Positions 1-64,000 of a stretch of DNA of 64,000 bases are shown piece by piece. The DNA is taken from positions 1 to 64,000 of the forward strand of contig NZ_JANUCS010000004.1 of the NCBI RefSeq assembly GCF_024808815.1, read 5' to 3'. The position numbers and the translations under genes were made by a program. Within the stretch, counting starts at the first letter, position 1. The number at the start of each line of letters is the position of its first letter. This DNA comes from Methanosalsum natronophilum (GTDB lineage Archaea > Halobacteriota > Methanosarcinia > Methanosarcinales > Methanosarcinaceae). Under the pieces are notes generated by a model. The model searched no databases and had not been told where the DNA came from. It saw only the letters and a program-made list of their open reading frames with translations.

Positions 1-7
1 TGTTCAT

Positions 8-60
8 GTCCTGTACCTTCCTTTTGAGGTTTTTCATCGAACTCTAATAAGGTACAGGAC
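8..60. repeat. 10-bp perfect inverted repeat with 33-nt loop
   Basis: GTCCTGTACC at 8-17 is exactly the reverse complement of GGTACAGGAC at 51-60. The right arm sits where the open frame of the following gene fragment begins without a start codon. It could be a terminator stem, or the end or footprint of a small mobile element. No transposase is visible nearby. Confidence 0.5.
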
Positions 61-158
61 TAATTATAATTTTACAGCAATTTAGTGACGCTATCTTAAT
101 TTCAGCTAAAAATGGTGAAAATAGAGATTATTTAGAAGTAAATGGTGATATTATTCAT

Positions 159-566
159 TTGAATTGTTTGGGACAACTTCCTACTAACTTGTCTACTATC
201 AAGAACAAGGACGAGCTGTATCATTTTTATAAAGAGAAAAATCCACACTTATCTGAAACAAGTTTGAAGGATAATACTGATCAGATATGGACATTCATTC
301 GAGAAATGATCGTTGGGGATATGTTCTTGATTTCAATGGATCAAGGGTCTAGAATTGGGGTAGGTTGTATTGTAAGTAATTATATCTATAAAGATATGGC
401 AGAAGAAAGTGAACAGCACATTAGGTATGTTAGATGGTTAAATACCATATCTAAATCGATGTTCGAACAGAGTTTTCCATCTAAACTAGATTGTTTAGAG
501 AATATAAATAAAATATGCAGAATCCCATTAAATACGGGTGCAGAGAATATACTTAAATCTGCATGA
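159..566 (+). CDS. Orphan EVE/ASCH-like N-terminal domain of a restriction-type protein (probably 5'-broken)
   Basis: The 135-residue product has the pattern of the small PUA/EVE-like modules at the front of Mrr- and McrB-type restriction proteins: QIWTFIREMIVGD, then GVGCIVSNYIY, then HIRYVRWL. A similar block (ATWQFTNEMKPGD ... RKVKWTHKGEW) lies inside the McrB at 33442-35553. The start given is a TTG. The same frame stays open back to 51 and its translation (SDAILISAKNGENRDYLEV) looks coding but has no ATG, so the true start may have been lost by rearrangement at the inverted repeat. The gene stops with TGA right after the domain and no nuclease domain follows. It is likely a remnant. The domain call rests on motif pattern only. 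Confidence 0.45.
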   Translation: MNCLGQLPTNLSTIKNKDELYHFYKEKNPHLSETSLKDNTDQIWTFIREMIVGDMFLISMDQGSRIGVGCIVSNYIYKDMAEESEQHIRYVRWLNTISKSMFEQSFPSKLDCLENINKICRIPLNTGAENILKSA

Positions 567-639
567 ATGTTAAGTTGTCAGTCTAACATTTTGCTAACAA
601 CTGATTATTCTCAGCATCTACCATAATTTTTTAGTAAAG

Positions 640-1380
640 TCAAATTGGGAAATCTAAACCTTTTTTGTGCTTCTTATAACAGCTGTAACAGCTTGGTTTC
701 ATTTTACTTGACTTAGCTTCATTTCCACATATATGGCAAACAACCTCTTGATATTCTTCATTACCATACTTGTTCCATGAGTTAAAGCATTCTTTGCAAT
801 ATGGATATAATGGATCTAAAGTTACCGATTTTTTACAACGTATACAATATCCGGTATCCGAAGATTTTTCAGTATTCACTGATTTATCTTTATTGTTTTT
901 CTTTTGTTTGTTCTGTTTGTTCTGTTTGTTTGTTACTTTTTCAACAGTTACTTTTACTTCTTCACTGATTCTAAATAGCCTTTTAGCTTCTTCATTTATG
1001 TTGCTATATAGTTCAGGATCTTTTTCTCTGGAGATGTATATGCCCATTTCATTATTGTTTTGTTGAGAAAATTCATAGAGGTTCATTGAAGTAACAAGGG
1101 CTTCTTTTTCGTTTAGGTAGCATTTAGCATGTAGGTTCTTGCAAAAACCGGTTCTAACATAACTTAAATTTCTGAGCCAATTGTTTTCATCTGGTTGGAG
1201 TTCATTTTTCCCATATATTATTTCAGTATTGATCTTAATTCGATTCTTATCTTCAATAAGTTCTCTTATACGATCATTTATCTTTAAAAAAGGGCTAATT
1301 AAAATTAATTTTTCATCTGCATTCTTGATGATCTCTTCTAGTTTGAAAGAAACTCCAGTAGTCGTTAAAAATTTAGCCAT
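640..1380 (-). CDS. PLD-like (HKD) protein with C-terminal zinc ribbons
   Basis: The 246-residue protein has one phospholipase D-type motif, NLHAKCYLNEKEALVTSMNL, with His84 and Lys86 and the conserved downstream N100 and E111. One HKD motif per chain implies a homodimer if active, as in Nuc- or BfiI-type nucleases. A Lys/Asn-rich linker near 150-165 leads to two Cys4 knuckles: YCIRC ... YCKEC and VCHICG ... CYSC. This arrangement suits a nucleic-acid-binding PLD nuclease or helicase-associated protein better than a lipase. Start is ATG at 1380. The gene stands alone on the minus strand, divergent from the flavoprotein gene. Substrate is unknown; a role in defence or repair is inference. Confidence 0.7.
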   Translation of the reverse strand: MAKFLTTTGVSFKLEEIIKNADEKLILISPFLKINDRIRELIEDKNRIKINTEIIYGKNELQPDENNWLRNLSYVRTGFCKNLHAKCYLNEKEALVTSMNLYEFSQQNNNEMGIYISREKDPELYSNINEEAKRLFRISEEVKVTVEKVTNKQNKQNKQKKNNKDKSVNTEKSSDTGYCIRCKKSVTLDPLYPYCKECFNSWNKYGNEEYQEVVCHICGNEAKSSKMKPSCYSCYKKHKKGLDFPI

Positions 1381-1571
1381 AATTAGAATTTAGATTACTA
1401 ATATATAAAATATATGAAGGAGTGATATAAATAAATAGTAATTGTTCAGGTTGACTAGTGGATTAACTAACACACCTTTATTATCTATAAATTGCTTAAC
1501 TTGAAATTGCTCGTAGATTAAAATATTGTTTAGATCTGAATAAGGGTAAACAATAAAAAAGGAGTGGAATC

Positions 1572-2300
1572 ATGAAAGTAACTATTTTTAATGGGAGTCC
1601 TCGGGGTAGGAAAAGTAATAGTAATATCATTGCAGAATCCATACTTGAAGGTGCAAGGATGGCAGGGGCTGATACTGAACAGATATTCCTTGTTGAGAAG
1701 GATGTTAAACAATGTCGTGGTTGTTTTGACTGTTGGGAGAAAACACCGGGTACTTGTGTTATTGAAGATGATATGAAAGAGTTGATCGATATTTACCTGG
1801 ATTCGGACTATATTGGGTTAGCAACACCTGTCTATAATATGTACATGACCGGTTTATTAAAGAATTTTACAGATAGGTTCTTGTCATTAGTAACTCCACA
1901 TCTTAGAGTACAAGAAGATGGTAGTTTTTACCATGAAGGAAGAGTAAAAAAGTTTCCTCAGCAATTTTTTATAGCAAATTCAGGATTTCCGGGAGAAGCT
2001 AATTTTGATGTACTTAAGAACTTCTTTGAAAAACAGGACCTTGTGTTTGAGTTATATCGTGATTGTGGGGAAGCACTACAAGGTGGTACTGAGGATCCTG
2101 AAATTACTAAAAACATCAATGAGTTTCGTGAAAGTCTAAAAAGAGCGGGTTCATAGCTGGTAGAGTATGGGGAAGTGTGTGATGAGATTAAAGCTCAGAT
2201 GCATAAAGCATTGATTGATCCTGATGAATATATGAAGGGAGCTAATATGGAATGGGATGAAATGCTTGAGAACATTGATACGAGTGATAATACTAAATAA
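1572..2300 (+). CDS. NAD(P)H-dependent flavodoxin-fold oxidoreductase with in-frame UAG (candidate pyrrolysine)
   Basis: The N-terminus KVTIFNGSPRGRKSNSN is the FMN-phosphate loop of the NADPH-dependent FMN reductase/iron-sulfur flavoprotein family. CRGCFDC followed by a fourth Cys at about 61 is the compact cysteine motif seen in these proteins, and TPVYNMYMTGLLKNFTDR lies on the flavin face. The frame meets TAG at 2154-2156 (codon 195) after KRAGS, but continues in frame for 47 codons to TAA at 2298. The extension LVEYGEVCDEIKAQMHKALI ... EYMKGANMEWDEML matches the usual C-terminal helix of this family, including the AN-x-x-W element. Full length is then 242 residues, normal for the family. 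Readthrough or pyrrolysine insertion is the simplest reading; a recent nonsense mutation is the alternative. A good ribosome site (GGAGTGG) precedes the ATG. Confidence 0.8.
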
Positions 2301-2356
2301 AAGCGATTTTTTACAGAATCTGCAACATACACTACTTTTTTAATAACATTAAACTT

Positions 2357-2387
2357 TGCACACTTATTAAAAAGCAATAAGTGTGCA
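2357..2387. terminator. 12-bp perfect hairpin downstream of the flavoprotein gene
   Basis: TGCACACTTATT (2357-2368) pairs perfectly with AATAAGTGTGCA (2376-2387) around a 7-nt loop. It follows the flavoprotein stop and a T-run near 2335. No strong T-run follows the stem, so a terminator role is only likely. It also lies just beyond the 3' end of the decayed minus-strand gene. Confidence 0.4.
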
Positions 2388-2415
2388 TAATTAATACTTA
2401 TTGCTTCTCTTCAAA

Positions 2416-2907
2416 TTAGCTTATTATTTTATAATTTGTTTTATAATTTTGAATATCTTTTCTAGCAATTTCTCTATCAATAACAGCTTTAGATAAACAA
2501 GCTTGAACATGTTGAAAATTTTTAGCAGTTAAGATTTATTGAGGGATTTTACCTGTAATTATATTAATATAAATTGAATATACGACAATATAGTTTAAAT
2601 CATTGTTTTTGAGATTCTCTTAATACTTATTTATATCTGGTTGTACAGTCGAAGCAACTTCTTGCAATAACTTATTAACCCTAACAAATTGCGCATTTTT
2701 TCCTAACCTAATTTTACCACTCATAAGAGATAAAAGTGTTCTTATCTCTGTAATATTTGATAAAAATCCAACACAGAATAAGAACAAATACAATAACACA
2801 AAAGAATAAAATGTACAATTTACGATTGGAACCAATCTAGCTGTTTTAGTTGTATTTGATAGGGAGGTAACATCTTTAATAATACTCAATTGATCATAGC
2901 TGACCAT
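2416..2907 (-). pseudogene. Decayed small membrane protein gene with two in-frame TAA stops
   Basis: From ATG at 2907 one frame runs 164 codons to TAA at 2416, interrupted by TAA at 2620-2622 and again near 2540. All three parts read like protein: a hydrophobic N-terminal segment (YSFVLLYLFLFCVGFLSN), a Lys/Arg-rich middle (GKIRLGKNAQFVRVNKLLQE) and a tail (QACLSKAVIDREIARKDIQN). The pieces being in one frame argues for a single gene inactivated by point mutations. A degraded relative of its N-terminal part and 5' flank lies at about 20190-20590. Family unknown. The first 95 codons could still be expressed. Confidence 0.5.
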
Positions 2908-3040
2908 TTTCAGTATCTAACCGGAAAGCAACTAACAAAAGTGATGATTAGATCACAGTAATTTTCTGGAACCGGACAATTGAACTAGTAAATTCATTTT
3001 CCAACAAAAATTAGTAAAATTTAATCAAAAATAGTTCAAA

Positions 3041-3288
3041 CTGGCAAACTTAGGTTAAAATAAATATGTGAGCCACTATTGTAAAATACAAATTTTTAAT
3101 ATCACTTCCAAAAAAATGAAGGTTACAGGGTGGTTAAAAAGTTGGGCTTTTATGGTCTTTTGTAAAAAATGCATTTTCTACAACATTAGGATAAACAATA
3201 GGTACTTTGTTAACTTTAAGATATCATATAATAGGTGAAGATTATCTGTATAAGTATTGATGCAAAAAATTTCAGTTAATTTTAATAT
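3041..3288. other. Intergenic DNA distal to the CRISPR array
   Basis: AT-rich sequence between the decayed membrane gene and the leader-distal end of the CRISPR array. I see no open frame, RNA gene or further repeat units here. Confidence 0.5.
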
Positions 3289-6200
3289 ATGTTCATCCCC
3301 ACGTGTGTGGGGAACTCCCAAGTCTGGAAGGAAGTGCATTCAATGAAACCGGTTCATCCCCACGTGTGTGGGGAACTCCAACCATATAATAGAGCTACTG
3401 ATCCGTATGACGGTTCATCCCCACGTGTGTGGGGAACTCTAGTTAACCTCCTCCTTGTGTTTTATTTGTGACGGTTCATCCCCACGTGTGTGGGGAACTC
3501 ATTAAATAAACACATGTATCCGTAACCTGAACCGGTTCATCCCCACGTGTGTGGGGAACTCTACCCGATAGTATTCTCGTTGTCGACCCATTCCGGTTCA
3601 TCCCCACGTGTGTGGGGAACTCAACAGCAAAAAAGGGCGAAATAATAAGCAAACCGGTTCATCCCCACGTGTGTGGGGAACTCAGCCCAGGGTTCATTTT
3701 AGATAGAACATTACACGGTTCATCCCCACGTGTGTGGGGAACTCGATTGCCATTTATAAACAAATTGTTCTTGTTCCGGTTCATCCCCACGTGTGTGGGG
3801 AACTCATTGTGGATAGGATAGACGATTGGGCAGAAGGCGGTTCATCCCCACGTGTGTGGGGAACTCTTATCAACAGGAGATCGAAGGAGATTTTGTTGCG
3901 GTTCATCCCCACGTGTGTGGGGAACTCTCGATATTGAAGTGATCGTTCTCTCGAACTACCGGTTCATCCCCACGTGTGTGGGGAACTCTACAACGTGATA
4001 CTGAGATATTACACGAACAGCGGTTCATCCCCACGTGTGTGGGGAACTCCCTATCTCGACAGTACACTCGAACCACGTGAACGGTTCATCCCCACGTGTG
4101 TGGGGAACTCGTCTGGATAGAATAGATAGAATTGTGCTTAGACGGTTCATCCCCACGTGTGTGGGGAACTCATTTACAAGCAGGAACAAGGAGAGAGGAC
4201 GTGCGGTTCATCCCCACGTGTGTGGGGAACTCTTTCGGCTCTGAATAGGAGACTCGACATTTTTCGGTTCATCCCCACGTGTGTGGGGAACTCGTCAGTT
4301 TATGACATTGTTATCCGCACGGGTCAGGTTCATCCCCACGTGTGTGGGGAACTCCGGTTACGTGCATAGTCATGGCTCGACCTCTCCGGTTCATCCCCAC
4401 GTGTGTGGGGAACTCTGCAACGAGAGGTTAAACGGTGAGAACCATACCGGTTCATCCCCACGTGTGTGGGGAACTCGCCATGTTGTAACATAGCTAATGC
4501 TTCGTCTCCGGTTCATCCCCACGTGTGTGGGGAACTCGTTAGTAATGGTTGAAGGTGATTATTAATTTCCGGTTCATCCCCACGTGTGTGGGGAACTCGC
4601 AAATACGTAATCTTTCAGGTAATAAATTAGCGGTTCATCCCCACGTGTGTGGGGAACTCCTGAAGTTTGGAAATATAAAGGTTGAAACACCCGGTTCATC
4701 CCCACGTGTGTGGGGAACTCTGCAGGAATCGGAGCAATATTTAGTAGAAACACGGTTCATCCCCACGTGTGTGGGGAACTCCACAAGGCACTTCATACTC
4801 AGCCTTGACATCACGGTTCATCCCCACGTGTGTGGGGAACTCGATAATTTGTAAATCATTTTTATTTGTATTTTCGGTTCATCCCCACGTGTGTGGGGAA
4901 CTCTTAGTTCGTACCGTACCCAGAGATGCCTGTCTCGGTTCATCCCCACGTGTGTGGGGAACTCTATCTTCATCTTTCGTTTTATTGGTGTTAAAACGGT
5001 TCATCCCCACGTGTGTGGGGAACTCTTCATTTATTAAATCCTGATACGAATTAATTACGGTTCATCCCCACGTGTGTGGGGAACTCCCGGCTACAGTCAT
5101 TAGGTCGCCTAACGCTGTCGGTTCATCCCCACGTGTGTGGGGAACTCATCTTAAATACTCCTTAAGTCCGCCTGTTGCCCGGTTCATCCCCACGTGTGTG
5201 GGGAACTCTTAATTTCCTTATAGCCCTGTTTAATAATTTCCGGTTCATCCCCACGTGTGTGGGGAACTCATGATATTTTAAAGCTCTATAACTCCTTCTA
5301 GCGGTTCATCCCCACGTGTGTGGGGAACTCACTTTATCGATGTTTTTAGGTTCTGTTTTTCCCGGTTCATCCCCACGTGTGTGGGGAACTCAAGTATAAA
5401 TTCTAATAAATTAACAAAAATGGCGGTTCATCCCCACGTGTGTGGGGAACTCGGACTTAGCCTGCTTCTAATACCTGAAGCCATAGGTTCATCCCCACGT
5501 GTGTGGGGAACTCAACAGCACCCACCACTAACCTACCTGCTAATCCGGTTCATCCCCACGTGTGTGGGGAACTCTATCCTAATGTTCAATGGATAGAAAA
5601 CAAAAAAGGTTCATCCCCACGTGTGTGGGGAACTCTGTAAATAATCTTTCTTGTGTGCTGGTGTTCTCGGTTCATCCCCACGTGTGTGGGGAACTCTTTT
5701 CACTACCTGATGATACTATTGCTATAGTCGGTTCATCCCCACGTGTGTGGGGAACTCGTATCACAATAATAAACTTCAGCACCAATTTCGGTTCATCCCC
5801 ACGTGTGTGGGGAACTCAACAGCACCCACCACTAACCTACCTGCTAATCCGGTTCATCCCCACGTGTGTGGGGAACTCTTTCTTGTTTGAAGTTTGAAGC
5901 AACCTCTTTTGCGGTTCATCCCCACGTGTGTGGGGAACTCTATCGAAGTTTATTATTTGAAGTTTCTGACCTACGGTTCATCCCCACGTGTGTGGGGAAC
6001 TCAACAGCCAATCTGAAGGTAATAAAGGCACTAGACGGTTCATCCCCACGTGTGTGGGGAACTCACTCTTCCCTGTACTGCGACATATTCACCAGTCGGT
6101 TCATCCCCACGTGTGTGGGGAACTCTGAATGGTTGAGTGATTGCATCGAACCACTCTCGGTTCATCCCCACGTGTGTGGGGAACTCGCAGAAAAAGCCGA

Positions 6201-6308
6201 GCCAGCAATAATTGAGTTCGGTTCATCCCCACGTGTGTGGGGAACTCTGTTTCATATTTCATTACTCCTTTGTAGTTTACGGTTCATCCCCACGTGTGTG
6301 GGGAACTC
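3289..6308 (-). CRISPR. Type I-E CRISPR array, 50 repeats and 49 spacers
   Basis: A 29-nt repeat recurs with a period of 61 bp (60-62 near the right end). In crRNA orientation (minus strand) it begins GAGTTCCCCACACACG and ends GGGGATGAACCG, with a palindromic CCCCAC/GTGGGG stem as in type I-E repeats. Repeat cores (GTTCATCCCC on the plus strand) start at 3291, 3352, 3413 and so on to 6282. Spacers are mostly 32 nt. The leftmost repeat has lost the two bases at its crRNA 3' end (AT in place of CG), as is usual at the leader-distal end. Three repeats (cores at 4328, 5487, 5609) have T instead of G as the last base in crRNA orientation. One spacer occurs twice, before the cores at 5548 and 5852. 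cas2 is about 90 bp to the right, so the leader and newest spacers are at the right end. Confidence 0.99.
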
Positions 6309-6398
6309 TGTTTCTTATATATTGAATTAAGAAGGCTAAAGGCAAGTGGTTTCCTTTGGTAAAAACCTTTCTTTAACCATATGTATCACTTGTGATTG
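6309..6398 (-). promoter_or_regulatory. CRISPR leader
   Basis: The 90 bp between the cas2 stop and the first repeat are AT-rich and non-coding, with CAATATATAAG directly next to the first repeat. In crRNA orientation this leads into the array, so it is the leader and likely holds the adaptation signal. The TATA-like stretch is close to the repeat, so the main promoter may lie further upstream, inside cas2. Confidence 0.6.
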
Positions 6399-7605
<1,207 letters not shown>

Positions 7606-7615
7606 ATTAGTATCA

Positions 7616-8302
7616 CTATTGTTTAACAGGTTTTATCAGCATAAGTCCACATCCAAAAGATTTCGACGGGCCAATTCCGTCATATAGTGCCTTTGTAAAT
7701 GCATCAATATCAGTGACCTTAATCATACCGTCAAAATCGATTGTACTTATCCTTATTTGACCTTTTCTTTTAGGCTTTTTAAATTCATGTGTCTCATAAC
7801 CATCAGCTCTAACATTGTTCCAATCGAACATAAAGCCATTTTTTAGACCTTTTTGATCTAACCACTCTAAACCCTTTTCGTGTACTATCTCTGAAATAGA
7901 AGGAAAATTTTGAGGATTGGGATTAGACTTTTTTAGTCTAAATTTTTCATCCATTACAACATCATGTCTTTTATGCTTTCCATTTACATCTTTTCTTGTA
8001 ACAACAGGATTAGCCCTTAGTGAAAAAAGAAAATATTGTCCCTCTTTGACCTTTGGGGTATATGACTTTACATCGACATTGAAATAGGAGTTATCAATAG
8101 AAGGTTTTTCTTTTGAAACCACGTAAAAAGTGGGTACCTTACCATTTATTTCATAGCGATATAAAAAATCCCTTTTTTTATCAGGATTCTTTGAAAATAA
8201 AGACCAGATAAGTTGGTGGATACTATAGGTACTTTGAAGCTTGTTCCAAACTTCACTGTCAAAGACCTTCTCTGGAAGAATTTCTGCCTTTGTCATATAC
8301 AT
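7616..8302 (-). CDS. cas6e: crRNA-processing endoribonuclease Cas6e
   Basis: The 228-residue protein begins MYMTKAEILPEKVFDSEVWN, and the Cas6e/CasE active-site region YSIHQLIWSLFSKNP with its catalytic His follows. The Gly-rich C-terminus SFGCGLMLIKPVKQ is the second RAMP signature. Cas6e cleaves the repeat hairpin of the pre-crRNA and stays on the 3' end of the crRNA in Cascade. It starts 2 bp after the cas5e stop. It ends in TAG immediately followed by TGA, so UAG suppression would add only one residue. An alternative ATG lies two codons in. Confidence 0.95.
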   Translation of the reverse strand: MYMTKAEILPEKVFDSEVWNKLQSTYSIHQLIWSLFSKNPDKKRDFLYRYEINGKVPTFYVVSKEKPSIDNSYFNVDVKSYTPKVKEGQYFLFSLRANPVVTRKDVNGKHKRHDVVMDEKFRLKKSNPNPQNFPSISEIVHEKGLEWLDQKGLKNGFMFDWNNVRADGYETHEFKKPKRKGQIRISTIDFDGMIKVTDIDAFTKALYDGIGPSKSFGCGLMLIKPVKQ

Positions 8303-8304
8303 AT

Positions 8305-9042
8305 TTAATTCTCCATATTTATCATTGCATAATATTCGTTCCTTCTAGAGAACTGCCACCTTTTACGACTCAAAATTTCATCATATTTGGATATAACTTG
8401 ATCTGATCCTATGTTTTCATCTGTATCTTCCCAATAAAATCTACAAAATTTTGATGTTGGTAGTTCTGATATAAAACCATCATCTTTAAAGGTGGCAGTT
8501 AATAATGCTTCTTTGATATTGTTTGCCGAAATAATCTTGGGATCTAGCGGTAAAGCCAATGGGCATGACTTTCTCCCAATAAACAAATTATAACTCGGGT
8601 TGTTCAATTTGTCTATCAGCTCAGAGAATGAATATGGTGCTTCATCAGCTTTTTTTGAAATGATAATTGTATACAAGCAATCATTATAATAGTCCCTTGT
8701 AGAAATAATTGTATTCAAATTATTATCATCCACGCTTAATTCTTCTTTTCTCGAAGAATACTTTCTCTTACTTCTCCCAGGCACTTGAGATGTATGGTAA
8801 TCTCTCAACATTGTACCATGGGAGTTTACTAAAACAGCATAGTTATAAGATGAACTCAATTGTAAATGAGCTTCGTCATCATCCCTATCTATACCTAAAG
8901 CAGCTGCTAATAAACCAAAGATAGCAGATTTTGAAGGATGGTCAAACGTTGGTCTGTGAGTACCTATAGCTATATCCCCCCAAGATACCATTGGAGCATA
9001 TATCCGGAAAATCAAGTAATCTTTCATTTGACCCAACTCCAT
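8305..9042 (-). CDS. cas5e: Cascade subunit Cas5e
   Basis: The 245-residue RAMP protein has the Cas5e N-terminal pattern YLIFRIYAPMVSWGDIAIGT followed by HPSKSAIFGLLAAALGI, as in CasD. Cas5e caps the 5' handle of the crRNA and contacts Cas8e. It is placed between cas7e (6-bp gap) and cas6e (2-bp gap) as in E. coli. Start ATG at 9042; M6 of the product is a possible later start. Confidence 0.95.
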   Translation of the reverse strand: MELGQMKDYLIFRIYAPMVSWGDIAIGTHRPTFDHPSKSAIFGLLAAALGIDRDDDEAHLQLSSSYNYAVLVNSHGTMLRDYHTSQVPGRSKRKYSSRKEELSVDDNNLNTIISTRDYYNDCLYTIIISKKADEAPYSFSELIDKLNNPSYNLFIGRKSCPLALPLDPKIISANNIKEALLTATFKDDGFISELPTSKFCRFYWEDTDENIGSDQVISKYDEILSRKRWQFSRRNEYYAMINMEN

Positions 9043-9048
9043 TTAATA

Positions 9049-10167
9049 TCATTGATTTAAAAAATCAAGTAATTCTGACAAACTACCTTCCCCAGTAGCA
9101 ACATTCATTGTTTTAACTTCATCTGAACATGGTCCATATACTTGTTCCATTTTCATTCTAGTATTTTCTAATGAATCAATTGCTTCACTTAACATATCTG
9201 AGCTCGTGATAGGTTTCAAATAGGATACTGCCAAGCTCCTTGGCTGTTGATTACCTTTTTCTATCATTACATAAGATGCATAGGACCTTGAGGCAAAGCT
9301 GTTTTGTTTACCTGTTGGTGAAACTTTTGAAGCTGCTTCAACCAGTGCCTTTAATGATTTCGTCACTAGAACTTTTTCACCATTTAAGTTCGATTCCAAC
9401 AAATCCGTATCAATACATATATATGTATAAAACAGTCCAGAACCAAACTCAGTTTCTCCAAGGTGACCTGATCCCATATTTTCTTCACCTTTGTTAAGGT
9501 CATCAACTGCAGTGAAATAATCGTCTTCAACAGCTACTTTGTTGACCGTGATAGCATGTGATACCTGAACTGCAGCATCTGTGTTATACATTGTATCCGA
9601 TGCAAGCATTCGACCAAACATCGCAATATCAACTGCAGTATGTTTTTGTTTCAAAAGTCCCATCTTTTTGATGTCTTCCTTAGATGGCTTTTTCGGATCC
9701 TGAGCTATCTCCGACATAAGTTTATCAATTGCATCTATTTCTTCTGGACTAAAATGTGCAAGTTGTTCAATCTCTAAATCAGCAAGAATGTCATCTTTAT
9801 TTTCTTTTTTAATTTTACCAAACGTATCGGCAATTGCTTTAGACCACTCTTTAGCAACATCTTCTTTTACAGGTGTATTAATCTGCTCACTTTCAAACCC
9901 GTTTTTTAAGAAATCTTTTAATTTATGGCCATTTGTTAGTGATTTGAATACACTAACACCCATACTTTTGGTTCTAATACCTATATTTCCATCAAGATTT
10001 TCTTTAAAAATGTCTGATGTTCTCCATGCTCTCTTTAAACTTTGAGATGATATCCTTAATCGTTGAGATCCGCCCATTATAGCTGTTTTTGGTCTTCCAA
10101 GATCATCTCTATTCAAGTTTGAAGGAGGATACGATACTAAAGTGTGTATTTGTACAAATTTTGACAT
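9049..10167 (-). CDS. cas7e: Cascade backbone subunit Cas7e
   Basis: The 372-residue product begins FVQIHTLVSYPPSNLNRDDL and GRPKTAIMGGSQRLRISSQS, the standard CasC/Cse4 signature, and includes DIAMFGRMLASD and the ITVNKVAVEDDYFTAVDD block. Six copies normally form the helical Cascade backbone along the crRNA and kink the target at 6-nt intervals. Length fits the family (about 350-380). It lies 22 bp downstream of cse2. Confidence 0.96.
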   Translation of the reverse strand: MSKFVQIHTLVSYPPSNLNRDDLGRPKTAIMGGSQRLRISSQSLKRAWRTSDIFKENLDGNIGIRTKSMGVSVFKSLTNGHKLKDFLKNGFESEQINTPVKEDVAKEWSKAIADTFGKIKKENKDDILADLEIEQLAHFSPEEIDAIDKLMSEIAQDPKKPSKEDIKKMGLLKQKHTAVDIAMFGRMLASDTMYNTDAAVQVSHAITVNKVAVEDDYFTAVDDLNKGEENMGSGHLGETEFGSGLFYTYICIDTDLLESNLNGEKVLVTKSLKALVEAASKVSPTGKQNSFASRSYASYVMIEKGNQQPRSLAVSYLKPITSSDMLSEAIDSLENTRMKMEQVYGPCSDEVKTMNVATGEGSLSELLDFLNQ

Positions 10168-10189
10168 TTATTGATCACCTATTTTCCTT

Positions 10190-10681
10190 TTAATTTGATA
10201 AATTTTCATAGTATTCAAAAGCCCAGTTCTTTTTCGTAATATCATTCCACCAATAAACACTGTTAGCAAGATTGCATATATTGATACTACCGTTCATGAG
10301 CTTAATTAACCTGACAAGATATATGAAAAGGTCATTTCTTTCATCTATAGTTAGTACTTTTCTAAACCTCAATTCACTTACTGTTGGCTTTGAACCCTCT
10401 TTTGGTTTTGCCATTTGGCCAGCGAATGTTGAGGTTGTATTATTTTCTTTCACATGAGCCAAAATGCCAGCAAGAAGTGCTATTGCTGTTTTGTTTCTGA
10501 ACCCAAGACCTTTTAATTGATGCCACAAGTAATGATATGATGGTGTAAAAATCACTTCATTTAGATTATGGCATCTACGAAGATTTGCACGATCTGCTTT
10601 TCTGTGTTCCAGATCTTTCCACCATTGTAATATCACTTTACAAGCTTCTTCATTTTCTAATGACCTTTTAGTATATGTCAA
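10190..10681 (-). CDS. cse2: Cascade small subunit Cse2 (Cas11e)
   Basis: The 163-residue, helix-rich protein has the CasB/Cse2 pattern: WWKDLEHRKADRANLRRCHN near the start, then LAGILAHVKEN and SELRFRKVLTI. Two copies usually bind along the belly of Cascade and stabilise the R-loop. Position between cas8e and cas7e matches the canonical type I-E order. Start ATG at 10681, 31 bp after the cas8e stop. Confidence 0.93.
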   Translation of the reverse strand: MTYTKRSLENEEACKVILQWWKDLEHRKADRANLRRCHNLNEVIFTPSYHYLWHQLKGLGFRNKTAIALLAGILAHVKENNTTSTFAGQMAKPKEGSKPTVSELRFRKVLTIDERNDLFIYLVRLIKLMNGSINICNLANSVYWWNDITKKNWAFEYYENLSN

Positions 10682-10712
10682 ATGTTATCACCTCACAAGC
10701 GAATTTAATATT

Positions 10713-12290
10713 TCAAGTTGTTAGACCCAAAGCACTAATGACTTTTTTACTCTTTTGCGAATTGTAAGCTTTGAGTTTACGTCGTGCAACAGCCACTTTT
10801 TTGGGATTTACTATACTCTGTTGAGCTGGATTCGTGTATTCGTCAAAAAGCAGCAGCGATTGTTTCGATAAGTATTTTAGCCATTCCAGCTTGGATTCAT
10901 GTATCAGAGACATATCTTCCTTGCTTTCTTTTGCTATCTTATCAATGAATGAATAGAACTCTGATTCCGTTCTATACCAGAACTGGGATTCTATATGTGA
11001 AAGTCCAGTTGTACTGCTAGTACCTGGAACAATTGCATTTTTAATGCAACTTCTTGTATTGTAAAGTATGACCTCAGCACACCGTACGAGCCGTTCGACT
11101 GTCCTTTCGTACTCATATTTTATACTTTCATCTACAGAGATAAGTGGCATAGTACTTTCATACCAACTACGTACTTTCATATTATCAAAATCAAAACCAA
11201 ATGCCCAGAGTCTAGGAGAATGTTGGAATATCTCGTCCAAGTCACTTTGTATTTTAAAGAATTCATTTACTACTAATGCAGGATGAGATGAACCTCCACT
11301 ATCACTTTGAATAAGTCCTACCCAATATCGATATGTAATGCCACCCGGCCGAGGGTGTATTGGAATTAACTGTGATTTATTTTCACGATGTGGTGATAGA
11401 GTATGGGCCCAGTTCCCTTCATAGTTGACCCCATAGTTCTTAGTAACATATTTTGATATTAGGCTATCACAATGTTCACTGCATACATCGCATTCACCAG
11501 TTTCTCTATCTTCAAAATCGATCTTTATTCTTCGTGGCATTCCCCAATACATTTGTTTTGGATTTACGTCCAGAGGTGTAGTGGTCACACCTGTTTTGGG
11601 TTCACTTGTCCTTGTAGGTCCCATCCAAGGGAAAATGTCAGAAACATCTGATTTATCGGAATCTCCTAGTTTAGCAATTTCCTCTTCAAGGACAACATTA
11701 AGCCAAATATGGTGCCATAGGTTTTTACCAAGTATTAGAGTAGTTAGGGGGCCACCACCCCTTAATGATGTACGATGCCCAACACCACCCGATGGAGCGT
11801 TTAGCTGCAAATTAAAAAGAGCCATAGCACAACAAGATGGACACATCTTGGTTACACTATCACGTTTTAGGAAATGGTCTGCATTGTTCTTTAAAGTATT
11901 ACTTCCAGGCATTTCCATCAATAGAGAGTCTACTCTCAATTTATTCAACTCAAGGTTTAAATTATTGTCTTGCATGAACAAACCCGACGAATCTCCATCA
12001 AAATCAAAAAATGGAGATACTGACGACAAAGACTCTTTCAATTCATCAGGTTTAGGTGGCCTTAAAAAATATTTTCTCCATGTTCTATTATCTTTCGGAG
12101 CAATGCTTGTTTGAAATAATCCAATTAAAAACTGTATCATGGAACCATTGAAATCGGGTCTTGGGGTGTTCATTGAGATTATAGGATTTGTCTCGATATC
12201 ACTTGTAACCTCCCAAGGTGCAATTTTTTCTGTGGAACCATCGGACCTTTTTACACCGATCCATTTATCATAAATCAAATTAAGTGCCAT
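10713..12290 (-). CDS. cas8e: Cascade large subunit Cas8e (CasA/Cse1)
   Basis: The start MALNLIYDKWIGVKRSDGST with APWEVTSD is the Cse1 N-terminus. A zinc-finger-like block follows (MCPSCCAMALFN), then HRTSLRGGGPLTTLI and a GAT/CVCSEHC pair of cysteines. Cas8e recognises the PAM and recruits Cas3. I use ATG at 12290 with an AAGGA ribosome site about 10 nt upstream; a TTG at 12308 would add six residues and overlap cas3. From 12290 it is 525 residues, normal for Cse1 (about 500-550). Confidence 0.95.
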   Translation of the reverse strand: MALNLIYDKWIGVKRSDGSTEKIAPWEVTSDIETNPIISMNTPRPDFNGSMIQFLIGLFQTSIAPKDNRTWRKYFLRPPKPDELKESLSSVSPFFDFDGDSSGLFMQDNNLNLELNKLRVDSLLMEMPGSNTLKNNADHFLKRDSVTKMCPSCCAMALFNLQLNAPSGGVGHRTSLRGGGPLTTLILGKNLWHHIWLNVVLEEEIAKLGDSDKSDVSDIFPWMGPTRTSEPKTGVTTTPLDVNPKQMYWGMPRRIKIDFEDRETGECDVCSEHCDSLISKYVTKNYGVNYEGNWAHTLSPHRENKSQLIPIHPRPGGITYRYWVGLIQSDSGGSSHPALVVNEFFKIQSDLDEIFQHSPRLWAFGFDFDNMKVRSWYESTMPLISVDESIKYEYERTVERLVRCAEVILYNTRSCIKNAIVPGTSSTTGLSHIESQFWYRTESEFYSFIDKIAKESKEDMSLIHESKLEWLKYLSKQSLLLFDEYTNPAQQSIVNPKKVAVARRKLKAYNSQKSKKVISALGLTT

Positions 12291-12304
12291 GCTTTTATAT
12301 TCCT

Positions 12305-15064
12305 TCAATTTTTACTCGCGGTTAGCCCTGTTTTGTGATCATATATTATCTTCATTCTTTGATTGTTCTGATTTTCACCATAACCTGTCCAAGTACCATT
12401 ATCTTGCATTTCCATTAGAATAAGTAAACTCCATTTTCCCCTATCTTTCATATTTTTTTTAGTATTAACAATTAATTCGTTAATTTCATCAGAATAGTTA
12501 CTGTATTTTATTCGATTTACATTGACATTGACCTGACTCATTTCCCAAGGATGGGTTGTTGAGTTGTTGAATGGAACTATCTCACCATCAATTAATTTAC
12601 CTAATCTCAAGGTAATAGAATCACCTAGTCTGGTAGGTACTATTGTATCATCTAACCACTGGGTTCCTGTACGATCATACCCCTTGGAAACATCAAGAGA
12701 TCTCCATGCAGCAATTGATCTTTCAGCCATGGTTTCTCCATAGGCCTGTCTGTCTACATTAAGTAAGGGTTCAGGTATACTTTTATCTGCATCATTTCCA
12801 AACACAGTTTCTATCAAATATCGACTATCTCGCGGAATATGCATCTCTTTCATATCAGAGAGTATCTTCGATGTAAGCCACAGTCTACCATGTGTTTGGT
12901 ATACATAGCAACCTCTTGGAAACATATCAGAGTACCACTTCTCTGATACATTTTCGGTAGGTTCTGGAGCAAGTATACCTAATACAGGGGATGATCTACA
13001 ATCTATAGTAGAAATATTGCCATCCACATCACGTTTGTGTCTATGTAACCGACCTGATCTTTGAACAATAAGATCTATCGGACATAGGTCAGTTACCATA
13101 TAATCAAAATCAAGATCAAGTGATTGCTCAACTACTTGTGTAGCTACTAATATCTTGCCAGCCCTTTGTTGAAACCCACTATCTTTACCAAAGGATTTAA
13201 TGACAGTATCTTCAATTTCCAGCCTATCTCCCATCGTATATCTCGCATGGAATAAAATAATTTTGTCTGAACCAATCTGATCAACCAGGGAATGATATGA
13301 GTCAATAGCGTCATCAACAGTATTCCGGATCCAGCAGCAACAAAGACCTTTTTGTGCTAAGTCGATTATCCTTTTTTGTACATTATCTTCATTCTGAAAG
13401 AATTCACATGAGACTTTACGTTCGTTTTGAGGTAAATGATTAACCTGTTCTTCATTTGTTCCTTTATTAGTGATATGTGAAACAAGAGGATAGTGCTGCT
13501 CAGATACCGGTACAAAATCATAATCTGCACCGCTACAAAAAGATTTGATCATTTTATTTTTTTGATTTATAGGTAATGTAGCTGATAAGAGGATTGAACT
13601 ACCACCTAGAGACGCATGGAATTGAAGTAATTTAGACAACAGCTCATTCATATAAGGATCATATGCGTGAACTTCATCAACTACTAAAATATTTCTAGAC
13701 AATCCTAATAACCTTAAAGATTGGTGTTTTGATGGAAGGACACTTAGCATTGCCTGATCGATTGTACCTACACCAACATCAGCTAACAAAGCCTTTTTTC
13801 TATTATCTGCTATCCACGAAGAACATTGTGCTGAAATAGTTGGTTCACTTGAACCTTTTAAATTATAGGAATCACTCTCAGTTTTAAGTGGACCTATAGT
13901 ACTCCTAAATCTATCAGAAAGATGACTTTGACCATGTGCAAGTACTAAAGAAGGGGTAGATTTAGGCTCAAAAAGCTTTGAATAGCATGAAAATAGCCTT
14001 TCATACATAGCATTAGATGTGGCCATTGTAGGTAATCCAAAAAATAAACCGTACAGTCCCGCCTTGTTCATTAGTCGATGTGTTAATCTAATTGCTGCCT
14101 CAGTTTTACCACTTCCCGTAGTATCTTCTATAATTATTAGTTGAGGACCATGTTCAAGTTTCATTTCTGAAACTGTTTTTTGCATCGGTGTTGGTATGTT
14201 AATATAATGAAATAGATTCTTAATTTCACAATCATCAGATGTTTTTGAAGGACATATCCCCGAATCCTTTAATGCATATATTGAGTTAGGAAGTGCAATG
14301 TCTTTCCAGTATTGTTCTAAACTCATTTTAGATGAATTATAATTGAAATAGATATCTGAAGACCCAATCCAATCGCAAAGAACTACAAGGCCTGAGAGCA
14401 GCCATGATGTCTTTTTAAAATAAGCTTCTAATTCCTCAAAGATATCATCATCATCTTGACCATTATTATCCAATGAAAGAAAACCATCTGTTAGCAAAAA
14501 TTGTGATACATCCTTAATATACGAATAAACCATCTCTTTATCGTCATTATAGAACAGTTCATCATAGTGAATCTTCGATCCACTATCACTATAAACTGGA
14601 GGTGCTCCATGATGACCAGTAGTTGCACGAAGCCAAGGTATAATCAAATCTCTCCAGTCGAACTTGTCGTAGACCGACTTATCAAGTGATAATATATTTG
14701 TCTGCCAAATATAATCCCATAAACTGTCCCAAAGATGATAACCTAAGCTATCGTGTCGGACATTATAACTATTTCCCGGACTATAACCTCTCAATTTTTC
14801 CATAATAGGCGGCTGAAGAGATTGAAAACTGTTAGAGAACTTACCAATATCGTGGATAGCAACATAAAATGTTATAAGACTTAACAAGCCTTTATTTTCT
14901 ATAGGAATATCACTCCTAAATTTTTTCAAATATAGTTCATCTTTTTGCAATAACGTGTAGGCAGTTGCAGCTACGTCTAGGCAATGATAAGGTAATAAAT
15001 GATAATCAAGTGCATTTTTAGATTCATTTACTTTACATTTTCCCCAATTATTATAATATTCCAA
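12305..15064 (-). CDS. cas3: CRISPR helicase-nuclease Cas3 (HD plus SF2 helicase)
   Basis: The N-terminal HD nuclease carries His27, His71-Asp72 (AIHDIGKFS), His104 (RHDSLGYH) and His151-152 (GHHGAPP). The SF2 helicase follows, with Walker A DTTGSGKT at 314-321, DEVHAYD at 463-469, SATLP at 494-498, and the late motifs LVATQVVEQSLDLDFD and QRSGRLHRH. At 919 residues it is a standard single-chain type I Cas3 without fusion. It degrades target DNA after Cascade forms the R-loop. It is the first gene of the operon and its TGA lies 14 nt before the cas8e ATG. Confidence 0.97.
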   Translation of the reverse strand: MEYYNNWGKCKVNESKNALDYHLLPYHCLDVAATAYTLLQKDELYLKKFRSDIPIENKGLLSLITFYVAIHDIGKFSNSFQSLQPPIMEKLRGYSPGNSYNVRHDSLGYHLWDSLWDYIWQTNILSLDKSVYDKFDWRDLIIPWLRATTGHHGAPPVYSDSGSKIHYDELFYNDDKEMVYSYIKDVSQFLLTDGFLSLDNNGQDDDDIFEELEAYFKKTSWLLSGLVVLCDWIGSSDIYFNYNSSKMSLEQYWKDIALPNSIYALKDSGICPSKTSDDCEIKNLFHYINIPTPMQKTVSEMKLEHGPQLIIIEDTTGSGKTEAAIRLTHRLMNKAGLYGLFFGLPTMATSNAMYERLFSCYSKLFEPKSTPSLVLAHGQSHLSDRFRSTIGPLKTESDSYNLKGSSEPTISAQCSSWIADNRKKALLADVGVGTIDQAMLSVLPSKHQSLRLLGLSRNILVVDEVHAYDPYMNELLSKLLQFHASLGGSSILLSATLPINQKNKMIKSFCSGADYDFVPVSEQHYPLVSHITNKGTNEEQVNHLPQNERKVSCEFFQNEDNVQKRIIDLAQKGLCCCWIRNTVDDAIDSYHSLVDQIGSDKIILFHARYTMGDRLEIEDTVIKSFGKDSGFQQRAGKILVATQVVEQSLDLDFDYMVTDLCPIDLIVQRSGRLHRHKRDVDGNISTIDCRSSPVLGILAPEPTENVSEKWYSDMFPRGCYVYQTHGRLWLTSKILSDMKEMHIPRDSRYLIETVFGNDADKSIPEPLLNVDRQAYGETMAERSIAAWRSLDVSKGYDRTGTQWLDDTIVPTRLGDSITLRLGKLIDGEIVPFNNSTTHPWEMSQVNVNVNRIKYSNYSDEINELIVNTKKNMKDRGKWSLLILMEMQDNGTWTGYGENQNNQRMKIIYDHKTGLTASKN

Positions 15065-15137
15065 TGCTATAACCCGCTATGTAACTAAGTAACTGTTCTA
15101 TAATTTTCATATTATATCAATATTATTATCTAAGCTA

Positions 15138-15175
15138 ATTTTTTTATATTTGGCTAGTTGAAAATTGAACTAGTA
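15138..15175 (-). promoter_or_regulatory. Putative cas operon promoter with adjacent inverted repeat
   Basis: On the minus strand an A/T-rich TATA-like box (AAATATAAAAAA, 15140-15151) lies about 75 bp upstream of the cas3 ATG. Just upstream is a palindrome, CTAGTT-8 nt-AACTAG (15154-15173). This could be the TFB-recognition region with an operator for a cas regulator. Evidence is position and sequence only. Confidence 0.4.
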
Positions 15176-15206
15176 TATTATACATCCACGCATTAAATTA
15201 ACATGA

Positions 15207-15434
15207 AACAATCTATTAAGAGCACAGGTTATCAGTTCAGATGACAGAGATAACCAGTGGATGTATTGTTTACTATCCGAATTGTGGGAAGAACATGGTA
15301 TTCCTGGTCTGATCAATACGTCCTTCAACCAAAAAGGTGAGCCGATAGTACACAACCCTTCAGAAGCTCTCAGAGTTGGTGCAAGAATGGGACTTGATGG
15401 AGTTGTTATTGATGGATTCTTACATTTGTACTGA
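15207..15434 (+). pseudogene. C-terminal fragment of a NodU/CmcH-type carbamoyltransferase
   Basis: The frame running from after the TGA at 15204 to the TGA at 15432 reads ELWEEHGIPGLINTSFNQKG, EPIVHNPSEALR and GLDGVVIDGFLHLY. This is the C-terminal domain of O-carbamoyltransferases, with the hallmark LINTSFN-x-x-GEPIV. The N-terminal catalytic domain is absent, so this is a truncated remnant of about 75 codons with no start codon. It precedes an unknown ORF and a radical SAM gene on the same strand, which suggests the tail of a former biosynthetic or modification cluster. The upstream part was probably lost when the cas locus came to lie next to it. Confidence 0.75.
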
Positions 15435-15471
15435 AGTCCTTAATCGGGAGAACCGGCACTATTCTGTGAAA

Positions 15472-15915
15472 ATGGAAAATCTGATTTGTTTAAATTACCA
15501 CTATGATTCAAGGAGTGAAACCTTGAATGTATATCCTGCAAAGATAATAGTACAGACCACAGATGAATGTAATCTTTCATGGTATGAGTACTGGCTAAAT
15601 ACAAATGAAACTGTTTATCCAGATTACCCAAGCACTGTCCTTGCTATCGTAAATATGCTAGAAAACAAGTTTTATGATATATGGAATTGGCAGCTTTACA
15701 AGCAAATAAGAAAGGGTATTGGAAAAGGAATGCTTATATGGAATTGTAGAGGATTCGGTATGCTTTATGAGAAGGTCGAAGACCACCAAAGAGTCCCCGA
15801 AGGTCCTGAAAATTTTCTAAGTAAAAATTATAGAAAGAATAATGTAAATATATCGGAAATATGGTGGAGTGCAAGGATGAAGCAGTTCGATATAAATAGG
15901 GGCTGGAATAGATGA
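15472..15915 (+). CDS. Unknown protein between carbamoyltransferase and radical SAM remnants
   Basis: I do not recognise this protein. From ATG at 15472 it is 147 residues, rich in Trp, Tyr and Asn (NLSWYEYWLN, FYDIWNWQLYKQIRKGIGKG, NISEIWWSARMKQF). The open frame extends back to 15376, but those codons overlap the carbamoyltransferase tail and are probably not used. Its TGA overlaps the ATG of the following radical SAM gene (ATGA), so the two were translationally coupled. It may be a partner or substrate-related protein of the radical SAM enzyme. Confidence 0.5.
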   Translation: MENLICLNYHYDSRSETLNVYPAKIIVQTTDECNLSWYEYWLNTNETVYPDYPSTVLAIVNMLENKFYDIWNWQLYKQIRKGIGKGMLIWNCRGFGMLYEKVEDHQRVPEGPENFLSKNYRKNNVNISEIWWSARMKQFDINRGWNR

Positions 15916-16816
15916 TTGATTTTGACAAAATCAGAGAAGATGTTATGGAGTGGCCATGTTCTCAAGTTCTGGAGGCACAGATTTCTTTAATGGATGGTTC
16001 CCCATTATTCGATATCGAAGCTTCAAGTATTTGCAATCTTGAATGTAACTTTTGTCCACGTAGCAAGATTATTAGAAAAAATAATTTTCTTGACCCTGAT
16101 CTATTTAAAGTACTGTGCAATTGGCTCCCAGAAAATGCAGTAGTTATGTTCAGTGGGTTGGGGAACCCCTTTTGAACAAAAATCTAAGCTCATACATAAA
16201 AAAACTGAAGGAAAGAGATATTTCATCTTGCATAATCACAAACGGAGTTCTGCTAACTCCAGAAAAGCAGAAAGATTTGATAGAAAGCGGGCTTGATCAA
16301 ATTCAGATCAGCTACCTTACAACAAATAAAAATAGATACTCTGAAATTGTTGGGAATAAAGGGAATTTTGAAACTTTAAATTGTAATCTTCAACATCTTT
16401 TTGAGATAAGACCATCAGGTTTGAGGGTTAGACTTAACTTTCTCGATACAGATTTTAATACAAGAGATTTCCATAAAGTAAAAGAGATTGCAGATAACTG
16501 GGGTTTTGATACTTTTTATCGGAGAGAACATTCCCGTGGTGGGTCTAACCTTAAATTGGGCTACTATCATGATTCTTTTGACTCCTGCTTGAGGTGTGGT
16601 ACATTTCCATCTGTTCATTTTATTACAACAGATGGAAACGTAGTTCCTTGCTGCAATGATACAAGGGCTGAGAATATCTTAGGCAACATCACATATTTTG
16701 ATTACGAATCAGTAGTAAAAAATAAACTAAAAGTTATGTTGGACAAATATGAATTAAATATATGCAAAAACTGTACGGATGATTATAGATGGTATACTTT
16801 ATTGAAAGTGAAGTAA
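15912..16816 (+). pseudogene. Radical SAM/SPASM protein with a single frameshift
   Basis: The N-terminal part has the AdoMet cluster motif CNLECNFC (in ASSICNLECNFCPRSK). It ends in frame at 16175 with FSGLGNPF. A second frame (ORF 16115-16816) picks up as VGEPLLNKNLSSYIKK. Adding one G to the GGGG run at 16160-16163 restores FSGLGEPLLNKNL, the expected GEP motif. The C-terminus has a SPASM/twitch-like region: CLRCGTFPSVHF, NVVPCCND and ICKNCTDD. Restored length is about 300 residues. Such enzymes modify peptides or small molecules. The lesion is either a real mutation in a decaying cluster or an assembly error in a homopolymer. Confidence 0.75.
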
Positions 16817-16985
16817 GGAAACAGCTTAACTTATTTTGTTAAAAGTAGGTATACCAAAGTCCAAATCAAGTAAAACACAACTAAATAGCACTAATATAGA
16901 AAATTCAAACCATAAATTCGACTAAACTAAAGATTTACTAAATGATTATTGAAAATGTAGTAGTTAATAGCAATTCTTGAAATAC

Positions 16986-18860
16986 TTAATCTTTAAACAT
17001 GTGCAATCTTCTTTTAAAGTATTCTTGGAGTCCTTTGTCACAACAATATATATAGCAACCCTTTTGACCCCTAGTCATTAAAGTCCTATATGTGTTTTTG
17101 ATGATCTCATCTGCTATTTCTTGTGCTTTCAAAGGATTCTCTTTTGCAATGGTTTTTATTCCTCTTAGTGAATAATCGGTTTTTGCTCTCATATTATAAT
17201 CGGTTATAACTTGACCATCTTCATATCTTAAATCGGGACCTATAATGACACCCACATAATCAAATTCCAGTCCTTGGCATGTATGGATACACCCGGCTTC
17301 ATTTATTGATTCTTTATCTATGGCCCAAGTAGAAGTATTACCCAAATTCCAACTTATATTGAAATCTCCTATATTTATATCATTAATATTAGGATCGTTT
17401 TTACTTTCTTGAACCCAATTCCAACAATAACCTGCTACTAATCTAGATTTGTTATTTTCTTTATTTTTTTCCTCGATAATATTTTTCAACTCTACTGGAT
17501 CATCAAATATTAGAAAATCAAAATCAAAATCAAAACCATCATAATTTGCAGTTTTCTTAATATCAATGACATCATCTAGCCAAGCCAAGTATCCATCTGA
17601 GCCATTGCATCTAAACTGAGATTCTAATTTATAGTAATATATTTCAGCACCAGAGTTTTGTGCATGCTTCTCAATTTCACTTTTTGAACCAATATCTGTG
17701 ATATACACTTTTTGATTTTCATCAATGAAAAAAACACTCAATTGAGAGGCATTTATTATTTCTTTAACCTGATTTTCACCTATATTTCTGAAAAGACCTG
17801 ATTTTTCATTTAATCTATGTGCTTCATCCACCAAAAGGACAGACAAGTCATTTTCTTTTGAATTTACATATGAACCTGATCCTTTAAACAAATGATTTAT
17901 TTGTCTACTATTATACCCCTCCTTTAATTTGGTAGAGTAAACATTTCGAGGAGCAGAGTTTTTTGATACATATTGAGTTACCATACCTTTGGAAATAAAT
18001 TGGACTAAAAGATTTATGGCTAGTACAGACTTTCCAGTTCCTGGTCCTCCTTCTACAATCATCACTCTTTTCTTACAATCAACGTCAGATTTTTTTCCAT
18101 AGAAAAGTACATCCTCATATATTACTTTTTGAGAATCAATCATAAAGAATTCTTCTTTACCTTTTAACATCTGTAATAGAACATCTTGAAGTGATTTTGA
18201 AGGACGGATTTTTCCGTTGTTTATCTCATATAGATTCTTTTTATTATCTCCTATGTTGATGTACTTTTGAATAAATTCTCTTAATTTTATTGCACCTCCT
18301 TTAAGATAAAGAGGAGCCTCTTTTACATAGTTGCAGTATGGTTCGTCTGAAATTTCTTTCTCACATTTTGTAATGAAGTTATGCAAATAAGCACATGGAT
18401 AAATTGAAACTTTTCCAGTTTGAACACTCTCATTAAAATCATATATTAAATTATAATAACTAAAAATTTGGTAGCAAGGATGGGTTGTTTCGACTATACT
18501 TTTATTTATGAAAGTTTTAACAATCCCGTCTTTTTCTGCTACTTTTGTTGCACATTCCCACTGTTTTAATTCAATTATTACAACAGAACCTTCTCCATAA
18601 GAATCGTAACCTGAAATCATGAAATCAATTCTATTTGATGTAAGTGGTATCTTAAACTCAATAGCAATTCCTGCATCATCGGGAATGGTGTTTGTATCCA
18701 GAACTTTGTACATATGCTGCATAGAATTATTCCAAGCCATGTATTCTGAATAATTAATCCCACCAACTTTTAACTTATACTGGTCGTGAATTTTATCCGC
18801 GATTGAATCATTTAATACATCTTCAACAAAATCTTTTTTTATAGCTTCATAGATTATCAA
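16986..18860 (-). CDS. DUF2075 P-loop helicase with N-terminal nuclease-like domain
   Basis: The 624-residue protein carries Walker A GGPGTGKS at 271-278 followed by VLLVDEAHRL (Walker B) and QFRCNGSDGYLAWLD, the pattern of DUF2075/COG3410 ATPases. The C-terminal THTCQGLEFDYVGVIIG and TYRTLMTRGQKGCYIY are late SF1 helicase motifs. Ahead of it, residues 70-102 (RIDFMISGYDS ... VVIIELKQWE) resemble a PD-(D/E)xK core, with Asp79 and Glu97-x-Lys99. DUF2075 proteins are frequent in defence islands and phage-resistance loci. The gene stands alone, on the same strand as the cas operon. Nuclease function is inferred from the motif. Confidence 0.75.
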   Translation of the reverse strand: MIIYEAIKKDFVEDVLNDSIADKIHDQYKLKVGGINYSEYMAWNNSMQHMYKVLDTNTIPDDAGIAIEFKIPLTSNRIDFMISGYDSYGEGSVVIIELKQWECATKVAEKDGIVKTFINKSIVETTHPCYQIFSYYNLIYDFNESVQTGKVSIYPCAYLHNFITKCEKEISDEPYCNYVKEAPLYLKGGAIKLREFIQKYINIGDNKKNLYEINNGKIRPSKSLQDVLLQMLKGKEEFFMIDSQKVIYEDVLFYGKKSDVDCKKRVMIVEGGPGTGKSVLAINLLVQFISKGMVTQYVSKNSAPRNVYSTKLKEGYNSRQINHLFKGSGSYVNSKENDLSVLLVDEAHRLNEKSGLFRNIGENQVKEIINASQLSVFFIDENQKVYITDIGSKSEIEKHAQNSGAEIYYYKLESQFRCNGSDGYLAWLDDVIDIKKTANYDGFDFDFDFLIFDDPVELKNIIEEKNKENNKSRLVAGYCWNWVQESKNDPNINDINIGDFNISWNLGNTSTWAIDKESINEAGCIHTCQGLEFDYVGVIIGPDLRYEDGQVITDYNMRAKTDYSLRGIKTIAKENPLKAQEIADEIIKNTYRTLMTRGQKGCYIYCCDKGLQEYFKRRLHMFKD

Positions 18861-18939
18861 TGTAGTACCTCGATGCTTTAATACCTAATCTAATCATTCA
18901 TAAGAGATTAAAATGTTATTAGATCTATGTTAGCATTTC

Positions 18940-19400
18940 ATGTTATCAATTTTTTAGCATAATGGTATTCATTTTCTTTATCCATACATAAAAGCATTTG
19001 TGTGCGATTTCCTCTGTGCAATCAATGCAGATCAATGTAGCAAGTGACTCGATTTGTATCTTCTTACAGCATAAGCAATATCTGTTACTTTTTTTGTTCC
19101 TAGAAATAATGCGTGATATTTATCACCGGGAAAAGGTTCTACCATTTTTTCTAACTTGATAATATGTTTGATATCATCACCAAATTCATAAATATATTCT
19201 ATGATGCTTCCTTCCAGAAGCTGAAATTCTTCTCTCTTCTTTACCACTCAAATCAGATTCAGTTGCATCCAAGCTATTTGGCTTTGAAACATTGCCTGTA
19301 AAGACATCGCTACGGTCATAATCATCATGGTTAAATGCCTCTCATATAACAATGCTATTGAAAGCTGGATTCCATATTTCCATTTTGTATCAAGATTTAT
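18940..19400 (-). pseudogene. Degraded partial copy of the Bax1-fusion 3' end
   Basis: This stretch is clearly related at the nucleotide level to 22205-22650, the last ~450 bp of the bax1 fusion gene. The same blocks occur in the same order, for example the zinc-knuckle region (CTCTGTGCAATCAATGCAGA, identical) and the GFGDDIEH-type segment. One open piece at 19032-19247 encodes EGSIIEYIYEFGDDIKHIIK, matching EGSTLKYIYGFGDDIEHFIK of the intact gene. Frameshifts and stops break the rest, and the copy is truncated upstream near 19400. It is a partial duplication or the remnant of a second family member. Confidence 0.8.
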
Positions 19401-19570
19401 ATTTGGAATTTTATTCCAATCAGAATTGTGGAACTATAACCTAATTCGATAGTCTTTTGATACAAAAAATATAAAAATATCAAGACTTAGCAGGACAACT
19501 CTGTTAAAAAGCAATTAGCTGTTAAAATCTGCTAAAAATAGAAAAATATTGAAACTTCTAAGCAAGCTAA

Positions 19571-19601
19571 AAAAAATATCCCTCAAAAATATTATGAGGG
19601 A
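19571..19601 (-). terminator. Hairpin plus T-run terminator
   Basis: TCCCTCA (19579-19585) pairs with TGAGGGA (19595-19601). On the minus strand the stem is followed by a run of T (ATATTTTTTTT). It lies about 70 bp beyond the stop of the mono-haem protein and probably ends its transcript. Confidence 0.65.
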
Positions 19602-19669
19602 CTTGTACGTTGATATAATATCTTACCACTCAGGCTTCATGCACCAATACACTTTCTGTATTCTTGAAC

Positions 19670-20176
19670 TTAATGTTCACGGTTTCTCAGTAAGCAAATT
19701 GCTGAGAGTATTCCTGCAATTGCAAAAACTGCTCCAAACCCAGGTGCTTCCTCCTCTGGTGCTGGATCAACTATCGGTTCCTCTACGGGCTCCTCTTCTG
19801 GAATGTCATTTTCCCTGGTATCTTCTTCCGGTGGAAGCTCTTCAGTGGCTTCTGGATAATCGTCAGGGTCTCCAGGGAATGTCAGGGCATTGATATTTTC
19901 TATATTTGTGAATCCATCTCCATCAGAATCTAGATCTTCAATTGCTGCAAAGTCCATACCACTGTCTTGATATGCTTCACCATATGGATTCCTGGGACCT
20001 CCACCACCAGGATTGAAGTGACAGGTAATGCATGCATCAAGCTTTGTATCCTCTGTACCATAACGTTCATTGAAAGCATCCAGATATGGAGGTCTAGCTG
20101 TTGCGATAGGTGACAACAATGACGCTAAAAGCACCAATAATACTAGGACAGTTAAGTAGCTGTTAATCTTGCTCAT
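19670..20176 (-). CDS. Secreted, membrane-anchored mono-haem c-type cytochrome-like protein with PGF-CTERM tail
   Basis: The 168-residue precursor has a signal peptide (LTVLVLLVLLASLLSPIATA). A single CxxCH haem site follows (ACITCHFNPGGGGPRNPYGE), then a calcium-loop motif DLDSDGDGFTNIENI. An acidic Pro/Glu-rich stalk leads to a C-terminal PGFGAVFAIAGILSAI segment ending RNREH, the layout of archaeosortase-processed PGF-CTERM proteins. It would be an extracytoplasmic haem protein tethered to the membrane. Multihaem cytochromes are known in Methanosarcina electron export; a single-haem anchored version like this is less familiar. The partner is unknown. It is transcribed alone and ends at a T-run terminator. 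Confidence 0.8.
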   Translation of the reverse strand: MSKINSYLTVLVLLVLLASLLSPIATARPPYLDAFNERYGTEDTKLDACITCHFNPGGGGPRNPYGEAYQDSGMDFAAIEDLDSDGDGFTNIENINALTFPGDPDDYPEATEELPPEEDTRENDIPEEEPVEEPIVDPAPEEEAPGFGAVFAIAGILSAICLLRNREH

Positions 20177-20189
20177 ATTAGTATCTCCA

Positions 20190-20590
20190 TTTTATCCTAA
20201 GTTTAGCAGTTGTAAGAAATAAAATTGATCTTAGTGCTGTATTATTCGATACAAATGCAAAAAAAACTAAGAACAAATATAATTTCTCAAAAAAGAATAT
20301 ATAACTTCCGATTGGAGTTAATTTAGTTGTTCAAACAAATTTAAAGGTCAAATTTAACCAGGTGTGACCTCGACTAGAATAAGGTTATTTAGTTTTATTT
20401 GATAGAGGAGCTAACAATCGAACTACTACTCAATTGATCTTAGCTGAATATTTTAATTATTGGATCGAAAAGCAGCTTAATAATAGCAATTATAAGACCA
20501 TATCTAATTTCTGGAACAACCCAATTGAACTGTAAAATTCATTTTCTGATAAAAATAAGTCAAATCTCAATCAAAAAGAGTGATACAACT
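20190..20590 (-). repeat. Degraded second copy of the 2416-2907 gene head and its 5' flank
   Basis: On the minus strand, 20190-20330 translates in patches to KLTPIGSYIFFF and LYLFLVFFAFVSNNTALR. These align with RLVPIVNCTFYS and LYLFLFCVGFLSNITEIR of the decayed gene at 2416-2907. The similarity continues into the 5' flank: TACTCAATTGATC, TTCTGGAAC and AATTCATTTTC are shared in order. Both copies lack an intact full-length frame. The copy ends at the mono-haem gene start and forms most of the intergenic region between that gene and the MBL gene at 20664. Confidence 0.6.
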
Positions 20591-20663
20591 AAATTCAGTT
20601 AATTGATATTTCAAACTCTGACATTAATACAAACAAACATAAAGGAAAGAGGACAAAACCATA

Positions 20664-21680
20664 TTGTTCCAAGGGGATGATAAAATAAAAACAAATCAAT
20701 TATTTACACTTGCGATCATTGTATTAACAGTGATCTTTGTCTCAGGTTGTGTATCTCCTGACTCAATTTCAGATTACATGGAAGAGATACAACCTTACGT
20801 TGAAGATATAGTTACAGATAATATTCATGAAGAAACACATCCTGACACCACAGTACCAACAATAAACGGGGATCTCTTAACAGTACATTTCATTGATGTT
20901 GGTCAAGGTGATTCTATCCTGATTCAAATAAATGACAAGAACATGCTGATAGATGCAGGGGATAATTGGTCTGGGGACACAGTTGTATCTTACCTAAAAG
21001 ACAATGATGTTGAAGATCTGGACTTTGTAATCGCTACCCATCCACACGCTGATCACATTGGAGGTATGGTAGATGTAATTGATAATTTCAATGTCATGAG
21101 ATTCATTGACTCTGGAAATCCTCATACAACAAGAACATATGAAAATATTCTCATTGCTATTGATGAGAATGATATACCTTTCAGTCTTGCAGAATCTGGC
21201 CAGACCATAGACCTTGATCCTTCAGTTACAATTGAAGTCTTGAATCCAGTAGAACCAACAGGAAACCTTAATGACGATTCAATTGTTTTGAAATTGACAT
21301 ATGGCGAAGTATCGTTCTTATTCACAGGTGATGCTGAGGAACGTGCAGAGAACAGAATGATCGATGAAGGATATGATATTGATAGTGACATTCTCAAAGT
21401 TGGACATCATGGTAGTAGATCGTCAACGATCCAGGAGTTTCTTGACAGTGTAAGTCCTGAAGTTTGTATTATTATGGTTGGAACAGATAACCGTTATGGA
21501 CACCCTCATGAGGAGGTCATTGATAGGCTCAATCTTTTTGGATGTGAGATATATAGGACCGACCTTGATGGAAATATTATTGTCAAGACCGATGGTAGAG
21601 ATTATAGTGTAGAGACACAAAACAGTGGATTAGTAATCCCAATGACAGCTATGACCTTTGCATTGACAGCAGAAGCATAG
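20664..21680 (+). CDS. Lipoprotein metallo-beta-lactamase-fold hydrolase (ComEC C-terminal domain-like)
   Basis: The product starts at TTG with a GGAAAGAGG ribosome site, then a lipobox-like signal (IIVLTVIFVSGCVS). The MBL core includes VHFIDVGQGDSILIQI, the THPHADHIGG metal motif, FLFTGDAEE and LKVGHHGSRSS. This is the branch related to the DNA-degrading C-terminal domain of ComEC. Being secreted and lipid-anchored, it would act outside the cell, plausibly as an extracellular nuclease or phosphodiesterase. It is followed 8 bp later by a DUF3006 gene, a common pairing. The stop is TAG, with TGA four codons further. Confidence 0.85.
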   Translation: MFQGDDKIKTNQLFTLAIIVLTVIFVSGCVSPDSISDYMEEIQPYVEDIVTDNIHEETHPDTTVPTINGDLLTVHFIDVGQGDSILIQINDKNMLIDAGDNWSGDTVVSYLKDNDVEDLDFVIATHPHADHIGGMVDVIDNFNVMRFIDSGNPHTTRTYENILIAIDENDIPFSLAESGQTIDLDPSVTIEVLNPVEPTGNLNDDSIVLKLTYGEVSFLFTGDAEERAENRMIDEGYDIDSDILKVGHHGSRSSTIQEFLDSVSPEVCIIMVGTDNRYGHPHEEVIDRLNLFGCEIYRTDLDGNIIVKTDGRDYSVETQNSGLVIPMTAMTFALTAEA

Positions 21681-21688
21681 GAGGAGTT

Positions 21689-21910
21689 ATGACACGTTTT
21701 AAGGTTTCATTTGATAGAGTGGAAGAGGATATTGCAGTACTTCTTGTGAGGGATGACGAGTCTATAAAGATCGACATTCCTTTATCTCTCCTTCCTCCGA
21801 ATTCAAAAGAAGGTGATATCCTGGACATTAATATTGATAAGGATGAAAAGGAAACCGAAGATGCAAAAGAGAGAGTATCTTATTTAATAGAGAAACTTAA
21901 GAACAAATGA
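21689..21910 (+). CDS. DUF3006 family protein
   Basis: The 73-residue acidic protein (FKVSFDRVEEDIAVLLVRDD ... IDIPLSLLPPNSKEGDILDI) matches the DUF3006 pattern: a short beta-rich head and a charged helical tail (DEKETEDAKERVSYLIEKLK). In many genomes it sits directly after a ComEC-like MBL hydrolase, as here, in an apparent two-gene operon with its own GGAGG ribosome site. Its function is unknown; it may assist or modulate the hydrolase. Confidence 0.85.
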   Translation: MTRFKVSFDRVEEDIAVLLVRDDESIKIDIPLSLLPPNSKEGDILDINIDKDEKETEDAKERVSYLIEKLKNK

Positions 21911-21924
21911 AGTGAAATTGTTGA

Positions 21925-22190
21925 TTATTCAACATTCTCACATTCAGGACACGGATAATCGACCAGCTCTTCAATTAGTTCTCATTAGTTATCATTCTGT
22001 AAGACATAATTCCTTTTATTTCCTGCAAATCCGTGTTTTAAACGCAGGTTAATTATCTCTCCCTTGATGTCGAATATATATTTATAATAGGGTAGCAGCC
22101 CGAATCCCATCTCATGTTTCTTATTTGCATTTATGATTACATGTAAGCAGCATTTGTTGTATTTCTTTCCACTGCCATATTGAAATGTTA
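21925..22190 (-). pseudogene. Remnant of a SEC-C motif protein
   Basis: On the minus strand the frame reads YGSGKKYNKCCLHVIINANK, then LLPYYKYIFDIKGEIINLRL, then after two stop codons EELVDYPCPECENVE. GSGKKYNKCC is a SEC-C zinc motif, found at the ends of SecA and of many nucleic-acid-associated proteins. No start and no full-length frame exist. It lies just past the bax1-fusion stop. Confidence 0.5.
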
Positions 22191-22215
22191 TGTTGTGCTA
22201 TGCTATGTTATCATT

Positions 22216-24336
22216 TCATGGTATCAATTTGTTAACATAATGGTCTTCATGTTCTTCATCCATACAGTACTGACATAAAAACATCTGTTTGCGTTTTTCC
22301 TCTGTGCAATCAATGCAGATCAATGTCGCAAGTGACTTGATTTGTATCTCCTTACAGGATACACAATATCGGTTATTTTTCTTGTTCCTAGAAATAATAC
22401 GTGGATATTTAATATTGGGGATAGGTCTTACAATTTTCTCCAACTTGATAAAATGCTCAATATCATCACCAAATCCATAAATATATTTTAGGGTGCTGCC
22501 TTCCATAAGTTCAAGTTCTTCTATTTTCTTCGTAACACCTGTACCACTCCCATCAGGTTCAATTATACCCATGCTATTTACTTTCAAAAACGTGCCTGAA
22601 AAGAATTCGCCAACTTCCTGATCATCATAGTTAAAACCCTCTCTTATTGCACCATCAAAATCCTCAAGCGTCTGGTCACCCTGTACCTCAATACGGCGCC
22701 ATGTTCCCTTTAAATACTTTAAAGCTACCTTGAAAACGTATACTTTACTTTTATTTGTGTTATAATTCAACTCATTCCTTGTATTAAACGCAATTAATTC
22801 TGCATTATCCGGATCTAGTCCGTTCCATTTAACCTTATATCCGAGCATATCAAAGATCTGTTGACCTTTAATACCATATTTCTCAATAATAATAAGAGCT
22901 TCATTATACAGATTCACCCCATTCAACTCTTCTTCAACAGCTTTTAGGGTTTTATTATTAACAAGCTGGTTTCCAATACGCAGATGATCATTGTTTTTGA
23001 TTTTGGTTTTGCTATTGTTATTGAGGTTAAGAGCACTCGATAAAGCATCTAGGGTAACATTATATTTCTCAGCGATCTCATCGAGATCGATAACATTACC
23101 TTCAAAGTTAATATCAATACTTTTAAGCCTTTCAATATCCTCTGCAACCATCTTTTCTTCGAATTTTCTCAGTATATTGATAATTTCAAGGTATGGAACT
23201 TTACGGTCATAGAAAATAACATTATCCATACTGAAATCCGAACCGGAGCAGGCAAGTTTTTTATTTACAAGAAGTATTAGATCATCTTTTTCATCTTTTT
23301 CCAGCAGGTTTATCTTATGTATCTTTTTCTTCAGATATTCAGGTGTCCAGAAACCGATTATTTCAAGATAGACCTTCTTATCGTTTTTCTCCAGGGAAAA
23401 GTCAGGAATAAAAGCGTATTGTCCTGCTTTTAATACTTCAGATTCTCTTCTGACATTCCAGTCGTTAAAATTTAGTAAAGAGAACTCTTTTTCAATTGCA
23501 CTATCAAAGCTCTCCATATCAGTATCCATACCAGATTTCATATCATGTTCAATCTCAAATATTGGATGACCGGAATCAAGAGTGAAATCATATATCCGAT
23601 TGCCATTCATTGTCTTCTTCAAGACGCTTGCTTTTATGCTCCACTTCTTGGATCTCATGATCGTTGGTAACAGTTTTGCTAGAGAATTGCCATACCTCTC
23701 AGTCATCTTGAATAAGGAAGCAGCTCCATCAAGGTATATCGTATCATCTTCAATGGAGTACATCAATCCAAACTTCTTGATATTCCAGAAAATCTCCTGA
23801 AAATTATCATTTATCTGAATTTCCATACCAGTTGCTTTAAAAAGAAGTGTTTGTGTCAATGACATGTTATATTGTTTAAGCAGATCTTCAGGTGAAATGA
23901 CATGAAAATCCTTAACTATCAGATTCTCCTCCATATCTGCCCACATATCCTTTTCGAGTTCATTTGGATCAAGGGACACCTTTTCAGAAACTCTGTTTAT
24001 GACCTTCTCCCTCTCTGCAATATCAAGAACAGAACCACCACATTCCTCAAAGACCATTTTCCTGGCAATTGATGGCTCTATACTTGCATCCATTTCAATA
24101 ACACATTTTCTTTTAAGTATTTGAGAAAGGCCTCTAATAAAGCGGAAATCTATCTCTTCGATCCCATCGATCTCTTCAGCTAGTTCTCCGTATGTTCTAC
24201 CAATATGTTTCTGAAATATATTTATAAGAGAATCTGCTACCTCAAGTTTATTCTTATCATTCGTGGCATAAACAGGTTCGATCTTTCCTTTGTAGATTTT
24301 TGTAACAAGAAGGTCACTGGTGAGCATATTGATCAT
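22216..24336 (-). CDS. bax1: Bax1-type (DUF790) nuclease fused to a pRiA4b ORF-3-like domain and zinc knuckles
   Basis: The first ~450 residues resemble DUF790/Bax1, the XPG-like nuclease partner of archaeal XPB: LLVTKIYKGKIEPVYA at the start, then LEIIGFWTPEYLKKKIHKIN with the restriction-type core around residues 320-360. The ~150 residues after about 520 form a pRiA4b ORF-3-like domain (YLKGTWRRIEVQGDQTLEDF ... YGFGDDIEHFIKLEKI). The tail has paired cysteines (YCVSCKEIQIKSLATLICID, CQYCMDEEHEDH). At 706 residues it is far longer than the usual Bax1. The gene directly follows the XPB helicase gene, so the two are cotranscribed and should act together in DNA repair. The alternative start M4 (24327) is equally good. 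Confidence 0.8.
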   Translation of the reverse strand: MINMLTSDLLVTKIYKGKIEPVYATNDKNKLEVADSLINIFQKHIGRTYGELAEEIDGIEEIDFRFIRGLSQILKRKCVIEMDASIEPSIARKMVFEECGGSVLDIAEREKVINRVSEKVSLDPNELEKDMWADMEENLIVKDFHVISPEDLLKQYNMSLTQTLLFKATGMEIQINDNFQEIFWNIKKFGLMYSIEDDTIYLDGAASLFKMTERYGNSLAKLLPTIMRSKKWSIKASVLKKTMNGNRIYDFTLDSGHPIFEIEHDMKSGMDTDMESFDSAIEKEFSLLNFNDWNVRRESEVLKAGQYAFIPDFSLEKNDKKVYLEIIGFWTPEYLKKKIHKINLLEKDEKDDLILLVNKKLACSGSDFSMDNVIFYDRKVPYLEIINILRKFEEKMVAEDIERLKSIDINFEGNVIDLDEIAEKYNVTLDALSSALNLNNNSKTKIKNNDHLRIGNQLVNNKTLKAVEEELNGVNLYNEALIIIEKYGIKGQQIFDMLGYKVKWNGLDPDNAELIAFNTRNELNYNTNKSKVYVFKVALKYLKGTWRRIEVQGDQTLEDFDGAIREGFNYDDQEVGEFFSGTFLKVNSMGIIEPDGSGTGVTKKIEELELMEGSTLKYIYGFGDDIEHFIKLEKIVRPIPNIKYPRIISRNKKNNRYCVSCKEIQIKSLATLICIDCTEEKRKQMFLCQYCMDEEHEDHYVNKLIP

Positions 24337-25677
24337 TTACCTCAGAGCTTTCTTTCTTCTGTTTGCTGTGTTCATCTCACTGGTTTCTGCAGATACTATT
24401 TCATACAGTACAGCTTTCTTTCCTTCCTTCTTTCGAAGTATCCTTCCAAGACGCTGGATAAAAGCTCTTCCACTTCCAGTTCCGCTCAGGATCACACCTA
24501 CATCTGCTTCAGGGACATCTATACCTTCATCCAGAACCTTTGATGTAACAACTGTCCTATATGCTCCGGACCTGAACCTGTCAAGGATCTCATTCCGTTC
24601 CTTACTTGATGTTTTGTAGGTTATGGCCGGAATTAGGAATTCTTTTGATATTCTATATACAAGTTTGTTGTGTTCAGTGAAAACAAATAATCTGCTATAT
24701 TTATGCTTTTTCAGGATATCCCGGAAATGTTCAATTTTAGATGTACTGTTAAGGGCAATATCCCGTGCTTTGTTTCTTGCAAGGAGTGCTTGCCTTGCTT
24801 TTGGATCTCTTCCACTTCGCATAACGATCTTCTGAAAATCTGATGGGCTTCTGATAATGATATTGTTTTTCTTGAGATAGTCTGCAAAAATTCCCTGATT
24901 ATGCTCGTATTCCATCTGTTCTGTTTCAGTAAGATCTACTACTATCTTTTGAAGTTTAAAAGAAGATAAATGGTTCCCAGCAAGCTCTTTTACCTGTTTC
25001 TCAAATACCTTTCCGCCAATAAGCCTATTAAGCTCACTGTGGGCTCCGTCCTCTCTCTCATATGTGGCGGTAAGACCCATTCTAAAAGGTGAAGCAAACA
25101 TTTCAGCTATTTGCCTGTAACCTTCTGCAGGAAGATGATGCACTTCATCAAAGATCATAAGACCGAACTTGTTTCCCAGCCTTCCAGCATGGATATACGC
25201 AGAGTCGTATGTGGAGACAGTTAATGCTTTTATTTCCTGCTTTCCACCACCAAGCATCCCTACATCTAAATTGAATTCCTCTTGTAATTTAGAACGCCAC
25301 TGTTCAAGCAGATCAAGGGTTGGCACGATAATTATCGTTGGTGTGTTCAATAACGAAATTGCGTTGATACCCACGACAGTTTTACCACTCCCTGTTGGTA
25401 GTACAATAACACCACGTTTGTTATTGCGTATCCACGCATCAAGAGACTTTTTTTGATAACCTCGCAATTCCATTGTGCTATTAAGTTCAGGACATGGTAC
25501 AAGGTCAAGTACATTATCGCTATAATGGATACCTGAACTATTAAGATGATCAATGATATCCTGGTAGTACAATGCCATGGCACGGAACGATCCTGAACGC
25601 TCATCCCACGAAGAGTTCGGGACCCTGGCGTTTCCCTGAATGACAATTGTACCGTGATTAAAAGAAAGATCCATCAT
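24337..25677 (-). CDS. XPB/Rad25-type SF2 DNA helicase
   Basis: The 446-residue helicase has Q-motif region ELRGYQKKSLDAW, Walker A LPTGSGKT, FDEVHHLPA, GLTATYEREDG and the late motif RLGRILRKKEGKKAVLYEIV. The REDG tripeptide after motif III is the RED signature of XPB. Length matches compact archaeal XPB. Its stop is directly adjacent to the bax1 ATG, matching the conserved archaeal XPB-Bax1 pair, which unwinds and incises damaged or bubble DNA. Both genes are on the minus strand. Confidence 0.92.
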   Translation of the reverse strand: MMDLSFNHGTIVIQGNARVPNSSWDERSGSFRAMALYYQDIIDHLNSSGIHYSDNVLDLVPCPELNSTMELRGYQKKSLDAWIRNNKRGVIVLPTGSGKTVVGINAISLLNTPTIIIVPTLDLLEQWRSKLQEEFNLDVGMLGGGKQEIKALTVSTYDSAYIHAGRLGNKFGLMIFDEVHHLPAEGYRQIAEMFASPFRMGLTATYEREDGAHSELNRLIGGKVFEKQVKELAGNHLSSFKLQKIVVDLTETEQMEYEHNQGIFADYLKKNNIIIRSPSDFQKIVMRSGRDPKARQALLARNKARDIALNSTSKIEHFRDILKKHKYSRLFVFTEHNKLVYRISKEFLIPAITYKTSSKERNEILDRFRSGAYRTVVTSKVLDEGIDVPEADVGVILSGTGSGRAFIQRLGRILRKKEGKKAVLYEIVSAETSEMNTANRRKKALR

Positions 25678-25791
25678 GATTTAAAAAGAATTGGAGACTA
25701 ATAAACATTGGGTATGTATCGTAAAGTAAGGGATATCGTTAGAATATAACTAAAAAACAACATCATTTGAGATGGCAGTTTGAATATAAAT

Positions 25792-26123
25792 TCAGAAGAT
25801 TTGATTCTTTCTGAGCCACTCCTCTATTTCTTTTACACCAAACTTGTAGTTTCCCATCAGCTCGTATCTCTTAGCCATGGCTTCTTAGTATCACGTCTGC
25901 AAGGGTAAGGCCGGTTCTCTTATTACCATCAAAGAATGGGTGCATTGTAACTACATTATGTAAGGCTACATCTGTGTTGACAATTATATCGTTCTTCCTT
26001 CCTGTTGCACTCGAACGCGATGTGGTTCAGAGTATCTACATTTAGCACACCGGAAGAACCACCGGTTTCTTCAATGATCTTGTCATGGAGATATCTTATT
26101 GCACCAGATGTTAGTAGATACAT
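25792..26123 (-). pseudogene. Fic/Doc (death-on-curing) pseudogene
   Basis: Three frames together reconstruct a Doc-like protein: YLLTSGAIRYLHDKIIEETG at the start, the catalytic loop HPFFDGNKRTGLTLADVIL in the middle, and GVKEIEEWLRKNQI at the end. Frameshifts separate the parts. An intact protein would AMPylate or phosphorylate a target as a toxin. No antitoxin gene is visible beside it. It lies upstream of the XPB-bax1 operon. Confidence 0.8.
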
Positions 26124-26310
26124 GGTTCTCAATTATGTTCATTTAATCTCCATGAATAGGTAGGGACTAATAAGACGCGGATATTTAGGTAACAAGAGAC
26201 ATATAATGCAGGTAACAGACACTTGTGCAGATTTTTGAGTAGATAGGTATCAAAAACTTTCATTTACAAGCACTTAACCTATGCTTATGGAGTTGTTGTG
26301 AACTATTCTA

Positions 26311-27156
26311 TTAAATTAAACCAATATCCCGTATCTCATCTTGTGAGAGTGCACGATCATATAATTGAATATCATCTATAAGACCCACAAAATTTCGGCT
26401 ATTAGAGCCGCTTCTATACCCTCCTATAAGTATTGGATCATCTGATCGAACCAAATCACCATTAACGCCCCTTAAACTTATAAGTAGTCCATCAATATAG
26501 ATCAACATATCAGAAGACTCATGGTCATATACACCACTGACCTGGTACCACTGGTTGTTCTCTAGTGTTAGGCCTTCAACAAAGTTATTACTTGTATTTT
26601 TGGTACCTAATGCAAACTCAGCCCGGTTCATATTAGATTCCGGTATGGCCGTTGCATGATGTAAACGGTAAGTTGGTGCATTAATATCATCACTTTTTGT
26701 GATTATACCTGCCCACCTATCTCTTTCTGCAATATCAATTTCCCATTTAACATAAGCAACTATCGTGAAGGATTCTGAAAAATTAAGAGATTCTGTAGGA
26801 TTGTCGATTATCACACGACTACCATCATCACCATTGAATCTAGCAGCTTTCCCAAAAAGACCGGGAACAAACTCAACTTCTCCTTCTCCTACTGGATTAC
26901 CATTATTGTCACCTACAGAATCTTTAAAATCACCATCAAATGACCATCTTGCAACCAATCCACTTTGAGGATTCAGGTCACGATCAGATGAATACAGGAT
27001 ATCCTGGAACCTTTCATAGTGATCGTAAGGCAATGAGATCGATGTAGAAAAAAGTGCGATTGATATAGCTAATATTATCGTTACAGAAGTAATAAGGACA
27101 ATACCTATCGAGGGTGCAACGCCTGAGTTCTCTTTGAAAATTCCAAATATCTTCAT
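26311..27156 (-). CDS. Pilin-like membrane-anchored LamG (concanavalin-fold) protein
   Basis: The N-terminus has a class III-type leader and hydrophobic helix (GVAPSIGIVLITSVTIILAI), as in archaeal type IV pilins. A short linker YDHYERFQDIL precedes a LamG/concanavalin-like domain of ~200 residues (GLVARWSFDGDFKDSVGDNN ... DDIQLYDRALSQDEI). It could be a surface or pilus-borne lectin. The gene at 35862 has the same head design with a related linker (EEHYQRFLDQI) but another binding domain, so the two appear to be a pair. 281 residues; transcribed alone. Confidence 0.8.
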   Translation of the reverse strand: MKIFGIFKENSGVAPSIGIVLITSVTIILAISIALFSTSISLPYDHYERFQDILYSSDRDLNPQSGLVARWSFDGDFKDSVGDNNGNPVGEGEVEFVPGLFGKAARFNGDDGSRVIIDNPTESLNFSESFTIVAYVKWEIDIAERDRWAGIITKSDDINAPTYRLHHATAIPESNMNRAEFALGTKNTSNNFVEGLTLENNQWYQVSGVYDHESSDMLIYIDGLLISLRGVNGDLVRSDDPILIGGYRSGSNSRNFVGLIDDIQLYDRALSQDEIRDIGLI

Positions 27157-27252
27157 GTATATTCTATTAAAGTTTATTATAACTTATTATATATATCAAG
27201 GGTGGTCAGATCATATTAATGACCTACATCTAAAGAGCAAGAACTTGTCTTC

Positions 27253-27288
27253 GTGAACTACACCACGCCTAAGCATGGTGTAGTTCAC
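27253..27288. repeat. 13-bp perfect hairpin
   Basis: GTGAACTACACCA (27253-27265) pairs perfectly with TGGTGTAGTTCAC (27276-27288) around a 10-nt loop, CGCCTAAGCA. Strong stems of this kind occur at the ends of IS200/IS605-type elements, but no tnpA or tnpB is present. It may be a terminator or an element footprint. Confidence 0.5.
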
Positions 27289-27469
27289 TGTTCGGTGTAA
27301 ATATATACAAAGAAGCTGCAGCAACAATGAACAGTGGGATATGTGCAATATACTAAAGACTTGCAGTACCTAATAGAGCTCCAAAGAAAGCGAATATTAA
27401 TAATACTGGGTTATTAGGATTGCACAAATCATTAATAAAATATATTAAATGAATCCAACCCGGAATCAT
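27269..27469 (-). pseudogene. Small two-helix membrane ORF with in-frame TAG
   Basis: From ATG at 27469 the frame encodes MIPGWIHLIYFINDLC and PVLLIFAFFGALLGTASL, meets TAG at codon 46, and continues as YIAHIPLFIVAAASLYIFTP to a second TAG at 27269, inside the hairpin. Both halves are membrane-helix-like. It is either a decayed small membrane gene or another UAG readthrough case. There is no clear ribosome site, so I favour decay. Confidence 0.3.
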
Positions 27470-27870
27470 TTAAATGCAAGTAAAGCTAAAATAAAAAGAA
27501 CTAAGAGATAAAAACGTAATAGACTGTAACAATAGTTCCATCAATATGATTTAAAAGTGGTGAATATTTCTGTATTAATTTATACTAAAAGTATATACAG
27601 TTGATTTTTATCAATTAATTAATGTCAATACCGTTTTTCTTACCTTTCCCGAAAATTGATTGAAATATAATATCACATAGAAATATTGTAAAGCTCAATT
27701 GATGTAATTGTATTGGCTATTAGTCTATGTTGCATTGTTATCAATAATATAAAGGAAAGGTAAGAACACGTTCATCTCTTATGACTGGTAAATTTAGTCT
27801 AAAAAGAATTTCCATCTAATTTTGAACATATACGAAATTCACCAAAATGATTTCCCATTGTTGATGACAC
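27470..27870. other. AT-rich intergenic region
   Basis: About 400 bp between the small membrane ORF and the XRE regulator. It is very AT-rich, with several TATA-like stretches. I see no protein-like frame or RNA gene. Confidence 0.4.
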
Positions 27871-28077
27871 TTAATCATCAACAATGAAAACGTCTTCTAT
27901 ATTTTCATTTAGGGCTCTAGATATCTTAAACGCTAAACCAAGAGAAAGGTTATATTTCCCCTTCTCTATATGTCCAATAGTCTCTCTACGGACATTAACT
28001 TTATTTGCTAGGTCTTCCTGTGTTAAATCATTTTTTGCACGTAATTCTTTGATTCGATTACTGTATTGCACATCCAT
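27871..28077 (-). CDS. XRE-family helix-turn-helix regulator
   Basis: The 68-residue protein is a minimal Cro/C1-type HTH: NRIKELRAKNDLTQEDLANK, then VNVRRETIGHIEKGKYNLSL and an acidic tail ENIEDVFIVDD. This matches the short YgzD/ImmA-type regulators. Its ATG lies 3 bp after the stop of the small membrane protein gene, so it is the second gene of a two-gene operon. It probably represses that operon or senses through the membrane partner. Confidence 0.9.
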   Translation of the reverse strand: MDVQYSNRIKELRAKNDLTQEDLANKVNVRRETIGHIEKGKYNLSLGLAFKISRALNENIEDVFIVDD

Positions 28078-28080
28078 TTA

Positions 28081-28428
28081 TTATTTCCCACCTCTATCAT
28101 AGATGTAGAATGAAATGACAAATGTGAGCAATGGGAATACTAGTGTAGCTGCTAATGCTCCTGCAATAACTTCCATTGAATCTGTTATTGTCATTAGAAC
28201 AACCGAGGCTCCAATACATACCATGGAAATAACAAATCCATTCAATCCTGCTCTTGCAACATTCATCATTAAGAACTCATCTGTTTTACCTGCTAATGCG
28301 AAGAAGAATGAAAAGAATCCAAAGAATCCATAGAATCCTGCATTGCCTGTAGTCAATCCTAACATACCTAAAAACCCTAGAAGGCCTAATAATGCTAATG
28401 GGTTTTTACTAATTTTTTTATCTGTCAT
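28081..28428 (-). CDS. Small four-helix membrane protein (DUF3796-like) paired with XRE regulator
   Basis: The 115-residue protein is nearly all hydrophobic. Helices fall around PLALLGLLGFLGMLGLTT, FYGFFGFFSFFFAL, FVISMVCIGASVVLMTI and AGALAATLVFPLLTFVISF, with a DEFLMMNVARAGLNGF loop after the second. That layout resembles DUF3796/DUF2178 proteins, which are often cotranscribed with a small XRE regulator, as here. The function of the pair is unknown. A TATA-like stretch lies upstream (about 28490). Confidence 0.7.
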   Translation of the reverse strand: MTDKKISKNPLALLGLLGFLGMLGLTTGNAGFYGFFGFFSFFFALAGKTDEFLMMNVARAGLNGFVISMVCIGASVVLMTITDSMEVIAGALAATLVFPLLTFVISFYIYDRGGK

Positions 28429-28617
28429 GTTCTCTATACCTCACATAATGTTTTATTTATATAACTTTATGTTATGAATAGTTAACATAGTATATATATT
28501 TATTGGATAAATGGCTGTAAGTATAAATTAATTCAGTTTATCGAGAAAAGGTATGATACACTTAAATAAAATTGAATAACTATTTGTTATCAGAAAATAA
28601 TATGATACTGCAGGGAG

Positions 28618-28827
28618 TTGATACATATATCAAACACAAAAGAAGAGGAAGCATTTTATTATCAAGAGAATCCCGAGTATGTTAAGAGTATAGATAAAAA
28701 TAAGCTCAGGTTCGTAGCACTTGCAGATGATGGTGTTTTCGATAATGCAAAACCAGTGACTGAAGAAGAGAACAAGAAAGCAAACCGTATCTGGGCCGAA
28801 ATAACAGGTCAGGATGAGGATAAATAA
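28618..28827 (+). CDS. Small acidic hypothetical protein
   Basis: A 69-residue, highly charged product (NTKEEEAFYYQENPEYVKSI ... PVTEEENKKANRIWAEITG). The frame opens at 28606, so the only usual start is TTG at 28618; GGGAG lies directly before it, which is closer than ideal. I do not recognise a family. The composition and regular charge pattern look like a real protein. Confidence 0.5.
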   Translation: MIHISNTKEEEAFYYQENPEYVKSIDKNKLRFVALADDGVFDNAKPVTEEENKKANRIWAEITGQDEDK

Positions 28828-29237
28828 ACTCATAAGGACATTTTTAATAGAAATGGTTACCTATTTTTAAATAACAATACCGTTCCACAGAGTTTGAAAA
28901 CAATATCATTGCTCAAAATAGATGTTATTCTTGAGATTAATTTATTATATTTAGATGAATGGATAGTTTATTCAACAATTGACTTAAATAAGCCCTATTT
29001 TTCTGATTAGAAATAAGGATCTTTTTTTTAGTAACAGCTCTTAGGTATTGTACCAAAAACTCTCATTTTTACTTCACCTTAATATTTCACATATTGTGGA
29101 TATTGTAATAAAAAGCGATTTAAGATTACTGAAATGAAGAATTCAACTTAACCTGAATTTATTCATCTGAGTTAGAACATTTAGCTCCCTAAAACATTTT
29201 CATAATATTTATATTCTATAAGCATATAAATTTTATT
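28828..29237. other. Intergenic region upstream of the TPR-helicase gene
   Basis: AT-rich region of about 400 bp with no recognisable gene. A TATA-like CATATAAATTTTA at 29223-29235 probably serves the downstream TPR-helicase gene. Confidence 0.4.
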
Positions 29238-29291
29238 TTGGTTATTAAAAAAATATTGTGTAACTTCAAATGGAATTATGGAGTTGGGGTA

Positions 29292-32200
29292 TTGAAGTTA
29301 AACCTTGATTATGATTCTGGGGTAAATGAAAGTGAATACAGATATCAGCAGCAACTAAAAAGTCAATCAACTGATGAAAAAAGTGGTGCTGTGAATTATT
29401 CCAATGAAAAGAAAATACTTCAGAGAATTGAAGATTTATTGACCGCTATCATGGAAAAGAAAACTGATATGCAGTTTGATACTTTTTTTAATCATTTAAA
29501 TGATGAACATGAGAGTTACTATAATTACGGTCTTGGTTTATTTTATTTAAAGCAAAATGACAAGAAGAGATCATTAAAACATTTTTCATTCTCATACGAA
29601 CAGTTCAAAGCTATTGATAAATATGTCAGTGCATCAATTGCATGCTCGAAGAGCATTGAACAAAATCCTAAAAATGGTGAACTCCATAGGAGGATTGCAG
29701 AGATGCATCATAAATATGGTGCTAAGAAAGAAGCACTTGACTCGTATCTTGAAGCTATAGAAATATACAAGGAAAAAAGAGATTGGTCAAAAGTAAAAAA
29801 TCTATGTAATATCGCAGAATCGATTGATCCAAATAATCCTCTAATTAGTGAGATGTATGGGTATGCCTACCAGAACACTGCCGGAAAAAAGGCTGAAGCT
29901 ATAAACTACTATGAAAAAGCAAAGCAGATATATCTTAAATGTGGACAGAAAAAAGAGTCTGAAAGGTGTAACAAAACAATAGATGAGATGATGTCAAGTT
30001 CGCAGGTTCAAGAACTTGATATTCCATATTTCACATCATATAAGAGAGATAATATTAATACAGTAGCTATAAGTGACGGCATACCTGTTGATGAATGGAT
30101 AAACAGTAATCATACCAGTTCAAATGTATTAAAATTAGCCGAATCTGATGATATGCTGTTGGATTATGATATTTATAAAGTGGATAGATCTATATGTCTG
30201 ACCTTGGAAAGGACCAATGGAAGTTATAAACAATCATATTCAAAACTTGAGAATTTTTTCTTAAACCTCTTTTTCGAGATGCTTAGTCTAAGGCAAGAGT
30301 CCTTTAATGATAGTAACAAGGATTTCAAGCATGATGAATACTGTACCGTGAAATCAGAATTTCTTGAGTTTAAGCGAATAATAAATCAGGCGTTAGGTCA
30401 AGCTTACATGGACCAGAACTCTAGCTCTATTGGCACTATCTATACCACACCTGCACTCTCTTTATTGAAGAAACTGCTCAAATCAATTGATCCTGACCTT
30501 AATGAGGTACAGTTGGAATATATTGAACAAGCTAAACACATTGCTGTTCCAGGGAGTGCCTTATTTTTCTTAGAACTGTTCACTCAACTAAAAAGAAAGG
30601 ATATTATTTTAAAGCTACAGAGGTACACCAATGATTATGGTTATGATGAGATATCAGGTTTGATTGATATACCCTTACTCCTTCTCAAGCCATGGGACCA
30701 TCAGTTTGAAGCTTTCAAAGCATGGAAGAACAATCGATCAACAGGAATAGTTGAAATGGCTACTGCAACTGGTAAGACTGTAGTAGGGTTCATGGCAATA
30801 GAACACTTAGTGAACACAAACCAAACTAATAGAAAAATAATTGTCCGGATAATAGCAAGTTCTACAGCTATACTGAACCAATGGAGACGTGAACTCATAG
30901 AGAAGATGGGACTAATGGCAGACCCGAAATTAGATTACAATTCCAGTATAATCTGCAAAGGTGCTCATATTTATTTCCAAACAGTTCATATTGTTATGAA
31001 AAGACCTGAGAGTTATGGTTGTGATCTTTTGATAGTGGATGAAGTACACCATTTTGCTGCGGAATCTTTCAGAAACGCTTTAAAGGTCCCTACACCAAGG
31101 AAAATGGGTCTTTCAGCTACAATTGAAGGTAAAACTAAACTAGATTATCTGGTTAAATATCTGGGCCCCATAATTTACAGGTTTGATCTCGAAAGTGCAA
31201 TTCGAGCTGATATACTCCCCAAGTTCGAGTGGAAATTGAATGTGGTATACCTTTCAGTAACAGAAGAAGAGGAATTCGAACAAATCTCAAAAAAGATATT
31301 ATTATTATTCAACCATGTTTCAACGGATTATGCTACTATCAGGAAAATAAGTAAATCTGAGGTCACTATCACTAATTTATATCATTTTGTAAGATTAACT
31401 GAAATTGCTAGATATAAGAAAATAGGATTGCCAGATGAATGGAAGGCACTACAGGCTAAATTACAGGAAAGAAGGTGGATCATCCATAGGTCACAACCTA
31501 AGATCAACAAGGCAATTGAACTTGCTTCTTATTATCTGGAACTAAAAAAGAAAATCATCCTTTTTGTCATGGACATTAATACTTGTGATCTGGTGGCCAG
31601 TGAACTAGAAAAGAAATACTCGAATGTTTATGTAGCTCATTCCAAAATGAAGGATGCTAATAGAAGCATACTAGAGTTCAAAAGGTCAGCATCTGGGATA
31701 CTCATTGGTGCTAAGATGCTTGATGAAGGTATTGATATACCCGATGCAGAGATTGGGATAAATGTATCCTCTACTGAATCCAAACTACAGCTTGTGCAGA
31801 GGCTAGGCAGAGTATTAAGGAAAAAAGATAATAAAAATCCGATATTCCATCATTTCATAGGATTACCTTCAACTGGTTCTTATGTGAATTATGAGGATAA
31901 TATCAAGTTTATGGAAGAACTCTCTAATATCCAAGATATCGCTCTTCATTTAGGTGTTGAGACGGAGATGAATTACGAGACTGACCAGCTCCTGGATGTT
32001 CATAACAGTGCAGAAACAATGGTTCATGAAAATAATTTTGGTGAGAAGGTAGGTACTTTATATTTAGGCAATATTCTAAAACAATTTAATGAAAAAGTAG
32101 TTCATGAAACTATACTGAGACGGTTAGAACTTCTTGATCCAAATAAAAAGATATCAGATGAGAAGTGGAGACAAATCGTTCGAGAAGCGTTTGGAATCAA

Positions 32201-32300
32201 AGATGAACTGTATTTGAACGTGCCGGGGTACTGGTGGATACTTGTCATTGGAGATAGGAACGCTAAAAAGATATCACAGTTGTTAAAAAGTAAGTGTTAG
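29292..32300 (+). CDS. TPR-containing SF2 (DEAD/DEAH, ResIII-like) helicase
   Basis: The N-terminal half has TPR-like helix pairs (YGLGLFYLKQNDKKRSLKHF, EIYKEKRDWSKVKNLCNIAE, EAINYYEKAKQIYLKCGQ). An unassigned middle leads to an SF2 core: DHQFEAFKAWKNN, Walker A ATATGKT, VDEVHHFAAE, GLSATIEG, GAKMLDEGIDIPDAEIGINV and QRLGRVLRKKD. I choose TTG at 29292, with GGAG 8 nt upstream and the TATA box at 29223; the upstream TTG (29238) would precede the expected transcript start. About 1002 residues. It faces mcrBC, so a DNA-targeting defence role is plausible but unproven. It ends in TAG, with another TAG six codons on and a TGA further. Confidence 0.75.
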   Translation: MKLNLDYDSGVNESEYRYQQQLKSQSTDEKSGAVNYSNEKKILQRIEDLLTAIMEKKTDMQFDTFFNHLNDEHESYYNYGLGLFYLKQNDKKRSLKHFSFSYEQFKAIDKYVSASIACSKSIEQNPKNGELHRRIAEMHHKYGAKKEALDSYLEAIEIYKEKRDWSKVKNLCNIAESIDPNNPLISEMYGYAYQNTAGKKAEAINYYEKAKQIYLKCGQKKESERCNKTIDEMMSSSQVQELDIPYFTSYKRDNINTVAISDGIPVDEWINSNHTSSNVLKLAESDDMLLDYDIYKVDRSICLTLERTNGSYKQSYSKLENFFLNLFFEMLSLRQESFNDSNKDFKHDEYCTVKSEFLEFKRIINQALGQAYMDQNSSSIGTIYTTPALSLLKKLLKSIDPDLNEVQLEYIEQAKHIAVPGSALFFLELFTQLKRKDIILKLQRYTNDYGYDEISGLIDIPLLLLKPWDHQFEAFKAWKNNRSTGIVEMATATGKTVVGFMAIEHLVNTNQTNRKIIVRIIASSTAILNQWRRELIEKMGLMADPKLDYNSSIICKGAHIYFQTVHIVMKRPESYGCDLLIVDEVHHFAAESFRNALKVPTPRKMGLSATIEGKTKLDYLVKYLGPIIYRFDLESAIRADILPKFEWKLNVVYLSVTEEEEFEQISKKILLLFNHVSTDYATIRKISKSEVTITNLYHFVRLTEIARYKKIGLPDEWKALQAKLQERRWIIHRSQPKINKAIELASYYLELKKKIILFVMDINTCDLVASELEKKYSNVYVAHSKMKDANRSILEFKRSASGILIGAKMLDEGIDIPDAEIGINVSSTESKLQLVQRLGRVLRKKDNKNPIFHHFIGLPSTGSYVNYEDNIKFMEELSNIQDIALHLGVETEMNYETDQLLDVHNSAETMVHENNFGEKVGTLYLGNILKQFNEKVVHETILRRLELLDPNKKISDEKWRQIVREAFGIKDELYLNVPGYWWILVIGDRNAKKISQLLKSKC

Positions 32301-32392
32301 TTGATGAAGAATAGTTAGAACCAACAATCGATTTGATTGGTATTTGGAATAGGTGATTTCTTGCTCGTTACCAAACAAGTAACTCCAAAAAT

Positions 32393-33445
32393 TTAGTTAT
32401 TATCAATCACTTCAGGAAAAAACGATTTGATCAATGAATGGAGTTGTGTTTCAATATTTGTAAAATCCGTGTTCAGATCAATTGTTTTAACACTTATCCT
32501 GTTTCCACCTAACATATAATCATTATCAGGTGTTATGTCTTCATCGGTTTTAGCATAAAGTAGTACTCCACTTACATTTCCCGAACCCAGACTATCCTTA
32601 TTCTTCACATAAGTATATATTTGATACAGGTTGGATGAATGATGTCTACGCGTATTATACATACTATGGACCTGCATAGTGTTCGAATAATATTTAGTAT
32701 CGATTATCAATATTTTGTCATTATACTCTACCATAATATCCGATCTCATTGCAGGTAGGAGTTCGACTATACCATCATCAGTATCCCACTCAATATTTGA
32801 AGCGGTAACAGAGAGCTTTGAGTAATGTTTACGGTAATATTCACGTACAAACTTCTCAAACAATCTATGCATTGCTTGATCATCTATGTAATGTTGTGAT
32901 TCTAATTCACCACTCTTTTCACTCATGATCATTGTTTTTATCACAAGAAAACAAATATTTATCAACATCCTATATGTGGAATTATTGCGATGATAAGTTA
33001 GACCTGACCACCGGATCCTATACGGATCAAGTTCATCAACGTCGTTGAAATAGATGAGTACTTTTTTTAATAGATATTTTCTTGATGAATCTACGTCATT
33101 AGACCTTAATAACAAGTGAGTTGTGGTCTTTAGTATTTGGTTCATGTACGTATTCTTGGTGAACTCATCGAATTCACAGACTAGTTTCTTTTTAACCAAT
33201 GTCTGAGCTTTAATGGATCCTGTAACATCGATCCTTCCTATAGGCACACCACGCTCTTCTGACCTAGATATATACTCTCGTCCTAATCCACGTCGAACCT
33301 GATTGAATATACCTTTACCTAATATTGCAGCAAGTAGGTCATTTGAGTTATGGAACTCTTCTGCTGCTACTTGTGCATAACTATCTTGATTTAGTACCTG
33401 GAACGCGTAAGAAAGCATATAATAGATGTTTTGGACCTTTATCAT
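32393..33445 (-). CDS. mcrC: 5-methylcytosine restriction component McrC (nuclease subunit)
   Basis: The 350-residue protein begins VQNIYYMLSYAFQVLNQ and has the McrC core AMRSDIMVEYNDKILIIDTKYY, a PD-(D/E)xK site with the DTK triad, followed by SSNLYQIYTYVKN. McrC joins the McrB ring and cuts DNA. Its ATG overlaps the McrB stop by 4 nt (ATGA), so the two genes are translationally coupled. Length is typical. Confidence 0.92.
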   Translation of the reverse strand: MIKVQNIYYMLSYAFQVLNQDSYAQVAAEEFHNSNDLLAAILGKGIFNQVRRGLGREYISRSEERGVPIGRIDVTGSIKAQTLVKKKLVCEFDEFTKNTYMNQILKTTTHLLLRSNDVDSSRKYLLKKVLIYFNDVDELDPYRIRWSGLTYHRNNSTYRMLINICFLVIKTMIMSEKSGELESQHYIDDQAMHRLFEKFVREYYRKHYSKLSVTASNIEWDTDDGIVELLPAMRSDIMVEYNDKILIIDTKYYSNTMQVHSMYNTRRHHSSNLYQIYTYVKNKDSLGSGNVSGVLLYAKTDEDITPDNDYMLGGNRISVKTIDLNTDFTNIETQLHSLIKSFFPEVIDNN

Positions 33446-35553
33446 CTAATACTTCCAAAAAGCTTGTTCTTCCACTGTTCAACTTTATTTTTCTCATCAA
33501 ACCAGTATTCTTCGAGTAATGGCACAATCTCATATTCAATTATGGATCTTAGGACCGAATCAGTAACATTCCCTTCCAAACAAAAGAAACTATGTCCTAT
33601 CCTAAACCCTTCACCCAACGATTCATCCTGGGCAATAAATTCATTCAATAATTTCACTTGCTCTATTAATTTCCTAAAATTGGGATTATTCGAATTTCTT
33701 ACAATCGTTTCAAATCCATCAGAATCAAATGCGGGATGTAAATCAAAGAATGCAAACCTTCTCCTTAATGCATAATCTATTATAGCTAAACTTCGATCAG
33801 CAGTGTTCATGAGACCAATTATGTGAACATTGGGTGGTACTGAAAAGAGTTCATCGGAATAGATTATACGCAACTGTTGACCACGTTTATCATTCTCGAT
33901 CAACATCATCAATTCACCAAATATCTTGCTAAGATTACCGCGGTTAAGCTCATCTATAATGAAAAAATAATCGTTATTCTGGTCATCCTCTTGAGCTCTT
34001 TTACAAAATTCATAGAATGGACCATGATTTAACTCGAACCCAGTTTCTGTGGGTCTATACCCCATAATAAAATCTTCATAACTGTAACTCTGATGAAACT
34101 GGACCATCATGACCCGATTAGTATCCTGTTCTCCCATGATAGAGTATGCGAGCCTTTTAGCAACAAATGTCTTACCCACCCCAGGTGCACCTTGCAAAAT
34201 AATATTCTTTTTATTTTTCACGAGATTTATGAGGGAATGATACGTACTAGAATTCATGAAAACTTCGCCAAGAAAATCTTCTTCAGTATACTTTGGATAA
34301 ATGTAATCTTTTTCTTCGAATTCTTCTTCCTCCTCCTCTTCAAAGAACAATTTTTCCAATTTCTTATAATATGAAGTATAAGGTGTAATGTCTGTAAGCA
34401 TTTTAGTTACAGCGTTCCCAGGATGGGGCCATTCTCCTTTATGTGTCCATTTAACTTTACGAATGTTCTTATATTCGTCATTTCTACCAGGATCAAAAAT
34501 ATATTCTGATTCAACTATACCTCTTCCAATTACCTTAGATTGACCTTTTTTTGCATAAATAATATCTCCAGGTTTCATTTCGTTAGTAAATTGCCAGGTT
34601 GCATGTGCAGCATCCCTATAAGTATAATCTTCACCGTAAAGCTCTTTCATTTTAGCTTTCATGGCAGATTTTGAAGGATATTGCCTTAAATCTTCCAATT
34701 CACCTCTTCTGATACCCATAATCCCATTTTGGTAAAACTCACCCCATTTTTTAGCTTGTATACCAGGAGAATATATCCAGTACTTGATCTCGGGTGAAGG
34801 ATCAGGTTCGATTGAACTACTATTACTTCCACTAGGGTTTTTTTGTGACCATGCAGCATAAGATAGTTCAGGAAAACTTTTGATTGAAGAATCTTCATGT
34901 TCAAAAAAGGATTTACACTTATCTATTAGTTTCAGATATTCTTCTGCACTTGGAATTCGAAGATCTGATAGTTCTTCAATTTCTTCACCAAAGGAGTTAC
35001 TATTTTCTCTTAAATAATCTCGGTTAGTTCTATCAAGGTTAAGGTAAGAATAAGGTCTAATCCAGTACAGGCCCATAGTAATGTTCCATTTAATGCCAGC
35101 CTGTTCTTTTACAATATTGAATATGTGCTTGAACTCATTACGGTTAGACTCAGTTGGATTATCAGCATACTTTATTGCAATATCGAACAATTCCCATAAA
35201 TTGTTGATTAGATCTAATATATTTTCTGAGTTACCCGAATAGAACCAGGTTCTCATGTTGTTCAGTAAAGGTACACCTTCAAGGTCAGTTGGTGGTTCGG
35301 CTTCTACTCTCAATTTATTTCCAATTCCCTTCATAAGATTTATTCGATTCTCATCGGTCAAACCTCTATTAAAGCAACCAAAGACCGTGAACGGTCCAAT
35401 GTCATTGAAAGGATCATCATTTTGGATGAAATTGTATTGGAAACCTAATTTATCATATTCCTCTTTTAATATGTTTAGTAGGTCATCTCTGTTATTTTTG
35501 TACAACAAAAGCTTATCAGCAAATTCTATAAAGAATCGTGTCCATGTGAACAT
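33442..35553 (-). CDS. mcrB: 5-methylcytosine restriction GTPase McrB with EVE-like specificity domain
   Basis: The C-terminal AAA+ GTPase has Walker A GAPGVGKT, Walker B FFIIDELNRGNLSKIFGELM and the GTP-specificity motif MNTADRS followed by RRRFAFFDLHP. In front, around residues 255-400, an EVE/ASCH-like domain (KYWIYSPGIQAKKWGEF ... HATWQFTNEMKPGDIIY) is the probable modified-base reader; an acidic Glu run (EEEEEEEFEEKDY) links the two. The first ~200 residues are an unassigned helical region (FTWTRFFIEFADKLLLY ... GIKWNITMGLYWIRPYSYLN). At 703 residues it is normal for an archaeal McrB. Target modification cannot be told from sequence. Confidence 0.9.
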   Translation of the reverse strand: MFTWTRFFIEFADKLLLYKNNRDDLLNILKEEYDKLGFQYNFIQNDDPFNDIGPFTVFGCFNRGLTDENRINLMKGIGNKLRVEAEPPTDLEGVPLLNNMRTWFYSGNSENILDLINNLWELFDIAIKYADNPTESNRNEFKHIFNIVKEQAGIKWNITMGLYWIRPYSYLNLDRTNRDYLRENSNSFGEEIEELSDLRIPSAEEYLKLIDKCKSFFEHEDSSIKSFPELSYAAWSQKNPSGSNSSSIEPDPSPEIKYWIYSPGIQAKKWGEFYQNGIMGIRRGELEDLRQYPSKSAMKAKMKELYGEDYTYRDAAHATWQFTNEMKPGDIIYAKKGQSKVIGRGIVESEYIFDPGRNDEYKNIRKVKWTHKGEWPHPGNAVTKMLTDITPYTSYYKKLEKLFFEEEEEEEFEEKDYIYPKYTEEDFLGEVFMNSSTYHSLINLVKNKKNIILQGAPGVGKTFVAKRLAYSIMGEQDTNRVMMVQFHQSYSYEDFIMGYRPTETGFELNHGPFYEFCKRAQEDDQNNDYFFIIDELNRGNLSKIFGELMMLIENDKRGQQLRIIYSDELFSVPPNVHIIGLMNTADRSLAIIDYALRRRFAFFDLHPAFDSDGFETIVRNSNNPNFRKLIEQVKLLNEFIAQDESLGEGFRIGHSFFCLEGNVTDSVLRSIIEYEIVPLLEEYWFDEKNKVEQWKNKLFGSIR

Positions 35554-35861
35554 ATTATCTCAGTCCCATATTTTTTAATCTATTCCTAATTATTTTAGTA
35601 CAGATATAACTTGCATATTATATCATTTTTATTCTATATATGGGAAACAATCAATTTTGTTTCATATTCCTAAAACATGAATTTCTGCGTTTCATAAGAT
35701 AATCGTGATAATTTCGAGCATACCTTGACAAAAGGTACTGGTAAATTCAATATCAATTCAATATCATATAATTTGGAGTAGACTCATAAAAATATACTTT
35801 TTAAGAGGTAGATTTAAATTATTGTCTACAAATCTCAATATTATATATAAAAAGGGTTTTC
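35554..35861. other. Divergent intergenic region between mcrB and the pilin-like gene
   Basis: AT-rich divergent promoter region. TATATAAAA at 35843-35851 is too close to the ATG at 35862 for a standard -25 position, so the downstream gene may have an upstream promoter or be nearly leaderless. No gene seen. Confidence 0.4.
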
Positions 35862-36503
35862 ATGGTTGTTAGATGTCAGTTAAAAGACTCATTATCAGGC
35901 ACAACCCCGGTAATTGGGATACTATTTTTAGCAGTTATAGTTATAGGATTATCTTTTGTTGTAGTAAATGCATTAATGTCGATAGATACACCTGAGGAGC
36001 ATTACCAGCGTTTCCTTGACCAGATCCATAACTTAGAGTCCGAAAATGACGTTCAAGATACAGTTGTTGAAAATCTTTTTTCGAATTCGGCTTTTGATGA
36101 CTGGGAAGCTAGTGTTGAATGGGGATCTAGTGCCAAACTGACAAATAAGTCTGAAAATGGCAATAGTGTGATTCAAGATAACTCTTCCTCAGGAGGATAT
36201 TTAAGACAAAAATTTTATGATTTCGATTCGGATAAAGATTATCGTGTCTCTTTTTATGCAAAAAAAGAAGGAACTATAAATGATGTTAATACTAGAGCAC
36301 TACTTTATGAAGATGGGAATAATTTTACAGTAGCTTACTCTGACAATTTCACAAGTGAATTAACAGATGAATGGCAACTTTTTGAATATGAAATAACGTA
36401 CATTCCTGAAGATACTGAATATATTAGAGTTGAGATATATAGAGGATTAGAAGTTGAAGAAGGATATATCTTTGTACATAGCCCAAAACTCAAAGAAATT
36501 TAA
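35862..36503 (+). CDS. Pilin-like membrane-anchored protein with a beta-sandwich (carbohydrate-binding-like) domain
   Basis: The head SLSGTTPVIGILFLAVIVIG is a type IV pilin-like leader and helix, followed by the linker HYQRFLDQIHN, close to that of the LamG protein at 26311-27156. Residues ~70-213 form a CenC-like carbohydrate-binding module: NLFSNSAFDDWEASVEWG, FDSDKDYRVSFYAKKEG, DEWQLFEYEITYIPEDTEYI and the VEIYRG strand. It would be displayed on the cell surface. The gene lies between mcrBC and hgcB and is transcribed alone. Confidence 0.75.
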   Translation: MVVRCQLKDSLSGTTPVIGILFLAVIVIGLSFVVVNALMSIDTPEEHYQRFLDQIHNLESENDVQDTVVENLFSNSAFDDWEASVEWGSSAKLTNKSENGNSVIQDNSSSGGYLRQKFYDFDSDKDYRVSFYAKKEGTINDVNTRALLYEDGNNFTVAYSDNFTSELTDEWQLFEYEITYIPEDTEYIRVEIYRGLEVEEGYIFVHSPKLKEI

Positions 36504-36634
36504 TTGTAATGAAAAAAATTAACTCGATGATGGATCAATATGTACCGATTCATGGAGAATTAAGTTATAGTTATTACAAGATAAAAGTTCACTAAATTCT
36601 CTAAATACATGAATATTATGCCTAGAAAAACAGC

Positions 36635-36934
36635 TCAGCAGCATGATTTACCATCATCATCACATCCACATTCACCACTATCCATTTCTTTTCCTTTTAG
36701 TGCTGCACGTATCATTGCCCATGCACATCCAACACCAGCTTCAACTTTAATAGCTTCATTTGGACAATTCTGAGCACATGCTCCACATTCTATACATGAT
36801 GTAGGGTTTGTGAGTTTAACATGATCATTTCCTTCAGTAAAGACATTGTGTGGACAAACCTGAATACATCGATGACAATTGATACAGTTTTCTGGATAAT
36901 ATTCAAGTGTGTTTTCAAGATATGAGTTAAACAT
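36635..36934 (-). CDS. hgcB: Mercury methylation ferredoxin HgcB
   Basis: The 99-residue protein has two [4Fe-4S] motifs (Cys17/20/23/27 in CINCHRCIQVC and Cys47/50/53/57 in CIECGACAQNC). The conserved extra Cys70 in GVGCAWA and the terminal Cys pair CC are the features that separate HgcB from ordinary ferredoxins. HgcB reduces the corrinoid protein HgcA for transfer of a methyl group to Hg(II). Its ATG overlaps the hgcA TAA by one base (TAATG), after a strong GGAGGTGAT ribosome site, so it is cotranscribed. I see no ArsR-type regulator nearby. Confidence 0.96.
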   Translation of the reverse strand: MFNSYLENTLEYYPENCINCHRCIQVCPHNVFTEGNDHVKLTNPTSCIECGACAQNCPNEAIKVEAGVGCAWAMIRAALKGKEMDSGECGCDDDGKSCC

Positions 36935-38004
36935 TAGATCACCTCCAAAAAACTAAGTGTTCCTAGTAGAAGTAAAAGTATTATTCCAGCTCCACCCATG
37001 AAAGCTAGTATTGGGATGTATCTGTATATCTCTTTTTTTACTCCTGACTTTGATGTTAATGGAGTAGCACCAGTAAAATTGAGTGTAATATATGCAGTTA
37101 CTGAAGGTATGATCAAAAGCGGTATTATTGATCCAAGGATACTTGCACCTGGTGAAGTATTAGGGTCAGTCAGGTATAAGATTGAAAATGGAATTGCAAC
37201 TATTATACCAAGAATGAATCCTTTTGTAGTAAAATCTGATGTTGGTATGAAAGGAAGTAAGGTAGGAAATAAAACAGTTCCTGCAAGTACTGTTGTGATC
37301 ACTGCAAGAGATGCAAGTGGACCTGCAAAAAAATAAAGGATGAGTGTAAGAACAATTGTTGGTAATAATAGATGAGATAGTTCAATTGGTATAAGGATCA
37401 ATCTATCTTTTAATGGAAATTTGACTTTACGCATTTCTGGTGTTGTTTTACGCTCATTTAGATATTCTGGTAGATCACTAGCCTTTATGGGTCCATATTC
37501 TACCTTGAAGCCAGAACGGTTAAATACCTCATGTGCTGAAATACCGGGTGCACCAAGCTGTGGCACTATTAATCTGCGATGTTCTACTCTTTTAGTAAGT
37601 TCTGCTAGTCTTATACGTTTCACAAGTTCATCAGTACCAAACGTACCCTTACCAGCAGCACACCATACATTGATTCCTTTTGTGTCCAGGACAAGAATAT
37701 AACAGTCAATATGTTGAAGTGAATCACGAACAGAATCAAAACTCAATTTGTAATTAGCTGAAACGATAATATCTGAGGTTTTATCAGGATCACCAAGTTT
37801 GTAGAGTCCCGGTTTTACAACATGATTCATACGATCAATTCCCATTCTAGCTAGAAAATGATCAAACCTATCTCTGAACTCGAGTTTACCAGTTGTACTA
37901 AATATATCCGAACTTGGATAACTGTGCGAGAAATTCATTAAAGGGAATGCTTGAAACTTAGTATCGCATGAACAAAACTTGCTGTTATCCTTGTTATTAT
38001 CCAT
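36934..38004 (-). CDS. hgcA: Mercury methylation corrinoid protein HgcA
   Basis: The cap-helix signature NVWCAAGK is present at 112-119, with Cys115 as the lower ligand of the corrinoid cobalt. Upstream, VLDTKGINVW belongs to the corrinoid-binding CFeSP-gamma-like fold. The C-terminal half has five membrane helices (for example LLPTIVLTLILYFFAG and the last AFMGGAGIILLLLLGTLSF), as in all HgcA. 356 residues, typical length. Together with HgcB it converts inorganic Hg(II) to methylmercury, as known in bacteria and methanogens such as Methanolobus. Physiological purpose and regulation are not visible here. Confidence 0.97.
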   Translation of the reverse strand: MDNNKDNSKFCSCDTKFQAFPLMNFSHSYPSSDIFSTTGKLEFRDRFDHFLARMGIDRMNHVVKPGLYKLGDPDKTSDIIVSANYKLSFDSVRDSLQHIDCYILVLDTKGINVWCAAGKGTFGTDELVKRIRLAELTKRVEHRRLIVPQLGAPGISAHEVFNRSGFKVEYGPIKASDLPEYLNERKTTPEMRKVKFPLKDRLILIPIELSHLLLPTIVLTLILYFFAGPLASLAVITTVLAGTVLFPTLLPFIPTSDFTTKGFILGIIVAIPFSILYLTDPNTSPGASILGSIIPLLIIPSVTAYITLNFTGATPLTSKSGVKKEIYRYIPILAFMGGAGIILLLLLGTLSFLEVI

Positions 38005-38242
38005 TCAAGAAATACCTCGGTTCCAAATACTATTTATTCATAATAAATACCTTTTTGTGTTGACATTTTTTTGACCTTGTAAAAAACATTTTATGTCCTA
38101 ATAATGCGGTTTGTGCAAGTCTATCTCAAAATAAATCAAATATAGTTCTAAATTTTTAAATACATTGAATGAAAAAATTTTAATGACAAAATTGTTCATT
38201 GACAAATGTTTTTATTCTTAAAAGATGATTATATAATAAGGA

Positions 38243-41200
38243 ATGAAAAAAAGCAAGCAAAAACGGCTCTTAATTAAAATAAGTTTATTTTTAATTTTAA
38301 CTTTATTGTTCAGTTTTAGTACCGTGTCATATGGTAGTGAAGATGTTAGCGTAGATGACGAAGATACGATTATTCTTCATAACCAGATAATCCATACTAC
38401 TGATGATGGACCACAAGTATTTCATTCAGAACCCCTAGCAATGGACCAAGACGAGGATAAGGATATTGATGCCTTCAAATACTATATAGTACAATTCAAG
38501 GGCCCAATCCATTCTGAATATAAATCCAAGGTTGAGGCACAGGGTGCACAAGTCCATGGATATCTTCCAAATAATGCTTTTATTATTGGAATGAACGAGT
38601 CTGTTAAACAGAAGATTGAAGGTAAGGACATAATTAATTGGATTGGAGAATATTTACCTGAATATAAAATATCTTCAGAACTGTTGTACTATACCAGTTC
38701 TAATAATGATGAAAATGAATTGATAGTTGATATTACAGTTTTCGATTCAAAAACAATCTCTGAAACTGTAGATGAATTAAATGAACTTGGAGTTACAGTA
38801 CTCAGTTACAATGGATACAAAATAAGAGCCATTCCTTCTAATATTAACTTATTGAACATTGCTGATATTGATAATGTGGAATGGATAGAAAAAAAGCATG
38901 AACTTATACTGTTTAATGACGTAGCTGCAAATATTTCAAAGATCGATATTGTCAGGTCTAATTTTAACTTGACAGGTGAAGGTCAGATTGTAGCAGTTGC
39001 AGATACTGGCCTTGATACCGGAAATATTGAGAATTTGCATGCCGATTTCTTTGGAAGGGTCATTGGACTCACTACTGTTAAAGCTGAATCAGTTGCAGAC
39101 GATCCTGCATTAGGTCATGGTACTCATGTAGCTGGTACAGTTTTGGGTGATGGTAATCTTTCTGATGGTAAGTATCAGGGAATGGCACCGGGCTCTAAAC
39201 TTTTCTTCCAGGCAATTGGAGATGAATATGGTGATATAACTGTCCCTTTTTATTTGTATTCTTTATTTGAGGAACCTTATGGTGAGGGTGCACGAATACA
39301 TAGTAATAGTTGGGGTTTTCTTAATACTAAAGGAATTTATACTAGCCACTCCAAACAAGTTGATGAATTTATGTGGGACCACCCTGAGATGCTTATTGTG
39401 TTCTCAGCAGGGAATAAAGGACCTGGGCCCCAAACTATAGGCGCTCCGGGTACTGCTAAGAATGTGCTCACAGTTGGTGCATCCCAAAGTTCTAAGAATT
39501 CAGGTGACCCTTCCTCACTCGCGTCTTTTAGTAGCCGTGGACCTATTGTAGATGGTAGGATAAAACCTGATATTGTTGCACCAGGTACTTCTATATTATC
39601 AACAAGGTCAAGTGTAGCTCAAAGTGATATGTGGGGTTCATATGAAAACTCGAATTATACTTATGCAGGTGGTACTAGTATGTCTGCACCGGTAGTAGCA
39701 GGTTCTGCAGCTATTACAAGACAATATTACAATGATACATTAGATCATTCAAATCCAAGTGCTGCACTTATCAAGGCTACTCTTATCAATGGAGCTTATA
39801 CATTACCTGAATACGATAGGTATGAACAGGGCTGGGGTCGGCTTGACCTGCACACCTCATTATCAGATTTTGAATACTTTGATAGTTATTCGAACTCTGT
39901 TAATTTGAGTACAGGTGATTCATGGAATGTGACGTATACTATACCAGATAAAACACATTTCCTAAATGCGACCTTGGTATGGACAGATTATCCACGGACA
40001 GATTCCGCGGGTAAGGATTTGGTCAATGACCTTGACCTAAAATTAGTATGTCCCCAAGGAAACACTTACTTGGGAAATGATTTCGATAATTCTGGGAATA
40101 TTGATACTGTTAATAATGTTGAACAGGTTATCTTTGAACCTTGTGTTGGTGGTAGTTATAAGATCTATGTTAATGCAAGCAATGTTCCTGAAGGTCCTCA
40201 GAACTTTGCTTTAGTGATGAGTGCGAAAGAAAGGGAAAAACCTTCGGTTGTTATGGATTATTCTCCTGATAGACCAGTGAACTCTTCAGAGGAATTAAAC
40301 ATTACAGCAAACTTTGATCATTATATGGAATCACCAGTGAACATCACTATTGAACTTGATGATTATTTAGATGTCAACAACCAGACAATGAGTGGTAGTG
40401 GGAATACATGGCATTATGATTATAAGGTTAATTCGACATTCAATGGTACAGCTAATGTATCCATAGCTGGTCAAGATAATTTTGGTCTTAAGAATAAACC
40501 TGCTATAAATGCTCAGTTCATAATAGATTCTGAACAGCCTAAGATTGAATTGAATGCACCCTTAGTAGAGAACATAAAAGGGCCAGGTATCATTTTCGAG
40601 TTTAATGTAACTGATAATCTTGATGAGGATGTAGAATGGATATTGTTCATTAACGAGACCAAACATCTCACAGGTACCGGAACTGGTGATATTCAGAAAG
40701 GTGTGACTGACCTGGATACAGGGAACTATGAATGGAATGTGGTTGTAGTGGATCATGCTAAGAACAGGAATGTAAGCAATTCTCACCACTTCTATTTTGA
40801 GAAAGATCCTTTAACATGTTCATTTACAGTAAATAAGACAAGAGGTATTGCTCCACTAACAGTTGAATTCAATGATACCTCAAATCATTCAATAGCTAAT
40901 GAATGGGATTTTGATGACGGTACGATCTTGAAGAATGAAACTAAGTTAAATCACACATTCACAAAACCAGGAAAATATCAAGTAAAACTCACAGTCTTTG
41001 ATGCATTCAATAACATAGAACAAAAATCTCTGTACATACATGCAGAATACGGGTCAGCTAAAAAACTTTCAAGCATATCACCAAATCAATCTTATACCAA
41101 TACTAGTATGTTTAAAGGATCACCCGATTCTAAACGCTTGATCGAGAGTACAGGCATTGATGGTTTTGGATATAAGTTCAGGTCAAGTGAAAATAAAACA

Positions 41201-42313
41201 ATACAAGTAAATATCACAACACTTATCTCGACAACAACTGAGCTTGAAAATGATATTTCTGAGTTGGGTGCAGGTGTATTACCAAACTTTTACTATAATA
41301 TCAGTGTTGATGATAATGAGTGGTATGATAATGTATCAAATGTTGAACTGATTGTATATTATAATAGTACAAAGACTGGTAATCTGGATATTGATGAGAG
41401 TACACTGAAATTGTATAGGTACACAAACAATACCTGGACTGAATTGGATCACACTAAAATAACTCAACTAGACGATGATCTTGGAACTGTACTATATTCA
41501 TCCGGTATAAACACGTCAGGTTCTTACGTTTGGGCTAATCTCAGTCATTTCTCAACTTATGGTATAAAAGGTGAACTAAAACCAGAAGATGAAGATGATG
41601 AAGATGATAATGGCTCTCAAGATACATCCACAGGGGGTAGTAGTGGTGGTGGTGGTGGTGGCGGTGCTGGTAGTTCACGAGAACATTATGAGAATATTGA
41701 TCTTGTTGAGGTTATCTCTAGGTCAATAACCTCCGGGGTACCTGCAGAATATACATTCGGGGAAGCCAGATTACCCTTAACTAAAATAAGATTTGATCCG
41801 TTACAGAACTTAGGATCACTTGAGGTCAGGGTAGAAATGTTACATGAGCGTTCACAGTTTGTTGATAGCGATCCTGAAGGAACTGTTTATAAATATTTGA
41901 ATGTATGGATTAATAGGCCAGGTTTTACTCAAGGTCAACATTTTGAGAATGCATTATTAGAGTTTAGAGTACCTAACACGTGGTTAGATGAACATGGTAT
42001 TCATGAAAATGAAGTAAATATGTATCGATTTGTTAATGGTGAGTGGCAAGTTCTACCTACAAACGTTGAGAGTTCTGATAATGATTGGCATTATTATATT
42101 TCTGAAACGCCAGGATTCTCACAGTTTGCAATAACTGGTATTCAGCCAGAACAGATCAGTGATGATGATAAATTAGATGATATTGATGCTAAGCATGACA
42201 CAATAGATGAAGAAAATGAACAAGTTGAAGAAGAAATACCAGGATTTGGTTTGATAGTAGCTATACTTATATTGTTCATAACAGCTTTATTAATAAAAAA
42301 GGGTAGATTATAA
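38243..42313 (+). CDS. Cell-surface subtilisin-like serine protease (S8) with PKD and PGF-pre-PGF domains
   Basis: A signal peptide (ISLFLILTLLFSFSTVSYG) precedes an inhibitor-like propeptide and an S8 catalytic domain with Asp254 (VADTGLDTG), His292 (GHGTHVAG) and Ser479 (GGTSMSAPVVAG); SNSWG carries the oxyanion Asn. After it come a P-domain-like beta sandwich, Ig-like modules, a PKD domain (GIAPLTVEFNDT ... EWDFDDG), a Gly-rich hinge (GGSSGGGGGGG), a PGF-pre-PGF domain (SETPGFSQFAITG) and the C-terminal EIPGFGLIVAILILFITALL anchor. 1356 residues. It is a secreted, archaeosortase-processed protease, probably for peptide turnover or envelope maturation. No partner gene is linked. Confidence 0.92.
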   Translation: MKKSKQKRLLIKISLFLILTLLFSFSTVSYGSEDVSVDDEDTIILHNQIIHTTDDGPQVFHSEPLAMDQDEDKDIDAFKYYIVQFKGPIHSEYKSKVEAQGAQVHGYLPNNAFIIGMNESVKQKIEGKDIINWIGEYLPEYKISSELLYYTSSNNDENELIVDITVFDSKTISETVDELNELGVTVLSYNGYKIRAIPSNINLLNIADIDNVEWIEKKHELILFNDVAANISKIDIVRSNFNLTGEGQIVAVADTGLDTGNIENLHADFFGRVIGLTTVKAESVADDPALGHGTHVAGTVLGDGNLSDGKYQGMAPGSKLFFQAIGDEYGDITVPFYLYSLFEEPYGEGARIHSNSWGFLNTKGIYTSHSKQVDEFMWDHPEMLIVFSAGNKGPGPQTIGAPGTAKNVLTVGASQSSKNSGDPSSLASFSSRGPIVDGRIKPDIVAPGTSILSTRSSVAQSDMWGSYENSNYTYAGGTSMSAPVVAGSAAITRQYYNDTLDHSNPSAALIKATLINGAYTLPEYDRYEQGWGRLDLHTSLSDFEYFDSYSNSVNLSTGDSWNVTYTIPDKTHFLNATLVWTDYPRTDSAGKDLVNDLDLKLVCPQGNTYLGNDFDNSGNIDTVNNVEQVIFEPCVGGSYKIYVNASNVPEGPQNFALVMSAKEREKPSVVMDYSPDRPVNSSEELNITANFDHYMESPVNITIELDDYLDVNNQTMSGSGNTWHYDYKVNSTFNGTANVSIAGQDNFGLKNKPAINAQFIIDSEQPKIELNAPLVENIKGPGIIFEFNVTDNLDEDVEWILFINETKHLTGTGTGDIQKGVTDLDTGNYEWNVVVVDHAKNRNVSNSHHFYFEKDPLTCSFTVNKTRGIAPLTVEFNDTSNHSIANEWDFDDGTILKNETKLNHTFTKPGKYQVKLTVFDAFNNIEQKSLYIHAEYGSAKKLSSISPNQSYTNTSMFKGSPDSKRLIESTGIDGFGYKFRSSENKTIQVNITTLISTTTELENDISELGAGVLPNFYYNISVDDNEWYDNVSNVELIVYYNSTKTGNLDIDESTLKLYRYTNNTWTELDHTKITQLDDDLGTVLYSSGINTSGSYVWANLSHFSTYGIKGELKPEDEDDEDDNGSQDTSTGGSSGGGGGGGAGSSREHYENIDLVEVISRSITSGVPAEYTFGEARLPLTKIRFDPLQNLGSLEVRVEMLHERSQFVDSDPEGTVYKYLNVWINRPGFTQGQHFENALLEFRVPNTWLDEHGIHENEVNMYRFVNGEWQVLPTNVESSDNDWHYYISETPGFSQFAITGIQPEQISDDDKLDDIDAKHDTIDEENEQVEEEIPGFGLIVAILILFITALLIKKGRL

Positions 42314-42406
42314 TCAGTTTAAGAATCTATAAATTTCATAAAACTTGAGAGTGTGACAGAAAAAAAGTTAACCTACAGTATACAATAAAATATCTCATCC
42401 CAAATC

Positions 42407-44383
42407 TTAGGTTGGAATTAGTATTTTATAACAAGTACCGTGAGATGTATCGATATCAATTTTCCCTGATAATTGGGTTACTAACAGATCAATTATCTTA
42501 AATCCAAGTGAATCAAGAGTTTCAATATCAAGATTAGCTGGTATTCCGGGCCCATTATCTCTCACGATCAATTGATAGTTATCATTTATTGTTTTAAACT
42601 TAACTGTAAGTTTACAATCATCTCTGCCAGTAAAAGCATGTTTAAATGAATTTGTCACTATTTCATTGATAATAAGACCAAGTGGAATTGTATAGTCCAT
42701 GTTCAAATAGATCTCATCAGAATCAAGGTTTAGTTCAATATCCTTTTCTTCGTTGTTATAATGTCTTAGTACCGAATTAACTATATCATGTATATATTTT
42801 GATATCTCAACACTTGCAAGGTCTTGTGCACCATATAATTGTTCATGAGCTATTGACATAGAACGTATCCGTGTCTGACTGTCTTTGAATGCATTGAGCA
42901 CTCGCTCATCATCAAATGATCTGGCTTGCATGTTAAGTAGACTATTGATCACCTGTAAATTATTCTTAACACGGTGATGAACCTCTTGAACAATCAAATG
43001 TTTCTTTTCTAACTCTCGCACTTTATTCTCAAATTCAATTGACTTTATTTGTTCAGTAATATCTCGGGCAAGTACCATCATGTAAGGTTCATTATCAATC
43101 TTGATTTTCCGTACATTTATTTCAACTGGAAACGTATTTCCTGAAGCTGTACGATGTGTTGATGTGAATGTTTGCAACTTCCCATATTCCCACGTATTCC
43201 ACATGGAAACTACTTCTTCGAAACTAAAATTTGCATCAATATCCATCACATTCATTTGTAACAATTCGTCTTTAGAATATCCCGTATTTTCAACAGATGC
43301 ACGATTTACCTCAATAAAATTACCTGACATGTCATGTAAATATAACATTTCAACGGACTGTTCAACTAAAGAACGGTACTTATTCTCTCGTTTCTGTAAT
43401 CTTTTCTCATATTCTTTTTGAGCAGTTACGTCAATATGTGTCCCAAGAACGATTTTATTTTCATTGAGATCATTATTGTTATTGTCGATATTTGCCACAT
43501 TATCAATAGCACTTCCACGTGACCATACCCAGACAGTTGATCCGTTCTTATGTTTCATCCTGAAATAATTTTCATATATTCCAACCATGCCTCCATCAAT
43601 AAACTCCTGAAATTTAGATGAAGCTTCTGCACGGTCTTCTGGATGAATAAGGTTTATCCAAGTTTGATTTAAATTATTTTCAGTAAAATGACTAAATTCA
43701 TTGATATCGTATCCTAACATGGAAAAATATTCGGGACTACAAAGAAGATACTCATTTTCTGGATAATAATGCCAGACACCAGTATTAGAGATAGTGGATA
43801 GAATACGAAATCGTTCATTTTCTTCTTTGATCCTATTGTGCATCATTTTAGTTTCAGTAATATCGCTGGCAATACCTATAAAGTAAGAAACATTCTTTTT
43901 GTCATCATAATAGGCTGAACCCGTTGAAGTATGCCAATACCAATTCCCGTCCTTATGTTGTACTCGATATTCGGGCTTAGGTTCAGATTTTTTACCATCA
44001 GCTATCTCTTTTAAATATTCAAAACAAACAGGTACATCTTCAGTATGAACAAATTCAGCGAATGGATGACCAATGACTTCATCGGTTTCATGTCCCAATA
44101 ACTGGGTCCACTGTGGAGAAACGTACGTGAAAATGCCAGTAGGAGATAATGTATATATGATATCACTAGATTCTTCTACTAATATACGATATATATGTTC
44201 ACTTTCTTTCAAGTCTCTATATTCTTTTTCTCCTTCATAGTTTGATATGAATTCGGATAAAGCTAGGTTTAAAATAGTAGATAGTGAACTAAACTTACCT
44301 TGTGAAACCATATCATCGATTTTTTTCTTGAGATATGGATCGACATTAGAGGTCATGACAGGTTCATTGTTCTCATTTGACAT
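42407..44383 (-). CDS. PAS-domain histidine kinase with ribbon-helix-helix-like N-terminus
   Basis: The N-terminal 50 residues (VDPYLKKKIDDMVSQGKFSS, then LSTILNLALSEFISNY) resemble a ribbon-helix-helix DNA-binding domain. Three PAS/PAC units follow (around 65-180, 185-320 and 330-450). A HisKA_2-type dimerisation helix carries the phospho-acceptor His in QEVHHRVKNNLQVINSLLNM, and the HATPase has NEIVTNSFKHAF and DNGPGIP. 658 residues, no membrane helix, so it is cytosolic. No response regulator is adjacent. If the RHH part binds DNA, signal sensing could act directly on transcription. It is divergent from the unknown gene at 44497. Confidence 0.85.
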   Translation of the reverse strand: MSNENNEPVMTSNVDPYLKKKIDDMVSQGKFSSLSTILNLALSEFISNYEGEKEYRDLKESEHIYRILVEESSDIIYTLSPTGIFTYVSPQWTQLLGHETDEVIGHPFAEFVHTEDVPVCFEYLKEIADGKKSEPKPEYRVQHKDGNWYWHTSTGSAYYDDKKNVSYFIGIASDITETKMMHNRIKEENERFRILSTISNTGVWHYYPENEYLLCSPEYFSMLGYDINEFSHFTENNLNQTWINLIHPEDRAEASSKFQEFIDGGMVGIYENYFRMKHKNGSTVWVWSRGSAIDNVANIDNNNNDLNENKIVLGTHIDVTAQKEYEKRLQKRENKYRSLVEQSVEMLYLHDMSGNFIEVNRASVENTGYSKDELLQMNVMDIDANFSFEEVVSMWNTWEYGKLQTFTSTHRTASGNTFPVEINVRKIKIDNEPYMMVLARDITEQIKSIEFENKVRELEKKHLIVQEVHHRVKNNLQVINSLLNMQARSFDDERVLNAFKDSQTRIRSMSIAHEQLYGAQDLASVEISKYIHDIVNSVLRHYNNEEKDIELNLDSDEIYLNMDYTIPLGLIINEIVTNSFKHAFTGRDDCKLTVKFKTINDNYQLIVRDNGPGIPANLDIETLDSLGFKIIDLLVTQLSGKIDIDTSHGTCYKILIPT

Positions 44384-44496
44384 ATAAAGTTAAATTTGAT
44401 CGAAGGTGTATAAATATGTACCTTAAACTATAATATTTATTTTTTCTAAATACAAAATAGGAACTTTAAATTAACTGTAAACCAAATATAATATTG

Positions 44497-45030
44497 ATGG
44501 TAGATCACATAAACGACAGTTCAACAAATAAAACTGAATGCTTTAGGGATGGGAGAAAAGTAACGTTTGGGCAATTACAACAAATATTCATAACAAACCC
44601 TGAATTATCTTTAATTGAATGCAGATTCTCTAAACCCTTTATAGTGCATGGATATAAGGCACATGGGTTTGGGTTATTCGAATATGTTGAAGAACCTGCA
44701 GAAGAAGTGGGGGTTATAGATAAAAATTCATCGCTGAAATATTATGGGAATATGACTGGCAATCTCCTAGTTAATGCACAGGTAGATAAAAATGAACAAT
44801 ATGTTTCAGGACTCTATATAGTTATAGAAAATGAACAAAAAGTATACCTATTATTTAAGAACAATGTGCCAAATTCTCTGATAGAAGTGTTCAATGATAA
44901 TGATATCAAGTTAGTTGAATTTTCATTTCGAGATCCTAGACAGAAAAAGCTGATTAATCTGTATAATAAGGAAAAAGGTATCGATTATTTGGATATATTG
45001 ATATCAGATTCAAGACTAGCTTTTAAGTGA
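44497..45030 (+). CDS. Unknown conserved-looking protein divergent from the kinase
   Basis: I use ATG at 44497 (a TTG one codon earlier is also possible). The 177-residue soluble protein has no motif I recognise: KVTFGQLQQIFITNPELSLI, RFSKPFIVHGYKAHGFGLFE, YVSGLYIVIENEQKVYLLFK. The beta-rich pattern suggests a small globular domain. It is transcribed away from the RHH-PAS kinase and shares its promoter region, so it may be controlled by or cooperate with that kinase. No signal peptide. Confidence 0.6.
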   Translation: MVDHINDSSTNKTECFRDGRKVTFGQLQQIFITNPELSLIECRFSKPFIVHGYKAHGFGLFEYVEEPAEEVGVIDKNSSLKYYGNMTGNLLVNAQVDKNEQYVSGLYIVIENEQKVYLLFKNNVPNSLIEVFNDNDIKLVEFSFRDPRQKKLINLYNKEKGIDYLDILISDSRLAFK

Positions 45031-45376
45031 TAGAGATATTTCCTAAAACGATAAACTATCCTTAATTTTTTTTAGAATAATTTATCTCAAATTTAAATTA
45101 GTCCAGAATCATATTCAGGTTAATTAATTAATAATTTTATAGCCACTGATACTAATTTTTCAGAGAATCAAAAGCTGTATATGGAAATTAATAGAATTAT
45201 AATCGATCAAAGTTAATTTTATTCTATATTATAAGTTATTAATATAATTGGAAATTCATTAAACCTGAAAAAGTCAATCTAGGTGATATATGCATAAGTA
45301 TATATCTGTAAAAGTCTTATTATCTACTTGTACAAATATTAATGACGAGGGTTATTTTACTCTGGGAGTATATATT
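45031..45376. other. Long promoter/5' region upstream of the S-layer gene
   Basis: An AT-rich region of about 345 bp precedes the S-layer protein. It holds several A/T boxes, for example TCTATATTATAAG near 45225. An in-frame ATG at 45290 would give 29 extra residues but is not the likely start. Long, AT-rich leaders are common for highly expressed envelope genes. No gene seen. Confidence 0.4.
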
Positions 45377-47992
45377 ATGATAAAAAATAATTTGATTAGG
45401 TTAGCTGCTGTATTAGCACTGATAGGATTTTTGTGCGGGACTGCAGTAGCTTCAAGCGTATATGATACAGGTAACAGGATTTGGGATGCAGGCGAGAATC
45501 TCTCTTTGACCTACACATGGACTCCTGAAAGTTTTTCAGGATTCTATTATGACCTCGATTCAGGTGAAGGTTCTGAGAACCTTACAATAAAACTTGATAG
45601 TGACAGTGATAGGTCAATTGGTGCTGGGGATATTGAGTATGTAACAAGACCGATATCCACATCATTTGAATATAATGATTGGGGTTCATACCATGTTATT
45701 GGTTTTATGGCAGAACGATATTTTGCGGGGTATACTGCAGATTCTAATTTTGCTGACAGTGAGATCAGTATGATGGCTGATGGACAATTAGCTAAAGTGC
45801 TAATTGATACCAATGATAGGAAATCCTATTTTCCCGGTTCATCAATTACATTGAATGAAGGATATGTTTTAACTATTGTGGAGATCGATCTTGCAGGTAA
45901 TAATGTTCTATTATCTTTGAAGAAAGATGGTGTTCAAGTAGATCAAGCAATAGTAGCTGCAGGAAGTACTTACGTATATGAAACTGATATTGGCAGCACT
46001 GATGATGTTCCTATGATAGCGGTCAATATCCAGCAAGTGTTCAGGGGTACTAAGACAGATGCAGTGTTTGTTGATGGTATATTCCAGATATCTGAGGATT
46101 ATGTAAGTATCGAAACTGGTGATAGGTTTGGTCGTATGGAGATCAAGTCGGTTACTGAGGATGAGATCTTAATGGAAAACCGTGCTACGGTCTCCTTTAG
46201 TCGTGGTAGTACTATCAATCTAATGGGTCAGCTCAATATTGGTGTTGCAGATGATACAATTCTCAGATTTGCACCTTTTGTTGATATGAGCCAACCTGGT
46301 ACTTATGAACTAAGAGGTACGGTTACAGATCAGCCATCTGTTTGGACACCATTCAACTTTGAAGGATTTTACTATAATCTAGATGAAGGTATTGGTACCG
46401 AATCACTTGAAGTGGAACATATATCTACTCGAACAATCCCCGATGAAAGATTGGTTTATACCAGTAGTGCAGAAGAGGTAAGTTTTGAGCGATCAGCTTG
46501 GGGTAAGTTTGAGGTTATAGGATTCATGGCTGAGAAATACTTTGCCGGATATCCTGCGAATGTTCTTACTGATACAAGAGTAAGTCTTCTTGATAATGGT
46601 CAACTTTCAAAGGTACTAATCGATGATGATACTAGAAGGTCAGTGTTCATAGGTTCCACGGTTGTGCTTGAGGATGGTTATTCTCTAAGAATCTCACAAA
46701 TTGATCTTGCAGGTAATAATGTACTTATATCACTTCGAAAAGATGGTACTCAGATAGAACAGGCAATAGTTTCTGCAGGAAGTACTTACGTATATGAAAC
46801 TGATATAGGAGGTACTGATGATGTGCCAGTGATCGCTGTTAGGTTCGATCAGGTGTTCAGGGGTACTGAATTGGATGCAGTTTTCATAGGTGGTGTGTTC
46901 CAGATATCTGAGGATTATGTTACAGTAGATGTTGGTGACAGATTTGGTAAAATGAGAGTTTCTTCCATATCGCCAGATGAGATCGTGCTAAAGAACGATG
47001 GGTCAATGAGACTTGCACCAGGTAGTACGGTCAGTATCATGGGCGATGTTAAATTTAGAGTAGCTGATGACTCTAATGATGTACGCTATTATCCATTTGT
47101 GGAAGTTGTTACATTACCAGGTGATACACTTGAAATAGATATACCTGAGATTCTTGCTGAAGGATCTTCTGTTGATATTGTAGTGAAATCTAGAGGAACA
47201 GCTGTCGAGGACGTTTCAATTTCATTTGCAGGTGAGGTAATAGGTAAGACGAATGAAGAAGGTCTTCTCAGATACACGCCACGTGAAACTGGGACAATCG
47301 AGGTAAAAGCTGAAAAAGCTGGATTTGTTAGTACTAGCAAGCCTGTACAAGTAGTCTCAGCTGATGATATGCAGTTTGCTGTAGCAATTGATGTAGAACC
47401 TGATGTGGTCTATGATGGTGATACTATCACTATAACAGTCACAACAGCAATCGATGGAGAACCAATGGAAGATGTTGAGGTATTCTATAGTGAAGTATCT
47501 ATAGGCAATACTGATGGTGATGGACAATTGTCCTTTACTGTAGAAGATCCTGGTGTACACAGAATATCAGTGGAACCTGAAGGATATCTTGAAGCACAGT
47601 ATAACTTAGAAGTACTTGAAAAAGATATGATGTTCGAACTATCTAACCTTGTAGTATCACCTCGTGAAGTTCAGCCGGATGAAACCGTGACTATCAATGT
47701 AGATGTAGAAAATATCGGAACCACAACACATGAAACTGAGATTGAATTATTGGTAAATGATGTGGTAGTAGATACTAAAACAGTTACGTTGAATCCAGGT
47801 GAGGTCAGAACACTGGAATTCACTCACTCCGAAGCTGATCCAGGTGAGTATACTGTACAAGTTGGCGAGGAAAACGTGATATTTACTGTAGAGGAACCTG
47901 AAAGACGTATACCATTTGTTGGAATAATAGGTTCAATAGCTGCCTTATTGGTTGCTGTAAAACTCCTTCGATGGAATAACCAAGAAAAATAA
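45377..47992 (+). CDS. Methanosarcina-type S-layer protein (tandem S-layer domains) with C-terminal anchor
   Basis: I choose ATG at 45377 after GGGAG; residues 1-24 are a signal peptide (LAAVLALIGFLCGTAVAS). Two homologous ~285-residue S-layer units (DUF1608 type) follow. Each has a FYY-x-LD head, an EKYFAGY or ERYFAGY segment, SKVLIDD/AKVLIDT, EDGY or NEGY and the repeated AGSTYVYETDIG. A carboxypeptidase-regulatory-like region (GVFQ ... EIPEILAEGSSVDIVVKS), a second such repeat, a CARDB-like domain (VVSPREVQPDETVTINVDVE) and an RRIPFVGIIGSIAALLVAVK anchor complete the 871 residues. It is the main candidate for the outer lattice of the cell. Confidence 0.93.
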   Translation: MIKNNLIRLAAVLALIGFLCGTAVASSVYDTGNRIWDAGENLSLTYTWTPESFSGFYYDLDSGEGSENLTIKLDSDSDRSIGAGDIEYVTRPISTSFEYNDWGSYHVIGFMAERYFAGYTADSNFADSEISMMADGQLAKVLIDTNDRKSYFPGSSITLNEGYVLTIVEIDLAGNNVLLSLKKDGVQVDQAIVAAGSTYVYETDIGSTDDVPMIAVNIQQVFRGTKTDAVFVDGIFQISEDYVSIETGDRFGRMEIKSVTEDEILMENRATVSFSRGSTINLMGQLNIGVADDTILRFAPFVDMSQPGTYELRGTVTDQPSVWTPFNFEGFYYNLDEGIGTESLEVEHISTRTIPDERLVYTSSAEEVSFERSAWGKFEVIGFMAEKYFAGYPANVLTDTRVSLLDNGQLSKVLIDDDTRRSVFIGSTVVLEDGYSLRISQIDLAGNNVLISLRKDGTQIEQAIVSAGSTYVYETDIGGTDDVPVIAVRFDQVFRGTELDAVFIGGVFQISEDYVTVDVGDRFGKMRVSSISPDEIVLKNDGSMRLAPGSTVSIMGDVKFRVADDSNDVRYYPFVEVVTLPGDTLEIDIPEILAEGSSVDIVVKSRGTAVEDVSISFAGEVIGKTNEEGLLRYTPRETGTIEVKAEKAGFVSTSKPVQVVSADDMQFAVAIDVEPDVVYDGDTITITVTTAIDGEPMEDVEVFYSEVSIGNTDGDGQLSFTVEDPGVHRISVEPEGYLEAQYNLEVLEKDMMFELSNLVVSPREVQPDETVTINVDVENIGTTTHETEIELLVNDVVVDTKTVTLNPGEVRTLEFTHSEADPGEYTVQVGEENVIFTVEEPERRIPFVGIIGSIAALLVAVKLLRWNNQEK

Positions 47993-48000
47993 GTTGTTAC

Positions 48001-48040
48001 ATTGCCATAACCTACAATAGGTCATGGCAATCTTTTTTTT
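48001..48040 (+). terminator. Terminator after the S-layer gene
   Basis: ATTGCCATAACCT pairs with AGGTCATGGCAAT (12 of 13 bp, 5-nt loop) and is followed by CTTTTTTTT. It begins 8 bp after the S-layer stop and should end that transcript. Confidence 0.8.
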
Positions 48041-48288
48041 ATTCATATTGTTCTTTTTGTTTTAGTTATGTTGTAAATACGCATTTTCAATGGAATATTA
48101 GGGATTTGCCTGACTAAAAGTTGAATATCTCATTTTCAAATAAAATAAAGTTAGTTACCATGTGAACTATTTTTCTTTAGATTGTAATTCAGTTTAGGAT
48201 ATGTATTAATATGTAAGAATATGTCCGTTTAGTACAATTTAAGTTTAATTATGTCCTAAAGAGGATAAAAAAACAGACAAGATGGGAA
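48041..48288. other. Intergenic region upstream of the coenzyme M operon
   Basis: About 250 bp of AT-rich sequence between the S-layer terminator and the operon promoter. No gene or repeat seen. Confidence 0.4.
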
Positions 48289-48297
48289 TATATATAA
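48289..48297 (+). promoter_or_regulatory. TATA box of the coenzyme M operon
   Basis: TATATATAA lies 25-33 bp upstream of the cysteate synthase ATG with no ribosome site between, so the transcript would start at or very near the ATG (leaderless). Confidence 0.6.
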
Positions 48298-48321
48298 ACC
48301 TTAGTTTTTCTTTCAATTATC

Positions 48322-49593
48322 ATGGGAAAATATTCAGTTGCTTTTCTTGCTTGCAATAGAACTCAAAACAAGTACGATCAAATCTGTGAGTGTAACCCTA
48401 ATTCGTTACTTCGAACCTTTTATGAGAATGATAAGATATTTGTGAAAGACTTGCCTGGGATGTGGAGGTATTATGATTGGCTTCCAGTTGAAGGTATAAT
48501 TGATGAATGTAAAGGTAGGACGATAAGCTATAAAAGTGAAAAATTAGCGTCTTATCTCGGTCTTTCGAGGTTATGGATTGCTTTTAATGGATACTGGCCT
48601 GAAAGAGATGCATATATGATGACATCTACTTTTAAAGACCTGGAATCTTTTCCTACAATGCAACGAGTGAAGGAACAAAATAATGATGATATTATGGTAG
48701 TTGCTTCTGCAGGTAATACTGCTCGTGCTTTTGCTCATGTTTGCTCATTAACGGGTCAACCACTTTTATTGGTCGTACCTGAAAAAAGTGTACATAGGTT
48801 ATGGACCATAAATGAATCAACAGATTCTATATTCCTTCTGTCTGTGGATGGTGATTACACGGATGCTATTACCTTAGCTAACAAGATCGCTGAAATGGAT
48901 GGGTTCATTAACGAAGGTGGAGCTAAAAACGTTGCTAGACGTGACGGTATGGGTACTGTGATGTTGGATGCAGTAATGGAGAGCGGGGAGTTACCTGAGC
49001 ATTATTTTCAGGCTGTAGGTAGTGGTACTGGTGGTATTGCTGTATGGGAAGCATCAATGAGATTGATTGGAGATGGTAGGTTTGGTGATAAGTTACCTAA
49101 ATTACATTTAGCACAGAACATGCCATGTGCACCTCTGTATAAGCTATGGAGTGGTAATGGGGATATTACTTCAACTTGTCCTAATGAAATGTATGATGAT
49201 GTTCTTTTTAATAGAAAACCTCCATTTGATATTACAGGGGGAGTTAGGGATGCACTTGAGTCAACAAATGGTCTGATATATCCTATCGAGAACTATCAGG
49301 CACAAAAAGGTCAACATCTCTTTGAAGAATTGGAAGGTATTGATATTAATCCTGCATCTGCTGTTGCTGTAGCTTCATTGATACAAGCTGTGAAATTGGG
49401 TCATGTGGGTTCAGATGAAACTATTCTATTAAACATAACTGGTGGGGGAAAAGAACGATTGAAACGTGATATGAATTTGAGGCCATTAGAAGTATCTCAC
49501 TCGATCTCAGTAGGTGAGGAGGACATTGAAATGAAGATTATAGATAAAGTATCAGAAGTATTGAGACTTAAAAGACAACAAGGTGAACTTTGA
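48322..49593 (+). CDS. Cysteate synthase (PLP-dependent, ThrC paralogue)
   Basis: The 423-residue protein is a threonine-synthase-like PLP enzyme. The cofactor lysine lies in MMTSTFKDLESFPT, the pyridoxal-phosphate loop in GSGTGGIAVWEASM, and VVASAGNTARAFAHVCSL is the substrate Asn/Gly region. The N-terminal pair YSVAFLACNRTQNKYDQICE differs from true threonine synthase and fits cysteate synthase, which makes L-cysteate from phosphoserine and sulfite in Methanosarcinales and Methanomicrobiales. Cysteate is then converted to sulfopyruvate. comD and comE downstream in the same operon support this call. Its TGA overlaps the next ATG (TGATG). Confidence 0.9.
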   Translation: MGKYSVAFLACNRTQNKYDQICECNPNSLLRTFYENDKIFVKDLPGMWRYYDWLPVEGIIDECKGRTISYKSEKLASYLGLSRLWIAFNGYWPERDAYMMTSTFKDLESFPTMQRVKEQNNDDIMVVASAGNTARAFAHVCSLTGQPLLLVVPEKSVHRLWTINESTDSIFLLSVDGDYTDAITLANKIAEMDGFINEGGAKNVARRDGMGTVMLDAVMESGELPEHYFQAVGSGTGGIAVWEASMRLIGDGRFGDKLPKLHLAQNMPCAPLYKLWSGNGDITSTCPNEMYDDVLFNRKPPFDITGGVRDALESTNGLIYPIENYQAQKGQHLFEELEGIDINPASAVAVASLIQAVKLGHVGSDETILLNITGGGKERLKRDMNLRPLEVSHSISVGEEDIEMKIIDKVSEVLRLKRQQGEL

Positions 49594-50363
49594 TGACAAT
49601 AAACCCGATATCCAGTCTTACTATAATGGGTGGGGTAGATAAAGACGGGAAAGATGAACCTGTTAGGTATGTAGAAATTGTTGCTGGAGAGATTGTAGGT
49701 ATAGTAGGTCCAACAGGTTCAGGAAAAAGTACATTGATCGATGATATTGAACAACTTGCACAAGCTGATACTCCAACTGGAAGAACTATTCTGCTCAATG
49801 GCCAAAGACCGGATGAAAGTATACGCGCGGATCCTCGAAGAAAACTTGTGGCACAGTTATCTCAAAAGATGCATTTTCTTGCTGACATGACCGTTGAAGA
49901 GTTTCTGTGTATGCATGCAAGGAGTAGGGGTAAAGATGAGTCTTTATTTTCAAAGATAGTTGAGCTTGGTAATACACTTACAGGAGAACCAATATATCCT
50001 AAAGACCATTTAACTTCACTTAGTGGTGGTCAATCACGTGCACTTATGACAGCAGATATTGCTGTGATCAGCGACTCTCCAGTGGTCTTAATTGATGAAG
50101 TGGAAAACGCAGGGATAAAAAAGCAGGAAGCTTTGAAATTACTTGCGGGGGAAGGTAAAATAGTTGTTGTTGTCACTCATGATCCTGTACTTGCACTCAT
50201 GTCTTCACGCAGGATTGTTATCAGAAATGGAGCAATGGTAAATCTCATTGATACAAGTCATCAAGAACAGGAAATATGCACTAAGATAACCAATGTGGAT
50301 AATTGGATGTTATCTTTGCGTGAAACTATTAGGCGTGGCGATATCGTGGAGGATAAGATATGA
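49593..50363 (+). CDS. Soluble ABC-type ATPase in the coenzyme M operon
   Basis: The 256-residue ATPase has Walker A GPTGSGKS, an LSGGQ signature, Walker B VVLIDEVENAG and H-loop VVVVTHDP. No membrane segments and no permease gene are present, so it is not a transporter. It resembles methanogen ATPases that handle metals or macromolecular assembly, but I do not recognise a named family. ATG at 49593 overlaps the cysteate synthase TGA, and its own stop overlaps the next ATG. The three-gene cluster within the coenzyme M operon suggests a job in making or installing a cofactor. Confidence 0.8.
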   Translation: MTINPISSLTIMGGVDKDGKDEPVRYVEIVAGEIVGIVGPTGSGKSTLIDDIEQLAQADTPTGRTILLNGQRPDESIRADPRRKLVAQLSQKMHFLADMTVEEFLCMHARSRGKDESLFSKIVELGNTLTGEPIYPKDHLTSLSGGQSRALMTADIAVISDSPVVLIDEVENAGIKKQEALKLLAGEGKIVVVVTHDPVLALMSSRRIVIRNGAMVNLIDTSHQEQEICTKITNVDNWMLSLRETIRRGDIVEDKI

Positions 50364-51058
50364 AACTTGTGGTCCTTGCCGGTACTCCAGGAGCAGGAAA
50401 AACATCTGTTTTATTGCATACAATTAAGTCCCTTATTAGTGATGACAAAAAGCCTGCTGTGGTCAAGGTCGATTGTCTGTGGACAGATGATGACCGTAGA
50501 TTCAAAAAATTTGATATTCCAGTACACGTTGGCCTTGCTAAAGATATGTGCCCAGATCACTTTACGATCTATAATACTGAAGAAATGATGAATTGGGCGG
50601 ATGAAAAGGGAGCTGATATTCTATTAAATGAAACTGCCGGATTGTGTCTAAGATGTGCACCGTATCCTGACAGTTGTCTTGCTATATGTGTTATTGATGT
50701 TACCACTGGTCCAAATACACCTCTTAAAGTGGGACCACTTCTGACAACCGCTGATATTGTGGTAATGACAAAATCCGATCTTGTTTCACAGGCAGAAAGG
50801 GAGGTTTTTAGAGAAAGAGTGCTGGAAGTAAATCCTGGGTGCAAGATAGTAGAGGCTAACGGGCTAACCGGGAAAGGATCTTTTGAGCTTGCAGATATTA
50901 TCTCTAAATGGCCAGATGTGGGTGATGATATGGTTTTAAGGTATAGTCCGCCTCTAGCTATTTGTTCTCTATGTACAGGTGAGAACAGAGTAGCACGAAA
51001 ACATCATATGGGTGTTTTGAGGAACTTGGATGGGTTCATGGAGTATAAAGGTGAATAA
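50360..51058 (+). CDS. P-loop GTPase (HypB/CooC/UreG-like) with cysteine motifs
   Basis: The 232-residue protein has a P-loop GTPGAGKTSV and the G4-like TKSDLV. Three cysteine pairs stand out: KDMCPDHFT, LCLRCAPYPDSCLA and ICSLCTGENRVARKHHMG. These resemble nickel and metal-insertion GTPases rather than signalling GTPases. It overlaps the ABC ATPase by 4 nt (ATGA). With that ATPase and the following Fe-S protein it may form a metallocofactor maturation unit. The substrate is unknown; coenzyme M synthesis itself has no step that obviously needs such a unit. Confidence 0.75.
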   Translation: MKLVVLAGTPGAGKTSVLLHTIKSLISDDKKPAVVKVDCLWTDDDRRFKKFDIPVHVGLAKDMCPDHFTIYNTEEMMNWADEKGADILLNETAGLCLRCAPYPDSCLAICVIDVTTGPNTPLKVGPLLTTADIVVMTKSDLVSQAEREVFRERVLEVNPGCKIVEANGLTGKGSFELADIISKWPDVGDDMVLRYSPPLAICSLCTGENRVARKHHMGVLRNLDGFMEYKGE

Positions 51059-51081
51059 AATGTATGTGGAGTTAAGTATCA

Positions 51082-51717
51082 ATGAAAGATATAGAGTCGC
51101 TCTTACCTGGTTATAATTGTGGAAGTTGTGGTTATAGTCAGTGTAGGGAATTTGTTGTTGAATTGGAAAGTAGTGATGATCTGAAACTATGTCCGTTTTT
51201 GGTACAAGATAGGTTCAGTGATAATTTAGATGAGATACTGGATCTAATGGGTGAAAAGGTTACTGAACAAGATATAATAATAGGGGTTATTGACGGGTTA
51301 GAAGCTGATTTCACCTTAGCTCCTTTAAGAGATGAGTGTTCTTGTAGAGAGGATATTCACCCATTTGATACGTCTGTTGATATAGGGATAGATGATATTT
51401 TGAGGTATAGGCCATTAGGCTGTCCAGTGACACACTTTGCCAAGGTTATTGATATTGTGCCTGGTGGGATATATACTGTACATATGGTTGGACCAATGCA
51501 TAGATTAGGAGTTGACGATTTTACATATAAGGATGTAGGACTTTCCATGATATTAGCATTCGATGGCATTATTTCCAGAGGCAAGATTCCAAAGATGGGT
51601 CAGACAGTTAAATTTGTGCCTGAATATTGTATGATGCAAAAGGTTCATTCTGGTATGGTTGTAAGTGTTGAGGGAAAGAAAGTTCGTATTGAAGCTATTG
51701 ATCTTAAGGTATGGTAA
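51082..51717 (+). CDS. Fe-S cluster protein of the coenzyme M operon
   Basis: The N-terminal YNCGSCGYSQC with a further Cys at KLCPF is a [4Fe-4S]-type motif of the Fe-S/CdhD-like (pfam04060-type) class. Residues 50-211 are methanogen-type with CSCREDIHPF and LGCPVTHFAK holding more Cys residues, and a C-terminal beta barrel-like part (MGQTVKFVPEYCMMQKVHSG). I do not know its activity. It sits between the GTPase (24-bp gap) and comD (5-bp gap), so it is cotranscribed. A role as carrier or target of the GTPase is an inference. Confidence 0.75.
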   Translation: MKDIESLLPGYNCGSCGYSQCREFVVELESSDDLKLCPFLVQDRFSDNLDEILDLMGEKVTEQDIIIGVIDGLEADFTLAPLRDECSCREDIHPFDTSVDIGIDDILRYRPLGCPVTHFAKVIDIVPGGIYTVHMVGPMHRLGVDDFTYKDVGLSMILAFDGIISRGKIPKMGQTVKFVPEYCMMQKVHSGMVVSVEGKKVRIEAIDLKVW

Positions 51718-51721
51718 TTGA

Positions 51722-52246
51722 ATGTCCGGTTATGTAAATAGGGGAACTAAGCCTTATGATGCAGTTTTTAAGGGTATACTGGATTCAAAGATCGATCTTG
51801 TTACCAGTGTACCGTGTATTAACCTGAAAGAGCTCATACATATGGTTGAAACTAGTAATGATATTATACATGTGCCTGTGAGTAGGGAAGAAGAAGGTGT
51901 TGGTATATGTGCGGGTGCATATATGGGTTTTAAACGTACAGCTATTCTAATGCAGAATTCAGGTCTTGGTAATTCTATTAATGCATTGGCATCTTTGAAC
52001 TTACTTTATGGCATACCTCTATTGATGATAGTTAGTCATAGAGGTACTGATGAAGAAACCATATCCGCACAAATACCTATGGGTGACCTTACACCAAAGT
52101 TATTGGATACTATCGGAATTCCATATTTCATCACAGATAGTGTAATTGAAGTTCATGATATTATTGTTGATGCATGGGAGAAAGCAGAGCTTATGAGGAA
52201 ACCAGTAGCTGTTTTACTTCCAATCTCATTCTGGAGGTCAATCTAA
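51722..52246 (+). CDS. comD: Sulfopyruvate decarboxylase alpha subunit
   Basis: The 174-residue ThDP-type subunit carries VSREEEGVGICAGAYMGFKR, the Pyr-domain Glu that activates ThDP, and LGNSINALASLNLLYGIPLL. With ComE it forms the decarboxylase that turns sulfopyruvate into sulfoacetaldehyde on the coenzyme M route. In Methanosarcina acetivorans the two subunits are fused; here they are separate. The stop and the comE start share a base (TAATG). Confidence 0.92.
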   Translation: MSGYVNRGTKPYDAVFKGILDSKIDLVTSVPCINLKELIHMVETSNDIIHVPVSREEEGVGICAGAYMGFKRTAILMQNSGLGNSINALASLNLLYGIPLLMIVSHRGTDEETISAQIPMGDLTPKLLDTIGIPYFITDSVIEVHDIIVDAWEKAELMRKPVAVLLPISFWRSI

Positions 52247-52818
52247 TGAGACGCATTGATGCTATCAAAGAAATAGCTTCTTTTGCTAAAAAGGAGAATG
52301 CATTACTTATATCAAATATTGGGGTACCATCTAAGGAACTATATTATGTTTCTGATACTCCACAGAACTTTTACATGCTCGGTTCGATGGGGTTAGTTTC
52401 ATCTATAGGACTTGGACTGTCACTCGCAAAACCAGATAGAAAAGTGATTTCAATAGATGGTGACGGTTCAATTTTAATGAACTTAGGTTCACTGACAACT
52501 ATAGCTTCAACTCAACCATCTAATTATGTTCTAGTGATCATTGATAATGGGTCTTATGGTTCAACTGGTGATCAGCCGACCGCTACTTCACATTATTCTA
52601 ATATTGCAACGATTGCTAAAGGTGCTGGGAACCGTAGAGTTGATGAGGTGAATGAAAAGCATGAACTTAGAGCAGCACTCGAAAATATGTCCAGTGGTAT
52701 TCTTATAGTTAAAGCTGAACCCGGGAATGCCAATGGTAAAGTGATCGAATTAACACCCAAACAAATAATAGGTAGGTTCATGGATCATATATCTTCTCGA
52801 CCATATGACTTAGTTTGA
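52246..52818 (+). CDS. comE: Sulfopyruvate decarboxylase beta subunit
   Basis: I use ATG at 52246 overlapping the comD TAA, after a GGAGG ribosome site; an upstream in-frame start (52174) would only reproduce comD in another frame. The 190-residue product has the ThDP-binding GDGSILMNLGSLTTIASTQP followed by VIIDNGSYGSTG. It completes the ComDE enzyme. The last ~41 bp overlap the 3' end of the opposite-strand marker-16 gene. Confidence 0.93.
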   Translation: MRRIDAIKEIASFAKKENALLISNIGVPSKELYYVSDTPQNFYMLGSMGLVSSIGLGLSLAKPDRKVISIDGDGSILMNLGSLTTIASTQPSNYVLVIIDNGSYGSTGDQPTATSHYSNIATIAKGAGNRRVDEVNEKHELRAALENMSSGILIVKAEPGNANGKVIELTPKQIIGRFMDHISSRPYDLV

Positions 52819-54064
52819 AATTTCCTTTAATGACCTGATATTTTAAATCCTGTGCAATTTTTTCTGCTCTTTTCCTATCAGATTGTCTTAATACAATGGG
52901 TACATTATGTTGATTCCCATCCATTTCAAAATTAACTTGGCCTAAATTTGCAATAAAAACGTCATTTTCACACAGTGTGGAACAAAGACCACAATTGAAA
53001 CATAAGTATCTATCTAAAGATAATTTACTATTTTTGTAATAAATAGCTTTCATTGGACATTCATTAATCGGTTCACATTCGTTACAATCAGTACATTCGT
53101 CGGGACAAAATTGAACTGTAAGGTCAGTATCAGTCCACGCATCAGCATAAGTAGAACTACTGATCATAATTCTGTCATGGACATCGTTGATTACCATAGG
53201 GATATCACTATCAGTTTTAAGGATTGCATCAAGTACTGATGTTGTTATCACAGGGATTGCGATACCCCAAGATGCTATGCATTCAGGCCCAGCACTTGTC
53301 TTAAATCCTCCCATAAGCGCTGGGTTCATATGATGGATATCAGCAACACATGCAAGATTAGGTTTTTCAGGTGTACTTCGAGTTCCATCTCCGATGATAA
53401 ACCCTTCTGCACCATTGATTAGAACACGTGTTCCAATTCCTATAGTATCCATAAGAGGATCGTTTTGAAGCGGATTAATTGAACCACAACCAGATAATGT
53501 GCTGGCTTTCATATTAGGTTCGAATTGGGTAGTATGGAATATTGAAGATACTGGGGTGTTAGAGCAATTTACAAAAGCAGCATAGTTCTTGAACGCGTGA
53601 CGTGTAGAATACAGTTTAGCATAAGGTATATCTTGTAGCTTAATATTTGTATTAAATGAATAGTTAGTATCAGTTGTTATCGATACCTGTATGTCCTTTC
53701 CTTCTACCAAATCCCTGAAAAGGTGACCAGCACCATATTGTTTATTCTCTATAGAATGTACTGTTCCAAAAATCATGATGTCAATGACACCAAGACTTTC
53801 GTTAGGACATGGTCCAACATATGCAGGAACTCCGTTCATAGTTACCTTCAATGCTTTCCTGAAACTAATAGGAGTATCAATAGGAAATGACATGACTGCA
53901 TAAGTACCACTCATAATAGCTCTAGTGGCAGTTGTTATAACATCAATATCTTTTAATTGAACATTTTCTCCTTTTTTGACTAGGTCTTTAACTTCATTAG
54001 CTGTCAGAACCACAGCTTCATTATTTTTGAGTTTTTCATTTATAGTTTGAAATGACTTATTCAT
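52778..54064 (-). CDS. Methanogenesis marker 16 metalloprotein (COG1900/DUF39 family) with ferredoxin tail
   Basis: The 428-residue protein has the DUF39 N-terminal part (FQTINEKLKNNEAVVLTANE ... AIMSGTYAVMSFPIDTPISF), the conserved NCSNTPVSSIF around Cys192, and a C-terminal ferredoxin pair (CPDECTDCNECEPINECPMK and CFNCGLCSTLCEN). The single-chain fusion to a two-cluster ferredoxin is the marker-16 form. COG1900 relatives transfer sulfur to aspartate semialdehyde for homocysteine; a similar thiol-forming reaction on sulfoacetaldehyde, the last step of coenzyme M synthesis, is the attractive role here, since it faces comDE. It converges on comE with a 41-bp overlap. Confidence 0.88.
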   Translation of the reverse strand: MNKSFQTINEKLKNNEAVVLTANEVKDLVKKGENVQLKDIDVITTATRAIMSGTYAVMSFPIDTPISFRKALKVTMNGVPAYVGPCPNESLGVIDIMIFGTVHSIENKQYGAGHLFRDLVEGKDIQVSITTDTNYSFNTNIKLQDIPYAKLYSTRHAFKNYAAFVNCSNTPVSSIFHTTQFEPNMKASTLSGCGSINPLQNDPLMDTIGIGTRVLINGAEGFIIGDGTRSTPEKPNLACVADIHHMNPALMGGFKTSAGPECIASWGIAIPVITTSVLDAILKTDSDIPMVINDVHDRIMISSSTYADAWTDTDLTVQFCPDECTDCNECEPINECPMKAIYYKNSKLSLDRYLCFNCGLCSTLCENDVFIANLGQVNFEMDGNQHNVPIVLRQSDRKRAEKIAQDLKYQVIKGNFKLSHMVEKIYDP

Positions 54065-54182
54065 CGAAATCCTCTAATTCCAAACATATTAATAATTCAT
54101 ATCTAGATACGAACATACTTGGATGTTATATGATATCTTTATATTAATTATAGTGGATTGTTAGTAGAATCAGCAATTAACT

Positions 54183-54593
54183 TCAAAAATCCTTGAATAC
54201 CTTTGCAAGTGATTCACCGTTCACATTAATAGAGAACTGTGAAAAGTAGCCAAAAGGTGTGACACTAACGTTGTAACCCCTACTCACTAATTTATCCTTA
54301 AGTTCTGAAATGAGAAGTGAAGCGAATTCTGGTGATGATTTACTAGTAGCAAGATGTGCAAATGAATGGAGTACGATTCTATCTTTACCTATCTTGTTCA
54401 AGTACCATTTTAAATTATTGTAACTTTTTTTGAGTACCTTGTTTTTACGGTCCTCATCTTCAGCTTCAACATGAAGAAATATTACTACAGGGTCAGTTAT
54501 GGTTTCACATTCTTCAATATCCTCGACATCGTCAAGGGTTTTGCTATGTGTTTTGTACTCAAATCCACTGGTATCGAACATTAACATTTTCAT
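54183..54593 (-). CDS. Free-standing archaeal ThrRS-type editing domain
   Basis: The 136-residue protein begins KMLMFDTSGFEYKTHSKTLD and has DRIVLHSFAHLATSKSSPEF and GYNVSVTPFGYFSQFSINVN, the D-aminoacyl-tRNA deacylase-like fold of the archaeal threonyl-tRNA synthetase N-terminal editing domain (pfam08915). Such domains hydrolyse Ser-tRNAThr. As a separate chain it could act in trans. No aminoacylation domain follows. It is the upstream neighbour of the marker-16 gene on the same strand (118-bp gap). Confidence 0.85.
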   Translation of the reverse strand: MKMLMFDTSGFEYKTHSKTLDDVEDIEECETITDPVVIFLHVEAEDEDRKNKVLKKSYNNLKWYLNKIGKDRIVLHSFAHLATSKSSPEFASLLISELKDKLVSRGYNVSVTPFGYFSQFSINVNGESLAKVFKDF

Positions 54594-54949
54594 TTGAAGT
54601 TACCTTCTTGATAAAGAATATTTTATGAGTGTGGGATTAGCTTAATATGACTTGATCTTAGATATATTTTGAGTTAATGGTAGTGGCAATAATCGTTTTA
54701 GAACATTATATTTTAATGATTGGCGGGATTGTGATGAAACAATAAAAACAATATAAACTCGAGTAAAATGAAGGTTTACAAAAAGAAAACATTTGGTTAT
54801 ATGAGAATCTTTATAGTATTTTATACCAATAATTGTGCATGTAGGATGGATGTGATAAGTGACCTTTTAATCTACTCTGAGCTAACTCGTTTAAAAGAGG
54901 TTAGTTAGGATTCGAGCAAAATTAAAATTATATTGTAGGACTTGATACT
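54594..54949. other. Intergenic region before the DCCP gene
   Basis: Divergent, AT-rich promoter region of about 350 bp. I see no gene, RNA or strong hairpin. TATA-like TATAGTATTTTATACC near 54812-54830 could serve the DCCP gene. Confidence 0.4.
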
Positions 54950-56107
54950 ATGCCTGAACTCAAGACAATGGAATACTTAAAGAAAATATACAAAAAACGT
55001 GTAAATGAACTTCAGGAACTTCGAAATAATGGGGTAAAGGTCATAGGTACTTTTTGTATATTTGTTCCCGATGAACTCATTTTTGCTGCTGGTGCTGATA
55101 GAACCATATTATGTGGTGGTAAGAACGAGACCATACCTCTAGCAGAACAATATCTACCACGAAATATCTGTCCTTTAATAAAATCATCATTAGGCTCGAT
55201 TGTAAATGATGGTTGTTCAGGTATAGATTCATGTGCACATTTTGGGTTAGTTGATATGATAATTGCAGAGAATACATGTGATGGTAAAAAGAAAATGTAT
55301 GAGATACTAGATGATTTCATTCCTACATATGTCATAGATCTGCCACAAAGACCGGATACTGATATAGCACTACAATATTTTTTACAAGAACTTGAATCAC
55401 TGAAAACAGAACTTGAACACTTTACTGGTAATGAGATTACATCAACTAAACTATTGGATAGAATTAAAGAAAGTAACGAGATCAGAAAACTCTTGCATCA
55501 GCTTTATTGTGAAAGGAAAAGGGACCCCTCACCGATAAGTGGAGTTGATGTACTTAAAATAATACAAAAACAGTTCTTTCTATCTCCCACAGAGTTCAAG
55601 CATATACTAAAAATGGTCATTGAAGAGATTGAACATATCCAACCAGAACAAGAAAGTAACACAAAACCCCGGGTAATGATTGCAGGCTGTCCACTTTCTG
55701 GCGGTAATACAAAAGTACCCAAGATTATAGAAGAAAGAGGTGGAGTGATAGTGTGTGAGGAAAGTTGTACAGGCACACGTTCTTTCTGGGACTTGGTAGA
55801 TGAGGATGAGAATAAGGATCCGATGTTATCACTTTCACAAAGATACATCAATATACCTTGTTCCTGTATGAGTCCAAATAAGAAACGACTTGAATCAGTA
55901 GTAGACCTTGCACAAGAATTCAATGTTGATGGAGTTATTTATTATACACTTCAGTTCTGTCACGGGTATAACATAGAAGCTTATAATGTTCAAAAGGAAC
56001 TAAAAAAAGCTGGTATTCCCATGCTTTCTATAGAAACAGATTATAGCGATTCAGATATTGAACAACTTGGTGTTAGAATTGATGCATTTCTGGAGATGAT
56101 AAGTTGA
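54950..56107 (+). CDS. Double-cubane-cluster protein (HgdB/COG1775 family)
   Basis: The 385-residue protein belongs to the 2-hydroxyacyl-CoA dehydratase D-subunit family: GTFCIFVPDELIFAAGADRT at the N-terminus, NDGCSGIDSCAHFGLVD, ENTCDGKKKMYE, then VMIAGCPLSGGN, EESCTGTRSFWD and TLQFCHGYNIE. Single-chain members of this length that pair with one ATPase activator are the double-cubane-cluster proteins (an [8Fe-9S] cluster reducing small molecules such as acetylene and hydrazine). No dehydratase partner subunit is linked, which supports this over a true dehydratase. Its stop overlaps the activator start. The natural substrate is unknown. Confidence 0.85.
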   Translation: MPELKTMEYLKKIYKKRVNELQELRNNGVKVIGTFCIFVPDELIFAAGADRTILCGGKNETIPLAEQYLPRNICPLIKSSLGSIVNDGCSGIDSCAHFGLVDMIIAENTCDGKKKMYEILDDFIPTYVIDLPQRPDTDIALQYFLQELESLKTELEHFTGNEITSTKLLDRIKESNEIRKLLHQLYCERKRDPSPISGVDVLKIIQKQFFLSPTEFKHILKMVIEEIEHIQPEQESNTKPRVMIAGCPLSGGNTKVPKIIEERGGVIVCEESCTGTRSFWDLVDEDENKDPMLSLSQRYINIPCSCMSPNKKRLESVVDLAQEFNVDGVIYYTLQFCHGYNIEAYNVQKELKKAGIPMLSIETDYSDSDIEQLGVRIDAFLEMIS

Positions 56108-56871
56108 TCACTGTAGGCATAGATTCGGGTTCATCCACCACAAAAGCAGTATTGTTGGAAGACTCGAAACAACTCGCGTACACTATAATACCAACAGAAT
56201 TCGATTTCGTAAAAGCATCAGAGAAAGCTTATTTTGATGTAATTTCACAGTCTGATGTTCAAGAAGGTGATATTGGTCACGTTTATTCAACTGGGTATGG
56301 TAGAAAGAACATTGGTCTAGCAGAGCGTTCTATAAGTGAGATAACTGCACATGCACTGGGCACTTCTTATTTATTTCCAGAAATAAAAGGTATTATTGAT
56401 ATTGGTGGTCAAGACAATAAAGTTATTTCTGTAGAGCATGGGAAGGTCCTTGACTTTCTAATGAACGATAAATGTGCGGCTGGTACTGGTAAGTTCTTGG
56501 AATATACTGCACGTGCTCTTAATATTGATATCAACGATCTTGGAGACCTTTGGTTCATGTCAAAGGAACCCGCACTGATAACCAGTATGTGTACAGTTTT
56601 TGCCGAATCTGAAGTGATATCACTTCGAACACAAGGTATTTTAAAAGAAGATATTGCAGCCGGTCTTATAAAGAGTATTGCTAACAAGGTAGCTATCATG
56701 GCAAAAAAGATCAACCTCCACAACTCTCATGGCCCAATTGCATTTGTAGGTGGTGTTGCAAAAAATAGGGGTATCCATGCTGCACTTGAACAAGAAATAT
56801 CAACAACATTACTCATTCCCCCTGAACCTCAAATCACGGGTGCATTAGGAGCAGCGCTTTATGAAAGTTAA
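56104..56871 (+). CDS. ATP-dependent reductase/activator of the double-cubane-cluster protein (BadF/HgdC family)
   Basis: The 255-residue ASKHA-type ATPase starts at TTG overlapping the DCCP stop. The ATP folds are GIDSGSSTTKAVLLE, IIDIGGQDNKVIS and AFVGGVAKNRGIHAAL. NDKCAAGTGKFLE and TSMCTVFAESEV provide the two Cys per subunit that hold the shared [4Fe-4S] cluster of the homodimer. It should pass low-potential electrons to the DCCP at the cost of ATP. Length and motif order fit archerase-type activators. The two genes form a complete system. Confidence 0.9.
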   Translation: MITVGIDSGSSTTKAVLLEDSKQLAYTIIPTEFDFVKASEKAYFDVISQSDVQEGDIGHVYSTGYGRKNIGLAERSISEITAHALGTSYLFPEIKGIIDIGGQDNKVISVEHGKVLDFLMNDKCAAGTGKFLEYTARALNIDINDLGDLWFMSKEPALITSMCTVFAESEVISLRTQGILKEDIAAGLIKSIANKVAIMAKKINLHNSHGPIAFVGGVAKNRGIHAALEQEISTTLLIPPEPQITGALGAALYES

Positions 56872-56933
56872 AGGGGAAAAGGGTTAAGTTCAAGTTTTTT
56901 TATTTATAAAAAGAGGTTTTGTTCTGATATCAA

Positions 56934-57230
56934 TTAACCTACAGATAGCTCAACGTCTTCATCAAAACCTACATAGTTCTTGAAATCACGGGCACGTGTT
57001 TGATAATCAGTATAATACCATGCACCGTTTTTATACGTTTCACCATTCACTACAATATCATAATATTTGATAGGACCTTTATCATCTTCTGTTTGATGTC
57101 AATTTTCTTTCAAATACTCCATATTCAGGTCATCTCTAAAGAAATATTTAAGTCCATCTATACAAACAAAATCCTTTGATCGTCCAATTTTCTCTCCATT
57201 CCATTTAATTGTCCAGTATACTCTTACCAT
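56934..57230 (-). pseudogene. DUF427 family gene with in-frame TGA
   Basis: From ATG at 57230 the frame encodes a DUF427 (beta-clip) protein of 98 codons: VRVYWTIKWNGEKIGRSKDF, then RDDLNMEYLKEN, a TGA at codon 44 (57099-57101), then HQTEDDKGPIKYYDIVVNGE, NGAWYYTDYQTRARDFKNYV, GFDEDVELSVG and TAA. Both halves match the family (KYYDIVVNG, AWYY). TGA could have arisen from TCA (Ser). It is a nonsense mutation or a sequencing error. The rest of the gap 57231-57500 shows no gene. Confidence 0.75.
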
Positions 57231-57500
57231 TTAAACACCGTTGAAATTGATCATGTTTAAGATTTGCATTAAGACTAAATCAGACTATAATATAACATTA
57301 TCTAGGAAATAAATATAATACAATAGGATTACTGAACATAATCAGTTTAACTAACACAACCCTAGATAATCACGAAATTGATTTTATCAATACCAATGAT
57401 ATAATCATCAGCGATTATTGAAAGCAATAAAAACTGTAGAAATTGAAGTAGTCATAACATCCACACGTCATTGCAAAACATAACATGGTTAAGAACTGTT
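57231..57500. other. AT-rich intergenic region
   Basis: About 270 bp between the DUF427 remnant and the kinase stop. No gene or repeat seen. Confidence 0.35.
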
Positions 57501-60137
57501 TTATTTTTTAATAGTTATAGTATAGGATGTTCCTTTTGAACTATCAACTTCTATTTCAGCAAATAATTGTTTACTTAGTAAATTGATTATTCTAAAACCA
57601 AGACTATTGGAATTTTCCGGATCAATATTTTCAGGAAAACCAGTTCCATCATCTTGAACAACGAGTTGATATTCCTGTTCCATTTTTTTAAATGAAATCG
57701 AGATTGTACCCTTATCTTTACCCACAAAAGCGTGCTTATACGAGTTGGTTATTATTTCATTCAAGAGCAAGCTCAGAGGAATAGCTGTATCCATATCAAA
57801 ATAGATAGTATCGGTATTGAGTTTGGTTAAAATCGTTTTATTTATTGGCTTATAAAGTTGGCTTATATAATCTACAAGACTTTTGATATAATCCGCCATT
57901 TCGATTTGACCAGCTTTATCAGTGCTGTATAGTTTCTCATGTGCAAGTGACATTGATCTGATACGGTTCTGGCTATCAAGGAATGCATCTCTTACATCCT
58001 CATCTTCAAAGAGTTTGGATTGCATGTTGAGTAAACTTGAGATCACTTGCAAATTGTTCTTCACACGATGATGTATCTCATGCACGATTAACTGGTTCTT
58101 TTCAAACTCTTCAATTTTTTTAAGGTCAGTTATATCCTCTCCGATTACTCCCAAACTCGAAATATTCTTAGTTTCATCAAAAAGAGGGAAAATTACTGTT
58201 TTAATCATTCTTTCAGTATCATCTAAGCGTAAAGTATGTTCAAATGATACATAGGATGATGATTTTAACACATCTTCAATATGTTCAGTGATTAAAGCAG
58301 AAGTGTTCTCAGGTAATACATTTTGAACAGATTTACCGATGATCTCTTCACGTGTTTTCCCCAAAATATCACAGATTATTTTATTCACACGTTTATATTT
58401 GCCAGAAATAGTGAGTTCTGAGATTAAAAGTGGACTATGGTCATGGAAAGCTTCAAGTCTTTCATACATCTGATTCAACTTTGATTCCATTTGTTTGCGT
58501 TGAAGTGCTTGCCCAATACTTGCAGCAATGTCTTCAAGCAGATTCACAGTACTGAGATCGAACATATCTTTTTCATAACAATTGACCTGCAATATCCCAA
58601 TGATATCATCCTCGATCTTGATTGGCACAAGTGCAATTGATGCATATCCTTCATGGATACATTTATTTCTAGGATTGGTACGAGGATCTTCATCTTCAGG
58701 TAGGTCCAAAAATGGGAATGAATTATTTGAATATGCACTACCATAAGGTGTGAATAAAGGGTTTGAAGGGTCAGTGTTGCCGGTGATCACAAGGCCACAA
58801 GTACACTCTAAACTGATTGAACCATCTTTGTTCCTGCATATATCGCCATGTTCATTTAAGCTTAATAACGAATTTTCTTTCAATAAGAACTCAGTAGAAA
58901 ACCCGGTCTGGAAATAGTAAGGGTAATCCCCATTTTCTTTTAAACGGATCCCAACTGCATCCGCACCAATATAATCTTTTATTTCAGATAGGATCTTTGA
59001 TATGGATTGCTGCATATCAATAGGTTCGTTTAGGATAGAGAGGATTGTACTGTAAAGGTACCTCTGTTCTTGTGATCGAACTTGGTCAGAGATATCGCGT
59101 GCTGCAGCATAGATGAATTTACCATAAGGATGTGATCTCCATTCAATATGCTTGTACGATTCGTCCTTACACTTATATCTATTAACAAAATTGAAGACAT
59201 TTTTTTGTGATGCAAGTTTTTCAACTTCTTTTATGGTATTCTCAATATCATCAGGATGTATAAAGTCGAAAAAGTTACGGTTCTCAAGATCCTCCACAGA
59301 GTAACCTAAGATCTCTGACCATGCGGTATTAACTCGATGAAAATTACCTTCAATATCCGCGATACATAAAAGATCGAGATTAACTGTAAAAAACCTGTCA
59401 AGTTCTTCTTTTTTAGATAATATTTCCAGTTCAGACCTTTTTTGGTCAGTAATGTCACTTATACTAACAATGTATTTGCTCTTATCCTTAATATTAAAAT
59501 GTTTTACTTCAGTTCTAAACCATTTTTGATCAGTGGAACTAAAGAAAGGATATTCAAATGAATGTAACTTATTTGTCATAACCGATTTATTGCATGCCGA
59601 AATAATAGTGTCCTCAATGTCTGGCATGATAGATCTAAGGTTTTTACCTACAATTTCTTCTCTTGGTATTGAAAGAACTTTTTCATCGAAAGTTATGGTT
59701 TTAATTACTGTATAGTATTCATCTAATTCAAGTATAATATCTTTTTTTGAATTACTCTTTTCAACAAAAAATGTAATGAAATAACCTTTTTTCGGAGATG
59801 TAACTGTACCATGGTACCAGATTCCAAAATATTTGTGGAAGAACTCGAAATCCTTATTAATTCCATTAAGTGCAACATCACCAAATATTTGGGGCCAGTC
59901 AATGGTTCCATTTATCAGGTCAGAGAATACAATAGATGCTCTCTGATCAATTATTTCATTTCTTGAGAGTCCTATAATGTCTTCAAATCTAGAGTTTACA
60001 TCAATAAACTTATAATCACAAGGACACCCAGATTCATCACATATTATTTTACAATAGGAATAAGCTTCCAATAAGTTTTCAGAGAATATATTTTCCATAG
60101 GCTCATCGTTTTTCTTTGATGGCATAGTTATCTCCAT
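57501..60137 (-). CDS. Cytosolic PAS/GAF histidine kinase (HisKA_2 type)
   Basis: The 878-residue kinase has four PAS units (starting near 25, 140, 240 and 565) and a GAF domain (about 370-550) with GADAVGIRLKENGDYPYYFQ and IALVPIKIEDDIIGILQVNC. The phospho-acceptor His lies in HEIHHRVKNNLQVISSLLNM, with HATPase NEIITNSYKHAF and QDDGTGFPENID. No membrane helix and no receiver domain. It is related to the kinase at 42407 but longer, with a different N-terminus. Signals are unknown; PAS/GAF suggest small ligands or redox. Alternative start M5 (60125). Confidence 0.88.
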   Translation of the reverse strand: MEITMPSKKNDEPMENIFSENLLEAYSYCKIICDESGCPCDYKFIDVNSRFEDIIGLSRNEIIDQRASIVFSDLINGTIDWPQIFGDVALNGINKDFEFFHKYFGIWYHGTVTSPKKGYFITFFVEKSNSKKDIILELDEYYTVIKTITFDEKVLSIPREEIVGKNLRSIMPDIEDTIISACNKSVMTNKLHSFEYPFFSSTDQKWFRTEVKHFNIKDKSKYIVSISDITDQKRSELEILSKKEELDRFFTVNLDLLCIADIEGNFHRVNTAWSEILGYSVEDLENRNFFDFIHPDDIENTIKEVEKLASQKNVFNFVNRYKCKDESYKHIEWRSHPYGKFIYAAARDISDQVRSQEQRYLYSTILSILNEPIDMQQSISKILSEIKDYIGADAVGIRLKENGDYPYYFQTGFSTEFLLKENSLLSLNEHGDICRNKDGSISLECTCGLVITGNTDPSNPLFTPYGSAYSNNSFPFLDLPEDEDPRTNPRNKCIHEGYASIALVPIKIEDDIIGILQVNCYEKDMFDLSTVNLLEDIAASIGQALQRKQMESKLNQMYERLEAFHDHSPLLISELTISGKYKRVNKIICDILGKTREEIIGKSVQNVLPENTSALITEHIEDVLKSSSYVSFEHTLRLDDTERMIKTVIFPLFDETKNISSLGVIGEDITDLKKIEEFEKNQLIVHEIHHRVKNNLQVISSLLNMQSKLFEDEDVRDAFLDSQNRIRSMSLAHEKLYSTDKAGQIEMADYIKSLVDYISQLYKPINKTILTKLNTDTIYFDMDTAIPLSLLLNEIITNSYKHAFVGKDKGTISISFKKMEQEYQLVVQDDGTGFPENIDPENSNSLGFRIINLLSKQLFAEIEVDSSKGTSYTITIKK

Positions 60138-60376
60138 ATGTATAAGAGTAATAAAGATATTAAATGTTGATTACTTTTCATTGAGAAAAGTTATTTTTTG
60201 ACTATTTAAATATATGTAAATAAGTCTGAATTAGAATTACAGTGAACTATGGATGCTCAAATATAAATCATTTTACTTTGAATGTATTTGATATTAGTAT
60301 ATTTAGCTAAAAAATCATTTTAAAAAAGTGAATTTTATGGCATGCAAATAATAACTGACCACACAATTATTTGTTT

Positions 60377-61570
60377 TTACTTATCCGATTTTATCTTGGC
60401 TGCTAGATCTCGACCCAATTCTTTCACAGTATTAAGGTCATTTTCTTGGCTTGGTCCATTAACTGCTAGAGCTCCCACTATTTCTATTTTGGTAGGTTCA
60501 AGGGTTTCCTGGAGTTGTTTAAGTGCACCTCCACCCCAACCATAGGAACTAAGAGCAACTGCATATTTGGTGGGTGGGCGGAGTGCCTTGAATAAATTAG
60601 CAGCATAGATGGCAAGTGGATGCATACCATTGAGCACTGTTGGGGTTCCAACAACAATTCCACGAGAATCTACCAGGTCTCTTGCAATATCTCCAAGATC
60701 TGCAGTTGTCAGGTCATACATGCAAACTTCAATATTTTCAGATAGGAGTGTTTCAACGATGGTCTTTACCATAACCTCAGTTGAATTCCACATAGTTACA
60801 TAAAGAACAATAACTTTTTCTTTAGTTTCACCAGCGGTCCATTTTTCATATACATCAAATATTTTCCCTGGATTCCTGTACATTGGTCCATGACTTGGAG
60901 CTATTAGTAGAGGATCTAACTCTTTTGCTTTTTCAAGACCTTTTTGTCCCATTTTTCTAAAAGGCATCATGATCTCGCCAAAATAACTTTTTGCAAGATA
61001 GAGTAGTTCACCAACATTATCGTCATCGTCATAGAATCCAAAAGCTGTATGTGCACCAAAGAAATCACATGAAAATAATATTCGGTCTTCTTCAAGGAAA
61101 GTGAACATAGTCTCGGGCCAATGTAGCCAAGGAGCCTTAATGAATCTAAGTGTCTTACCACCAAGATCAAGAGTATCTCCTTCCTCTACGACTTGAACTC
61201 GGTCTGCTGGAACATCGAAATAAATATCTGCCATTTTAGCACCTTTTTCACTTGTAACAAGGATTGAATCAGGTGCTAGTTCCATGAAATGTTTTATTGA
61301 AGCTGCATGGTCCGGTTCAGCATGGTTCATGATGATATAGTGAATATCACCTATATCAGTTAGTTCTTTTATCTTACTTTCCAATTCCTTTTCGAAACCA
61401 GGATTAACACTATCAATAAGTGCAACTTTTTTGGTTCCTTGAACAAGATAAGCATTATAACTAGTACCTTTAGGAAGTGGGATCAAGGCATCAAAAAGAC
61501 GTCTATTCCAATCTTTAACACCAACCCAATGAACATTGTTGGCTAGTTCAGGTAAAGCATAATTGGTCAT
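60377..61570 (-). CDS. fprA: F420H2 oxidase FprA (flavodiiron protein)
   Basis: The beta-lactamase-like diiron domain has NHAEPDHAAS (the H-x-E-x-D-H ligand set), LHWPETMFTF, FSCDFFGAHTAFG and SHGPMYRNPG. The flavodoxin-like FMN domain follows (VIVLYVTMWNSTEVMVKTIV, VVGTPTVLNG, LSSYGWGGGALKQL). It reduces O2 to water with F420H2, protecting the methanogen from oxygen. I choose ATG at 61570, with GGTGA in front; ATG at 61582 would add four residues. 397 residues, family length. Confidence 0.93.
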   Translation of the reverse strand: MTNYALPELANNVHWVGVKDWNRRLFDALIPLPKGTSYNAYLVQGTKKVALIDSVNPGFEKELESKIKELTDIGDIHYIIMNHAEPDHAASIKHFMELAPDSILVTSEKGAKMADIYFDVPADRVQVVEEGDTLDLGGKTLRFIKAPWLHWPETMFTFLEEDRILFSCDFFGAHTAFGFYDDDDNVGELLYLAKSYFGEIMMPFRKMGQKGLEKAKELDPLLIAPSHGPMYRNPGKIFDVYEKWTAGETKEKVIVLYVTMWNSTEVMVKTIVETLLSENIEVCMYDLTTADLGDIARDLVDSRGIVVGTPTVLNGMHPLAIYAANLFKALRPPTKYAVALSSYGWGGGALKQLQETLEPTKIEIVGALAVNGPSQENDLNTVKELGRDLAAKIKSDK

Positions 61571-61582
61571 AATTTTCACCAT

Positions 61583-61905
61583 ATAATATATTTGATCAAA
61601 TAATTTAATTGTATAGATATTGATAATATTCGTATAAAAACTTACAGAAACTTTAAGATTCCATTATACTCTATCTAAATTTTCTGTATAAGAAAAGGTA
61701 AAAAAAGCCCTTAAGTTTAATTCTTTAGATTTTGGAGATTAATTCACTTAATTTGAAGGATTAAATTTGGTAGGTACATAATCATTAAAATTCGAATCCA
61801 AAACCTTTAAGTAAATCTTATATATATATTTTTAACTGTAGAGTGGAACTATAATCTTTTTCATAATACTAGAAAAATATAATCTGAAAAGAATGGGGTG
61901 TAAAA
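61583..61905. other. Divergent intergenic region with promoter
   Basis: Divergent region between fprA and the lipoprotein gene. TATATATA at 61820-61828 is a good TATA box for the lipoprotein gene, about 80 bp ahead of its start. No gene seen. Confidence 0.45.
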
Positions 61906-62704
61906 TTGAAATTTAACAAACTATTCCTAATAGTTCTTTTGACAATAATGTGTGGGATTGCATTAAGTGGGTGTTTAAATGGAGAACCAGCACTTAATGA
62001 AATTCCTGCTGATTATGAAGAAACTATGAGTATTAATTTAGGAGATGATATTACATTTACTCAGTATTTGATAGAAACACAGGATTCTTCCCAAGTATTA
62101 AATGACCTAAAACAAACTGCAGAAAATGAAGGTTGGGAATCAATAGCTGACTGGGAAGGAACATTTGTAGGATATGAAGTGGGAGTTGCACTTGAAAAAG
62201 ATGATAATGTTATGATCATTAACACAGAGGTTGAGGATGAGTCTACGATTGCTACAATAATCACTGGTCCAAAAGAAGGAGTTGATATTGCTGGAATGAA
62301 TGACGAGGTAACAACTCCACCCGCCAATGAAGACGAATATATTCCTGTGGACGAACCACCTACAACGGATGTAGATGGGCAAGACTTTACAGATGTGCCT
62401 AGGTATCCTAAACTCCGTAAGAATTAACTATCTTTCAGTTACCGTTGATTCTGATACTGATAAAGAGCAAGTAGACTATTTAACAGATCAAGAGTTGGAA
62501 AGTATCAAAGAATTCTACGAAAATGAGTTAGATGTACATGGTTGGGAAGTTGTTACGGCAATGATAGTAACTGAGAGAGATGATGCCCGGTTATTTATAC
62601 AAGCTAATAAAGATAATAATAATCTAGAACTTGTTACACAGCCCAGCTCTGATTATGATGATATGAATGAAATTATGATATATGTTGAAACAAGGAATGA
62701 TTAA
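61906..62704 (+). pseudogene. Secreted lipoprotein gene split by a one-base frameshift
   Basis: The TTG start at 61906 follows GGGGTG. The signal LIVLLTIMCGIALSGCLN has a lipobox Cys. The first frame ends at 62427 after DVPRYPKLRKN. The second frame (from 62375) gives NSVRINYLSVTVDSDTDKEQ. Removing one A of the AAA at 62410-62412 joins them as DVPRYPNSVRINYLSV, the expected 'DIPRYPGS' motif of these lipoproteins. The joined protein of about 265 residues has two similar halves (DLKQTAENEGWESI and FYENELDVHGWEVV). It is a real lesion or a base-calling error in an A-run. Function unknown. Confidence 0.75.
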
Positions 62705-62706
62705 AA

Positions 62707-62793
62707 ATGAGTGAAACGAGTACAGGTTTAAGTGAAAATATTGCCAGTGCATTAACCTATGTTTTAGGTTTTCTGACAGGCATTATTTATTAA
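62707..62793 (+). pseudogene. Truncated DUF4870 membrane protein gene
   Basis: ATG at 62707 encodes 28 residues, MSETSTGLSENIASALTYVL followed by GFLTGIIY, and then TAA. This is the start of DUF4870 proteins (GL-x-EN-x-A ... Y-x-LG-x-ITGIIF), which normally continue for about 90 residues. The remaining helices are missing. It lies two bases after the lipoprotein gene. Confidence 0.6.
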
Positions 62794-62816
62794 CGATTAA
62801 AACCATGTTCCTGTTT

Positions 62817-64000
62817 CTAATTCTTTATTGGTTTTGAGAATTTGCGTTCTATCTCATCTCTGTATAATGGATTATAGGAACAAAACGGTATTAATTTTCC
62901 GTCAGGTGTTGCGTAATGTATTCCACAACGCTGTAATCTTCCCACATCAAAGTTGTAAAGGTCCTGGAAATGCATTGAGCCTAAGAATAGGGTTTTCCTA
63001 TGAAACTCTTTGGTTGCATTAATGTCACCTTGAGTAAAGAAGTTCTTAAAAAGGTCATATACATTTACATTCTTTGGTGCTTTTTCTGGATCTATGAACG
63101 AAGTGATCTTATAGATCGATTTAGCTTTTAATAGATTATATTTGACACCAGAAGCATGTTCTAGTTCGGTTGAGACATTGTCGAGGTATTCTGTTAATCC
63201 TTCCACATCGACAAAATCAGTAATTGGTACAAGTTTATCTCCATCAACAAAGATGTAAGTACCACCACCACAATGAGGATGACACGTCAATTTAGGTATC
63301 TGGTATCCTTCTCGAACACTCGCTATAAAATTAGATATTGGAACAACAAAAGGGACTGGATACCAAGCATCTTTTCCTACCTGACCATCGGTTTGCTCTT
63401 CTACTAACTTAACCACGTCTGGAATGGTGATCCTATTTTCTTCACGAGTACTTTCATCAACTCTACCTGTGAAGGACATAGGTTGAAAATTAATACCTTT
63501 AACAACATCAAGGTTTTGAGTTGCAAACCTGATCATATCTCCAACTTGATCATCATTCACTCCTTTTGCAAGGGTTGGAACTAATGCAATACTTTTAATA
63601 CCTACAGTCCTACAATTTTCTATTGCCTTTTCTTTAATTGGGAATGCATTGAAACCTCGTGTTTTTTCATAAGTTTCTTTTTTAATTCCGTCGAACTGTA
63701 AATAGATAGTGGTAAGCCCTGCATTATAGAGTTCTCTTGTAAACTCTAGATCTTTAGCAAGTCTAATACCGTTACTAGCTATTTGTATTTGAATAAATCC
63801 CATATCATTAGCAAGTTTGATGATCTCCGGTAGATCATCACGAACTGTTGGTTCTCCACCTGAAAACTGGACTGAAAAACATCGTACAGGTCGTTGATCT
63901 CTTAATGTGGATAACATAAACCGTATCTGCTCGATACTAGGCTCGTATAAGTATCCTTTTGCGTTTGCGTTTGCAAAACAAATAGGACAATTCATATTAC
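62817..64000 (-). CDS. tes: Radical SAM tetraether lipid synthase homologue (partial, 5' end outside window)
   Basis: The open frame reaches the window edge with NMNCPICFANANAKGYLYEP, the second and third Cys of the radical SAM motif, so the start lies beyond 64000. FSGGEPTVRDDLPEIIK is the GGEP motif, and KLTCHPHCGGGTYIF and RCGIHYATPDGKLIPFCSYN hold the extra cluster cysteines of this family (MJ0619/MA_1486 type). These enzymes couple two lipid tails to make tetraether lipids (GDGT/GMGT synthase); the family was earlier taken for a methanopterin methylase. The stop is TAG; a second in-frame stop (TAA) is eight codons further. The annotation covers about 394 codons. Confidence 0.85.
   Translation of the reverse strand, partial: NMNCPICFANANAKGYLYEPSIEQIRFMLSTLRDQRPVRCFSVQFSGGEPTVRDDLPEIIKLANDMGFIQIQIASNGIRLAKDLEFTRELYNAGLTTIYLQFDGIKKETYEKTRGFNAFPIKEKAIENCRTVGIKSIALVPTLAKGVNDDQVGDMIRFATQNLDVVKGINFQPMSFTGRVDESTREENRITIPDVVKLVEEQTDGQVGKDAWYPVPFVVPISNFIASVREGYQIPKLTCHPHCGGGTYIFVDGDKLVPITDFVDVEGLTEYLDNVSTELEHASGVKYNLLKAKSIYKITSFIDPEKAPKNVNVYDLFKNFFTQGDINATKEFHRKTLFLGSMHFQDLYNFDVGRLQRCGIHYATPDGKLIPFCSYNPLYRDEIERKFSKPIKN

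Follow-up and report, generated by a model that had tools for sequence, protein, structure and literature searches.

We have identified hgcA and hgcB, the known gene pair with which some anaerobic microbes convert mercury to toxic methylmercury, in an intact and ordinary form in a methanogenic archaeon, and this pair very probably constitutes a functional hgcAB operon. The host belongs to what is probably the genus Methanosalsum, whose members are haloalkaliphilic and come from soda lakes. It is likely that mercury is methylated by a haloalkaliphilic, soda-lake Methanosalsum whose fast-evolving hgcAB stands without a regulator gene next to it and is missing in the close relative M. zhilinae. 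If true, archaeal methylation would also include soda-lake methylotrophic methanogens, and a plus/minus hgcAB comparison could be made within one genus.

Background

The presence of hgcAB predicts methylmercury production. The native role of hgcAB is, to our knowledge, settled for no organism, and a congener without the pair is a convenient control for studying it. In the literature searched, we found no report linking Methanosalsum to hgcA and no description of an archaeal methylator from soda lakes. Two hgcAB-positive alkaliphilic bacteria are already on record, namely Geoalkalibacter ferrihydriticus (PMC4357744) and Dethiobacter alkaliphilus, which is included in a methylator set (PMC10349881), so the ecology is plausible and not surprising. 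The gene pair itself is well known, and the modest interest of this case lies in the likely haloalkaliphilic genus and the plus/minus contrast inside it. We consider mildly notable the patchy presence in the genus, the long HgcA branch with conserved residues intact, and the lack of an upstream PrlF/MazE-like regulator.

The hgcAB locus

The window (the whole 64,000-nucleotide stretch of DNA analyzed here) carries hgcA and hgcB as adjacent, unfused genes, the arrangement by which hgcAB methylators are recognized. Both open reading frames occupy exactly the minus-strand span, 36635-38004, given in the initial annotation (Table 1). The one-base gene overlap behind a strong ribosome site that it described is evident in the junction sequence TTTTTTGGAGGTGATCTAATG, in which the hgcA stop TAA and the hgcB ATG have one base in common, and the ribosome site ahead of hgcB is a full, perfect GGAGGTGATC. 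Upstream of hgcA lie a ribosome site, GAGGT, and, at a short distance from the ATG, the A+T-rich sequence TATTTATTATGAATAAATA, which may serve as a TATA-type promoter. No regulator gene is found in the intergenic region upstream of hgcA, and an Rfam search of the window gave no match. Recent foreign origin was rejected on composition, as the G+C content of hgcAB (0.363) compared with that of the window (0.353) gives no such signal.

Table 1 Features of the hgcAB locus and its neighbors, in window coordinates
Feature	Coordinates	Strand	Description
hgcA	36934..38004	minus	Corrinoid protein HgcA, 356 aa; N-terminal corrinoid-binding domain and five C-terminal transmembrane helices
hgcB	36635..36934	minus	99-aa dicluster ferredoxin; two CxxCxxCxxxCP motifs, Cys70, C-terminal Cys98-Cys99
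hgcA/hgcB junction	36932..36952	minus	GGAGGTGATC ribosome site inside hgcA end; TAATG one-base stop/start overlap
Divergent intergenic region upstream of hgcA	38005..38242	minus	238 bases, towards subtilase gene
Unclassified pilin-like protein	35862-36503		Neighbor; no Pfam match
Subtilase	38243-42313		Neighbor
PAS histidine kinase	42407-44383		Neighbor
McrBC-like pair	32393-35553		McrC-like (PF10117) and AAA_5 McrB-like; adjoins hgcAB

Identity of HgcA and HgcB

HgcA scored 427.3 bits against the NCBIfam equivalog NF040863 (cut-off 275) and HgcB scored 114.6 bits against NF040864 (cut-off 99), with family E-values of 3.5e-128 and 1.4e-33, respectively, that exclude a chance match. Pfam matches of the pair were confined to the shared corrinoid domain (PF03599) and to ferredoxin domains. 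The NVWCAAGK cap helix, previously put forward as diagnostic, lies at HgcA residues 112-119, conforms to the motif N(V/I)WCA(A/G)GK and has Cys115 as its cysteine. When aligned with HgcA from archaea and bacteria (93 sequences), the window HgcA keeps all 62 near-invariant positions, NVWCAAGK included, and departs at only three, with conservative changes, of the 98 columns conserved at 90% or more. AlphaFold modeling from a 31-row alignment predicted an N-terminal domain of mixed alpha/beta structure and, after it, five membrane helices (H204-227, H229-252, H258-278, H285-313 and H319-352; 21-34 residues each), which agrees with the five C-terminal membrane helices originally proposed; mean pLDDT was 79, with cap-helix residues 116-119 at low confidence. 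The best PDB match of this model in Foldseek was 9a0b_A (E 1.9e-19), a published HgcAB model that is itself computed, and CFeSP chains came next.

HgcB had been credited with both [4Fe-4S] motifs, GVGCAWA and a terminal Cys pair, all of which are present as C17/C20/C23/C27, C47/C50/C53/C57, C70 (in GVGCAWA) and C98-C99. In an alignment of 102 HgcB sequences, the window protein has lost none of the eight cluster cysteines, nor Cys70 or either Cys of the C-terminal pair. Mutagenesis in strain ND132 has found that the cap-helix Cys and the Cys following the second cluster are essential, as is at least one Cys of the C-terminal pair (PMC7305189). Every residue published as needed for mercury methylation is present in the window pair, as are all of the HgcB cysteines whose loss abolishes or strongly lowers activity in ND132 (PMC7305189).

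Phylogeny and rate of change

A position outside the HgcAB clade, such as one with CFeSP, had been named as a refutation of the annotation; when this test was run, the window HgcA fell within the HgcA clade. It groups within the HgcA clade of the Methanosarcinaceae (support 100/96), alongside Methanomethylovorans and Methanolobus, while the genome's own CFeSP and the fused HgcAB-like proteins are on separate, very long branches well apart from it. The same clade includes a genome (G068) that we take to be M. hollandica. Because HgcA lies in a single Methanosarcinaceae clade, its source is the family itself, by inheritance or exchange, and not bacteria; its descent may have been vertical with losses or by transfer within the family. 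The Methanomethylovorans and Methanolobus groups contain confirmed methylators, in which methylation was measured (PMC5893877).

The end branch of HgcA is long, at 0.66 changes per column versus a median of 0.2, or about three times. Identity to close kin is 53-60%, compared with mostly 60-74% among those kin themselves, and identity to Methanomethylovorans is 57-59% versus 69-72% for the Methanolobus-like sequences closest to the window HgcA. The CFeSP gamma subunit of the host is not comparably fast (71% identity to a Methanomethylovorans-like genome versus 73% for the congener), and thus HgcA itself has changed faster, though not at near-invariant positions. These branch lengths and identities, together with the hardly faster CFeSP and the absence of an adjoining regulator, would fit a pair that descends from true hgcAB yet is silent, or does not act on mercury, in this host, with the long branch reflecting relaxed constraint or a substrate shift in the native reaction. 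We regard this as improbable, since relaxed constraint is expected to strike near-invariant and conserved positions, yet none of the former is altered and the latter show only the conservative changes described above; moreover, all conserved HgcB cysteines are intact, neither reading frame is interrupted, and the ribosome site is perfect. Confusion of HgcA with a CFeSP-type or fused, non-methylating HgcAB-like corrinoid protein has a negligible probability and is ruled out by curated cut-offs and the tree: the corrinoid domain does match PF03599 and CFeSP structures, but the window HgcA reaches, against its 427 bits for HgcA, only 205.7 bits with the fused HgcAB-like model NF043039 (cut-off 285) and 73 bits with the CFeSP gamma subunit (CdhE) model (cut-off 306), has a membrane domain and the cap-helix Cys, is encoded separately from HgcB and is split from both groups in the tree, and the actual CFeSP-type subunits of the genome are encoded on a different contig.

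Host and distribution

The claim that the pair sits in a methanogen is upheld by genes for cysteate synthase, both sulfopyruvate decarboxylase subunits and methanogenesis marker 16 on the same contig, which identify the host as such. The host assembly is 98.9% complete with 0.3% contamination. Within the genus, HgcA above cut-off occurs in the host genome only. The only near-complete congener, a single contig of 2,138,444 bases that we take to be Methanosalsum zhilinae DSM 4017, is without HgcA above cut-off; the absence of HgcA above cut-off from the third genome of the genus says little because that genome is 72% complete. CFeSP identity between the host and the complete congener is 82%, and hence the host is a different species, possibly M. 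natronophilum. Across the family, HgcA above cut-off was found in 25 of 112 genomes. In one genome of the Methanolobus-like genus (L112; G053:C47), hgcA is in pieces with in-frame stops, which suggests gene decay in that lineage or an assembly error. A search of the host genome for MerB found no match, and the control search likewise matched nowhere.

Genomic neighborhood

None of the neighboring genes explains the pair, as first noted, but the label of pilin-like lectin given to the gene next to hgcB did not stand, as that gene matches no Pfam family; the Laminin_G_3 (lectin) and Pilin_N matches belong to another gene, at 26311-27156. The McrC-like and McrB-like genes are probably a restriction system. 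Matches to the complete congener on both flanks of hgcAB are scattered over the congener's chromosome, which places hgcAB in a variable region and leaves an empty site in the congener not definable. A helicase gene at 29238-32300 (window 29006-32329), which PADLOC classes as PbeA-like, shares 91% DNA identity with the complete congener; most other congener matches around this region are at 65-84%, so the helicase is likely common to both by recent transfer. At 3711-15064, the window also contains a type I-E CRISPR array (61-bp period; repeat CGGTTCATCCCCACGTGTGTGGGGAACTC) together with the adjacent genes cas1e, cas6e, cas5e, cas7e, cas8e and cas3.

A MazE/AbrB-fold gene at hgcA has been described by Zhang et al. 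(PMC10349881). Among 103 related loci, which include some genomes counted twice, such a PrlF/MazE-like gene is directly upstream of hgcA in 52 and absent from 45, including the window locus, and six contigs are too short to tell. Neither a PrlF/MazE-like nor an ArsR gene adjoins the window hgcAB. A conserved operon partner was also sought and rejected, as the hgcAB loci of relatives are not flanked by counterparts of the nearest window genes. A coenzyme M biosynthesis cluster at 48322-54064 encodes cysteate synthase, sulfopyruvate decarboxylase alpha and beta, and methanogenesis marker 16, along with a HypB-like GTPase and an ABC ATPase. The ABC-ATPase/HypB-like pair at 49590-51058 has 47% identity to a pair adjoining hgcA in Methanolobus, but lies 11 kb from hgcAB inside this cluster, and the resemblance was treated as paralogy and not as linkage. 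In the Methanolobus vulcani group (L013:2070-5053, also L012 and L016), DUF1858/solute-binding, CobW/HypB-like GTPase and ABC-ATPase-like genes precede hgcA in place of the MazE-like gene and are possible metal-handling partners.

Proposed function

Gene structure, family membership, intact catalytic residues, fold, phylogeny and host type were established directly. From established knowledge of the pair, both as to the reaction and as to the strain's performing it, we strongly infer that the strain would form methylmercury. HgcA would bind a corrinoid whose lower cobalt ligand is Cys115 (Cys-on), and HgcB would supply low-potential electrons to yield Co(I). Methylation of Co(I), presumably by SAM as in the purified HgcAB complex, would give methyl-Co(III), from which the methyl group would pass to thiol-bound Hg(II), with HgcB Cys70 and the terminal Cys98-Cys99 predicted to handle Hg(II)/CH3Hg+. 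According to published work, the HgcA cobalamin has a Cys-Co bond and SAM is the methyl donor in the purified complex (PMC11588087); HgcB is the two-cluster ferredoxin partner of HgcA, and Hg(II) receives the methyl group (PMC11588087, PMC7305189). Of nine hgcAB-positive methanogens in culture, eight made methylmercury; Methanococcoides methylutens, whose pair is fused, did not (PMC5893877). The window pair groups with the unfused pairs.

Comparison with known HgcAB systems

The closest counterparts are the HgcA and HgcB of other Methanosarcinaceae (Methanomethylovorans, Methanolobus and some Methanosarcina), which are confirmed or presumed methylators. Gene order, adjacency, NVWCAAGK, five transmembrane helices, two [4Fe-4S] motifs, GVGCAWA and the C-terminal Cys pair are alike, and identity to most of them is 53-60% for HgcA and about 66-73% for HgcB. 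The window HgcA differs in its longer branch, and the window HgcB stops right after the Cys pair, a point beyond which the tail continues in several relatives. An upstream PrlF/MazE-like gene occurs in Methanosarcina, Methanomethylovorans and one Methanolobus group, while the window and the M. vulcani group are without it. The biochemically and genetically characterized HgcAB of Pseudodesulfovibrio mercurii ND132, compared via published residues, is similar in its cap-helix Cys (Cys93 there), in the counterparts of its HgcB Cys73/94/95 and in its five transmembrane helices (PMC7305189, PMC11588087); the window host differs in being archaeal and in having no ArsR gene beside the pair. Fused HgcAB-like proteins (Methanococcoides methylutens, Pyrococcus), which yielded no methylmercury in tests (PMC5893877), have a related corrinoid domain with about 31-33% identity to two Methanosarcinaceae members, but are single chains, whereas the window pair comprises two genes and its HgcA falls below the NF043039 cut-off. 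The CFeSP large (gamma) subunit CdhE shares a homologous corrinoid-binding fold, but lacks the HgcA-type membrane domain and the cap-helix Cys motif, and has its own gene on contig C14 of the host genome.
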